From positions 11,140,274-11,204,273 of the forward strand of contig CM040444.1 of assembly GCA_022749755.1 (NCBI GenBank): DNA of 64,000 nucleotides, read 5' to 3'. Position numbers and translations under genes: made by a program. Below the pieces are notes generated by a model. It saw only the letters and a program-made list of their open reading frames with translations, was not told the origin of the DNA and made no database searches. Source of the stretch: Azadirachta indica. Its lineage: Eukaryota; Streptophyta; Magnoliopsida; Sapindales; Meliaceae. Positions 1 through 64,000 of this stretch are shown piece after piece. Numbering within the stretch: position 1 is the first letter of the stretch; every line of letters begins with the position of its first letter.

Positions 1-2765
1 TAGAGATAAAAGAAGAAAAAAAAAATGTATGATCATTTTTGGGGAGAAAAAGTCTTTGTTCAGTTCATTACGATGTCAAATTTCGGTGATTACTTGTGGG
101 GAGTGGGACCAAAGAGTGGACTAATTTCTCTATCCTTTTGAAAAATTTTTTTAAAGTTTTTTTAATTAATTTCAAAAAAAATATTATATTAAAATATTTT
201 ACTTTCTAAAAAATTATATTTTATTTAAAAGCGACATTCGAAGACCAAAATCTCGATAGCAACATTATTTTTATTAGAAAATTTTAGTAATTTGCAATTT
301 TAAATGTTTTATTAATGTATAATGTGACGCGAAAGCATAGAATAAATTGACAGAGACTTTTAATGTTACCTTATTATAATTTGTTATATTATGAGTGTGA
401 AATTGCACCTAATTATTTGAATAGAGTTGTATGGAGACCAATAAATAGTCTATTAACTTTATTAACTTTTGTAATTTTATATTATTTATAAATAATTAAA
501 TTATATATTTTTAAAGAAATTAAATTTAAATACATAATTAATATATATATGTAAGATATAATTTTAATAGTTAAAAATGTCTGAATTTAGTGATATTATA
601 ATAAAACTTTGAAATAAAATAATAATATGATAGTGTAGGTTAGGAAAATTTTGACAGATTAAAGAATGGAATGCAGTATTAAATTATCAATGTGAAATGA
701 GATTTACAAGATAATTGAAGCATGTAAAGTTGATTAGTTGAATATTGTTTCTAGAAAACATTATTTTGATTTGCCTTTTCGACAAAATAATAGTGGTAGT
801 AATAATAAAAAGAAAGAAAGAAAGAAGTGGAAACAGATTGCGCAACACGCTATGCATTGGTTAAATTATATTATTATATTGCTTTTTACACTCCCAATGA
901 CATAAAAAGAAAGAAATCTAAGTCATGTTCCCAAAATTATTTGCTTAAACCCAAGATTTATTTATATTTATATTTATACTTTTATTTTTTATTTGAATTA
1001 TTAACAATAATAAGTGGAATTATGAAATGGACAGGTGTCAGTGGATTGTGCAATAGCAATAAGCCCAAGCAAGCAGGCTCTTACCAGCAAGCAATGTGGA
1101 TTTGATGGCTTTAGTGTCTAGCAAGAGACGTTTTTTATATACATTTTTTTTTTCTTTCCCGTCAAAAAAATTAAAATTTCTTTTCTTTCTCTCTCTAGAA
1201 TTTGAAAGAGAGAGAGAGAGAGGTTTGGAAAAGGCAAAATGTAGAAGGGTTAGTTGAAAGTAAGGGAAAAACTCAACCCTTCTTCTCTATCTTTTCTGAT
1301 TCTCACATGGGTGGCATTAGCAATTCGGAGTTGTGCAAAAGCAAAGTTGATGATGTTAAAGAGGAAAGAAAAGGAAAATAGGAGTGAGAAGATTCTTCTT
1401 TCTTTCTTTCTTCCTTCCTTTGATTTCTTTTGTAGGTGATCAATTCTCCCCATCCGAGAATTTTTTGCAAGAGATTTTCATCTTCGTTTTTATTTTTTAT
1501 TTTTATTATTTTTTTTTCAAAAAGGAAAATTTTCAGATTGATTTCTTCGCTTGGAAGGAAAATTTGGCTAACTATGTGTAAAGATGCTCCACGTTAACTG
1601 TGTCGTAGTAGTGGTAGTGATGCAATTCTCTTTTTCTTTTTTCTTTTTAATTAATTTTTTTTTAAAGATTAAGATTCTTTTGAGAATTTTTATACTAATA
1701 AATATAAATTTGTGATTGCTAATTAACATAAATAAAATGAATAATTATAAACTTTAATTATACTTTATTGATGTTATACGTTACATACGTTAATAGACGG
1801 TGATAGATTAAAAATGAGAGATATTACATATATAAATTTTAATAAATTTATTTATACGAATTGACATTATATGTTATATTATTCTTTATATGTTTTATAT
1901 ATTTATTGGAAATAAAAAAAATTATATAGAATACATAGTGATATATTGTTATTAATATTAATTATATGAGTAAAAGTTTATATAAAATACATATATTATT
2001 ATTATTATTATTAAATGAGTAAAAGTTTGTGTTGATAAAAGATATGTTGGTTGTATGAGAATGTAATAAAAAAGGCATATTAAGTATATTTAAATGTAAA
2101 TATAAGAAAAAAACTGCTAAACTCCGTAAGGTCCATGGGCACTCATAAAAATTTAGGAAGTGATGGCGAGTTAGGAGGCCAAATAATTGATTGAAAATTT
2201 GATAATTATATTTTAATAAAATAAAGACAAAACTTTTAAAATAGTTTTGTTTTTAAGCAAATTTATCAAATTAGCTCCATTAGGAGTTAGTTTGGTAAAC
2301 TGACACAAACAAATGGTAATTTGAAAAAATTTCAAACATAAATTTATATTAATTACTAATTTGAAGGGAATAAATAAAAAAAAAATATATTATTCATAAT
2401 TATTTAAATTATATATTTAAATTAATTTATGTTTTAAATTTATTTGATATTTCAAATAGAAAACAAATGCACTAATAAGAAAAGGAGAAAAAAAGAGAAA
2501 CATCTTAGAAATTTGATTTTCTAGCCTACTAAATTAAAATAAATAAAGCCGGGAATGTTTCTTATTCACTTCACTGCTGGTGCTTAGATGCATGCATCAT
2601 CTCATCTCTTAACGTTTAAGAATTCAGCTACTCTTACCCTAGACTTTGTTAGTCAACGTTTTTACAAGAAAATTCCTCACAATTACAATTGCAATTAGAA
2701 AATCATTCTACACTTAAATAGTTTAGAATATAAAATCTCAATTATTGTGATAAATAGGGTATCAT
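1..2765. other. AT-rich intergenic DNA
   Basis: No gene or recognisable transposon was found. The stretch is very AT-rich, with short A/T runs. It has a GA microsatellite at about 1204-1222, a TTCTTTCTTTCC pyrimidine tract near 1395-1420, and an ATT microsatellite near 1996-2012. The few open frames are short and low-complexity (Phe/Tyr/Lys-rich), so I do not read them as genes. Confidence 0.6.
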
Positions 2766-3308
2766 TGTTGGAAAATATCATATATTAAGAAGGATTTATA
2801 TAATCTTAAAATATAATTAGAAAAGTACTCTAATTCTACTATATTCATATTGTATCCCGTATTAATTTTTAAATTGTTTCATTCTTTTTTTATAATTATT
2901 ATAATACTCTCTAAATCATAATTGTTTTAAAATTTAAAATTAAACAACTGAACAAAGGTTTATATAAGTATTTTTCAAAGGAAGAATATCATTTTCCCCA
3001 CTAATTTATGGAAATTTTATGGCCATTCTTCTCGTCTTCTCTGCTTTCTTTCCCGTTACTTCTTTCCATGCCGCGTTTGCCTTGAATATGAAGTTTTCTT
3101 GCCTTCCTACACATGAACATGAAATTTCATCATATAACATTAGGATTTGAGAATTTTCGTAAATATTTGAGTTCGAAAGCCGTTGATTCATGAGTAAAAT
3201 ACTCATTTATCACTATATAACTAAAAGCTTCTACTCACACGTGTGTATATGTCCAAGCTAATTAATAAAATATAGTAGCTTCCACTTATTTATTTATTTA
3301 TATTCTCA
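2766..3308 (+). repeat. 5' LTR of copia element 1
   Basis: The repeat begins TGTTGG at 2766 and ends CA at 3307-3308, directly before a tRNA-Met-type primer-binding site, as expected for a Ty1/copia 5' LTR of 543 bp. No matching 3' LTR lies in the window, so the boundaries rest on the TG...CA ends and the adjoining primer-binding site only. Confidence 0.6.
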
Positions 3309-3321
3309 TGGTATCAAAGCC
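3309..3321 (+). other. Primer-binding site (tRNA-iMet type)
   Basis: TGGTATCAAAGCC at 3309-3321 differs by one base from the usual plant copia site TGGTATCAGAGCC. It sits immediately after the CA end of the LTR and 24 bp before the gag start codon. Confidence 0.7.
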
Positions 3322-3344
3322 AATACCTGCAAAAACAAAACATC

Positions 3345-4957
3345 ATGTCTTCATCTTTTTCTTCCTTACTGAAGCAAGAACCTAAACTCAACATACAATC
3401 ATTTCACCAATGCTTCTGTTTGATTTCCATTAAACTGAGCTATACCATTTTCAATTGTGGCGCTCCCAAATCATCCCTTTAATCCATAGCCTTGGTATCT
3501 ATCATTACATTTTTGTGAATGAAAAACTAGCTGAAGAAATTGTGGATGAAAACAAAAAAAGGTTCTAAATCCTCAATATCATATTTGGGGACTACTAACG
3601 GACTTCTAGTTTCAAGGCTTCCCAGAATCATGAAAGAACATGTTCTTAGTATGATTTTTTAAGAAGCTAGAACTACTTATGATGTATGCACTTCTCTAGA
3701 ACAACAACTACTTCCTATCACTGTTGGAAAAGAAGAAAATTTGAAAAAAATACTAGTGGGAATCAAGAAAGGATCTCATTTGATTAAAGAGTACCTAAAA
3801 GAATTCAAGTTCATTCGTGATAATCTCGCAACCATCAAAAAGCTAGTCTTTGATCTTGATAAGGTGTTCTAATTTTCCAGAGGCTGAGGGAATCAATATA
3901 TGAATTTTCGTACAACCATGTTAATGAAAGCACCATATCCACCTTTTAAACGATTTGTTTTGGCTCTTTAAGGATATGAACAAACTTTAGCGTCACATTG
4001 TGAAGAAGAAAAGACATACATTCAGCGTGCTTAAGCATTCTTTAGCCAAAGGGGCTGCGGAAGAAACGGACAAAGAGCCTGATTCAACTCTTGTGAGAGG
4101 TTTCACACCCACTAAAGGTATATTGAGGGGCAAAATCTTGTAACTCAGCACAACCAAAATGTGAATTAACAAACACTCTACAATCAATATGGCCAACCAA
4201 GACAGGAAAATCAACCACAACGGCAATCCAATAACTTTAACAGAGCTGGTAAAACTTTTTTCAGATATATGGAAAAACTGATTATCTTGCTATTGGTTGC
4301 CGGCATAGGTTTGACGACTCATATCAATTAGAGAATTTTTCAAAAGCTTTGTTGTACTTAATTTGAATGATGGAAGGGACTTTCATTTTATGTTGATTTC
4401 TAGAGCTATCGCACATATAGCTAATAATGCAGGTAAACTATCCTTTATAGAATCTTACAAACGAAATGATATTATTTTTGTCGATGATGGAAATACCTTA
4501 AAAATTTCTCATGTAAATGATGCATATATCTCTACTAGAGATGGAAAAATAAATACGCCTGCAGTTGTTCCTGACTTGAAAAAGAATTTTCTATCCGTTG
4601 GAAAATTTACGTTTCATAATTTTTGTACTTCTGAGTTCATATCTTCTACCTTTGCTGTTAAGGATTAGAATCAAAGGATAATTGCAAAGGGTCATAAGGA
4701 AAGGAAACTATATGTCTTAGGTGGAATTTTTCATGAAGCTTTGGGTATAATAAACAAAGGAGGTTCTTCTTCTATAGTTTGGCATCAACGACTTAGACAT
4801 TTGAATTCAAAGTTGCTATCTTCATTAGAGAAGAATGTTATTGATGTTCATATTGGATAGTCAAACCAAATATTTATGTCAACTATCAAATGGATAAAAG
4901 CTGTGGACTTCCTTTCAAAAATAGTAATAAAATCTCGAGGTTTTCTATTGAAAAAAT
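3345..4957 (+). pseudogene. Copia element 1 gag, protease and GAG-pre-integrase (broken)
   Basis: This is the first part of a Ty1/copia gag-pol gene. It starts at the ATG at 3345, which follows the primer-binding site and opens with MSSSFSSLLKQEP. Gag-like sequence (3540-4130, for example KEENLKKILVGIKKGSHLIKEY... style helices) is cut by several stops. The protease region at 4363-4668 reads on as NNAGKLSFIESYK and LKKNFLSVGKFT, the conserved block after a copia aspartic protease; the expected catalytic D-S/T-G-A site is degraded to LISRAIAHI. From 4670 the GAG-pre-integrase block follows (VWHQRLRHLNSKLLSSLEK), the zinc-binding histidine region of integrase. The frame shifts repeatedly, so no functional polyprotein can be made. 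Integrase sequence continues at 6197 after a nested solo LTR. Confidence 0.85.
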
Positions 4958-4962
4958 ACATT

Positions 4963-6191
4963 TGTTAGCCTTAAGGCTTATAATCATTGTTTTAACAATA
5001 ATAAATCTTGATATCTAGTATTAACTAAATTCTTCTTATACTTTATTGTAATGTTTCTAATATGAAAAATTATAGCATTTGTGAAGACTCAAAGAATATG
5101 CAAAATCAAGAATTTCAAGGAAAGCAAAATAGATCCCCTTGAGCAAATGGAAAAGAATGAATGAAGTTTCAAGACACAAGTATGATATTTCACTATATAT
5201 TTGTATTTGTATACTTATGTATATAAGTGTGCATGATTATGGTGTTAAATTCAAAAAGTTTTTCAAAAGCAAATGATTCGAGTTTTGAAAATCGGACCAA
5301 AATGCATATTTTTGAAACTTGGAAAAAGGATTAGAATGCAAGGTTTTGAAACTAAAAAAGGACCAAAATACAAAATTTTCAAATTTATGAATAGTGCCTG
5401 CAGTTAACCAACCCTACTATCTTCGTCGATCAAACTGGTGGCAGAATGTCTCTCAAAGTCAATTGTACCATCGGTTGACTGACTTGGGCCACTTAATCGA
5501 CCGACTTGACCTATTCGGTTGACTGAACTTATGAAAATTTGAATTTTTAAGTCTTAATGGTAGTAATGACTATTTTTTAGACAAAAATACAAATATGAGT
5601 CATTTTACTTATTGTAAGTGATTTTGAACATTTGCCAAAGAGCTTATTTAAGCATTAAAATCAAATCTTAAGCTTTAAAATTGTCATATTCATTTTCTAC
5701 ACACCTTATAATTTCATTTATAAATCATTTGAAGGTGATAACATTGTTACTAATTCTGTACTACTTGAAATTGAGTGAAAGTAGTAGGTCTTTCACTTGG
5801 TTAAGATTGTGATTGAGATTGAGATTATAGTTAAGTGTTTAGGGCGAGCAAAAACTTATAAGGGCTGTAGGATATCATAAATCCTTGGTAATTTGAGTGT
5901 TTGAGGTGAGTAAACACATGTAAAAGTTGAAGGATACCATAATTCCTTCGTTGCAATTTGAAGTCTTATGGGATCAAGACTTGATTTTTAGTGAAATCTT
6001 CAAATGGAGCTTAAATGAGTGGATATAAGATGAGTGTTTGCCGGACCACTATAAATTCTAGTGTACTACGTCATGCGCTTTTACTCTTTTAATTTTTGCT
6101 TATTGTGATTATTGTGATTAGGTTGGAATTTGTGTATTTATTTGATTAATTTTTTAAAAATTCAATTACCCGGTTGCATATTCGTATTTCA
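4963..6191 (+). mobile_element. Solo LTR nested in copia element 1
   Basis: A 1,229-bp block begins TGTTAGCC and ends ATTTCA. It is flanked on both sides by the 5-bp repeat ACATT (4958-4962 and 6192-6196). Integrase coding sequence of the host copia element stops at KIH on the left and resumes in register on the right (C-DPRGP...FWYYAIFVDDF), which proves an insertion. There is no internal region, so it is a solo LTR left by LTR-LTR recombination. The segment AGTGGATATAAGATGAG followed by CCGGACCACTATAAATTC, near the 3' end, resembles LTRs of the SIRE/Maximus copia group. The orientation is inferred from that similarity. Confidence 0.85.
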
Positions 6192-6960
6192 ACATTGTGA
6201 TCCACGGGGACCAACTCTTATCGGTTAAAGCCGAGGGTTTTGGTACTATGCAATTTTTGTTGATGATTTTAGTAGATTTAAATGGCTATATCCTCTACAG
6301 CAAAAGTCTAATTTTCTTAACTTTTTTTTAAGTTTTAAAAAATTTGCTAAAATTCAATTTGATCAAAGGATTAAAAATTTTTCAATGTGATGGTGGTGGA
6401 GAGTTTAGTTCAAATGATTTTATTAACCATATTCAAGGTTGTGGCATTGAATTACATGTTTCTTGTCTACGAACTCCTCAATAGAATGAAGTAGCCGTAT
6501 GAAAACATCGACATATAGTAAAAACAGGGCTTACAATGTTATTGCATACCAATATGCCTTTATCTTTATAGGTTAAATTTTTTCTACAATTATGTATTTG
6601 ATTTATCATTTAGCATTTTCAATCCTGTAGAATGAAAGTCGTTATCAAAAGCTTTATAATGGGCATCCAAATTATAGCGATGTGGGGGTGCTCGGATATT
6701 CGTGCTTTCCTTCTTTGCAACATCAAGGTGGTTCAAAGTGTCAAAAAAAAAAAAATCCTTGTGTTTTTTGTTCGATATAGTTTATTACACAAAGGGTATC
6801 ATTGTTTAAGACCAAAAACAAAACGTGTGTATATCTCACGATATGTTATTTTTTATGAAGTTTTGCCTTTCAAACTAATACAGCTGACTAAAAATTCTTA
6901 AAGATTTACTTTTGCTAAATTTCCAAATTTTGATGAATGGATTGGCACAATGGATATCGT
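6192..6960 (+). pseudogene. Copia element 1 integrase (broken)
   Basis: This is a continuation of the copia polyprotein after the nested solo LTR. The integrase core is visible as YYAIFVDDFSRFKWLY (6243-6290). A block ending in CDGGGEFSSNDF carries the second catalytic Asp, and a degraded TPQQN-G-A element follows (stop at 6482). The block after the core, PFSIL-NES-YQKLYNGHP and later KGYHCLRPKTKRVYISRYV (6780-6845), matches the integrase C-terminal/GAG-pol linker of plant copia elements. Several stops and frameshifts are present. The sequence loses similarity near 6960, before reverse transcriptase, so the element is truncated at its 3' side. Confidence 0.8.
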
Positions 6961-7098
6961 ATAATGTATTTCTTAAATAAGGGAACTTATCTCAACCGTT
7001 GGATACCCTTATATCCAATGATTTACAATTGATGTAAAATTTTGTGTAAAAAAAAGGTACTGCTGATTCTACCCCAATAATAAAAACACTCGAAAAAA

Positions 7099-7344
7099 CA
7101 AAACAGTATAGATCAAGATATAGGTAGAGATAAACTATTAATAAAAGGCAGAAAACCACCTTAAAATGGAAATATGCTACCATATATTTAGATTTAGGTG
7201 AAAAACTGTATTTAGTAAAGAAAGAAAAGCATAAAAAAAAAAGGAGAAATCTGATCAGAGAAGAAGTAGATCTCTCTTTGGTGAGAAGCATGGGTTTTTT
7301 GATAAGTGAGATTTAGAGAATCTAGAGGAGAGAGAGAAATAGTT
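7099..7344. repeat. Diverged direct repeat, copy 1
   Basis: About 245 bp that can be aligned by eye with 8050-8309, including shared blocks around GATAAACTA, ATGGAAATA and TTTAGGTGAAAA and an A/G-rich end. The family is unknown. The two copies lie about 950 bp apart in the same orientation, with A-rich sequence between them (7345-8049) that holds no clear gene. Confidence 0.5.
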
Positions 7345-8049
7345 CAATTATTGATGTAGATTATTTGTTAATTATCGTGACTGATTTTATGTATTAAATT
7401 TGTGCACTTAGATTTATTATTTGAATTGTTATAAAAATTTTAATTATTGTATTAGTTCTTCTCCTTAAACTTTACTCTTTAAATATTTTATTTTGATTAA
7501 AGAATATTTTTTTATTAAGTTTCTATAATTTTATGGATTGTTATAATTACTAAATTAAAATTTTTTGTATTGTTAGAATTACATTTTTTTAGGATTTTTT
7601 TAAACAAAAAAAGGACTTTTCATTCATTCTAAAAACATATTACATAGCTAAGCAAATTTGCACCCAACTTTTTCAATAAATTACTTTGATCTATTACAAC
7701 ATACAGATCAGATAGACCATGATGTTTCCTAAAGATTATGGGAAAGCTAATTTTAACATCATACCATTTAGTGTTTTTAATTGAAAAGAAATATTTTGAA
7801 AAACAAAGAAGGGATTTTAAATAAGAGCTATACTGGGATTTCTATGACTGCTCTTTCCCTTCACTTTTCACAACTCTAGTAGATCTTTTTCATCTTTATT
7901 ACAATGAATGTTCTACAATAAACTTCATATGGCACGAAATCCTCCAAATATGAAACTTTAAATCATTTGATTTTATCAACTAAGCTTTTAATCATTCAGA
8001 TATGCAAGAAAATACCACTATAATAAAATAACCAAACAAAAAATAACAA

Positions 8050-8309
8050 CAAAACTACCACAGATTAAGATCGGAGTGGAGATAAACTACCATTAGATAG
8101 AGAAACCTTCACCTAAGATGGAAATAAGCCACCATAAATCTAAATTTAGGTGAAAATCTGCATTTATGAAAGGAATAAAGACAAAAAATAGAAAGAAGAT
8201 GAAAAAGAAGACTCATTGAAGAGGGAGAAGAATTCCCTTTCCGGTAAGAAACTGGGCTTTGTTTATGGTTAGGATATCAAAGGTTGGTTGAGGAGAGAAA
8301 AAATAAGTT
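8050..8309. repeat. Diverged direct repeat, copy 2
   Basis: Second copy of the 7099-7344 repeat, with many substitutions and small indels. The pair could be ends of an old transposon or a segmental duplication; I see no TG/CA LTR ends or target-site duplication to decide. Confidence 0.5.
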
Positions 8310-11300
8310 GTTTGCGTCAATTTCAATCATATTTTTTAGGATGTTGAGATGACATTAATTTATTAATCTGTAAAACATTGAAAATTATGAATTTAAAAAT
8401 TTTATTATGTTTTTATTAGGATATGGATATATATGTAGAATATCTATTAGAATATAGATATTGATAAAAATCTATTTATAAGTATGTAGATATTAAATAT
8501 AATATCTGTTATAGATACGGATAAAATATAGTAATGAAATTCTTTGGAAGATGTTGATATGGATATTAACATATTCATATTATATCCAATCCGTTGCCAT
8601 CCCTAATATTACTACCCTACCAATAATGTTACCACAAGGTAGTTTGATATTATCATTGTGAATGTCATAATTAATAATGACATCAACATTTACAAGGAGA
8701 TTATTAACAACACACTACTATACTCTTTATGTCTTCTTGATGCACTAGTGACCTCACTTGAGTCCTCTACCATCTAAGAAAGGTTAATATCTTTAAATTG
8801 AGTTTTTATCTTAAATTACGCAATCTTAGAACCTTATAGCGCCAAGTCTCCCATTTGTGTCATCTAAGCTTTACTAATCACTTCTATATATATAATAACC
8901 TCTTTTTTTCTTTAAAGAGACACTGCAATGAGGCCAAGTCTTGCATGAGCTCACAGACCTTTTCTCTTTTTATCTATCAAGGATGTCTTAGGCTTGTGGC
9001 TTTGTCTTTTGCTTAGCTTACTTGGTTCTTCAAATTAAAGCTTTATCTTTATATTTTTCGTAGTGTCTACATATCTTTTCTTATGGCTTTCCTTGATTTC
9101 TTAGAAGCTAAAGCTTTACTTGAAGCTTTTCTACCTTTTCTAAGATTGGCTTGTGTCTTTCATAGGATTCGGTAATGTCGTGTGCAATGTTATGGCAAGA
9201 AAGTTGGTCTACAAAAGTGAAAGAACAATAATCAATGTATAATCAAAGACATTAATATCATCTACATCACTTCCTCGCATTACATTGTGCGTAAACCTCT
9301 AAGTGGCATCATAAGCCTCCAAAATCTATGGCAAGAAAGTGTTTACCTATCTCATTAGAGTTGTACTGCTCGTAAATTTTGGAAACAATATGTTGATGCT
9401 GTAATCTCTAACTTTCATTGTGACTAACTTCAAAGCCTTGTTATCCTTTCAGTCAACTGGTACCTTTCCTTTTTCAACAACTGCTTTCCTTTCTTTCCTC
9501 AATAGGCTTGTTAAGACTTTTGTTTCATTTACCTCGCTTTCTACGATGGGATACATTAGGCTTACTTGAGGAGGTAAGTGCAATGCCTTTGCTCTTTATC
9601 TATAACTGATGATTTTGTTAGTCACGTATGAATTGTTGTAGAGGAAGTCATCTTTTTGAGAAGATGGATTTGATGCTCCCATTCCTTGAATCCTGCTGAG
9701 AAGGTTTTAAGCATGTCAACCTCCTCCTTTTACATTATAGAGCGTCATAAATTGCCTTACACAAAGTTAGGATAATAAAGCAAAATGAGAGTAAAGTGTG
9801 TATAATAATAGTAACATAAAAACTCATGTAAGACACACAAAAAAATATCATAAAATATACCTTACTTATCACAATAATAATCTATGCATTCTAATCAAAA
9901 GAGATCTTTAAGATGTAAAAAATTAACATGATGATGTGTTGACTTGTTAATATATCTCACAACCTTAATTCTATGTTAGTATTTGACAAAAAGGATAACT
10001 TTAGATCTTCAAGGAACTATATCGAATAAAAAAATAAAGACTTGAAAAATTCTATGGACACTCAGAAAAACTCATCTGGGAAGCTAAGCTTTGTAGAAAC
10101 CCTTCCAAGACCATTACCAAGTTTAACAAGCCTCTTTAATTACCTTCAATGATGAAAAACTTCCTTTTTTATGATTTATTAGAAGTAGGTTTAGTAAATA
10201 CCAAAAGCTCGACGTTACTATAAAAACTTAGATGATACCATTTGCGAGTATTAGGATTAATTTAGCATGATAAAGAAACCTAAGGTTGTTAATGGTAAAG
10301 TTTTAGCTATATTGATGTCAAAATAGGGCTCAAGTGCCTATCAAATGCTATCACCCATTAGCACTAATCTATCTTAAAGCAAGCCTAAAATAGGCAAACA
10401 CCCTTCGAAAGAAAGTTTGGATTGGAAGTCTTAAACTAAGTCAAAAGAAATCCTTGTGTAAAGTTATTGGGCCTAATATCTAGAAACTAGTTATTTTATT
10501 CTTATGAAGGGGTCGAAGCCTTACGTCTTAAAAAATCATATAAGTTTAACTAAGCCTCTCAACATTAGCACTAGTAATAGAAAATTTCATTAAATCAATA
10601 GTGAAAGCGATGCCTTAACCTATATTCTCTAGAGCTAGCCATAGCACAAGATTGTCTTCCTAATGATCCCTTATAGGAAAAATCCATCCTTACCATTATC
10701 CCTACACTCTCATCTTTATCGAATAAGTCTCCTAAAATCTTCGATTTCTCCACAAAAATACTTACCTCGCCAAATCTTTCCCCAATAAAAGTTTGGTGTG
10801 AAAACACAATGGTATTGGCCTTATCATCGCTACTTAACATGTTATTATTACTAGTATTACTAGGGACTTCATTTCTCTATCATAATCCTTCATTGTGAAA
10901 TAAGTTAATGCATCAAATGACAAACTTTGGTAATTATCCTAACCTGACATATTTATAAAAAATCTCCCTAAGCATAAATTATAAAAATATGAGTCAAGGT
11001 TGCTACAACATTTAGTTGGGATAAAAATTAAACATGAGAAAGATTAGTAAGGGAAAGTATGGAAACATTTAAAGTGAGAAAGTTGAAGCTTGTATCAAAC
11101 TATCTAGGAATGAGTTTTCGAGAAATTCATCGACTTTGTTTAACACAACAATAAACTCAACTAAGTAACTCACCTTAAAATAATCTCTATGAACCTTAAC
11201 CATGCCTATAAACTTCGTCTCCAACAAAAACAATCCATAAACTCATAGTTTAACTATATGCTTCATCTCCAAGAAAAGTAATCCATAGACTGAAATCAAC

Positions 11301-11503
11301 TATACTAATATTTTTATAGAGTATCACATAAGCCAATAGCACAGTTGTAGAAAGTATGCCAAAACATGTGTTATGAAAAAAAATATGGAAATACTACTCT
11401 TTGTCCAAGTAATGGGTTATAAAATATGCAACTAAATAAGTAGGAAACCACCACCATAGGTAACATTATTTTTGTTGGAAAAGATTATGTGGTGAAGAGT
11501 TAG
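8310..11503. other. Decayed, unassigned sequence
   Basis: No intact gene. Near 8591-8605 the sequence ends in CCGTTGCCATCCCTA, the reverse of TAGGGATGGCAACGG, a motif typical of hAT-type MITE ends; the other end was not found. From about 8640 to 10860 the base composition is less AT-extreme than its surroundings. A reading frame on - at 10595-10840 (81 residues, with GERFGEVSIFVEKSKILGDL) looks protein-like, but I do not recognise the family. Flanking minus-strand sequence is full of stops. It may be a dead gene or transposon body. Confidence 0.4.
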
Positions 11504-12958
11504 TGATAAGTGTGTGGAATATGCACTTATCAGTCGCTTCGAGATTTGAATTAATTTGTAAATCCTCAAGTTTTATTAATATTTGATGAATTTTAGTGTC
11601 TTGTATAGAAAGATAGCAAATGGTCATTCAAAATAAAATCGGCTTGAAAAGGAGATGTTAAAAAAGTCAAAAAGGAAATAAGGACTAAAATGCAAAAGTT
11701 TAAGGACTAAAGTGCAAGAAGTCAAAGCTGATGATTATCGGTTGCTGGCATGGCGTGTTTGCGCATGCCCACGAAAACAAAGGCTATTTTGGCTAAGAGG
11801 ATAGCACGCAAACGCCACCAAGGCGTGCGATTGCGCCACCCATCAAGCCTCTACTGTAGCCCTACACCTTCTGAATTTTTTTAGGTGATTTTAGGCTATG
11901 AGATTATCATCTAATGGCCTAATTTGGGTATCTTTTAGAGTTATATGTTTTTAGAATGGATAGTCATCATAGCAATTAGTCAACAGAGGAAAATATCGGG
12001 TTCTTGGGTGAGAGAAGGTGAAGAACAAAGAAGAGCTCTAGAGAATGAGTGGATTGATTCAAGTGAAGGCTTTGGAAAAAGACCTTGATAAGAATCATTG
12101 AAGCTCTCAATTTGAGTCTAGTATCTGAAACCTTATCATTTTTATTTTGTGTTTCATTTGGGTTTAATTTGTTGAATTTAAAGATTATGGAATGCATGAT
12201 AATTTTGTTGTTGATATTTGAGATGGTTAGCTAGATTTCTTAATCTAGGGTCATGATGTAATTTGTCTAAATTAGGTTTTAATCAATTAGCATGTTATTG
12301 ATATTATTATGGTTTGATTCATCTGTGTTTACCTTACTTAATGTTCTAATTTGTTGATTAATGAATTAGATAAATTAAAGATGGATGCAATAATTCTTAA
12401 GAAATGTTAATTTGTTTATCGGACTAAGGAAACGCAATCTAGGTATTGTGAGACCAGGAGGTAATCAACACCTAGATAACCTAATTAACATTTAATGAAC
12501 AACAAGCAATGCTTAATGAACGTATAATTAATTGAGATAGATAAGGATATCAACTTGACTAGTTGTACGTAAAATCTTAATTTACGCTTGGGAGAGGTAT
12601 TAAGGTTAGTCTTAATCTTGTAATTAGTAAATTAGACCAAAACACATTAATAACGTCCAATTAGGAGAAATGTAATGATAGATAAGTGAGATCAAGACTC
12701 TAGGTAATTTATCCTTACATATTTCATTCTTCCTTTGACTCTTTAATTCAATTTCTATTTTTTCGTTAATTAATCATAGGGTTTTAGTTTATTTGCCGTT
12801 ACAATTAATCAAATCTAATTACTTAAATAAAATTGGACCTTCAAGGCTATAATACTTAGTAGTAGCTTCAAACTTCAATCCTCGTGGAACAATGCTCTTA
12901 CTTATCATTGTACCACTTGATACAATCTGTGCCCTTACAGTTAGTGTTGTTGCGATCA
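11504..12958 (+). repeat. Gypsy 5' LTR
   Basis: Starts TGATAAGTGT and ends GATCA. It aligns with 17335-18473, but holds an extra stretch of a few hundred bp (about 11880-12285) absent from the 3' copy. A degenerate primer-binding site, AGCTATTGCCGGGGA, follows at about 12967-12981; Athila-type elements use a similar tRNA-Asp-like site. Confidence 0.85.
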
Positions 12959-13197
12959 AAATTTTAGAGCTATTGCCGGGGATTGAAATCTTTGAATTAT
13001 TACTGATAATATAGTAACATTGTTCAATCTTAATCTAGGCCTTTATTTTCTTTTAGTTTGGTTTAAGTGACTGTTTTATTTGTGGATTTCACAAGTGCAT
13101 GCAAAGAACCTGAAGCCTTGAACTTGTTGTATTTGATTCGAAAATTGAACGGACTTTTTGTTGATTAAGAAGAAAAAGGAGAAACTGATCTAAAGTT

Positions 13198-14889
13198 ATG
13201 GAAAACAAAGGAAATCAACAACCACCACTACAACCTCAGCAACCAAGAGCTTTTTGAGATTATATTTTGACCAGTGGTTAATGATAATTATTTGAGGATT
13301 CGTCAGCAAGCAATTAACGCCAACAATTGCGAGCTTAAATCAACATTGATAAATCTGGTTTAGCAAAATCAATATGGGAGTTTGTCTCATGAGGACCCTA
13401 ATATTAATTTGGCTATATTTTGGAGGTGTGTGACATTGTCAAAATAAATAGAATAGACCAAGACTTGATCCGAATGTGATTGTTTCCATTCTCATTGAGG
13501 GATAAGGCTCGAGGTTGGTTGCAATCCTTACGACTAGGTAGTATTAGCATATGGAAAAACTAGCTCATAAATTCCTTACCAAGTTTTTTCCATCGTCAAA
13601 GACTACACAGCTCATAAACGTGAGTGCTTAATTCATGTAGCTTGATTTTGAGCTTTTCTATAAAGCATGGGAGAAGTTTAAGGACTTAAACTAAAAGTGT
13701 CCTCAACATGGTTAACAAGATTGGTTTCAAATTCAACTTTTCTACAATGGGTTAAATTGGCAAACAAGAACGATTGTAGATGCAATGTCTAGTGGCACTC
13801 TCCCATCAAAAATGGCTAAGGAAGCTTATGTTTTGCTCAAAAAAATGTGCAACAACTATTAATGGCCAAGTGAGAGTTTAATTATCAAGAGAGCTACAGG
13901 AGTTCATAAGGTGATCAAATGGTAGTACTTTCAGCCTAAGTAGCAGCTTTGACAAGTCAAATTAAAACTCGTGCTACAAGAGATACATCTTCAAGTAAAG
14001 AGAAAACAATGGTTGCAAGTTCTTCATATGTTAATGGTGGTTTTAAGCAAGAACAGTGTAAATATATTAACAACCATAACTACAACTTTCGGCCAAGTAA
14101 AAATGTGCCAACTCATTACCATCCGAGACTATGAAACCATGAAAATCTTTCCTATAGCAATGCAAGTAATGCAATGCTACCAGTACTGCCACTTGGATTT
14201 TAACAACAGCCCATGGCAAAAAAAAAAGCCGTTCGTTGAGAAGGCCTGTTAGGCACATTCATTATGGAGACTAAGAATCGGTGCAATAAATATAAAGCTA
14301 GGTAGGACACATGGAAACTCATATGGTGAATTTAGGAGCAATAGTGAAGTTTTTAGAAGTGCAAATTGACCAATTAGCTACAACAATTAAATTTTTTCCA
14401 AGAAAAAAATTTTCAAGTGATGTAGAGGTCAACCTATGAGAGCAATGCATGACTGTCACTCTCAGGAGTGGTAAAAAATTAGAAGCACTTAAGCCTGAGG
14501 AGAGTGAAAACAAAGGTATCAAAGTTGAACCAAAAGCACCAAAGGAGGCATCAAGGCCTAGAGGCATATCATTTCCAGATAATCTTCCCATTATCACTCC
14601 ACCTTTGCTATTCCCTCAAAGATTTTTGAAAAATAAGTTGGATGCTCAATTTTCAAAGTTCTTGGAAATGTTCAAAAAGCTTCACATCAACATTCCATTT
14701 AAGAATAGACTTGAACAAATGCTGAATTATTTGAAATTTATGAAGAAAATAATGTCTAAAAAGCGCTGTTTAAAGAAACATAAGATGGTGAAATTAACAA
14801 AGGAATGTAGCTCTCTTATTCAACAGAAGTTTCTTAAAAAAGAGAAAGATTCAGGTATTTTGACAATCCAATGCACTATTAGGAAATGA
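13198..14889 (+). pseudogene. Gypsy gag (broken)
   Basis: Gag polyprotein remnant. The likely start is the ATG at 13198 (MENKGNQQPPLQPQQPR), but a stop follows within 20 codons. The capsid-like part (13480-13900) contains LRDKARGWLQSL, typical of gypsy retrotransposon gag. A late segment open from 14449 to 14889 reads MTVTLRSGKKLE and later LDAQFSKFLEMFKKLHINIP and LEQMLNYLKFMKKIMSKKR. These are hallmark blocks of the Athila/Tat gag-protease junction, where the usual forms are VTLRSGK and KFLEVFKKLHINIPF. Stops and frameshifts break it into pieces. It would package the element RNA if it were intact. Confidence 0.85.
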
Positions 14890-14942
14890 AACCTTGATAA
14901 GACATTTGTTATCTTGGGTCAAACATTAATTTAATGTAGCTT

Positions 14943-15235
14943 TTGATTTTTTGGAAGCTAGGCCTTAATGAAGTGAAGTTGACGACTATCTCATTGCAAA
15001 TAACATATAGGTCCATCATTTATCCTTGGGGAGTTATAGAAGATGTGTTAGTCAAGGTGGATAAATTCATTTTCCCCGTTGATGTTGTGGTACTTGATAT
15101 GGGGGAAGATCGAGAAATCCCCATTATTCTTGGACGACCTTTTCCAGATATCAGAGGAGCTTTAATTGATGTATAACGTGGTGAGATGACAATGAAAGTT
15201 GATGAAAAAGAGGTCAAGTTTAACATTTAACATAA
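14943..15235 (+). pseudogene. Gypsy aspartic protease (fragment)
   Basis: The reading frame contains ITYRSIIYPWGVIEDVLVKV, then DKFIFPVDVVVLDM and IPIILGRPFPDIRGALIDV. This is the C-terminal half of the retropepsin of Athila/Tat gypsy elements, including the flap-like and hydrophobic ILGRPF block. The N-terminal part with the catalytic Asp is out of frame or degraded. The frame ends at a stop at 15174-15176; homologous sequence (GEMTMKVDEKEVKFNI) continues past it to about 15229. Reverse transcriptase should follow but does not. Confidence 0.8.
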
Positions 15236-15429
15236 TAGAAAACTCCACACAACACAAGAACTTGTTATAGGGTAGATGTTATCAACAACAATGTGGTAAA
15301 TATGGATAAGAATGAGACTGAAGAGTCTTAGAAAGATACATATAAAGACGCTAAAATTTTCAAGAAGAACAAAAAGAAACCGTGTGATAGATTGCTTGTA
15401 GGAGATATTTTGCACCAAGTCATTGTGGT

Positions 15430-15640
15430 TGACTGTAAAATTTAACACTAGAAGTGATTATCGGCATAACGCAATCAAGAAAAATGGCTTTGTTCAAAAT
15501 TTATAAAGTATTATATCTTGGTAAAGCCAATTTGAAGGATAAAGATAAGAGGTTGGTTAGTGTGAACAGCTAAAAGCTCAAGTTTTATTTTGGTGGAGAA
15601 GAACAAAATGTGGAGACTGTTCCGGCTTAATCTAATTAAA
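15430..15640 (+). pseudogene. Gypsy pol C-terminal remnant
   Basis: Weak reading-frame similarity to the extreme end of Athila/Tat pol, seen as VNS-KLKFYFGGEEQNVETV, where intact elements have VNGQRLKxYxGG. If right, the deletion joined the protease region to the last residues of integrase and removed several kb of pol. The call rests on one short motif. Confidence 0.45.
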
Positions 15641-17334
15641 TAGCCAAGTCCAGCTAGGGACATATAATCAATTAGTACTTAGGAGGCAATCCAATCTTTT
15701 TATACTTTGAATTTTTGTTTAAATTGATGTTTTGATTTTTCAAAAAAAGAAAATCTCACATCTCCCTGCCAATTATAGTTTCTTTCCCTTGGTTTTTATT
15801 TGTAATCAAACATTGAGACAATGTTCAAATTAAGTTTAGGGAGGAAAACGCCGTTATGGATTGTTTGTGGAAATATTTTGTCAAATGTTTGTGGAAGTGT
15901 TTATGATATTTTGTTAATCAAAATTTTTGTTTAAGCCATTTAATTTTTATTCTTGCATGTGAGTTAGTTTTATTTTATTTTATGTATTTGCTTACTTTAA
16001 AGTTTATTGTTCTTTTTGAGTATAGGTTGCATGTAAATCTCTTCTTTTACTATGAGTTGTTTTTAATAATCTTTTGAGCATGCCTTTGTCAATTTAAATG
16101 AAAGGCCAATGATATGATTTTGACTGAAAGTGCTTAAATTTTGGAAAATGTTAAATATTGGCCTAATTTTTGTGTTTAACTCATTATTGACTGAGAGTGC
16201 TTAAATTTTAGAAAATGATAAATAATGGCCTAATCTTTGTGCTTACTTGATTGTTTGAAAACTTAAAGAACATTTATAGGAACTAAATAAACTTGCAAGA
16301 CTTTATTGAATTCTAGAACTTGTTTGATTGTCACTTTAGGCCATCTTTGATCCGTTTGAGCCTTTCACACTAACTTAGGATCAATTCCTAATCTACCTTA
16401 ATGAGCTTGAATACACCTTCCTTGTGTTGTCATCGTTTTATCGATTTATCCTTAGAATAAAGTTTAATAATATCTTGTTTAGAATCCTAAAGTTTTTTAT
16501 TATTTTAATGTTTATTTATATAGGATAGGTGGAGAACGAAAAACTCAAGTTAAGCTCTTATTGAGTAACCGGGTCTCATGCCTAAGCAAGCATGGAGATT
16601 TTGCATAAAAAAGTAAAATAAGAGAAGAGAAATAAAGTTTAAGTCAAACTTTACTAAGTAATCGGACCTCATGCCTATAAGCATAGAGAGTTCAAACTGA
16701 ACTTTTAAAAAAAGAAAAAAAAAGAGACATCTTTGATTTGTAAGTAGATGGGTGAGAAAGCAAAGAAAGTTGTGAAGAACTGATGATTATGGGAAAGAAT
16801 AAAGAGGATTGAAGGAAAAGATCTAAGATGGTTAATGTGTTTAAGGTATTTAAAATTCACTTAAATATTTTTTTTTCCTAGCCTAAACATAACTTATCAT
16901 TTCAAGCCTAATTAAGCCCAAAGGATCCTTAATGTCATGTCCTACTACATTAGTGGTGAGTGAGATGAAAATCAAGCTTATGGAATTCCTTGAGAAGTTC
17001 ACACAAGCTTGTTTGTTTATATAAACTTATCCGAATTGAAGAACAATTAAGTATAAGTGATAACATACACATTGCACAAGGAATCTTTATGTAGAGTGGA
17101 TTTTGGTATTCAAATTTAAATTTTAGATGAATTGTCAACATTTTGAAAGTTTCTTTAATTTAAGTAATCGCTTGATCTATAAGGCTAGATTGTGATTTGA
17201 ATAAGATTATGCTCATGACTCTATTTTTTTTCTCTTTGTGGTTATCTTTGGTTAAGTTCTCTTAATTAGTGATTTTTGTTTGGTTTTGTTTTGTTTTGCT
17301 TAAGGACAAGTAAATATTCAAGTTTGGAGGTATT
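15641..17334 (+). other. Gypsy 3' untranslated region with internal repeats
   Basis: Non-coding stretch between the pol remnant and the 3' LTR. It includes a tandem duplication with a 67-bp period (16121-16187 and 16188-16254, sharing TGCTTAAATTTT and TGGCCTAAT). A second pair of similar units lies at about 16550-16605 and 16638-16695 (sharing CTCATGCCTA and GCATGGAGA/GCATAGAGA). AGTTTGGAGGTATT at 17321-17334 is the likely polypurine tract before the 3' LTR. Confidence 0.65.
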
Positions 17335-18473
17335 TGATAAGTGTGTGGACTACGAAATTATCAGTCACTTCAAAACTTGAATTACCTTGTAAATCCTCAA
17401 TTTTTATTAATATTAGATAAATTTTAGTGCCTTATACAGAAGAGATAGCAAACGATCATTCAATATGAAATCGGCTCAAAAAGGAAATGTTGGAAAAGTT
17501 AGAAAGAAAATAGGGATCAAAATGCAAACGTTTCAAGGACCAAAGTGCAAGAAAATCAAAACTGATGATTATGGGCTGCTGGCATATCAAGGCCGCGTTA
17601 TACCCATAAAAAGAAAGGCCATTTTGGCTGAGAGGGTGGCGCGTTAGTGCCACCGAGGTGCACGGTTGCACCACCCATTGAGCCTTTACTATGCCTTAAC
17701 GCATCCTGAACGTCTTTGGGTATAATTAATTAATTATATTTTAATTAATTAGCATGTTATTGATGTTATTATGATTTGATTCATTTATGTATACCTTGCT
17801 TAATGTTCTAATTTGTTGATTAATAAATTAGATAAATTGAAGATGGATGAATTAATTCTTGAGAAAGATTAATTTGTTTATCGGACTAAGAAAACACAAT
17901 ATAGATAGTTGTGAGACCAAGGTAATCAATACCTAAATAATCTAATTAACATTTAGGATTTTAAGAAATCGAGAGTTAAATTAAGTTCCAAGTGTTAAAC
18001 AACAGACAATGTTTAATGAACATATCATTAATTGAGTTAGATAGGGAAATTAACTTAATTAGTTGTACGCAAAACCTTAATTTATGTTTAGGAGAGGTAT
18101 TAAGGTTAGTCTTAATATTGTAATTAGTGAATTAGACCAAAACACATTAATAACGTCCAATTAAGAGAAACATAGTGATAGATAAGTGAAATCATGATCT
18201 TAGGTAATTTATCCTTGCATATTTGATTCTTCCTTTGATTCTTTAATTCAGTTTCTATTTCTTATTAATTAATTGTAGCGTTTTAGTTTATTTGTCATTA
18301 CAATTAATCAAATCTAATTACTTAGATAAAATTGGACCTTTAAGGATATAGTACTTAGTAGTAGTTTCAAACTTTAATCCTTATAGGATAATACTCTTAC
18401 TTATCATTTTATTACTTAATATGAGCCATGTCCTTGTGATGATCGTGCAATGTGCTGAGCGTTATCACAATCA
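17335..18473 (+). repeat. Gypsy 3' LTR
   Basis: Starts TGATAAGTGTGTGGA and ends ACAATCA. It is homologous to the 5' LTR but diverged and internally deleted: TAATTAATTAATTATATTTT near 17722-17745 replaces a few hundred bp of the 5' copy. It is followed by GGTAG, the partner of the left-flank GTTAG. Confidence 0.85.
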
Positions 18474-21400
18474 GGTAGAATGCTTTTAGTAGTGGACAAA
18501 AAAATGACTCAGAGACAAAGAAGAAGGACCTTAGGTTACCCACAATTTCATTTCAAAATGTTGTAGTGAAAGTGTGTATTCTTGTATGCGATAATAGGTA
18601 AAGCCTTTTATTGCAATGTGATTTTCAAGTCTACAGGATTATATGATCCACATACATGAAAATGCGTAAAAGGGTTAAATGCTTTTCCATGCAATTATTA
18701 GGTTAGATAAAATAAATGAATAAAAAAGAGAAGAAAGTGCATTTATGATTCCATTATGTGTATGTCATATTCTTGCATTATTTTATTATTTTCTAAAGAA
18801 AGCAAAACTAAAACCAAAATCAAGAAAATGTTATGTAGTTACAATTCCATTGTGTTTTAAGTCAACGTGCCTTATTTCATATTATCATATTAATTTTTTG
18901 AAACAAGACTAAACCAAAACTAGAATGGAAGGAAGTGGTGAATTCAAATTATAATACTAGTTTATTTATAGCATTTTTCTAATCTAAACTTTGTCATAAA
19001 TGCATATTTTCTTGTTTTTGTTCTTCTTTTTTACATTCACTCATTGGACTTTATAGTATTTTAGTATAGATATAGAAGCATTATTTTAGTATTAATTCCC
19101 AAACTCTTAAATAAATATTCAAAAATCCAATTTCATGTGAAAAACACTCATGCATGAAAACCCTTACGATACATACATACATACATACATACTTGTGTGT
19201 GTATATATGTATAATAATTTAAATTGAAAGCCATGATCAAACCAATAGGGATTCATGCATGAACAAGTTTACATTAGCTAAACAATGCCTCGAGTCTATA
19301 TAATGCATCCTCGATATTTGTAGTATTGTGTTGGCACTAGTTATGAATTAACTTCCAAGAACTATATATTATTAGAGTACTTGAAAGCTATAAAGGTTAA
19401 TGTTGTGTCATAATTTTTCAAAAGAATGCATTTCTTATTTGTGTTCTTGGTACTATGAAGAATCCTTGATAAAGTATCAAGAACAAATCCATGAAGCACT
19501 AGACAACCTTGCCCAACTTTCTCGCCTAAATTAGCATGTACTGGTGCATAGTGAAATACTATGTAGGTGCTTATTATGATAATGTTCATTATTTCAATTT
19601 GCAAAGGTATAAAAAATAATTCATAAAATTAACTATCACATATACATGCTATGAAGACATTCCTCGCTGAGATTTAGAGGACATTTGTCATTAAGACGAT
19701 AAAATGATTGTATTTCGATAATCCTATATTTATATCTCGTCATGAGCTGAAATAAATGGGAACATCATGGTAATTAAATTAAACTATCGTCACTTTAAGT
19801 AAGGAGCACCAGTATCTACTAAAATTCTAAATTTCTTACTGTAAAAGGGACATAAAGTTGTAAAAGAGGGATACCAAAAACATTATTTTTAGTGCCTAAA
19901 GCACCACAAAGATTTTCTCTCTTATTTTCCTTTCTTGCCTTATCACTGTCCTACTACTTTTTTTGCATTTATGAGTTATTTCATGTCATCTAAGTCCAAA
20001 CACAACCATTTTCTATCTTTTTATAGGTTTTATTATCCTTTTTGAATGTTTTTTTTTTCAATAACTTAGGCATCGAAGGATTGTTGCCTATGACCACGCT
20101 AGTGTTCCCTGACGACTTTTGGTGTTTCCAGGCAACGTAAATGGATGAGAGATATATTTGATTGGAGACGGTCAAAGACTGTCGTGATGACCTAAAACCT
20201 CTTTAAAGGCCTACTCTACCTACAACAACTATAGATTGCCACCAGAAATCGTCATCAAAGGTTTCTATCATAATATTCAAAGGTTCCAATTCTGCGCCTT
20301 ATTTACTATTAGCTTCTTGTACTTCATTGAGTTGTTTCTTGCTTTTGGAGTTTCTTAGAAACCCATTTAGCATTAATTATATAGAGGGTATTTTAGATAT
20401 TTCATTCATATTGTTCTTAAGAGAGCCATTTTACTTCTTTAAGTATGTTTTCTCCCACTTTATACAAATTATTGTGTTGAGTTTGAAACCAAAATTTCAA
20501 TATTGACAATAACAAATGAACCCAATCTACTTATGCATAGGGATTAACAACCTTATTTCTTTTATAAAATATAATCTTACATCCCTTGTACAAATTGAAC
20601 TCCATCCCGAATTAGTTAAATTTTATAAGAAACTAAATTACTTTATTCTTATAATAAGAATTTTCTTAGAAAAGGAAACTATTTAGCACTACATAAACTA
20701 GTAGACCTCTTAAAATTTGGAACATAAATCTTTATTGAAAAAGATGCATTTTGCAATTTCCACCATAGCAAGTTTTTCAACTTAAACAATGAATGATAAA
20801 ACCAACTTTTATGACTGTTATATTTACACAATCATGATGTCTCCACTTCTTTGATATTCCACCAGGGTCCATATTCATAAACAAGAAATACTTAATTTAT
20901 AACAGGATTTTATTTGGTCAAATAAATAATAGTGCTATAATCTTCAAGACAGAAAATCATCATACTCCACCATATCCACAATGCATATCCTTTACTAATC
21001 AAATTATAAAATTTTCAACATTTGTCAATCACCATACTAAAAAATTACCTACTCTTATCTTTGGTTGTCTTAGGAGTTCTCAAACATCAACATGAATTTT
21101 ACAACACAAATTGCATACATATCAAACCATAAAGTGTGTATAAAAATAATGTAGACCCGTAATAGGTCACATATTGTGTTCTATGACAATTTATTAGTAT
21201 ATCTTAGGGTTGTTTTTTTCACTTTCATGAAGAAACCACTATTGTCTATGGAGAAGAAAGACATTATTGACAATAATGCTACTATCTTTATTTATTCAAT
21301 GGAGCTATGTGCTGAACGAACTCTATATCCTTGTTTAGAATCCTTTCAAGGTGCTATAATCACCCAAACCTTAGTATTTCAACACCTTATATGGACCTCA

Positions 21401-22040
21401 TTTGATCAATAGATTTTTGAATTATTTGTCACAAATCACAATTAATTATCTCATCCAATTTTTTCGCATGAAACTTCAATGATTTCAAAATTTTACTTTT
21501 TGATATATTTATTTTGCATTAAAACCATGACTCTAATACCACTTATTTATACTTTTAGTCTCGTTCAAAATCTCATAGAATAAAAATATATAAATAAGTA
21601 ATCGCAAAGAGTTTTATTAATAGTTATAATATCAAAGATAAAATTATTAAAACTAATGAAACGATATCCTTGTTATTTGGACAAAACTCAGGACCAAAAT
21701 ATTAATACTGTAATTAAAAATGCTTTTATTTTGATATTGTAATAATTAAATAAATATTAAATAATATAATTTGTAATAAAAAATACTATATAAATACTTT
21801 GCAAATAATGAAAAGTAGCATAATGAGTTACAAAAGTATGTCATAAATAGTAACAAATACTTTATAATATATTTTTATAATTAAAATATTTATAAAAAAT
21901 TTAAATTATAATTTAAATTTTTTATATTCTTAAATAATTAACAATAAAATACCTATTAAATTATAATTTTTTACAATTTACTACGTGCATAAGCGCACTG
22001 CGTATCATAAAATTCAAAAGTTCGAAAATTTGATGTAAAC
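18474..22040. other. Intergenic DNA
   Basis: No gene was recognised. There is a CATA microsatellite at 19171-19192, followed by a TG/TA tract to about 19212. Minus-strand frames at 19362-19604 and 19990-20175 have no recognisable domain. The last kilobase (21600-22000) is extremely AT-rich and borders the Alba promoter. Confidence 0.6.
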
Positions 22041-22200
22041 AGTATCTAACGCGACCCCATCTGACGTGGCGAGATATCAACGGAATCACAAATCAGTAGA
22101 GAGGATCTTCCATGTTGGACCCACCGACGAAAACCTTAACCCACGCACTATAAATATCCACGAAAAGGGCGCCCTCCCTCGGCTTCTATTTACAAATTCA
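22040..22200 (+). promoter_or_regulatory. Promoter of the Alba gene
   Basis: A sharp rise in GC marks this stretch. It has TGACGTGGC (ACGT-core, bZIP-type) at 22062-22070 and a TATA box TATAAATA at 22149-22156. Transcription would begin about 30 bp further on, near 22180-22190, in pyrimidine-rich sequence. These are motif observations; use in vivo is inferred. Confidence 0.65.
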
Positions 22201-22383
22201 GCTTCTACGGAGGAAAGAAAGAACAGAAAAAATATTTAAAAAAAAAAAATTCAAAGCTAAATTCGGAAGGAAGGATTATAGCGACAGAGAACGGAGCAGC
22301 GTCCAAACGAAACGCCGTTTCAGTGGTACCGCTCCTTCTTTAGTGTCTACATTGTCGTTTTTCGACTTCGTTTTCTCTGTTTG

Positions 22384-22543
22384 GTAATGTTGAAGTGTGG
22401 TTACTGCGAAAATGTAGAGAGAAAAGTAATCTTAAACTTGTTTCGATGCTGAGAAAGTTCTTTTTCTGTGTTGTTTTGTTTAAAAAATTTAAAATAATTT
22501 ATTTCTGTGAGAAATTGATGATTATTAATGGCGTATGATGCAG
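22384..22543 (+). other. 5'-UTR intron of the Alba gene
   Basis: Donor TTTG|GTAATG at 22384 and acceptor GATGCAG at 22543 lie 12 bp before the start codon. An ATG in this intron (22529) is in frame with the CDS, so intron retention would add a short N-terminal extension (MAYDAGESE). Confidence 0.6.
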
Positions 22544-22554
22544 GAGAGAGTGAG

Positions 22555-25500
22555 ATGGATCGGTACAAGAAGGTGGAGAAGCCGAAGGCAGAGACAGCAA
22601 TAAGTGAGAATGAATTGAGAATAACAGCGCAAGGAAGACTCAGGAATTATATTTCTTACGCTATCTCGCTTCTCCAGGTTTGTGAACGCTTTATGGTGCT
22701 TGTACTTTATGCCTTTCGTGCTTGTACATTCTGTGTAGTCTACTTACATTAGATCATAGCGTTTTAATTAATTAATTAATTTGTTTATCAATACTTTTAG
22801 TTTAAGGCATCTGTAATTTTGTTGTTTAGGAAAAAGGTGCCAATGAGATTGTCCTCAAAGCCACAGGTAGAGCTATCAACAAGACTGTGATGATTGCCGA
22901 ATTACTCAAGGTGATACTTTGATGTCATTTTGTTTTAATTATTTTCATAATGATTCTTCTTTATAGTTGAATGTTATTAAATTTAAGTTGTATGGTAGTT
23001 ATTTTGGTTCCGCAATTATATGGAATATGTGCTGACTGCTTGTTAAGTTACATCTACCAAAAAATTCATTGAAATTAAACAAATTTTCAGTGGTAATTCA
23101 GTGATGAAACAAGAAGCCGGAGAGTTTATGTTATCAAACGTTGATTCACTATCTCAGACAGAATTTTATTTTACAGAATATAAGAATTGACAATAGTAAA
23201 GGTAACCTTGAAACTGAAAATAAAGAGAAATATTATTAAAGGGCTTGAAAACATTTTCATTTTACAACCTACCTATGGTTGACTGTTCCTAATTCTACAC
23301 AAATAAAATAAGTAAGGTTAAATCCTAAGAAAACTAGAATAACATATATGATTGTATATATATGATTGTATTCAGAAACTAATAATTGACCCTTATCTTT
23401 TGCTTCCTTTAAGTTTATGTGGTAGGATTATGCTTGTGCTCATAATTTTTTAATTGGTTTTTGGAAATATTTTGTGAAATGCATTAATGTTTTCAGAGGA
23501 GGATTGCTGGTCTCCATCAAAATACTTCAACTGGATCTATTGACATAACTGACTTATGGGAGCCACTAGAGGAAGGGCTTTTTCCGTAAGAACGAAAAAT
23601 GCCTTTTCTTTTTATCAGTCTATGCATTGATCTATATTTTCTTTTTGATAATATATGAATTTATATTAATAATGACTCATGCATTATTCATGTATGCAGA
23701 CTAGAAACCACCCGTCATGTTTCAGTTATCACAATTACTTTGTCAAAGAAGGAGCTGGATTCATCTTCTTTAGGGTAAATGATTGCTAAGATCTATATTC
23801 CAATTTTTTTATCTTTAAAGTACGTTGTTGTTCCTTGATACAAGTTTTCTTTTGAAGCCTATCACCAAGACCTTCAAATTCATGGTTATGCAAGTCTAAT
23901 TCACCATTAAACAGCATCTGCAAGGTCAAAATGGTATTGATGGCATTATGAGATTTAAATCCTGAAATCTTAAATAATATCTTAAGATGGAGGAAATAGT
24001 AGTTTCTTAAATTCAACTCTTCTACTCAACAAGTGTTCAACTTGTGTGAAAGCTATGCCTTTTTTTTATTCCCTACCACAGGTTCAAAAGTAAACTAAAG
24101 CAAACCTCATTGATATTATACATCTTGTCTTTCTTAGGTGGTTCTAATGCAACACATGAAATAAAAAGTTATTGTTCATTTAATGTTTTTGGGAATTTAA
24201 CTTTATTATTTATTTAAGTCACGTTTTTTATAGGTGTTTAAGTTTTACTCAGTTTTCATAATGTAGTTTTCTTATTTTCTTATTTATGTAGAATTTATTA
24301 TATTTAGTAGGACTAAATCTCTGTTCCCAAGTTTTGATGCAGACTTGGTGTTATTGATGGATTATTAAAGAAAACATTTTGGTTTCTTTTCCTATTTCTT
24401 TAGTTATTTCTTCCGCCCTGCCTTTTCCCTAAAGAACCTTCATCATCAGGCTACTCTTTCAGCCTGATAACACCATCTAGAATCTTCACCTCTGCCACCA
24501 ACTTACCACTGGCCAAATAATCGCATTCCAAACTACTCTGCAACATGTGAAACATTCAGTTGTACAATTTTCATCATTATCAATCCCCCCAAACAAGCAA
24601 ATCACAAGTTTTCTCACATAGGGGACTGTTTGCCAATTTAGAAATTGTAGCGGTCCAATTGAAATTCACCAATGAGTTATCTGTTGAAAATTGAATATTG
24701 GAGGAGCTTGAACGTGCATAACTGATGCAAATTATGACTTCAGTTAGGTTCGATACAAGTTGACCTAATTGATAGACTTATCTTTGTTGGAATTTAAGTA
24801 ATTTGTATTTCAATCCATGTCATAGAACTGTAAAAGAAATGACTAGTCACGACCTTGAAAAAGCCCATCAAACTTTTCGAACTAAAGTCAATACCCCAAT
24901 TCCTTAAACTTGAAGAGGACGTAGAAGCTTGGAAGACTTTATGACGAATGCAATGCCAATGATCAGAACTCATTCTCATTGTTAATATACTTGTCTTGCA
25001 ATCTGATTCTAAGAATTTAGATAAACATTTAGCCCTTTTAGTGCAGACCCACTTATCAGATATTTCCTGGTCAATATTTTTTAACTAAAGAAAATACCTA
25101 GCCCAAGTCACTACTCAAGTGATCCACACTAATAATGGCACGGCTTTAGAAAGCTTTTATACAATAGTTTCAGTTTTTGCTTTGGATAGCATGGGACTGG
25201 TTTGTGGATAATGTTACGGGCTAAAAGTTCTCTTATTTAATATACTTATGATACAGTTTATAACCAGGGCTCTTGTGGAACATTCAAAAAATAAAATAAA
25301 GGGATTGTAGGTGAGGCAATCCTTTGGTTTGAGTCACCTGGAAGCATTATTTTGTTGCCCTGTGGTTTAAACACAATAACCGTTGATAAGCATCCCGAGG
25401 TTTTTCGTAATGCAAAATTTCCTTAATTAATATGCCTTTAGCATTTCCTTCGTTCTTTTTTGGCCTTTTCTCTTTATCATCTCCAACTTCTTGTTCAATC

Positions 25501-28171
25501 ATAATGTGTTTCAATTATCTGTGTTGCTTTGATGTCTGCAAGCATAACTGTTTGCTGCATTACTTACAATCTTGACAACATGCATCTTGATATATTTTTT
25601 GTGCACAATTACAGATATCAACCACCAATCCCAGCTGATCAAGTGAAGCCATTGACTAATTATGATGATGCAGGAGGTGAGCTATAAGTTAATTCTCAAG
25701 CATTTTTCTTATTCCAATATTTTAGCAAAAAATATTTATACTCCAATGTCATGTAATTTAGAGGCCTTACCTGGCATGCGAGCCAAGGGACAACGTGATC
25801 AAGGTCAAGCAAAAAATGGAGGTAAGTTTAATTCTTTGAGACTAAATTTGACTCTTTCTGTTGCCTTTGTTTAAGCGTATAGCTCCTCTGTGGTTACATA
25901 TGCCTAAGAAACCACAACTTGCTAAACTAAATTATGAAGTCCCTTTGAGTTTTTACCAGTAAGGCAGTACTGATATTTCTCGGATTGGGTAGTGGAAGAG
26001 AGGTAGAAAGAGACATGATATTACTTATAGAAGACATGTAGCAGTTAATTCGTTAGTTTTACTTTTGGTCACAGACAGAGTGATTCCTGGTGTTGCAATT
26101 ATGAATTGATGGGATTTAGAGATATTGATTATATTTTCTTGATTGACTGTGAGTTGGCTGGATAAAGATCAGGCTGTGCTAATTGAACATCCGCTTCCGA
26201 ACTAAACATTGAGTGAAGCTGCAATGACTTACAATTTCTTGTTCTTTTTATGCAGGTAATACCAATGGTGTAGCAGAGTATAATAATGGACACTGGGATG
26301 GTGGGGCTGCATATAGAGGTAGAGGTAGATGTTGTGGCAGAGGGCGCAGTTCCTACGGGCTTGGAAGGCGGTATGGTGGTGGAAATATGCAGCAGGAGTC
26401 AGGATATTACAATGGTTATGGCAGTTCCTGGGAGCCTTTCCTGCTCAAGCCGTGGTAATTTCTGTTCTCATTCACAATGATTTTTTGTTCTTCTTGCAGT
26501 CTACCATTTTTCCTTGCAAAACACTGTGCATTGTTGACAAATTTATTTTCTTTTGAAATATTTCTTGTTGGTTTACCTTTTCTTTATATTCTTTGCTTGC
26601 TTAACCTTGCGGATGCAAAATCACTTCAAAAACTGTTTGATTTCTTCTCAATGATTTTGATGGTGGGTTGGTTTGCCACTCCATTGCCACTGCCTTTAAA
26701 TCTATCCCTTTCATTTGATTTCTATTCAATATCTTATAATATCAGTGATCATAAATAGTCTAAAACTTTAGTTAAATGGTATTTGTATGATGGGAAAAAG
26801 TTCTATGTACATAACAGAAGGACCAATAAAAAATTGTATAAGCTATCAACAATCTATGCAAGCATGGAAAGCCTAAAATAGATGCACATGCTATTAATGA
26901 CAAATGACAACAACCAAACCTGGTACGAACATCCCATAAAAAGAGGCCTGTGAAGAAACACACTGGGGCGGTCTTACTACTTGAATAATAAGTACACTTA
27001 CCTTGTAACCATCTGAATTCGCCTTAGTCCTCTCCATTCAAATTTGAAAAAAAATAAATATTTAAGGGGAAGTTTAGTAAAAAGGTTGACTTCAGGAAGG
27101 CACTTCCACAGGTGCACAGAGATGCTGATCTTATGTGGTCTTTTGAAAATAATCACTAAATAAGTTTTCAGTATCTGGAAAGAAATAATGTGTTTAGGTC
27201 ATCAAAGAAACCCAATTTTATTGAAGTTCTTTTGGCAAAGCTATTTGGGAGGCAGGTTTTTTCTGAACAGTTTAAAATATGTGTATAATGATTCATAACA
27301 TAGGACCAAAGATTCGGATTTCAGTTGAATAAAGTTTAAATAGTACAACTCAGCAGGGGATGGGTTGCGGTGAGGAGTAGAGTTCACAACAGGTGACCAC
27401 AAACATTGGAAGACTTTGGGCATCAAAAAGAGGTTCAAAAGTGCAGTAACTTTTGATATATGTTAAATTGACTGACACATCAGTACCTTTTGTTAATTAT
27501 GAATGCCCCAAGTGAGTCTGATTTGAATAACACTCTTCATCAAATTTGATAGATGCATATGTTTTCATATATTCATCTTGCTCTCCTTTCTCAGTTTCTA
27601 GGTTCAAATATTTAATTACATTCTCAAATTGTTATTCCTAGATTTTGAAGCAATTTTCAAATCCTGAATAATATTTAAGACAGAATGCAGATTCAAGATG
27701 TCCTAACTTTTATTATGACTATTTATCTGATCTACAAACTTTAACTGGTTTTCCCTTTCATCTTAAATATTCATAGTTTATATGCTGTTATAAATTTTCC
27801 AAATAATTAACTATGTTAAGCAGTGATTCTGTTTACTTAGAACCATAATCATACCCATGGTACCCAGCATTTTCTGATGCAAGTACTTTGTTGTAATGAG
27901 AAATGGAATGAGCCTGTTTATTAAGGGTTGATGATTTGTTCACTTATTTGATTGTTTCCAACCAGTTACATAAAATAAGTTATATTAACTTCCACCTGTT
28001 TTGTTGTTCTCTTCTTGATGATGGAGCTTTGCTGCAATATTACACCTTTTGCGTGTGTAGTACTTAACTATTGCTATATGGAATATTACAGGTCGTGGAC
28101 GTGGAAATGGAAGGCCTCGTGGTCGTGGTCAAGGTTTCAAACCTGATGGGCCAGTCCAAACAACTGCATGA
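22555..28171 (+). CDS. Alba-domain DNA/RNA-binding protein with RGG tail
   Basis: Member of the plant Alba (Rpp25/Mdp2-like) family, which binds RNA and DNA and is linked to RNase P/MRP-type and mRNP complexes. Coding exons: 22555-22677, 22830-22910, 23497-23585, 23700-23774, 25615-25676, 25762-25821, 26256-26414 and 28092-28171. All have GT-AG borders and the sum, 729 nt, is in frame (242 residues). Residues 1-100 form the Alba fold: ELRITAQGRLRNYISYAISL, then KGANEIVLKATGRAINKTV, then RHVSVITITLSKKEL. The C-terminal part is Gly/Arg-rich (YRGRGRCCGRGRSS, GRGRGNGRPRGRGQG). A 5'-UTR intron (22384-22543) precedes the ATG. A second donor at 26455 would shift the frame and lose the last RGG block (see findings). 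Introns 23775-25614 and 26415-28091 are long and hold no clear genes. Confidence 0.93.
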
Positions 28172-28450
28172 ATGATAGGCTTTTGAGGTACTACTTTGGT
28201 TTCAAGTTCCCAAGAAGTATTGAATGTCTGTTCAGCCTTTCATCTTTCAAAGTCTAATGGACTTTAAACCTTATAGTTTAAGGCATTGAACGGTTGTCTT
28301 TTATTTGCTATATACTGAGCTAATTGTTTTGTTGGCAGCATTTTTTTAGGAAATAGATAGGATAATTTTTGTGATCATAGTCCTTAGTTGCGGTTAAAGT
28401 TAATGTTGTACAATTTCTTGAATTATTTTCTTCAAATAATAGAGCAGGGC
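28172..28450 (+). other. 3' UTR of the Alba gene
   Basis: T-rich sequence after the TGA at 28169-28171. AATAAT-like and AAATAATAG motifs near 28433-28441 could serve as poly(A) signals. The exact end is not determinable. Confidence 0.4.
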
Positions 28451-28919
28451 ATTCTTTCAATTTTATTTAACACTATGTTGTGTTACTCACTAACCCATTA
28501 TTTTCAATCTGATTTAACACGAGGCATTACTCTCTATATTCAGTTGTAGCTTGCTGTCGCAAACCATCAAGAAAAATCTCTTCATTTTCTTTTCCTCTAG
28601 TTGTAATCATCAATAAATAAGCAGTTAAGAACGGCCTCATTGTGCGTAGCATCCATATACTCATGCATTTAGGTTTTTTAAAATAGGTGATCACAAAGAA
28701 ATTCATGACTTCAAAAGCCCGAGTTTTAGCGGAATGCCATTTTCATGATTATACAACTGCTTCATTTCTTTGATAAACAACCACATTCATCAACCTAACA
28801 GTGTCTTCAATAATGGATCAAAAATGGTATTTGTGCAGTGTGAAAATGTAGCTTAGAATCAATTATGATGTCTTCTAGATGTTCAATTTCTCCGAACAGA
28901 AGGCATGAAAAACTAAAAC

Positions 28920-29465
28920 TAACTCTGTTAATAGATTCTTCACACAGGAGAATGTTATAGTCATTCCAATTGTTGGAAAGACTGTTTTAGCTCAAGCTTG
29001 TATATGATGATGAGAAGGTCAAAATACACTTTAATTTAAGAATGTGTGCTTCCGTTTCTGATAATTTTGGACAGGATATAATTGTTAAAAAGATATTGGA
29101 ATATTTAAAAAAGAATCTGAAAATATTCTCTTGAATACATTGCAAGAACTCTTTTGTAAGGCAATTGATAAAAAAAAGACATTATTTTACCCATACTGAA
29201 CTTGAGTTATGATCATCCGCCCTTACATTTGAAGCACAGTTTTACATATTGTTCATTGTTTCTAAAAGGTTATGAAATTGATAGGGAGACGTTGATCAAT
29301 CTTTATGTAGCACAGGGTAGGGTTTTGTTCAGTCATTAGATGAAAATTACCAATGTCTTGAAGCTATTGGTCATCAGTATTTTGTGTAATTACATTTGAG
29401 GTCCTTTCTTCAAGAAGCAAAAGATGATGAATGAGGCAATGTGGCAAATTGTTTATCAAATTTGT
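28920..29465 (+). pseudogene. CNL-type NBS-LRR resistance gene relic
   Basis: Two pieces of an NB-ARC protein are fused by deletion. Piece 1 (28950-29110) reads ENVIVIPIVGKTVLAQ, a P-loop missing its central Gly residues (intact form GMGGIGKT), then YDDEKVKIHFNLRMCASVSD and IVKKILEYLK (RNBS-A region). Piece 2 (29230-29440) reads LKHSFTYCSLFLKGYEIDRE, TLINLYVAQG and later FFQEAKDDE, the RNBS-D/winged-helix part of CNL proteins. The kinase-2, RNBS-B and GLPL blocks between them are absent. Stops and frameshifts occur in both pieces. The ancestral protein would be a cytoplasmic immune receptor; this copy cannot work. Confidence 0.75.
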
Positions 29466-29469
29466 AAGT

Positions 29470-31790
29470 ACAAGATATTGACGAAAGAATTCATTGTATA
29501 TCAATTAAATTTGTCTTTTAGGTGTAATTCTAATAGTTTGAGATACGTTTGATACTCTCACATTATTTTAATTTTAGGTAATAGTAGAGAGTAACTGTTT
29601 GACATTTTGAACTTTAGTCTAGCACAAACAATTTCCATCTCACTGCCCAAAGCAGAGAAGACACAAACATTTCTCTTGCTTGTTCATCACAAAATCAAGA
29701 TAGTAAATGTCTTACAAACCCACCCCCTTTCTCATTGATTAAGATCAGTACTGATGGTTTGTTTGGACAGATAATCTATATCAGCTTGTGCTGTTTTTCC
29801 TAGTGATGAATGAGTAGTTATATTGTGGTTGTGTGCTTATCTTGGCTTGGGATTCAAAGCCTGCTTCACTTTCATGAGACTAAAGGTGTTGTGGTATAAG
29901 CTATTCATTCATCTAGCAGTAACATGTAGTTACATACGAAGTATCAAATCATCCAGACAACATATAAAGTATCAAATCATCTAAACAACATTTCAATAAA
30001 ATTTTAACAGTATATTTTGATTTCAAAAACTTTTGATTATTTTGATGGTTGAAATGAATACAGTGTATGTAAAACTATACATAGAATTGATTTATAAATC
30101 TAAATAATTCTAGATAACGTGTTTATTTTTTTATTTATAATGCCTTAATATAAATAAAATTAGTATTTTACTTATTATATCATTATAAATGATTAAGATA
30201 AACTTTATATATTAGAAAATTGATAAAATTTATGAAAAAAATTTTAAAATTATAACTATGTAAACTTATTTTAAGGTAAATTAAAAATTTTAACTTAATT
30301 TTATTCAAATATAATTCAATTTTCAATGTTAAGTTAAAAAATAAATACCTTTAAAATTTATGAATAACTTAAAGCTAAATTATATTAAGACTAAAAACTA
30401 AAACAGACACTACATTTGTATATATAAAATTTTGAGTAAAAATTTTTATTGGTTAAATTAATTAATATTGAAATATTAAGATAATTAATTTAATATTATT
30501 TTATTAATAATACTAAGGATTTAAATTAATTTTATATAAACTCTATTCATACAAAAGACACCTAACAAGGATATAAACTTCATGTACATTGATCAGTTGC
30601 ATGCATTTGAGTAGAATGATCATATACTGTTTATTTGAATGAAGATTAGAATTTTTAACATAAATAACAAATAATTAATGTTCCCTAGTTTTAATTGAAA
30701 AAGAAAAATTCATCCCTAGAAAGGGAAAATATGATTTGAGTAAATAATTAATTTTGATTTTTTTTTACTTAATAAAATATTGAAATATAAGAGGAAATTA
30801 ACATACTTAAATAGGAATAAATGTTAATATAAATCGCTAAAAGTTAATATAATCAAATCTGTTGCTAAAACAATGAGATATTAAAAAAATTGAGTAAAAA
30901 AGAAGCATTACTCACCAATCAATCATTTCACTTTGATATTCATATGATGGGTTTTGTAAATAATTTATTCATAAAACACAACCTAAAACAAATGTATTAG
31001 AATGCCATGAATCATATATCATTGATCTCATTCTCTTAAAAACCAGTAAAATTTAAATATCGATGCATTATATTATATACATGTGTGTGTGGATGCGTGT
31101 ATGCGTGTATGCGTGTATGCGTGTGTATGTGTATAATATCACTCAAGATCAATACAAGAGGAATGTAAAACCAATGACTTTGAATATGAAATTTGTAACA
31201 CAATGAGTAAAAACATGTATATGATGCAAAATTTACAACATGATATCGATATTGATATGGTATTGTAGCATACTAAATCATGTAAACGAGTGTTCTAGCA
31301 CCTAAAGTTCTACTAGCTTATGTCTTGTGAAAAGAAGAATGCAATATGGTCTACAAATCTGTTGCAAGACATTTGCTTTCTCTGTGTTAAGAGTTCTCAC
31401 CTCTTCCACTCCTATAACTTTTATCAATTCATAATTAGAAGAATGGAATCAAAATAACAAATGATAGTAAAAGATCATAAAAAGAAAATATTTTTGAAAA
31501 CTTTCCCTCTATAACCACCATTTAAAGGCATTTTCTATAAGCAACCATATTAGGAAAGCTTTTTCATCTTAGCCAAACACCAAATATTTGGATGAAAATA
31601 TAGTTTCGAGCATGTTAGAAACCTTAGTTTTTAACGCATTTGAAACCTCACTTTTCAATGTCTTAAAAACCCTCATTTCAAGTATGACTTCACTCAAAAC
31701 CATAGATTAAGCTATACTCGAAAGTTAGATTTGCAACATATTAGAAAGTATACTTGTAAGTGCATAGTAAATTTAGCCACACTTGAAAGT
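29470..31790. other. Intergenic DNA
   Basis: AT-rich sequence with no recognisable gene. A GTATGC/GTGTATGC microsatellite lies at about 31080-31132. AT content becomes extreme between 30000 and 30900. Confidence 0.6.
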
Positions 31791-31799
31791 GTTGAAAGT

Positions 31800-34200
31800 T
31801 GTTTGCGAAATGTAGTTATAAGCTCATTTTTATAGAGAATCTTTCTGAACTTATTCTACTGTCATCTAATCTTATGAATGGAACCATTCTAGCAGAGATT
31901 AGTTTGCTATCACAACTGGAGCAGCTTTTCTCATCACACAACTTGTTCTCTATTGAGATTCTGCAGCATTGGGTAAACTACAACATCTTGGTTTGCTTGA
32001 TTTATTATGCAATAAATTCTCTGGCCAAACGCTCGCAAGTCTAGGAATTAGGTTCAAGTGAATTCTTCATTTCTCAAAAATCTTTCAGGATCAATACCTC
32101 AAGCATTCGAACAGTGCTCAAATTTGTACAAGCTAGATTTGTTGTACAATAGGTTAATTGTGAGTATGCCTTTAGAAATGTCAGGTATACAAGAAATTAG
32201 AATATTTCTAATTCTCTCCCATAATCAACTTGAAGGGCCAATACCAAGTGAGCTTAGCAAGTTGGAAAACGTTTAAGAGATCGACCTCTAATCTAACAAA
32301 TTAAATGGAAATATATTCTTCTAGATATTAAGCAGAAGGGCAATGAGGTTGGTAAATCTATCATAAAATTCTCTTCAGGGCAACTTCCAAATTCACCAGG
32401 TGATATAAAGAACGTTGATTTGATCGATGTTTTAGGGAACAATTTATATGGAATAAGCCCAATAAGCCTGAACAAGATTCACACCCTCACCTTCATCAAT
32501 CTTTCTCCCAATGAGTTTCAAGGTGTGATTCCCTCTAGCGGTCTCTTTAATTCAGTAACAAATATGCGATTCTTAGGCCATCACGATCTCTGTGAAACAA
32601 TTCCTACCATTGCCATTTTGCTCTCCAAGGCATTATTCGCTCCTTTCCTGGATGTTCTTGATCATATTCATTTTAGTCATATGCATATCACCAATTTTGT
32701 TAACAATATGTTGTGTGACTGTGTTATGCCACGGTGAAACAATGATTTCATTTGGAAAATATGAAACAAGAAAGCCAGAAACACCAGAACTAATGCACAA
32801 TTTCCCAAGAATTACATATAAAGAACTGTGGAGGACACCGAAAGATTTGATGAGTAGAGACTAATTGGGATAGGTAGTTATAGACACATTTATAAAGGAA
32901 TTCCTTCAGATGGAACAACCATAGCTATCCAGGTGTTACAATTGCAATTTGGAAAATTCAAAGAGCTTTAACAATAATGTCTAATTTTAAAGGCGATACG
33001 CCACAAAACCCTCACAATGGTTAAAACTGCATACAGTGTATCAAATTTTAAGACTCTTGTTCTTCTTATATGTCAAAGCTTAGATAACCATCTCTATCTA
33101 CATCTAGAGGTAGGTTTTGGTTCAGGTTCACCATATTTGACTCTCATTTAAAGGGTGAATTTTTGCAGTGATATAGCTGAAGGCATAGGATATCTGCATC
33201 ACCATTCTCCTATTTGAGTTATACAATGTGATCTAAAGCTGAGTAGTGTTCTTCTCAATAATGAAATGACAGCTCTAGTTTCTAATTTTAGGATTGCAAG
33301 GTTGGTTATGACAGCTGGAGTAGGAAATGCTGGAGTTGTTGAAAACATCGAAAACTCCATTAGTAATATGTTATGGTTTTATCAGATACATAGGTCTGAG
33401 TACATATGTGTCCTTTACTTCTACATTATGAGAAATAGAACAAAGGAAATTTAAGTTACTAGGGATGAGTAAACTCAAAAATGATTAGCTCCTTATTACT
33501 TTATAAATCGCATTTAGTTTCATACATTCATCACACAAGAATTTCACATATTTAAATGTTGAAGAAAAAAATCATTATCTTTTACACATCAGACTTGTTT
33601 TTCTGACAAGAAAGTAACTGAAACAATAAACAGAACAACATTGAAAAAGTGATAACAAAACTGAACTAATGAGATGTGTAATATGAATCCGTAATATCTA
33701 TTAATAATACTGTGGCATTAATATTTATGAAAATTGCTGTAATAGTACTGACTATATACTACAATAATTGAATGAACCTATTCTTCTATAAAAAACCAAA
33801 AATAATCTAGTCATTCTTTATACTTTTATTTATTCAAAATATAAACTTAGATATAATACATTAATAAAAGAAGGAGTCTACATCTTCGGAAGTCTAGTCG
33901 TTAAGATGGTGACTGGAAAAAGACCAATAAACAACACTTTTACTAAAGGACTAAGCCTTGAGGAATAGGTGAAGAGTCATTACCATGGAAGGATGGAAAA
34001 AGTCATCGACTCTTCTTCAATGAGAGCTTTAAAAGACTAGTCCTGTGAAGTGAAAAGAATGTAGAATGTTGTAGCAAGAGAATTGATTGAATTAGGACTT
34101 CATTACACTCAAGAGTCCCCCACAACTAGACCCATGATGCTCGATGCTGCTGATGATTTAGATTGCCTTAAAAGATACCTTGGTAGGATACTAATGCTAC
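31800..34200 (+). pseudogene. LRR receptor-like kinase relic (subfamily XII-like)
   Basis: Remnant of a plasma-membrane leucine-rich-repeat receptor kinase. LRR units occur at 31850-32570 (LSELILLSSNLMNGTI, GSIPQAFEQCSNLYKLDL, LSHNQLEGPIPSELSKL, INLSPNEFQGVIPSSGLFNS). A hydrophobic segment follows at about 32640-32720, then the juxtamembrane block PRITYKEL (32808). The kinase part includes DIAEGIGYLHHHSP (33171), VIQCDLKLSS in place of VIHCDLKPSN, and SNFRIARLVMT in place of SDFGIARLVMT. A late block at 33880-34190 reads VYIFGSLVVKMVTGKRPI, SHYHGRMEKVIDSSS and LIELGLHYTQESPTTRPMM. About 460 bp between the activation loop and VYIFG may be an intron. Many stops and frameshifts, plus loss of the DFG Asp, make it dead. 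Confidence 0.85.
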
Positions 34201-35314
34201 ATTTGCCTTTTCTCTTTGAATTTATTTTGCTCTTGGAGATGACTAACAGCTTAATTATTGTACAAACACATTAAGTTGCCATTTTTTCATCTATAATACT
34301 TTCACATTGACTTTTAATAAAGTTTATCTCACTATAGCTTCAGGCTATAATAAGTAGCAGGTCTGAATGTTTCAAAATCACAAGATCATATACAACATTT
34401 CTTCATATTGACTATACAAAATCATTCACTTTTTCAGTAAGATGATTATAGGCATCTTATAGAACATATGAAAGACATAATTATGTTTGCTTTATGCAAT
34501 CTAGAGCAAAGATCCAAAATGACTACATAAAACCTCTGAGCCAAATGCTTTTCTCCCTCTCAACGAAAATAGTTACATAATAGTTTTCTTTTAAAAGAAA
34601 ATAGAAATCCATTGTAAACTGACATAGTGCATCTTCCAATTAACCTAATGATTATGCATATCATGCGTTGCAAACAAGATGAATGGGAGATGTTGTCATG
34701 ACAATGACTGGCATAAATTATATTATCAGCATACAATATCAAAAGATCATACCCACAAGTGTACAAGTCACCTCCTAATCGGTTAATGTACTTGATCATT
34801 AGGAGAATGTTCTTGAAGATAACTTCCAATTAACAAATGTCAACCAATAAATCTTGTAGTGCATTACCTTCTGATAATATCACTTGTGTCTTCCACTAGA
34901 ACTAGCTTCTAACATATGATTCATATCATTATCTTAAATGTTAAAACAATGGAAGAGTAGCTATTCAAAGGTCAAATAATTACCCAGATTTTGTAGTGAG
35001 TAGCAAGCTTTAACATGATAATGGAGTCCCCTTATTGAACCAACAAACTAACTTAGGGTTATCCACTACCAAAAGATAGAGATGGATGGTACATTTGCTT
35101 TAAATAATGCAATACAAACATGGAATTATAGACCGGTAAGCAGTATGAAGAGCTTGACATTCGGGATTCAACCAAACTGAAGCACTACTCCTCACTTACC
35201 AGAAAGCATTTTTGTGTACTTCATTTATGAAAGCAGTCTACTTTATGGCAACCTTATTGACTCAAAAACTCAAACTGCTAAGAGCATTGAGCAGGAACAC
35301 ATATATATTCATTG
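34201..35314. other. Intergenic DNA
   Basis: No gene or repeat was recognised. A minus-strand frame at 34560-34829 (89 codons) has no identifiable domain. This was originally joined to 50731 onward, before the outer copia element inserted. Confidence 0.55.
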
Positions 35315-35319
35315 GTATA

Positions 35320-35601
35320 TATTGGAAAGCTAAAGTCAAAACCAACTGTATAACTTGAAAAATTCTCATATTCCATATGTTGTAGAGCTTGGAAGATTTG
35401 TCATCCGTCACCTTTCAATTAGATTGACAATAGGGAAAATTCACTAATGTATGGCTGACCTTACTTGGAAAATTAAAGGGCAGCTATAAATGTAGAAATT
35501 AGGTGTTATTCTTTTAAAGTAACTAACTTGTATAAAAATATCTTCGGTTGTATGAATCAGATGCATGTAATAAAAATATCAAAAACATCATAATCACAAT
35601 G
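35320..35601 (+). repeat. 5' LTR of copia B
   Basis: 282 bp starting TATTGGAAAGC. It is followed at 35602-35614 by TAGTATTAGAGAC, a mutated form of the usual TGGTATCAGAGCC primer-binding site. It matches 50442-50725 along its whole length. Confidence 0.88.
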
Positions 35602-35849
35602 TAGTATTAGAGACAACATTTGTTGTCTTGGCACCTAAATTATTGTTTTCAATTAATCAACCTTTATTGCTGGTGACTCTAAAAGAGTAATGACTGAAAT
35701 TACATCTGAAATGAAAGAAATCTCTTTGGGAAAAACTATTAGTTCCATAGAATGTCTTACCATCCAAATTACAACTCATAAGCCTTAAGGGTGCGCAAAG
35801 GGAAATATAATCCTCGTAGGTAACTTTTTTTCTGCCCTACATATAGAAG

Positions 35850-37542
35850 AACGTACTCCATGGATCATAAATTAAGGAGCCTTAGATCACATGACAAGTT
35901 TGTTAAATCTTTTCTGAACTTATATTCCATGTTCTGATTATCAAAAGGTTAAGATAGCAGATGGATCTCTTTCTTCAGTCGCTGGAAATGGTTTCATTGT
36001 TATTTCCATAGATATCATCCTCAATTTTGTCCTACACGTCTTTAGTCTATCATGTAACTTGATTTCCATTATTAAACTTACTCGTGACCTAAAATATGTT
36101 GCAAAATTCTCTTCTTATTGTTGTGTATTTTAGGAAATATGTACAGAAAAAAGGATTAACAGTGCTGAAGAGATTGATGGCTTGTTTATTTTGGAAAAGG
36201 AGGCAAAAAAGACTTCAAAGATACAACAATGTAAAAGTTATTCTGAATGAAATCATGTTGCGGCATTCTAGACTAGGTCATCCAAATTTTGTATACTTAA
36301 AACACTTGTTTCCTAATTTGTTCAAAAATATAATGACAATGAATTTCAGTGTGAAGTCTGAGAACTATCCAAATGCCATCAAGCTCGTTTCACTACTCAT
36401 ACTTATACTCCGTCTAGTCCTTTTCCTCTTATGCATAGTGATATATTGGGTCGTTCTTATATACCTAGTTTATCAAAGGCTAAATGGTTTAATACATTTA
36501 CAGATGATCATACCCACCTATGTTGGATATATTTTTTAAAGAAAAAATCTGATACAGCCATTATTTTCCAAAATTTCCATAAAATTATTCAAAATTACTT
36601 CCAAACTAAAATAAAAATTTTGAGGACTGATAATGGAAAGGAATATTTTTCAGAACTTTTGGGAAAATATCTTGATGAAAATGGAATTATTCACCAATCA
36701 TCTTGTGTTGAAACACCTCAACAAAATAAGGGAGCTGAAAAAAAGAATAAGCATCTTCTTAAAGTCATTAGAGCTATAACGTTCCAAATGGATGTGACTA
36801 AACAATATTGTGGTGAGGCTATTCTAACAGTATCTTATCTTATTAATAGATTGCCATCTTGTACCCTTACTTATGAAACACCTATAAATGTACTAAAAAA
36901 TCTTTCCTTCTTTTAATCATATGTTTTCATTACTGATAACAAAAGCAAAGTAGATCCCAAAGCCATTAATTGTGTTTTTGTTGGTTATTTACTTCTGCTT
37001 CAGGTCCTGAAAATATTCCAAAATCAACTTCTAAAACCTTAGATAAAGAGGAACAAGTTAAAGGGAAAAATGAGGAAACTAAACTAGAAAAACTAGAGCT
37101 CAAAGTGTATTCTAGAAGGAATAACGAAGCTGAAAATCCTACTGCACAATGCCAATCCTCTGAACTGCACAAAATAACCTTGAAAAACATAAACGAATCA
37201 AGTGAAACCTGAAATTCTAACTTTATTCATAAACTTGTACCTAATTTAGACATTTATATTGCTCATAGAAAAAGGGTCAAGTTTTGTACTCAACATTGTA
37301 TTGCTAAATTTTTCTTCTATTATCGACTTAATCCTAATTTTAAAGTCTTCATAGTCAATCTCTCTAGTGTGAATGTTTCTAATACAATACAGGAAACCTT
37401 GAAAAAAAAAATGGAGAGAAGTTGTTCAAGAAGAAATGATGGCGTTATACAAAAATAAGACATAGGACTTGGTGAATCTTCCCCATGGAAAAAGGGCTAT
37501 TAGGTGTAAATAGGTGTTCATTGTGAAGTTTAAGGCTGATGG
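35850..37542 (+). pseudogene. Copia B protease, integrase, linker and first part of RT
   Basis: Broken 5' portion of pol. Protease remnant at 35850-36000: ALDHMTSLLNLF and KVKIADGSLSS, with the catalytic DSG lost. GAG-pre-integrase at 36246-36320: LRHSRLGHPNFVYLKHLFPN. Integrase core at 36431-36916 is open for 161 codons with FTDDHTHLCWIYFLKK (first Asp), ILRTDNGKEYF (second Asp) and SCVETPQQNKGAEKKNKHL (catalytic Glu region shifted to AEKK). The linker at 36970-37212 lacks the segment that in the related minus-strand copy reads FWECLLVN. The RT start ends at KADG (37530-37542), where the strand polarity of coding sequence flips. Confidence 0.85.
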
Positions 37543-38033
37543 TAATCGATTCCATATGTTTATGTGAATCCTTTTATGACCAGCCTAGCTTTATATTGGT
37601 CAATTGTTCCATCAGCCTTAAACTTTATAATGAACACCCATTTATACCCAATAGCATTTTTCACATGGGAAAGATCCCCGAAGTCCCATGTCTTATTTTT
37701 ATATAATGCCCTCATTTTTTTCTTGAATAGCTTCTCTTCATTTTTGACTTCTCAAAGCTTCATGTCTTGTATTAGGATCATTCACACTAAAGAGATTGGC
37801 TATGAAGGCTTTAAAAACAGCATTAACTTGATTATAAGATACAAATTTAGCAATAAGATGCTATGTATAAGACTTAACCTTTTTCTGTGAGCAATAGGAA
37901 TATCTAAATCAAATAAAGGTTTATGAATAAGTTTATAATTTCGAAATTCACCTGATTCACTTATGTTTTCTAAGGTTATTTCATATGGTTCAAAGGATTG
38001 ACATTATATAATAGGATTTTCAGCTTGTTTATT
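37543..38033 (-). pseudogene. Inverted copia fragment X, RT-proximal part
   Basis: Reading on -, this encodes the copia linker and the start of reverse transcriptase (KADGTIDQYKARLV, ending at YGID). It is a diverged inverted copy (roughly 20 percent different by eye) of 37140-37542, which lies immediately to its left. It breaks off at 38033, where the inverted-arm element begins, and resumes at 48865 in register (target TTATT/ATATT). Confidence 0.82.
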
Positions 38034-40122
38034 TGTAACATCTTGCATCCGACATACGCTAAAGTAATGCCGAACAAGGATGTTAGGAAAAATTCTGGAA
38101 AAGAATCTGAATTCAAAACCTTACGTCAAGGAACATAATACTCTGATACTAAAATTTTACCAAATACTCCAATTGAAATACAATATCAATCAACTATTTC
38201 CTTACATATCTCAATAATAACAACCAATACCAAGATTTCTATTACTCCAATACTATTTATGCAATTAATACTAAAACTATACAATACAAATACAATTACA
38301 CATGCATAATCACACTATGTGTAATCTCACAAATTTCAAAAGATAACAAAAGCCTCTTCTTGGAGCATACTGAGTCCCTTATTTACCCCAACTCCATCAA
38401 TATTGAAGACCTGAGAAGTAGGAGTTAGTTAATGCCTAATAAATATTTATATATAAAGACAGTTTCTAAAAATATAAACAAATATTCACATAATTTCCTT
38501 TTCACTCTAAACGATAAAATATTCTTAAGATATTCTAAAACAATGTTCATAAAATAATCAGAACACTTTTATCCATTGATCATCAATAAAAGTACTTTTT
38601 GATTCTCGACCATTAATTTAATAAAATAACAAACTAAATATCAAAAATCAACTTCTACAAAAATGACATACACACATATATTCCATTATTGAAAAATTTT
38701 CTATAAGTTCATTTTTTGCGTATTTCTGGAGTATTATTCTCAAGGATTGCAGCCTTAAATACTGCCCAACATACCTTATAAGCATTATTTCAAGGAATCA
38801 TTACCCCAAACACTAGTGCCAACAACAACAACCATGGCTATCTCTTTTTCACTTTTAGTTATTTCAAATCTATTTTTATATTCACAATAACTTTTACAAA
38901 TTTTTGGAGACATAATATTTTCCATTAAATCATCCATTTACATAAATACAACACGTATTTCACACTTTTCTCATTAAAATAATATTTATTAAAAATATTA
39001 TTATTTAATTTGATTTGAAAAATTGTTAATTTATTCATCAAGGAATAATCCACCAATTTTTATAAATATTCAGTTAACCCTTAGATCAAACAAAATTCTA
39101 AATTTCATAAATATTCATTTAACCACTAAAATAAAATATAATATCAATTTTCGTAAAAATTCATTTAATTTTTAAATTAACAAAACACCAAATTTTATAT
39201 ATATCCATTTAATCAATAAATCAAATAAATACCAAATTTAATAACAATCCATTTAATCCTTAAATTAAATAAAATACCAATTTCATAAATATTTATTTAA
39301 TCCGGGAATCAAATAAGTACCAAATTTGATAAAAATTCACCAAAAACTTTAATTACAACAAAAAACCCCACTTTTCAATTTTAAAATCAAAATCAACTAA
39401 ATACACAAAAACACCTACTTGAATATCATATAATAAATTCTACTCATCTATAGACATTTTCCTTGTCTCCAAAACGTTACTAATATCAATGTAACAATAA
39501 TAATAATAATCAAAATTTAATCATATGATGGAACATACTATTCACATAAATAAATATTCTAATCAAATGAAATTTTAAAACTAAATTATACAATATAATT
39601 CCTAAAACTAAAATTTAAATATCAAAGAATCTAACTATTAATGAAAACAATCTCCCTATTTTCTTTATTCTCCTCCTTCTCCTCCTTTCTTTCCTTCTCT
39701 CCAATTTCTCATCCTCCTGCTTCTCTTTTCTTATCTCTTTCCTTTCTTCTCTTCATTTTCTTTTCTTTTTTTTTTCCTTCTTTTCTTCTGCTTTCTCTTC
39801 CTGTCCTTTCCTCCATATTTGCTTCCTTTTTGTCCCCCTCCTTTTTCCTTTCTTTTACTTTTGTCTCCTTTCTTTCCTTCACACGTAAGAAGCAAAAATC
39901 AATATGCTATCAATTAAACCTTTTAACTATTTTTCTTTTTACTTTTCAATTACAATAACAGTCATATTTTTAAATAATTCTATTATTTTGAAAACATAAC
40001 ATATTGATCCTAATCAAATAATTTCCCCAAAATTATATATATATATTCATTTTGTAAATTCTCAAATTTTATATTTTCACATACTACACATTCTCATTAA
40101 TACTAAAATCTAGCATATTACA
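38034..40122 (-). repeat. Left arm of inverted-arm element (LTR-like, - orientation)
   Basis: About 2.1 kb with ends TGTAACATC (outer, 38034) and TATTACA (inner, 40122); read on - it starts TGTAATATGC and ends TGTTACA. It is collinear and inverted relative to 41650-43637 plus 48685-48864. Shared landmarks include TACGCTAAAGTAATGCCGAA near the outer end, a TCC/TTC-rich tract at 39650-39870 and an ATA microsatellite near 39499. A degraded tRNA-Met primer-site motif (AGTATCAGAG on -) lies at 38141-38150, about 110 bp inside the outer end. Confidence 0.8.
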
Positions 40123-40125
40123 ATC

Positions 40126-40549
40126 TAGAGGTGGCAAATGGGCCATGCTAAAACATAGGTCTATGCAGGCTTTTGAGTTTAGGCTGGCACAGCACGTATA
40201 GTAAAATAAATAAGCCTAACTCAATCCATGATATGGTTATTGTGCACGTCATGCCGGCCTCGCCTATTAGAAAGCAGCTGAAGCACAGCCCATAAGCATT
40301 ATAGGCTGAACAATACCTGTAAATAATACTCCTAAATAGTGAATAGTTATACTGTACATAGTGATTAACAAATGATTTTCATTGTTTATAGGCTGAACAG
40401 TAGCCCGTGGGCTTTTTTTAGTACGGCATGACAACTATTCACGACACAACATAGCCCATGGGCATTTTTCTCGACCCAACTTGTGAATAGTATCGTGTCA
40501 TGTTAAACCATGCCGTGCTCAGGTTGACTCATCTATTTTGCCACCTCTA
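40126..40549. mobile_element. hAT-type MITE
   Basis: A 424-bp element with terminal inverted repeats TAGAGGTGGCAAA at both ends. It is flanked by 8-bp target duplications TTACAATC (40118-40125) and TTGCAATC (40550-40557) that differ at one base. It carries no coding sequence and is rich in subterminal GGCTGAACA/GCCCATGGGC-type motifs, consistent with mobilisation by a hAT transposase encoded elsewhere. It landed 4 bp from the inner end of the left arm. Confidence 0.88.
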
Positions 40550-40641
40550 TTGCAATCTCCCCACCTATAAAAAATTTAGCCCTCAAAATTTAATCTATCT
40601 TATTAATCAAAAAAGATAAATTATTATACCTTGCATTTCTC

Positions 40642-41341
40642 TATAGGATTAGGATTCAGTCCTAATCTCCTCCCTCCTTAACTTTTAAGGAGATGTTGAC
40701 ACCTGTTAATATTTAAAATAAAGGTCTTAGATTAAATTTTAATAAAATCTACTTATTTACTATTTTAATCTACTAAAGTTAAAAGTAAATATTATTTTTT
40801 TTATCTCACTACCAAAAGGTATAGTTGACTACCATCATGGACCGCCATTGGCCACTACTAAATGACATTCGATTGAGAAACCGTAAATACTATTGAAATC
40901 CTTGTTGAGTACTCTATGTAATAGCATTATCATTATTTTTATTTGAGCAACCGTTTGTTGTAGAACTGAAGTTAAATATTTAGAACTAAAAAATTTAATT
41001 TCATATTTATGTCAAACCATTGATTAAATGAAAATAATAATAGTACCATTACGTAAGGTACTCAATAAGGATTTTATTACTATTTACAATTTTTCAAATG
41101 GATGTCGTTCACCAACAGTTAATGGTGGCTACTAGTGACCGAGATGACAATCAATGGTAGCTTTTGGTGATTAGATAAAAAATAATAATTTTTACTTTTA
41201 ACTTTAATAAATTATAATAGTAAATGGATAAAATTTATAAAAATTAGACTTAATCTTTTACTTAAATATTGACTTATGTCAATATCTCATTGAGAGTCAA
41301 GGAGAGATGAGATCAAGAAACTATCCTAGTCCTCCTCTATA
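40642..41341. repeat. 700-bp fold-back (palindromic) element
   Basis: A near-complete inverted repeat whose arms (about 40642-40980 and 41010-41341) pair along their length. Left ATATTATTTTTTTTATCTCA pairs with right TTAGATAAAAAATAATAAT, left CACTACTAAATGACATTCGA with right GGATGTCGTTCACCA, and the tips TATAGGATTAGGAT/CCTAGTCCTCCTCTATA match. The loop is near 40990. It has no coding capacity. The target-site duplication is unclear (possibly TA), so the superfamily is not assigned. Confidence 0.75.
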
Positions 41342-41649
41342 ACTCCTTCAAAAATATTTTTAGTATTAACTATCGTACCTTAGATCTCAATGGTTTGAAG
41401 TATTGCTTAACTTACTAATCTCAAAAAGCACTAAGGCATTAATTCTTAACCAATCATCCTTTACAAAAATTTGTAATTATAAAACCATCAAAGATATTGC
41501 TTAGATACTAAAAATTTTGGTAATATCAAAATCATATATATATATTAGTCGATGTTTAGATTCGAATAATAACAAAAGTCTCAGATAATGAATACATGAC
41601 AATCCTTGAATCGAATCCTTAAATATTATGAAATACTTAGCTGGGAGAT
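41342..41649. other. Centre of the inverted-arm element
   Basis: AT-rich sequence without a recognisable gene, between the fold-back repeat and the right arm. It ends in GCTGGGAGAT, a purine-rich tract directly before the arm; the left arm is bordered by the matching GGTGGGGAGAT on -. Both resemble polypurine tracts before a 3' LTR. Confidence 0.5.
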
Positions 41650-43632
41650 TATAATACACCCGCTTCTCGTATTAATTGCAATGCGTATATATGGACACAT
41701 CTTTAATATACTATGTGAAGACATAAAATTTGGGAATTTATAAAATGAATATATATAATTTTAGAGAAATTATTTGATTAGGATGAATAAGTCATGTTTT
41801 CAAAAGAATAGAATTATTCAAAAATATGAAAGTTACTGTGGGAGAAAAGTAAAAGAAAAATAGTTGAAAGGTTTAATTGATATTGGCAAAGTAAATTGAT
41901 TTTTGCTTCTTACGTGTTAAGGAAAGAAAGGAGACACAAATAAAATAACGAAAAAAAAAAAAGGAGCAGGACAAGAAGGAAATACGGAGGAAAGGAAAGG
42001 AAAAAAAAAATGAGAAGGAAAGAAAGAAAAAAAATAAAAAGAAAAAACGAAAGAGATAAGAAGAGAGGAGAAGGATAAGGAATCGGAGAGGAGGAAAAAA
42101 AGAAGGACGAGGAGAATAAGGAAAATAGGGAGATTGTTTTCATTAACGGTTAGATTTTTTTGATATTTAAATTTTATGTTTTAGAAATTATATCTTATAA
42201 TTTAATTTTAAAATTTTTATTTGGTTAGAATATTTATTTGCGTGAATAGTATATTTTATTAGATGATTAATGTATTATTATTATTATTATTATTATTATT
42301 AAATTGATATTAAGAAGTGATTTAGAGAGACGAAAAATCTCTACATAGGAGCAAAATTTATATGCATTTGGCTGATTTTTATTTTAAAATTGAAAAGTGA
42401 GATTTTTGTTACAGTCAAAGTTTTTGGTGAATTTTTATGAAATTCAGTATTTATTTGATTTGAATTAAATAAAAATTTATAAAATTTGGTATTTATTTAA
42501 TTTATGGATTAAATGGATATATATATATTATTAGGAGTGTTGTAAATTTAAAGATTAAATGAATTTTTATAAAAATTGATATTCTATTTGATTTTAGTGG
42601 TTAAATGAATATTTATGAAATTTGAAATTTTGTTTGATTTAAGGGTTAATTGATTTTTATGAAAATTAGTGGATTATTACTTGATGAATAAATTAATAAT
42701 TTTTCAAATCAAATTAAATAATCATATTTTTAAGAAATATTATTTTAATGAGAAAAGTATGAGATACGTGTTATATTTATGTAAATGGATGATTTGATGA
42801 AAAATGTTATGTTTCCGAAAATTTGTAAAAGTTATTTTGAACATAAACATGAATTTAAAATAATTGAAAAATGAAAAAGAGATGGTTATGGTTATTGTTG
42901 TTGACATTGGTGTTTGACGCAATGGTACCTTAAATAATACCCATAAAATATGTTGGTGTGACAACCCTTAAGAATAATGCTTTTAAAGTCCGTTTTGTAA
43001 GAGCGACGATCCTTGAAAATAATACCCTTAAAGTAGTTGGCCAACTTTTGGGACTAAAATTCTTGAAAATAATGCTTCATAAATACGTAAGAAATGAATT
43101 AATGAAAATTATTTTTGATGATGGAATAAATGTGTTTATGTTATTTTTGTGAAAGTTGATTTTTGAGATGTAGTTTGATATTTTATCAAAATTTATGATT
43201 GAGAATCAACAAGCATTTTTGTTGATGATAAATGAATAAAACTGTTTGGATTATTTTATAAACATTGTTTTGCAATATCTTCAGAATATTTTGTCGTCGA
43301 AAATAATAAGAAATTTTACGTGAATATTTGTTCATATTCCTAGAAGCTACCTTTATATGTACATATCTACTAAACATTAGTTTACCCCTACTTTTCATAT
43401 CCTTGGTATTGATAGAGTTGAGATAAATAAGGAACCAATTGTGCTCCAAGAAAAGGCTTTTGCTATTTTTTGAAATTTATGAGATTACACATGCACATAT
43501 AGTTGTATGATTATGTATGTGTAATTATACTTGTACTGTATAATTTTAATATGATTGCATAAATAGTATTGGAGTAATAGAAATATTGGTATTAGTTGTA
43601 TTTATTGAGATATGTAAAGAAACAGTTGATTG
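41650..43632 (+). repeat. Right arm of inverted-arm element, part 1
   Basis: Starts TATAATACACCC and is the inverted counterpart of the left arm, with a purine-rich tract at 41900-42135 opposite the pyrimidine tract of the left arm and an ATT microsatellite near 42275-42300. The arm is interrupted after 43637 by a full-length copia element and continues at 48685. Confidence 0.8.
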
Positions 43633-43637
43633 ATATT

Positions 43638-43891
43638 TAATGAAACTATGATAATTTTCTGTTATATTATTGATTCATACAACCAAAGATATAGATACAA
43701 GTAAGCTGCTCTAAAAAGATAACACTTACTTTCTACCTTACAACTGTCTATTAAGTAAGTCAATCATAAAATAGTAAAATTTTCCCTAATTTTAGCCTAA
43801 TTGAGGGTGGTGCATGATAAATTTTTTCTAGCTATACAAAATGTGAAATATGGCAGAATTTTCCAATTTGTATAGATGGTTTTGACCAATA
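43638..43891 (-). repeat. 3' LTR of copia R1
   Basis: 254 bp; on - it starts TATTGGTCAAAACC and ends TTTCATTA. It is preceded on - by the polypurine tract at 43892-43904 and followed by the ATATT duplication. Confidence 0.9.
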
Positions 43892-43894
43892 CTC

Positions 43895-45480
43895 CTCCTT
43901 AAGCTAGTTCGTAAATATCTACCATTCCCAACTTACTAAGTATTTCCTGAAAATGAAGTCTAGATAATCCTTTGATTGAAATATCAGCTAACTGGTTTTT
44001 TGTAGACACAAATGATGTGCACATCAGTCCAATTTCTATCTTTTCTTTGATGAAATGTTGGTCAACTTTAACATGCTTTGTCCTATCATGCTGGACCAAA
44101 TTATGAACTATACTTATAGCAGCTTTATTGTCACAATATAGTTTCATAGGATTATCATTCTCCATTTTTAGCTCTTTTAAGAATAATTTTAACCATAATA
44201 GCTCACAAATTCCTAAGGCGATGGATCTGAATTCAGCTTCAATATTAGATCTTGCAACTATTGGTTACTTTTACTTCTCCACGTTACTAGATTACCTCCA
44301 ATAAATATACAATAACTCGAAGTCGACCTCTTATCAATGATTAAACTTGCCCCCAATTAGCATCTGTATAAAGCTTTTACTTCTATGTTGCTACTTCTTG
44401 AAAATAACAATCCTTTTGCAAGTGTTCTTTTGAGATGCCTTAGAATTTTAGTCATTACATTCATATGTTCTTTACTTAGGGCGTGCATAAATTGGCTAAC
44501 AACCCTTATAGCAAAGCAATATCTGATCTTGTATGAGATAAGTATATTAACTTATCCACTAATCTATGATATCTCTATTTGTTTACCGATGTACTTGTTG
44601 TCAAGGCTCCAATCTTGTGATTAACTTCAATTGGAGTATTTGTTGGTTTGCATCTAAGCACTCATGTTTCTTTAAGCAAATCCAAAGTATACTTCCTTTG
44701 AGACAAAAAAATCCCTCCTTTTAATCTGGCTACCTCAGCACCTAGAAAATATTTTAGATTCTCTATATATTTAATGTCAAATTCTTTAATAAAGCAATAC
44801 TTCAAGTTTTGTATTTCAATCAAATCATTCTCGATCACAATCATATCATCAACATACACAATTAGTACAGTGATTTTACCTCCCTTTGTATGTTCGTATA
44901 GCAAAGTGTGATTAACTTGACTTTGTAAGTATCTTTTGCTATAAAATAACTTGGTAAACTTTTCAAACCAAGCTCATAGTGATTGTTTTAACTCGTAGAG
45001 TGACTTTCTTAACTTGTAAACCTTTTTATTCTCAAAACTTTCTTTGAAATCTAGTGGCAATTCCACTTACACCTCTTCCTCTAGATCTCTATAAAGGAAA
45101 GCATTCTTGACATCCAATTGATATAGTGGCCAGTCTTAGTTGGTAGCAAGTAGGAACAAAACTCGAACTGTATTCATTTTTGCAACTGGTGCAAAGGTTT
45201 CTTGGTAATCGATTCCATACATTTGCGTGAATCTTTTTACGACCAGCCTAGCTTTGTGTTAGTTGATTGTTCCATCAGCCTTGAACTTCACAGTAAACAC
45301 CCATTTACACCCTACAACCTTTTCTCTATGGGAAAAATATACCAAGTCCAATGTCTTGTTTTTGTATAACGCCCTCATTTCTTCTTGGACATGTTCTCTC
45401 CATTTTTTACTTCTCAAGGCTTCTTATATTGTATTAGGAACATTCACACTAGAGAGATTAGCTATGAAGACTTTAAAATT
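43895..45480 (-). pseudogene. Copia R1 reverse transcriptase and RNase H (broken)
   Basis: Reverse transcriptase on -: KADGT and YKARLVVK-like blocks at 45190-45300, then VEVELPLDFKE-type sequence near 45050, and the catalytic YVDD box inside ITVLIVYVDDMIVIENDL (about 44820-44880). KYFLGAEVARLKGGIFLSQR follows. RNase H (43899-44165) keeps MKLYCDNKAAISI and KHVKVDQHFIKEKI, with the DNK and HVxVDxHFI signatures. It ends LSKLGMVDIYELA just before the polypurine tract. Stops and frameshifts separate the blocks. The enzyme would convert the element RNA to DNA in the virus-like particle. Confidence 0.9.
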
Positions 45481-47330
45481 AGGATTAAGTCGATAATAGG
45501 AGACAAATTTAGCAGTATGATGTTGAATACAAGACCTGACATTTTTTCTATGAGCAATAGGAATATCTAAATTAGATAAAAATTCATGAATAAGGTTAGA
45601 ATTTCGGGATGCATTTGATTCAGTTATGTTTTTCAAGGTTACCTTGTGCGGTTCAAAGGATTGGCATTGTACAATAGGATTTTCACCTTCTTTATTTCTT
45701 TCTAAAATTCACTTTGAGCTATAGTTTTTTTGGTTTAGTTTCCTTATCTTTCCTTTTTACTTGTACCTCTTCATTTAAGTTTTTAAAAACTGATTTAGGA
45801 TTATCTTCAGCACCTGAGGCAAAAGTATTTGCTACTAGAATAGTAGGATTATAATCAACTGAAATATTAGGTAAAAAACTGGTGGAATTCTCAGAAACAT
45901 TGACTAGTAGGCATTCCCAAAACCAATCTTCCTTCTTATCACTCTTCCTCCGAAGAGAAGGTTTGTGAAAAAAAAGATTTATTTTCAAAAAATGTGACAT
46001 TCAAAGTTACAAAATATTTTCGAGATTCGGGATGAAAACACTTGTAACCTTTTTGAGTTAATGAATAACCAACAAAAACACAATTAATAGCTTTGGGATC
46101 TAGTTTGCTTTGATATGACTATGATCATAGACAAAAGCAATGCAATCAAAAACTTAAGTGTGAGTAATGAAAACATATAACTAAAAGAAGGAAAGATTTT
46201 TTTGAGTACATTTATGGGTGTTTCATAAGCAAGGGAACGGGATGGCATTCTATTAATGAGATAAAATGCTGCTAGAATAGCCTTAACCCAATACTGTTTA
46301 AGTACCTCCATTTGAAGCATTATAGCTCTAGTGACTTCAAAAAGATGTCTATTCTTTCTTATAGCTACCTCATTTTGTTGGGGTGTTTCAACACAAGATG
46401 ATTGGTGAATAATTCCATTTTCATCAATGTATTTTCCCAAAAGTTCTAAAAAATATTTCTTTTCATTATCAGTCCTCAAAATTTTTATTTTATTTTTGAA
46501 GTGATTTTGGATAGTTTTGTGGAAATTTTGAAAAATAGTGGCTGCTTCAAAATTTTTCTTTAAAAAATATGTCTAACATGGATGGTTATGATCATCTGTA
46601 AGTGTAATAAACCACTTAACTCCTGATAAACTAGTTATATGAGAAGGACCCAACACATCACTATGCATAAGAGAGAAAGGATTAGATGTAGTATAGGTAC
46701 GACTAGGAAAATGAGATTGATGGTGTTTGGATAGTTCATACACTTCATATTGAAATTCATTGACATTTTTATTTTGAATAAATTAGGAAACAAGTGTTTT
46801 AAGTATGCAAAATTTGGATGACCTAATTTAGAATGCCACAATATGATTTCATTCCTTTGGAAAGTATAACTTTTACATTGTAATGCCTTTGAAGTCTTTT
46901 CTGCCTCTTCTTCTAAAATAAATAAGTCATCCATCTCTGTAACACTGTCAATCCTCTTTCCCGTACATATTTCCTAAAATACACAGCGATTTAGAGAGAA
47001 TTTACCAACACAATTTAGGTTATGAGTAAGTTTACTGAAAGAGATTAAGTTACAAGATATATTAGGAAGATGTAGGAGAAAAATTTAGGGTGATATCTTT
47101 GGAAATAACAATGGAAACCTTTTCAGCAACTAAAGAAAGAGATTTATCTGATATCTTGACCTTTTGATGGCCAGAACATGGAACATAAGTGGAAAAAAAA
47201 TTTGACAAATATGTCATGTAATCGGAGGCTCCTGAATCCATGATCCATAGAGTAATTTTTTTTGTGTGTAGGGTAGAAAGAAAGTTACCTACTTGGGCTA
47301 CATTTCCAATAAATGTAGAAGCTTAAAAAT
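45480..47330 (-). pseudogene. Copia R1 protease, integrase and linker (broken)
   Basis: On -, the protease region near 47240 keeps the active site WIMDSGASDYMT and KVKISDKSLSL. GAG-pre-integrase at 46790-46870 reads ILWHSKLGHPNFAYLKHLFP. The integrase core holds LTDDHNHPC (first Asp, about 46590), ILRTDNEKKYFLELLGKYID (second Asp) and SCVETPQQNEVAIRKNRHL, where the usual GVAERKN has become EVAIRKN. The tail reads YWVKAILAAFYLINRMPSR. The linker at 45720-46000 contains WECLLVNVSENSTSFLPNIS. The longest uninterrupted piece is 131 codons (46084-46479). Confidence 0.9.
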
Positions 47331-47399
47331 GTTGGTTCATGAAATTTTAAAGAGATACTCTAGTTGTTCCTTGTTGAAAATTAAAGACTCAGAAGTTTT

Positions 47400-48335
47400 T
47401 GCCTGTTCAATACTTTAAGACTTATGTTGTTCAACAGGTTGAAATCCTTTGCTAGTATTATTGGTTGGCCTATTTTCTTTTCCAAACCCTTGAGACTTCC
47501 TATAGAGCTTCCGACATGTGTTCCTTATGTTACGTGATCTATTACAATAATCACACCATAATTTATCCTTGTCATCATTCTTCTTTACAGAATTTCATTG
47601 ACTAGTGATAATTTCTAATCTTATTTCTGATCCTTCTTTTCCTATTTTTTCTTTGGTCATTATAACCATCAACTTGCTTTCTTCCCTTCTTATTGTAACA
47701 TAAGTCTCCCTCATGGTTAGAAGAAGATTTGTCTCCAAAAGTCTCCTCCTAACTTGATCCAATTCTGCATTTAAACTAGATAGGAATTTAAATACTCTTT
47801 CCTTTTCAAGAATCATCTTATACAATATATTATTTTCAACACAATTCCATTAAAATCTTGGTAGAGATCCATTTCTTGCCAAAGTCAATTTACAGCGTTA
47901 AAGTATACTGTCACTATCTAGTTTCCTTACTTGATATCTTGACCCTTGTGTTTCAAATCATATAACATATAAACAGTGTTCAAATCTGAAAATGCAACAT
48001 TAGCTGCATCCTATATTTCCTTCGCAGTAAGAAAAAAAAATGTATTCTTAGCTAATGTCATGTTCCATGTAATTAACTAACTATGATATCACCATTGAAT
48101 TTCCAACATCTTAGACAGTATATCCAAAATTAACAAGGTTTGGTGCCATCTTCGAGCCATCCAAATAGGCGATCTTTCCTCAACCTTTAATAAAGAAGAA
48201 CTTCACAAATTATGCTCAATGTAAGAAATTTTTCCCATTGAACTTGTCAATTGTAATCTCGATAGTTGAACTTTTCATGGAACTAGTATTTTGTCCCAAA
48301 AAGATTTTCTTCTTCTCAAATGTAACTTTAGCCAT
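47400..48335 (-). pseudogene. Copia R1 gag (broken)
   Basis: Gag begins at the ATG whose first base is 48335 on - (MAKVTFEKKKIFLGQNTSS), 76 bp after the primer site. The middle is cut by stops. An intact piece of 76 codons at 47595-47825 reads KERVFKFLSSLNAELDQVRR and LLETNLLLTMRETYVTIRRE, the usual end of the copia gag capsid domain. A zinc knuckle is recognisable near 47530 as WCDYCNRSRNIRNTC, with the expected His missing. Confidence 0.85.
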
Positions 48336-48424
48336 TTTTCTTCTTGATTTACCAACAATGAAGGCTAATTAATTGAGAAAAAATAACCTAGATGCTTGAA
48401 CACTAAAGGTTGGCTCTGATACCA

Positions 48425-48679
48425 TAATGAAACTATGATAATTTTATGTTATATTATTAATTCATATAACCAAAGTTATATATACAAGTAAGTTATTCTA
48501 TAACGACAACACCTACTTTCTACCTTACAACTGCCTATTAAGTAAGTCAATCATAAAACAATAAATTTTTTCTTAATTTTAGCCTAATTAAGAGGTAATG
48601 CATGACAAATTTTTTCTAGCTAAACAAAATGTGAAGTATAGCAAAATTTTCTAATTTGTACAGCTGGTTTTGACCAATA
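48425..48679 (-). repeat. 5' LTR of copia R1
   Basis: 255 bp; on - it starts TATTGGTCAAAACC and ends TTTCATTA, and is immediately followed by the primer-binding site at 48412-48424. The left flank on + after 48679 is the ATATT duplication. Confidence 0.9.
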
Positions 48680-48684
48680 ATATT

Positions 48685-48864
48685 AAATTTCAATTGAAAG
48701 TATTTAGTAAGTTTAGGATTTAAAGGTTTTAAAAGATATGATAGATGGTATCAGAGCATTACATTTTTTGAGGTAAGGTTTTGAATTTAATTACTTTTGA
48801 AGAATTTTTCCTAACATCTAGTTCGGCATTACTTTAGCGTATGCCAGACTAGAAGAATGTTACA
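48685..48864 (+). repeat. Right arm of inverted-arm element, part 2
   Basis: The outer 180 bp of the right arm, continuing from 43637 after the copia R1 insertion. It contains a perfect primer-site motif TGGTATCAGAGC at 48746-48757 and ends AATGTTACA at 48864. ATATT (48865-48869) is the partner of TTATT (38029-38033), with one mismatch. Confidence 0.8.
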
Positions 48865-49170
48865 ATATTCCTTCTAAAATACACTTTGAGCTCCGATTTT
48901 TCGTTCAATTTCCTTATCTTTCCCTTGTTCCTTCTTATCTAAGTTTTTAGAGGTTGATTTTGGAATACTTTTAAAGCTTGAAGCAAAAAATATCTTCTAC
49001 TGCAATAAGGGATTATAATCACATGAAACAAGTGAAGGAATAGTGCAATTTTCTTGACTTAAAGTAGGTTTATAATCTTTTGAAATATTAGATAAAAAAC
49101 TGATGAAATTTTTAGGAACATTGACCAGTAGGCATTCCCAAAACTTTCTTTGAGAACTTTGCTTCGATTG
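48865..49170 (-). pseudogene. Inverted copia fragment X, integrase-linker part
   Basis: On -, it encodes QSSQRKFWECLLVNVPKNFI and FLSNISKDYKPTLSQENC, the copia linker after integrase. It joins in register with the fragment at 37543-38033 once the inverted-arm element is removed. Near 49170 the coding strand flips back to + and reverse transcriptase of element B resumes at KMNTIQVLLS. Confidence 0.8.
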
Positions 49171-50430
49171 TAAAAATGAATACAATTCAAGTTTTACTTT
49201 CACTTACTGTAAACCAAGACTGGCCACTATATCAATTAGATGTCAAGAATGCTTTCCTTCATAAAGATGTAGAGGAAAAGGTGTACATGGAATTGTCACC
49301 AGTTGAAAAAAGTTTTGGAAATAAAAAGGTCTACAAGTTAAGAAAGTCACTCTATAAGTTAAAACAATCACTACGAGCTTAGTTTGAAACACTCACCAAG
49401 TTAATTCGTAGCAAAGGATAGTTGTAAAGCTAAGTTGATCACATTTTGTTGTACAAATATACAAAGAGAGGTAAAACACTATGCTAATTATGTATGTTGA
49501 TGATATAATTATGACTAGGAATGACTTGATTGAAATACAAAACCTCAAACACTTTCTTGCTAAAGAATTTGACATTAAAAATCTAGAAAATTAAAAAATA
49601 TTTTTTAGGTATTGAGGTGGCCAGATTAAAAGGAATAATTTTTTTTGTCTCAAAGGGAATACAATTTGGATTTGCTGGAAGAATCAGGAATACTTAGGTG
49701 TAAACTACCAGATACTCCAATTAATGTTAATCACAAAATTGGAGTCTTGACAAAGAGTACACCAATGAACAAGGAGAGATATCAGAGATTAATGTGTAAG
49801 TTAATATACTTATCTCATACAAGGCTAAATATTGTCTTTGCTATAGGGATTGTTAGCCAATTTATGTATGCCCAAAGTGAAGAACATATGAATATAGTTA
49901 TTAGAATTTTAAGGTATCTTAAATGAGCACTTGGAAGAGGATTGTTATTTTCAAGAAATAACAAGAAGGAAGTAGAAGTTTATACAAATGCTGACTGAGC
50001 AGGTTCAATCATTGATAGGAGATCAACTTCGGGGTACTATACATTTATTGCAGGTAATCTATTGCAAGATCTAGCACTAAAGCTGAATTCATATCCATCG
50101 CCTTAGGAATTTGTGAGCTATTATGGTTAAAATTACTCTTAAAGAAGCTGGAAATAGAGAATGACAGTCCTATAAAACTATATTGTGACAATAAAGTTGC
50201 CATAAGTATAGCTCATAACCCAATTAATCTAGTTGAACATAATAGAATAAAGCATGTTAAAATTGATCGACATTTCATCAAAGAAAAGATAGAAAGTGTA
50301 CTGATCTGCACATTATTTGTGTCTATAAAAAAAAACTACTAGCTGATGTTCTGACTGACAAAGGATTAGCTAGACACAACTTTTAAGAAATTCTTAACAA
50401 GCTGGAAATGATAGATATCTATCAACCAAC
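49171..50430 (+). pseudogene. Copia B reverse transcriptase and RNase H (broken)
   Basis: Second part of element B pol. The RT palm region opens at KMNTIQVLLSLTVNQDWPLY and continues QLDVKNAFLHKDVEEKVYME (49176-49382), with the first catalytic Asp of LDVKNAFL. The catalytic box is MYVDDIIM (about 49490-49515). A second open piece (49645-49926) reads KERYQRLMCKLIYLSHTRLN. RNase H follows with IKLYCDNKVAISIAHNP (50170-50220) and KHVKIDRHFIKEKIE. It ends EMIDIYQPT before the polypurine tract TTGAGGGGGAG. Single-base frameshifts break the frame at several places. Confidence 0.88.
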
Positions 50431-50441
50431 TTGAGGGGGAG

Positions 50442-50725
50442 TATTGGAAAGCTAAAGTCAAAACCAACTGTACAACTTGGAAAATTCTATCATATTCCAC
50501 ATGTTATACAATTTGGAAGATTTACCATCATTTATCTTTCAATTAGGCTGAAATTAGAGAAAATTCACTATTTTATGGCTATCCTTACTTGGAAAATTAA
50601 GGGACAACTATAAATGTAGAAATTAGTTGTTACTCTTCTAAAGTAAATAATTTGTATAAATATATCTTTGGTTGTATGAATCAGATGCATGTAACAAAAA
50701 TATCAAAAATATCATAATTACAATA
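50442..50725 (+). repeat. 3' LTR of copia B
   Basis: 284 bp starting TATTGGAAAGC directly after the polypurine tract and ending TTACAATA. It is followed by the target duplication GTATA (50726-50730). Confidence 0.88.
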
Positions 50726-50730
50726 GTATA

Positions 50731-51162
50731 TTTTTTCAAAGATTGCAAGTACACTCCACATTCCAAACTTTCAAGTGCAGCAATAGAATCATTTTTTAAG
50801 ATAATTTTTATCCTTTGCTAATCTAACCAAAACACAATACCAGTAATTAGGTCATTTTTAGTCAAAACAGATCCTAGCAGCAGCAATATATTCATCTCTT
50901 CAAATAATTCATATAAAAGAATCTTCTTTTGATTACAAGTGGGTGGGATCCATTCTTGCACAAGTAATTCTTTTGATTGCACCGAGAGCTTTCTTATTTT
51001 GTTTTCCTCTCTATAATTCTGTGCTATTAACATGATACCATCTGTTAACTATGTTTAGGCAGTTTAAGAATGTAAAAGATAGATAAACATACTATTATAA
51101 CAAATTTATCAATGTATAAAATATTTACTAGACTACAATCATAGCTCTAAAACCCTGAAGAG

Positions 51163-51199
<37 letters not shown>

Positions 51200-51385
51200 C
51201 CTTACTTGAGCAACAAATTTCAGTGTCCTTCATGTCAAGTGACTTGCTATCTATGAATCAAGCAAACATACTTTTTAGTCTATCGACAAACCATACAACT
51301 TAAATTATTGAATCAAGCACTATCATAAGTAATCTGCAATGATAAGAACAATAAAAATGAATCATTATTTGAATTAACAAACAAA
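50731..51385. other. Intergenic DNA with long poly(A)
   Basis: No recognisable gene. A minus-strand frame at 50818-51033 (71 codons) has no known domain. A 32-bp A tract lies at 51167-51198; it could be a poly(A) tail of a retroposed sequence on +, but no parent sequence is recognisable to its left. Confidence 0.5.
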
Positions 51386-51567
51386 CCGTGTTCTATCCCA
51401 ATGGTGCCTTGAGCACAAGCTGCTCGAAACTCAAGCACTCTCCACCTACCTTCTCAATCCTAACTCTAGCAGTCTCACTAAACCTTGGGGTGTAACCTTC
51501 AATACTGGCACTTCATAAATCCAGCTATTCAATCAGAATCACAATGAAAAAAATAAGACCTAAAATG

Positions 51568-51615
<48 letters not shown>

Positions 51616-51772
51616 CGAGAGAGAGAGAGAGAGAGATAAATAATAACCTTTCCCTTCATTAAGTTGATGGTCCCGGAATGATAATGCGGGCCTCGTTCAC
51701 CTGGCTCGTGAAGAGCCTCTTCAATATTACTTTGTTGAAGTTGCTGTTTGTTTTCTCCCAAATGAATGAGAA
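51386..51772 (-). pseudogene. Ribosomal protein L18 (eL18) gene relic
   Basis: Two exon-like pieces of cytosolic 60S ribosomal protein L18. On -, piece 1 (51772-51652) reads TNSNFNKVILKRLFTSQVN then, after a frame change, PHYHSGTINLMKGK (family form PLSLSRLINFMKGK). Piece 2 (51522-51386) reads [12 protein letters not shown], then [20 protein letters not shown] after frame changes, then LG-NTV with a stop in the conserved LGQNTV. Between them is an intron-like gap with GT after MKGK and AG before WIYEVP. It contains a (TA)n tract (51569-51614) and a (GA)n tract (51616-51635). The block between KGK and the DD-IYEVP region, and both protein ends, are missing. The retained intron suggests a genomic fragment, not a processed copy. 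Confidence 0.72.
51569..51635. repeat. Compound (TA)n(GA)n microsatellite
   Basis: About 46 bp of TA repeats (51569-51614) followed by about 20 bp of GA repeats. It lies in the intron-like gap of the L18 relic. Confidence 0.95.
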
Positions 51773-52252
51773 ATCTACTTCTAACAATTTAGACATATAT
51801 TTTTATAATTAATTTAATTTCTTTAATCTATAGTTAAGTAGTGCTTTTTCATATTGATATGAATTGTCATTCTTCTCCAAGATAATATTTGATTAATATT
51901 GTGTTTTATGTTAATATTTTAAGAATTATTATATTTACAAAATTGGAAGTATCAAGTATAAAAGAATCAACATTTGCAGATGGTCACCAAGACAGAAAAA
52001 TTATGGAGTTACAAGGAATATGGATGATAACTTGATTAAATCATTGACTTACATTTAAAAAAAAAAAAAAATTGATCATCTTCTGTATCTGGATACAACC
52101 GCAAACTACACAAAGAAAAATATTCATGACTAAACTCAACTCAAAAACAAACATGATGAGATTTAATAAGGAAAACAGAGCAAAGACAAAAGAAATAATT
52201 TAAGTTTCTTCTTCAGTCACAAGGATGGTACTGCAGCCACACTCGCACATCC

Positions 52253-55200
52253 TCAATCTAGACGCTCCATCTGCATTAAAGATCAATGTATAAATCCTCA
52301 AATATCGAACATATTATTTTTTAAAAGAAGCAAGTACGCCTATATGACTTAAGCAGAGCAGAAAATATATGTTAAATTTGCCAATAGGATCACTACCGTA
52401 TAAATATATGACAGTTTTAACTCAAGCACACCACATAGTAGTAAACGAAACAAATGCAAAACATAATTAAGCACAAAACAGATACAGAAACATAAGCAGC
52501 TATTTACCTTCCAAAGGCCATCATTGAGATAATGCATGTTGTCCACCCCAATCCCCTTGTTAATTGTCTTTCTGTAAACCAATGAGAAGAAAGGGAAAAT
52601 GAACAGGCTTAAAAGAAACAAAAAATTTCCATCAATTTTGAGACACCAGTCATCTGTTTCTAATTCATTTCTTATGTTCTAATTATGGTGCCACTTTCAA
52701 GTTAACACTTAAATTTGGCATTTGAGGCAGAGCTGTTGGCGATGCAGCTGGAATGCACGAAAAGTTTTTGTTTTTTGCCAAAAACGATTCTTTTGGTAGG
52801 ATTATAAGAATTGAAGTAATGTACGACAGTTTGTAAGTGATGAAATTGTCTGACAATGAGATTTAGAAAGCATATTGGTTGAGGCTTGTACTCCATAGTT
52901 GAGCCAAGATCCCATTACATTACTCAGAAAATGGTTTGCTACTTTTGACGCCTAGCTAGAAAAACTACTGGGTATAAAAGTTAGACAATAACTTACATAT
53001 CTTTAGCTGACATTTTTGTAAACCCAATAGCTAGAGCATGTTGCTTTCCTTCTGCCATTATCGCCTGAGAATGCCCATTTTGTATGTCAGAAAGATGTAA
53101 GAAAATGTAAGCATCCTCATATTACATCCGTCAAAATTAAAAAGGCAGAAGAATGGCATTACACTTAAGCAGCATACCAAAACAGAAAAGAAAGCAAAGT
53201 AATTTAACATCAGCAGTAACACTTATGGACAAGCATATACAGCATATACACATGCACGGATAGGGAGAGAGAAGGACAATTTATACCACAGGAGTTTCTG
53301 CTTCCACTTCATCATCCAAAACACCACCTGGTGATGTAAGACCAGGACACATTATGTTTGCACCAAAGCACAAATTTGATTGCACCCCGATCTACTTGCA
53401 ACTTTTTCATTATATTAGGATCTGTGGTACCAAGAATATAGAGAATGAATATTCTACATTTTGAATTTTTAGAAGAGTGAGATCCACTCACAAGACAAAA
53501 CAATGGTGTACTAAAGAGCTAATAACATTTAATATCAATGTGACAAGTTTACGAACTGAAAAAAGGTAATGGTTTCCCCTCTATACTTTTCTTCACCCAT
53601 TTCCTTCTCTCCTATTTCTATCTGGATAGATTAAGCATACACATAATAGCCATACATAATAGCCATACAAACTAGAAATGGTCAAAAAGGCTTATAGAAC
53701 ACTTCAAATGGAGGCAAATAGGGGAATGATGAAGCTCAGGACCAATTCTCATATGATTCCACTATCTTGTTCATCATGCTCTTCAAACAATTCTAAAACT
53801 ATCTAACAGACTAAGTAAAATGTACACGAACATACTTATCCAAGAACCATAAACCAGATTTTTCAAAGAGTTTCTTTCTTTCCCCAGTTCCCACCTTAAC
53901 TCAATTTTCAGAAATCATAAGCTGTTGTGTACACAAAGAGAGAACAGTAAGCACAGTATACAAAAGGTTCCTCATAATTCACTGAAGATTTCTACAAAAC
54001 ATATCAGATACCACGGTAAAACACAACAATCAGTTATAGAGTAATTAATCTTGACAAAGAAACATTTACATTGATGAAGGAGCCGAAGGGTAGGCATGTA
54101 AGGCCCATCACGGATATTGAAAAATAACGGAACATTATTCACCAAAACGAGGTTCAGATGATTTTGACTGCAAGCAATGGGAAAGGGAGGTCAATGTCAG
54201 AAACATGTTTGTATATTCTAAAAATGAACATAAAGAAACAAACAGCTTAATCAATAATTAATAACAGAAGCAGGAGCATGTACAAGAAAATTACAAACCA
54301 TTTAGCAACAATCAATGGTGCCTTCTTGGGAAGCAAATCATCCAACACTGGCTCAAGTCCTGGGTACTGCATTAGAAGTGAAGCTTTTGTTAATACAAAA
54401 GATAATGTTAAATTTCAAATTCAACCACAAACTATTAGAAGCAGAAATATAAAAGGTGCAAAAATAGCAACAATGTAACCTCATCAGCAATGCTTTGCCG
54501 AATTTTACGTTGGACGGATGCTTTCACTTGGTTTTGTGCAGACACATCTTCCGATGAAAACCTACAAGATAATAGAACATAACATACATGATATACAGCA
54601 GGGTATTATTCTTACCAACAGAAGGAATAATAGCTATTAAAGATAAATACATGGTGCACTTATCAACACAAGAAAGGAAAACTAGTCTAGATTAGAGACT
54701 ATATGGTGGTAAATTCAGCAAAATCTCAGAATAGCCAACTTCAAATTTAAAAAATAAAATAATAACATTACACGGTGGACTATACTTTCATCAGGGATCA
54801 GCATAGATAGACTTCATAGCCTATATTCTCTTTACATATGGTCACACCATAAATCATCACCATAAACTTTCAGGCCTTCTCACTCATTGTCATACTCATA
54901 TACAATACACATCATATAAACTTTGGGTGCACATGGACAACCTTCACATATATCAGATGTAAGAGTTTTCTATCCATAATCAGTAATCTCTAGCTAGAAT
55001 AGTCACAGAAACTCAAATAAGATGAAACAAATCCCTCCTCACGTATATGTAATCTTTCCAATTCCAAAATCCACTAGCTAAATGAAACCCAATTAGCAGA
55101 AAATTAGTCTGTAGTACAAATAAACTTCAAAGATTAAAGTAACAAAACATAATAAACATGCAACTACCTTAATGTCAACTCGTAATACAGAATTATCAGT

Positions 55201-55570
55201 CATGTTTTCAAATTTCACAAAGCATCCCATGTAGAAACTAAATTACCCACATAAATTCACAAGATTAAACAAGCCATAACCATTGTTTTGCAAGAAAATT
55301 AGAAGCTGACAATAAAAAATAAAATAAAAACCTTTTTATTTGATTCCTCGACACAATCATGCACCAAAATACACATCCCATGTATTCATCAAAACACACT
55401 AAAATAACAGAAAGAGAACAATCTATGAACAGACCAGAAAACCAACTGAAACCGACTCCTGTGAGAGAGAAAGGTGTTACTTTTTGAACATAGACCAATC
55501 TATGAACAGACCAGAAAACAAACTGAAACCAACTCCTATGAGAGAGAGACAGGTGTTACTTTTTGAACAT
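52253..55570 (-). CDS. MCTS1/MCT-1-like PUA-domain protein, frameshifted in exon 5
   Basis: Plant homolog of MCTS1 (Tma20), which with DENR acts on 40S subunits in translation re-initiation and recycling. Exons on -: 55570-55560, 54561-54480, 54366-54299, 54167-54070, 53421-53287, 53064-52997, 52571-52508, 52270-52253. All splice sites are GT-AG and phases match. Residues run MFKKFSSEDVSAQNQVKASV, YPGLEPVLDDLLPKKAPLIV, then NNVPLFFNIRDGPYMPTLRL. The PUA domain follows (QVDRGAIKFVL, MAEGKQHALAIGFTKMSAKD, TINKGIGVDNMHYLNDGLWK, MERLD-stop). In exon 5 the expected FVLSGANIMCPG reads FVLWCKHNVSWS because 2 bp are missing near 53364-53367, giving a stop at GGCFG-like residues before the PUA core ends. 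Without it the protein would have 181 residues. This is either a recent pseudogene or an assembly error. Confidence 0.9.
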
Positions 55571-55572
55571 TG
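55419..55572 (-). repeat. Tandem duplication of MCTS1 exon 1 and its donor
   Basis: Two roughly 77-bp units, 55419-55495 and 55496-55572, share AATCTATGAACAGACCAGAA and ACTTTTTGAACAT with few differences. Each carries ATGTTCAAAAA followed by GTAACACC on -, that is, the start codon, the 11-nt first coding exon and its splice donor. The outer copy (ATG at 55570) is the conventional start; the inner copy (ATG at 55491) lies in intron 1. Confidence 0.9.
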
Positions 55573-55790
55573 CTTGAGTTGCTTCGCCGATTGCAACAGT
55601 TAAAAGAACTGCGGAGCTTGAAGATCCAGTGCTGAAACAAAGAGGTTGCTCGCGTGGCTATAAAGCCAGGTTGTCTTAGTTCGGACCGAGTCGGGTTTTT
55701 TATTGGGCCTCACTGTTGTTTTAGGGAATGGGGCTGAAACAACAAGAGGGCTTCTTCATGTTTTTCCAAATGGGCTTCTAAGATTTCTCA
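55571..55790 (-). promoter_or_regulatory. Promoter and 5' UTR of the MCTS1-like gene
   Basis: GC-richer block upstream of the start codon. Site II-type motifs TGGGCC (55704-55709) and TGGGCT (55771-55776) are present; these are common in plant genes for ribosomal and translation proteins and are bound by TCP factors. TTTATAGCC on - near 55665 is a weak TATA candidate. Confidence 0.55.
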
Positions 55791-55799
55791 CGTTTTCTT

Positions 55800-57950
55800 T
55801 TTATTTCTTTTTCTTTTTCGAGCTTAATTATTAAATAGGATTTTAACATATATCCCCTTTAAAATTTTAGACTTTAACACTTAAAAAATATCAAGAAAAA
55901 CACATTTATCTCCCCTTTAATTAGAGATGACAAGGGGTCAGAAACCTTAGTCATTGCTTTGTCCTTAATTGTGCCGAAAATGTTTTTAATATAAGTCAAA
56001 GATTCATACGAACACCTGACTCAGTTTTTATCTCATTTACCTTATTTTAAAAAAAAGAGAACAAATCAGAGATAAGTCAAAGATGTTCTTGATTTAGGTT
56101 AGGATTGTCATGAATCTTCAACATGATTTTCAGCTCGTTAAACTCACACTAAAAAAAGAATTACAGTGTTTGGATTTAAAAGAATACAAACAACTAACTT
56201 ACTATTATACCATTTTCATTTATTCATCAAAACATATAAATAAAATATATTTAACAAAAACTACATATTTAATTTATGTTATTAAAATATTATTTTTAAA
56301 TTGTTATTATTCGTATAAAATAATTGTATAATTTAACAATAATTTTATCTTTAACAATTATTTTAAATATAAATTTATTATTATTATTTTTATAATTATT
56401 TAAAGGAACAACAATTCTATTTTAATATTACAATTTTTAAATTCAAATAAAATAAATTTGATTATAAATATAATTATTTTCTTTTAAAAATTAATTTTAA
56501 AATGTTTTAAAAAAATATTTAATTATTATTATTATTCAACAATAAGCTAATAATATAAATTATATATGGGTAATTATAATTATTAAATTTGAATTAAATT
56601 TAGAAAAATAAAAAAAAAGATTATATAAATTGTATTGTCTCTTGTGGTTTACTAAAAACACATTTATGGCCCTTTAGTTTAGTTTAAAACCTATAGTTGG
56701 CCACCAAAATGAAAGCAAAAATTGCCTTCAATAAAATTACAATCTTTAGATATGGAAAATTGATAGAATTCTATTAGGACTTTGTGATAAAAACCATTTC
56801 TATTATAAACTCCTCTTATAAGAAAGCCTTCTGATAGATAAATATTGTTGGAAATAAAAAACAAATACCCCAATTTTAGATAAATAGACAAATACTTTTT
56901 GATTTTTATTTTTGTTAGTTTACTGATTAGATTATTATTATTTTTATCTCTAAACTTTTGAACAATAATAAAGTAATATATACTCTTTTTAATTATAACA
57001 ATTTATTTTTTATTTTAATATTTTTTAAAAAATAGGGATGACATAATTGAAAAAATATATCTTAATTTGTTATTGTTTAAAAATTTAGGAATATAAATGA
57101 TAATAATCTAACCGATTAACTAATAAAAATAAAAGTTAAAAGATATCTGTTTATTTATTTAAACTTAAGGAATTATTTGTTTTTTTTCTTTTCAAACATC
57201 ATGGGACATTTTTCTAATTTCCCATATTTCATAGGATAGCTATCAATTTCTACTTTTATATTATGACACTATTATATGATTGTTATTGTTGAAAATATTT
57301 AGGGTTATTTGATATAACCTTTCAAGTTAAGTTTTCTTAAACAAATTTTTTATTGTAGGAATTTTATAAGTAAATTTTTAATAAAAATTTATTAATCATT
57401 TAATTAGTAAAAATAACTTTTAAAAAAATTTGAATATTAGTTTAATAGATAAATTTTAATATTTTATTTTAAAAAATAACATAAAATTTTAAAATAAAGT
57501 AATAATATTTTAGATAATTTTGTATTTTAAAAAAGTTGGATAAATTCTACTTTAAAGTTTTTTTGAAGTGATAACCAAACAAACTAAATAAACGTTTATT
57601 TTTATAATTCAAAATATTTATTTTTTTTATTATATTATATTAATTTTATATTTTCATTCAATGTTAATATTATTCCTTACAAACTATTATAAATTTTTAA
57701 ATTTTAATAATCAATGTTAATATTATTAAAAATGACGAATTTGCAATTAAAAAGGGTGTGATGAAAAAATATTGGCCGCTTATTCAGTCAATATTATGAT
57801 GTCAGGTTAGTTTATATACCGTAATTTATATAAATTAGCATCGCTAATATTATTTCTTACAATTTAAGATTTCAATACTGATAATAACGAATTTGCTATT
57901 ACTAAAAGGTTTGACGGAAAAATATTGCCTCTCCAATCAATTTGATAAGA
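55800..57950. other. AT-rich intergenic DNA between divergent MCTS1 and CSN8
   Basis: Extremely AT-rich with no gene. Two imperfect copies of a block (about 57730-57775 and 57884-57930, sharing ACGAATTTGC and AAAAATATTG) lie at its right end, just upstream of the CSN8 promoter. Confidence 0.6.
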
Positions 57951-58185
57951 GATTTGCTGGGGCCATAAATGTGCGTGAGCTCAGAAGCCCGGTCTATTCA
58001 GGCTCGACTCGGGTGGAGCGCGGACCGACCAAGAGACCAAGCCCGGTCGGTTACGACCCAACCGCTTTTATTCTTTCTTTTTTTTCGGGGGGAGTTTAGT
58101 GCAGATGGTAATAATTTGTAGCTTTCACATGAAAATTTGATTACAGGGAAGAAAATTACAGAGCCAGAACTGCAGAGGTGGTGGC
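57951..58185 (+). promoter_or_regulatory. CSN8: Promoter and 5' UTR of CSN8
   Basis: A short CpG-rich island (57960-58065, for example GGAGCGCGGACCGACC) in otherwise AT-rich DNA, ending 120 bp before the CSN8 start codon. The 5' UTR likely begins within 58070-58130. No clear TATA box, as in many housekeeping genes. GGGGCCATAAA at 57959 resembles a site II motif. Confidence 0.5.
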
Positions 58186-61100
58186 ATGGATTTCTCTCCT
58201 CTAACTGACGCCTTAGCGTCCAAATCGTATGAAAAGATCGCTGATATCTGCGACGAACTATTGCTCAAGGTTTAATCTTTTACTTCTGTTGTGTTCTTAA
58301 TGGTATCAAAATCTTAATTAAGTTTTAATTTAATTTAGTTTATTCTCTTGACAGTTTGCGGCAGAGGGTGTTGCGTTTCAAGATGAATGGCCCTACGCGA
58401 TTCATCTTCTCGGTCATATTTATATCAATGATATGTAAGTTAACCTTTTTTTTTTTTTAAAGTTTATTTATTTTTCGTATTTTATTTATTGTTAATGTTT
58501 ATTTATGTCTTGCATCTGTTTGGTTTATGAGAAAACCGGGAGAAAATGGAAGAAATTGTAAAATTTTGAATCTGGATTACTTTTTGTTATCTGGGTATTT
58601 AGATTTTACTCTCTATGGAAAGTTGAACCTCAGAAAACACGATAAGTAGTTTATCTGGCTTTGTTATCATTATGCCGCAATTCGAAGGTTTTAGAAGTCA
58701 ATGCACATTTTGCAATTAAGAGTTTGAAGGATTTTTGTTTTATATTTGAGGGTTTTCGAGTTGTTGATTTTGCAGTTTAGGATTGGAGTCTATGTTGGAT
58801 GGTTAGTTAGGGTTTGAGGGTTAACTCTGTTTCACATTATCTTGTTCTAGCGTATATGTTCTTTTTGGAGTTCATTTGGTTTTAGTGTTTGGAATTCTGG
58901 AGGAAATTGTGATTTTCAATTTGTTTGTTTTGGAACTACTATTGTTTCAACATATAGAATGGTCGTGTGGGGTAGAATTTTATCTTTGGAGTGGTCTCTT
59001 GCAGTAACAGCGCAAGGTTCCTCTGGAAATCAATACCTTCTATGATCAAAGATAGCAGACCGGAAGTGATTGCAGCATGGAAGATAGGCCAGAGGCTATG
59101 GACACGGGACTATGGTGGTGTTCATGAGGCTATTCGTGGCTTTGAGTGGAGTCAAGAAACCCAACCTCTGGTAGCTGCATTCTCAGGTAAGTTTATTCAT
59201 GTTGCTTCTTATCTAATAATTCTGTTTAAATGCTTATTTTTCAGTTATGGAACATAGTAAGTTGACTATTTTAAGGAGTTGATAATTTAGATGATAAATT
59301 ATGAATGTTACTTACTGGCAGATATATGATGCTGAATGTCCATGTTGTAAATAAGATGTTGGCTGGATATTTTTCCTTTTTGTTTCTGTAATATATGTGA
59401 CTATATATTCGTATATGTGTTTAAATGTTAGATTTTCGGAGTTTAATTATTATGGAGTCTGTGGAGTCCATTTTATGGTGTCTATTATTAAATTGTAAGA
59501 ACTTATTGAGATCCATGAGGACTAATAGAATGATAGTTTTGAGATTCATTTCTTAATTTTTTTCTTTCTTTTATGGCACCAAGATCAGTTTAAGTTCTTT
59601 TTTATGTCCTTGGTTAAGTTTAGGAAGCACAGATCTCAATATGTTTACTTCTTTTGATCGAAGCATGTGATAATGCTATTAAAGTGGTATTTTAGAAGAA
59701 GAATCTAATATCATGTTTGTTGAGCTGTTGAGTGCGGCTTTGGATTCATTTAAATAGGATATGAAATGAATTCCTGAATTACTTTCTAATTTTAGAAGGT
59801 TTTTGATATTTGAGAACAATAACACATATCATAATCTCTAACTGCTAAGTTATGGGTGTGTACATTTGATTTCTAATTACTTAAAGATTGTATGTACATC
59901 TTCCCTCTCATGACCTTGTAAATTAAATTAGTAAAGCAGGTCTAGAAATTCTTCCTTGTTGTAATTCGAACATGGCAGTACTTTAAGGGTGATTGCTTTT
60001 GTTTTTAAAACCTTGTGCTAGTGATTTCTTTTGTTTTCAAAACCTTGTGCTATCTTTATCGAAGGTCTTATGAAATTTAGTAAATCTTTGTTATTGGATG
60101 TTCGGATCTTTCTTTAAAATTTTTATGAGTGAGTATTTGGTTGCATTTATCAATAATATAGTCTATGGAGCAATTGGCATAAGGATTGGGTTGTTGTGAA
60201 GGTTAGCAATAATTATGAGAATTAGAAAAGGGGTATGGTTGATTAGAAATTATGAAAACATGATATATTTGTGAGCTTGGAGGAAAAAGTAATATTTTAT
60301 AGTTATTAAAATTTGTAAATGCAAAACTATGAGGGTAATTACTGCTATGAAAAGCAATGGATAATCATAGTTCAGAATACTGTAGCCAGTTGTTGCTCGA
60401 AAGATTTTGTACTAGAAACCTTTTCACTGATTTCTAAAGCACGAGAAAGCTACTATGATCAGCATAATTGAAATGGCAAATAGCTACCCAATTCTCTCGT
60501 CTCTACCACAAATCTACACCAAGAAACAGAAACAGGCCACTTTTAGCCCACTTTTCTAGCTTTACCTTTGTCTTCCCTAAAATCTCTCTTGGCAATCCTT
60601 TTAGGTATCTCTCTTTTCATCACTTCCGTCACCTTCCTTGTTACATCTCCGTTACTCAATGTGAAAACTAAAGCAAGGAAAGGAAAGGAAAGACAAACCC
60701 ACCCCATTTCATTTTGCTTCTGTTCTCTTTCATGATCAATGATTGCTCTTTTAACATGTTGTCTTCTCCAGCAAAGGCGGGAAGGAGAAAATTACATTTA
60801 TTTCAACTACACTTTCATTTTGCTCTTTCTACTTTTCTTCACAAATCTCAAGTTTCTTTTTCCACCCAAAGATTCCAGAAACCTTCAATATTCAAATGGC
60901 AAAACTGTTTCCTCAAAAAGTTGTATGCGGGTCCACTCCTGCACTTCACAATTTAAGTGAAAATCTTAAGAATCCATGTAAACTTCTCTTTATAAAGTAG
61001 CTGGAGTATGGAATTTGTTTACTGCCACTGATGATGGTCTTTTTGCTATGTTGAGTTGTTTAGGCAGTCATTTGTTATTGTTTGATCATTCTTAATAACA

Positions 61101-62731
61101 TCTAAAGCCAGAATGTGTGACCATAAAAGTTTGAAACCTAATAAGAGTTTAATCCCTTGTAATGTGATTATGAAAGTGTTCTGGAGGTGTTTGATGAAGT
61201 GAAGGCCTAGGGCGTTGAGCTTGACAAGTCCTTATCAATTTGCTTTTCTAGAAACAACTTTGTATCACAGTATGGAACAGACTCTTAGTATTAGATGAAT
61301 TTACTGGACTACATGCACTCCAATCTGTATATGGTACAACTCTATGGAATTGATTACTGCAACTGAATACCCTCCTGGCTGCAGATGGAATGAAGTAGGA
61401 GGGCAAAGTGTCACAAGCAGCAGGCATGAGCCATAACTCTATGGCACTGTAGTCCGTGACAGTGGTCTTTCTTGTAGAATCATTGTAAATTTTGTTATTT
61501 CTGTATATTCCTGAATTTAACAGTCTTCAGATTGTTTGCTGAAATATGAAAGCTGTTGTTTATTACCTTATAATATGCTTAGTTAAGATGCATGGTATAT
61601 ATTACTGTTTAAATTGCCCTTGGCTATTTTGCAGAGCTTTACAATAAGAGGATGTTTCAGCTTTTGCTCTCTGCTTACTCAACGATAAGTGTCCAAGATA
61701 CAGCTCTCTTTCTGGGAATGAATGAGGATGATGCCACATATTGTAAGATTCTACCATCCTAGCTTGACTTGCACAGTAATAGCAGTCCCTCTGAATTCCT
61801 TTATATTCTTTCTCTAATGCTTCTTGTTCAGTGTGAGCTATTGGTACTTAGGTTTGCCGCTGAACTGGAAGTTGTGAATTAATAAAACTACGCATAGATG
61901 CTACAAGCTAACCATAATATTGAACAGGAAATGACCAACATCTGAAACTTTATGGTAGCAACATATGAAAAGTGTCTGACTCAATTGTTTTACTGTGAGT
62001 TTTGGAGTATGTTTATGACTGATGTTTAACTTAGGAAGTACAACTAAAGTCTTCAATAAACACCCACTTCTACTTGGCACCTAGTTTTAAATTACTACCT
62101 ATGCACCCACTTGCACATAACAGTTGTTATTTCATTTCAAAAATTCTGTAGATTAAAATTCATAATACCTCAATCCTAAATATATTTTTAGTTGTCCTGA
62201 TCCGTGAATACATAAAAAGGTATCAAAAGTCTTTAGGAAATTCTAGCATTTCATGAAAACATCTAGTCAGGCTCCAAGGTTACATGTGAACTAGCCAATG
62301 TAGGCTCTTGTCTTCTGGTCTGTATAGGAAAATAGATAGTATGGTCTTATATGTATTGGTATTGTTTCTTTCCTCTAGTTCTGTTTATTTTGGCATTTGT
62401 TTTCTTTTGATCTGTGTTTTAATGATAACTTCTATGAAAGGAGCAAAGAAAAGAAGAGTTCATTTGCTTCCACAAACAGTGACAGAGAAATTTGCTTGAC
62501 CGATGAATGAACTTGGCTTTTGGGTAGACGAATAACTCAATCTGCTGCCTGTCCATAGTTTAACTATTTTTGAATCTGCTTGTTCATGCAGATGTACAAC
62601 AGCAAGGTTGGATTTTGGATCCGTCCTCACGAATGCTGACTGTGAAGAAGCAGCCTATCGTGACTGAGCAGAAACTCGATGCCGGTAAACTGCAGCGCTT
62701 GACGGAATATGTTTTTCACCTTGAACATTAA
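58186..62731 (+). CDS. CSN8: COP9 signalosome complex subunit 8
   Basis: CSN8 (COP9/FUS7 in Arabidopsis) is the smallest PCI subunit of the COP9 signalosome, the nuclear complex that removes NEDD8/RUB from cullins and represses light signalling in the dark. Exons: 58186-58269, 58355-58434, 59005-59186, 61635-61742 and 62592-62731, with GT-AG borders and 594 nt in frame (197 residues, the usual plant length). It starts MDFSPLTDALASKSYEKIAD. Conserved blocks: DEWPYAIHLLGHIYIND, SARFLWKSIPSMIKD, IGQRLWTRDYGGVHEAIRGF, then the PCI/winged-helix part KRMFQLLLSAYSTISVQDTA, LFLGMNEDDATYYVQQQGW. The C-terminus LQRLTEYVFHLEH matches the family exactly. No breaks. Intron 3 (59187-61634) is 2.4 kb and holds a compositionally odd block. 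Confidence 0.97.
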
Positions 62732-62960
62732 TTCAAGTTTGGGAAGGGCTGAAATTTTCTCTTGGGAGAATTACTTTTTATTTCGGATAATAGTGGAGGA
62801 GAGTAAATGCTTTGAAGTTATTTGGAACTCGGATCTTCACAAAATAATTTTATTAGTAGTTTTATGATTTTTATTCTGTGTTGGGACTGCTTGTTACTTT
62901 GTTTCCTATGTTTTCATTTTCCCTACTTTCATTTTTTCTTATATAACACTGTGCAAGTAG
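62732..62960 (+). other. CSN8: 3' UTR of CSN8
   Basis: T-rich sequence after the TAA at 62729-62731. ACAAAATAATTTTATT at 62840-62855 contains possible poly(A) signals. Exact end unknown. Confidence 0.4.
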
Positions 62961-63480
62961 CAAACTAAGAAATATTAATATTTATTCGGTGATTTATTTT
63001 AAAAATACTTATTAAATTTAAAAATTAAGTCGAACAAATTAGCGGATGAATTTTTAACAATATTCGGAAACCTAATTTAGAGAAAATCTCCCTCTCTTAG
63101 GTCTTCAATTGGCCAGGAGTAATGTATTTTAAAATATAAAAAAATCCGGTATCTCGAGAGTAGAATAAACACCTAACTACTATACAACATCATGTAGTAT
63201 ACAAATAAATTGTACTTGAGAATACAATGAAAGGATACTCCTTCAATTATTTTGAATTGAATTCGAATAATAATAAAGAATAAAGTATTGATGTTTTTTC
63301 GACAACATAATAAAAGGGACCTCTCGAATTACTCTGAAGTCAAAGAACAATAAAAAATGGAGTAAAGGATTAATGTTTTATGAGTGAAGTTTCTTATTTT
63401 TATTCAAAATTTTTAAAGACAAAAAGAAATTGTAAATGAAAATATTTTAAATACAAATAATTCACATTTGAAACTGTAGT
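62961..63480. other. Intergenic DNA
   Basis: AT-rich sequence without genes or recognisable repeats, between CSN8 and a minisatellite-like array. Confidence 0.6.
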
Positions 63481-63559
63481 TTTGAGTGCCATCTAACTTT
63501 GATTGGGCGGTAAATTAGAAGGTAGATGTCCGAGTCCTGTCATCTCCCCTACAAAATTG

Positions 63560-64000
63560 TAAGGTTTTTCACTAATATGTAAATAGATTTCTCTCTAATG
63601 TGAGAGTAGAAATCTCATTTTATGTGGTTAAATACTTATACATGTATATACACTACATGTATATTAGTGGATAGATTTCCCTCCAATGTGAGGTTAGAAA
63701 TCACACAAATACCTGTATATATGTATATTAGTGAGTAGATTTCGTCCAATATGAAAGTAAAAATCGTACACAATCCTCTTTACAAATTTGGAGGGTTTTC
63801 CACTTATATATGGACAAATTTCCCTTCATGTGAGAGTAGAAAATGATTCTTTCTGTGCATAGATACCAATGTAAGAATAAAAATGGTTCTTTGTGTTCGA
63901 CTATGTACAGATACCTGTAATTTGAGCATAGAAAATAATTCTTTGTGTGCGTAGATACTTGTACATGTACATTACTGAATAGATTTTCCTCCAATGTGAA
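63560..64000. repeat. Degenerate tandem repeat array, runs off the window
   Basis: Five diverged units with the core TAGATTTCCCTCCAATGTGA, seen near 63585, 63671, 63737, 63818 and 63979, often followed by GAGTAGAAAT and separated by TACATGTATATTAGTG-like sequence. Spacing is irregular (about 65-160 bp). The array continues past the right edge. Confidence 0.75.

Follow-up and report, generated by a model that had tools for sequence, protein, structure and literature searches.

Two LTR arms of about 2.1 kb face each other in inverted orientation in a 64,000-nucleotide stretch of Azadirachta indica DNA (the window), which raises the question of whether they form a mobile element of a new kind, a chance pair, or a single faulty insertion of an ordinary retrotransposon. 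The original prediction, that the arms are collinear inverted copies, was confirmed by self-comparison of the window, in which several inverted-repeat pairs link the left arm (38034-40122) to the right arm (41650-43637 plus 48685-48864) at 82-85% identity. The exact value is 82.4% over 1841 aligned sites with MAFFT and 84.9% over 1838 sites in a pairwise alignment, either figure being far beyond chance. Reading of the ends also verified the predicted TGTAACA, inward from the outer end of each arm. The U5 end of the LTR (...TGTTACA) is the outer tip on both sides of the unit, and the two LTRs are inverted, not direct, repeats.

38034..40122, minus strand: left arm, a complete LTR, U5 end outward, both termini as in family copies.
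39640..39880, minus strand: purine-rich tract (sense) within the left LTR, 94% over the best 150 bp.
41650..43637, plus strand: right arm, inner part of a complete LTR (repeat comparison and family matches).
48685..48864, plus strand: right arm, outer part, U5 end outward.
43638..48679, minus strand: later copia insertion splitting the right arm, 5.04 kb, its LTRs 88.6% identical over 254 sites.
43633-43637 and 48680-48684, unstranded: target-site duplication (TSD) of this inner copia, ATATT, perfect (edge reading).

The arms are true, complete LTRs of a dispersed and apparently non-autonomous retrotransposon family. Indeed, their termini coincide with those of independent family copies, which share TG..CA-type termini while having unrelated flanks, and TGTAA/TTACA is common to the LTR ends. 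The fetched genome copies of the arm are either solo LTRs, most of them flanked by 5-bp TSDs, or elements bearing a primer-binding site (PBS) and a polypurine tract (PPT). Both ends could be read at six independent solo-LTR loci, and there the TSD matches 5/5 in four, 4/5 in one and is absent from one.

Solo LTR L011: TSD ATTTT, 5/5.
Solo LTR L018 and its flank-sharing copy L022: TSD ACATG, 5/5.
Solo LTR L019: TSD ACCAG, 5/5; its flank-sharing copy L020, 3/5.
Solo LTR L025/L027: TSD CATCC, 5/5.
Solo LTR L010: TSD 4/5.
Solo LTR L017: no TSD.

L014, L015 and the relatives L028-L031 have a PBS directly after the LTR end, and a PPT is present in L015 (GATGGGAAGAT) and beside both window arms; in L015, about 0.9 kb separates PBS from PPT. 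An LTR of only ~116 bp was also considered and rejected, because the family copies show a ~2.1-kb unit. Among known elements the family comes closest to LARD-like non-autonomous LTR retrotransposons, with which it shares long LTRs (2.1 kb) around little internal DNA (about 0.9 kb in L015), although classical LARDs are larger. The purine-rich tract that had been predicted on the inner side of each arm, as at a 3' LTR, does exist, but its role as PPT does not hold. It occupies ~200 bp of the LTR itself, some ~300 bp away from the U3 end, and the actual PPTs, TAGGTGGGGAGAT and AGCTGGGAGAT, lie outside the LTRs.

These copies bear directly on the initial suggestion of a palindromic element kind or of a fold-back transposon mimicking LTRs. 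Fold-back transposons are recurrent inverted pairs that move together, and DIRS-type elements normally have inverted LTRs and generally integrate without TSD. A family of either type, moving as inverted pairs, would account for inverted arms in a bounded unit. However, the fetched copies are the solo LTRs, with their TSDs, and the PBS/PPT elements described above; no second opposite-strand pair within 20 kb was found among the 44 and 61 genome matches listed (two match lists inspected by eye, with scores for only 40 of the 86 and of the 255 candidates), leaving one inverted pair among them; and the inner junction between the two halves was found, among the matches listed, only in the window and in one 99.6% copy. 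An inverted-pair family is thus scarcely credible, and the arm does not occur always as inverted pairs, an outcome that had been envisaged for a genome-wide search.

The surroundings of the unit bear on how it entered. It lies in an inverted copia piece (the linker), opposite in orientation to the remainder of the host copia element.

35320..50725, plus strand: host copia element (LTR-to-LTR match, edges read).
35320-35601 and about 50442-50725, plus strand: host copia LTRs, 87.8% identical over 286 sites.
50435-50441, plus strand: host copia PPT, GGGGGAG (edge reading).
35315-35319 and 50726-50730, unstranded: host copia TSD, GTATA (edge reading).
37540..38033, minus strand: linker, left part, collinear with inner copia 45203-45696.
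38029..38033, unstranded: left TSD of the unit, TTATT (flank alignment).
48865..48869, unstranded: right TSD of the unit, ATATT, 4/5 identical to TTATT.
48865..49144, minus strand: linker, right part, matching inner copia 45696-45864 and 45842-45923.

The flanks were compared with two uninterrupted copia relatives, one being the inner copia and the other the counterpart belonging to the host itself. On the left the linker runs as far as TTATT, and on the right it continues from ATATT without loss of register. The insertion site carries TTATT once in the uninterrupted host counterpart, and the whole unit is flanked by a 5-bp overlap, TTATT/ATATT. These observations agree with the boundaries originally predicted and, together with the LTR nature of the arms, support both insertion as a unit and a retrotransposon origin. 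The duplication matches at 4/5 rather than 5/5, which we counted against a single insertion. Concerning target choice, plant LTR elements are reported to favour palindromic target sites only weakly (PMC6911290).

Two separate insertions in opposite orientation, with subsequent deletion of the intervening DNA, would leave two complete LTRs, as found, and solo LTRs of the family are common among the fetched copies. On the other hand, the outer ends of both arms adjoin one and the same 5-bp stretch of linker, and the bases bordering each single arm form no TSD (left arm, TTATT/ATCTA; right arm, AATAT/ATCTC). Neither linker DNA nor other recognisable host sequence was found between the arms when the centre was compared with the linker and with family elements. 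Such a history is quite improbable. It is the chance head-to-head pair that the original prediction had named as its own refutation, and it is disfavoured, since the flank register and the lack of host DNA between the arms favour one event.

The centre consists mostly of two MITEs; besides these it has ~0.39 kb of 3' internal DNA, attached to the left LTR, and a PPT of 11 bp.

40126..40549, unstranded: MITE 1, presumably hAT-like, edges read, with an imperfect 8-bp TSD TTACAATC/TTGCAATC.
40555..40567, minus strand: PPT of the left half, TAGGTGGGGAGAT (sequence read; compare the L015 PPT).
40555..40638, minus strand: left half, 3' internal region part 1, PPT included, matching the L015 internal region.
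40646..41334, unstranded: MITE 2, an imperfect palindrome with CTCTATA on either side and many copies on both strands.
41342..41638, minus strand: left half, 3' internal region part 2, 77% to L015 3537-3216, ending at the inner junction.
41639..41649, plus strand: PPT adjoining the right LTR, AGCTGGGAGAT (sequence).

The two halves meet tail to tail at 41638/41639, and matches to L015 and L016 end at 41638, that is, at this inner junction. The stretch left of MITE 2 was placed by its BLAST match to L015 (matches of at least 50 bp were considered) and not by global alignment. MITE 2 was examined as a fold-back point and rejected, because the internal region continues across it collinear with L015. 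Inversion of a 5' LTR in place was rejected as well, because a PPT, not a PBS, adjoins the inner side of the right LTR.

The palindromic MITE 2 could also have misled the assembly. Indeed, another contig, which matches 19.4 kb at 99.6% identity, breaks at 41036 within this MITE, at a 100-N gap. An artefact at this point is nevertheless very improbable: matching repeats flank MITE 2, the internal region is collinear with L015 across it, the TSDs of the composite and of the host agree, and the window has no N runs. A chimeric assembly is further disfavoured because the host copia has its GTATA duplication on both sides.

Collectively, these data are best explained, with a probability of about 0.68, by one aberrant insertion of the apparently non-autonomous retrotransposon, from a malformed cDNA carrying a U5 end (...TGTTACA) at each tip. 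Its left half would be a 3' LTR with ~0.39 kb of adjoining internal DNA, and its right half a 3' LTR with the PPT only, the same extent as PPT-primed plus-strand strong-stop DNA. We infer that reverse transcription itself, or else end joining between two half-cDNAs, produced the joined molecule, and that its two U5 ends were paired by integrase. A single, integrase-type integration would then have made the 5-bp duplication in the inverted copia piece, the two MITEs and the inner copia inserting after the composite. The head-to-head LTRs thus appear to have entered together, through a rare accident of retrotransposon copying and not as a new kind of transposon. Two points weigh against this reading: the strong-stop extent of the right half is drawn from one junction, and no second double-U5 insertion was seen in the genome among the matches listed.

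The arms have diverged somewhat more (K 0.171 pairwise or 0.205 with MAFFT) than the LTRs of the host copia (K 0.136 +- 0.024), another observation counted against a single insertion. Therefore, the two arms were already different when they inserted, or else the insertion is older than the host copia, as a block that moved. In a template-switch complex, the outer LTRs would be expected to be highly similar, as products of one reverse-transcription cycle. In a 16-row tree, left and right arms group together with a split support of 100, apart from 13 other rows, the sixteenth row being L009, a copy of the right arm. This tree omits the partial L012, L014 and L026 and the near-duplicates L016 and L024 (of L015 and L023), retains the common-flank pairs L018/L022, L019/L020 and L025/L027, starts most rows 100 bp inside the start point and excludes the outer 180 bp of the right arm.

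This clustering would also be expected if an ordinary element with a TTATT duplication had later lost its 5' LTR, PBS and 5' internal DNA, and repair had copied the left LTR backwards through the short TGTAA common to both LTR ends, the inverted LTR reaching the old right boundary. Backward repair accounts for the TSD and the absent 5' half, and the TGTAA/TTACA it needs is present. We consider it unlikely, as it requires a switch within 5-6 bp of the very end of the element, plus a stop just past the PPT.

The double-U5 insertion has partial counterparts among known systems. Sabot and Schulman (2007; PMC1950507) took flanking TSDs as the mark of single integration and proposed, for template-switch complexes with flanking 5-bp TSDs, a malformed reverse-transcription cDNA integrated once. 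Those complexes contain two internal regions and three LTRs, all oriented alike, whereas the window unit has two inverted LTRs, both tips U5, and lacks most internal DNA. Autointegration products (PMC2644782) are likewise integrase-made and rearranged with inverted parts, but they are non-productive deletion or inversion circles, while the window product is chromosomal with a TSD. DIRS-1 retrotransposons share the inverted LTRs and use a tyrosine recombinase, with an internal complementary region (PMC5633606); the window family, in contrast, has PBS, PPT, TG..CA-type ends and 5-bp TSDs. In one literature search, none of the 20 entries listed out of 1,061 contained the term 'inverted LTR'. LTR-element finders generally seek direct LTR pairs, and inverted-LTR insertions would therefore be missed or taken for two solo LTRs. 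If the double-U5 reading is true, the genome itself preserves, at such loci, a record of reverse-transcription intermediates and of the pairing of ends by integrase.

A broader proposal, to which we give somewhat less than even odds, is that plant LTR-retrotransposon integrase can insert a double-U5 molecule with one half being plus-strand strong-stop DNA with its PPT, that such insertions would form a recognisable class of chromosomal fossil, and that in the same lineage a PBS switch lengthened the LTR by ~118 bp, leaving a fossil PBS inside. The second part concerns a PBS-like motif embedded in each arm.

38140..38151, minus strand: embedded PBS-like motif of the left arm, two mismatches to TGGTATCAGAGC, 118 bp from the U5 end.
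48746..48757, plus strand: embedded PBS-like motif of the right arm, exactly TGGTATCAGAGC, 119 bp from the U5 end.

The original prediction was right that this motif is not accounted for by a simple LTR model. Its explanation lies at the level of the family: the motif is present in 13/17 LTR ends (excluding L009 and L016, copies of the right arm and of L015, and L013, L021 and L026, with no outer end matched). The true PBS of the family follows the LTR end and is separate. In a short-form relative, the LTR ends where the embedded motif begins; the motif therefore looks like, and probably is, a fossil PBS. An embedded PBS suggests a simple route by which LTR length could change within one copying cycle.

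Self-comparison of 36500-50500 revealed a ladder of inverted matches linking the left arm to both parts of the right arm. The arms share 82.4% identity over 1841 sites when aligned with MAFFT, or 84.9% over 1838 in a pairwise alignment, in agreement with the original prediction that they are inverted copies. In the tree, they cluster together with a split support of 100, separate from the 13 other rows.

Features of the unit and its host (window coordinates)
35320 to about 50725: host copia, TSD GTATA on both sides
38034-40122, minus strand: left arm (LTR)
40126-40549: MITE 1
40555-40638 and 41342-41638: internal DNA matching the family element L015
40646-41334: MITE 2
41639-41649: PPT AGCTGGGAGAT, adjoining the right LTR
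41650-43637 and 48685-48864, plus strand: right arm (LTR)
43638-48679: inner copia

A purine-rich tract (sense strand) is seen within the LTR, at 39640-39880 and at about 41910-42125. Its best 150 bp are 93-98% purine in both arms and in the copies L015, L025 and L027, but only 61-81% in the remaining nine of the 14 copies, among them the truncated L023.

The genome used for comparison comprises 281 Mb in 21 contigs, in which the window corresponds to C5:11140274-11204273. With the left arm's first 601 bases as query, at least 44 matches are found (the best 40 of 86 candidates scored), and with its inner 773 bases at least 61 (the best 40 of 255 scored); 19 genome stretches, two of them mutually overlapping, were fetched. 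In the family copies, homology begins with TGTAACA and stops at TATTACA or close variants, and flanks are unrelated save in locus pairs with common flanks. Among six independent loci with both ends readable, the duplications agree at 5/5 positions in four, including L019, and at 4/5 in one, and are absent from one; L020, which shares its flanks with L019, has only 3/5. These loci are solo LTRs with a length of about 2.1 kb. In L015, the remains of a 5' LTR are followed by a PBS (TGGCATCAAAGCATAGGTTATG), internal DNA of about 0.9 kb, a PPT (GATGGGAAGAT) and a 3' LTR, an organization repeated in its near-identical copy L016. Since this layout of PBS and PPT fixes the sense direction, the U5 ends of both window arms point outward. 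The element L014 (C14:19198000-19207900) has a PBS, and a repeat has nested within its internal DNA; it also contains a second U5 tail, 115 bp long and oriented alike, for which no U3 part was matched. Near the truncated LTR copy in L023, positions 1293-4525 form an imperfect palindrome of 3.2 kb (83%), which is present also in the near-identical L024.

The unit is flanked by an inverted copia piece, of which 37540-38033 and 48868-49144 match 45203-45696 and 45696-45923 of the inner copia in one direction, the rest of the host copia running opposite to it. Across the unit, this piece breaks off at TTATT and picks up at ATATT; its uninterrupted counterpart within the host copia reads CGTTATTCC, with a single TTATT. 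When the flanks were joined in silico, one match to the inner copia spanned the junction, which bears out the claim that TTATT/ATATT bounds the unit and that the copia linker resumes in register. Divergence between the inverted piece and the host (K 0.239 ± 0.028) exceeds that between the two host LTRs (0.136 ± 0.024), so the piece probably originates from another copia copy. Among 16 matches listed, no copia copy is nearer to the piece than 81%, itself excepted. At 37120-38033, the piece stands beside its own counterpart in the host copia, forming a local palindrome (78-84%).

The centre of the unit, 40123-41649, is accounted for by the MITEs, the L015-like internal DNA and the PPT. A query over 41540-41700 matches four places: the window itself, its 99.6% copy on C5, L015 and L016. 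Since the L015 and L016 matches end at 41638, the left half comprises an LTR and some 0.39 kb of internal DNA, and the right half no more than the PPT and LTR. Compared with L015, the unit lacks a 5' LTR, a PBS and some 0.5 kb of 5' internal DNA.

A copy of window 41036-60434 is found elsewhere on the same contig (L009/L042, C5:2842500-2862400). It has 22 mismatches and 31 gap openings over 19.4 kb (99.6% identity) and ends inside MITE 2, where a stretch of 100 N lies. It bears out the right half, with the outer junction on that side, and does not reach the left half. Either an allelic contig or a recent duplication may account for this copy. L015/L016 and L023/L024 are further near-identical pairs whose two members lie on one contig, hinting, together with L009/L042, at misplaced allelic contigs.

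Its two like tips, the single 5-bp duplication and the lack of host DNA between the arms make the unit consistent with a malformed cDNA that integrated once. PPT-primed plus-strand strong-stop DNA begins at the PPT, and the start of the right half at the PPT, a single junction, is as would be expected of such DNA. One route would be a template switch at the PPT, by which the growing minus strand moved to a minus-strand template; the other would be end joining of two half-cDNAs before or at integration. If the first route ran within a single molecule, the arms should have been identical when they formed. The divergence between the arms (K 0.171 or 0.205) exceeds that of the host copia LTRs by about 1.3 or 2.6 standard errors, the standard error of pairwise K being applied to both arm values, so the arms may or may not have been identical then. 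Later, a 5.04-kb copia (TSD ATATT on both sides, LTRs 88.6% identical) entered the right arm, and the two MITEs inserted in the centre.

Template-switch complexes described by Sabot and Schulman 2007 (PMC1950507), for which flanking TSDs serve as a criterion, are in direct orientation. The nearest inverted forms found are DIRS-1 (PMC5633606) and autointegration (PMC2644782). In titles and abstract openings, with few subscription papers covered, no chromosomal pair of LTRs whose U5 ends both face outward was reported, which is weak evidence of absence.

The original prediction had also pointed to an unexplained primer-site motif inside each outer end. Within 90-140 bp from the U5 end, 13 of 17 LTR ends, several of these rows being near-duplicates, carry a 12-mer with at most three mismatches to TGGTATCAGAGC, always 115-119 bp from the U5 end; L011, L012, L015 and L027 lack it at this threshold (4-5 mismatches). 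With equal base frequencies assumed, such a match has a probability of about 0.0004 at each position. The true PBS is positioned after the LTR end. The 5' internal part of L015 has at least 47 genome matches, from which four places were fetched, and the PBS-plus-leader pattern, with up to three mismatches, was found at 10 places (L030 and L032 are one place, as are L028 and L040, and L038 is L014). In L032/L035, the LTR ends with ...TTTTTTATAGAATTTGAGATGTTACA, followed by 4 bases and the PBS. The same sequence occurs in L031, as ...TTTTTTATAGAATTAGCGATATTACA, and leads there into a PBS-like motif. After a further 105 bp or so comes a new LTR end, and a second PBS lies at a distance of 118 bp; the corresponding distance in L028/L040 is 117 bp. 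Since the LTR of L032/L035 ends where L031 carries the PBS-like motif, the embedded motif looks like a former PBS. Only two of the 10 PBS-plus-leader places (L038 and L040) have such a motif upstream at up to three mismatches, which counts against a general rule. It is absent at this threshold upstream in L033/L034, whose U5 tail is similar, and the U5 regions of L036, L037, L039 and L041 are different. Either the long forms may derive from short ones through priming at a second site, or the short forms may derive from long ones through loss of the DNA between both sites. L028, L031, L033, L034 and L036-L041 represent related or other LTR families that have much of the same PBS plus leader and differing U5 tails, and in several of them the U5 tail ends in a hairpin-like stretch before ...GTTACA.
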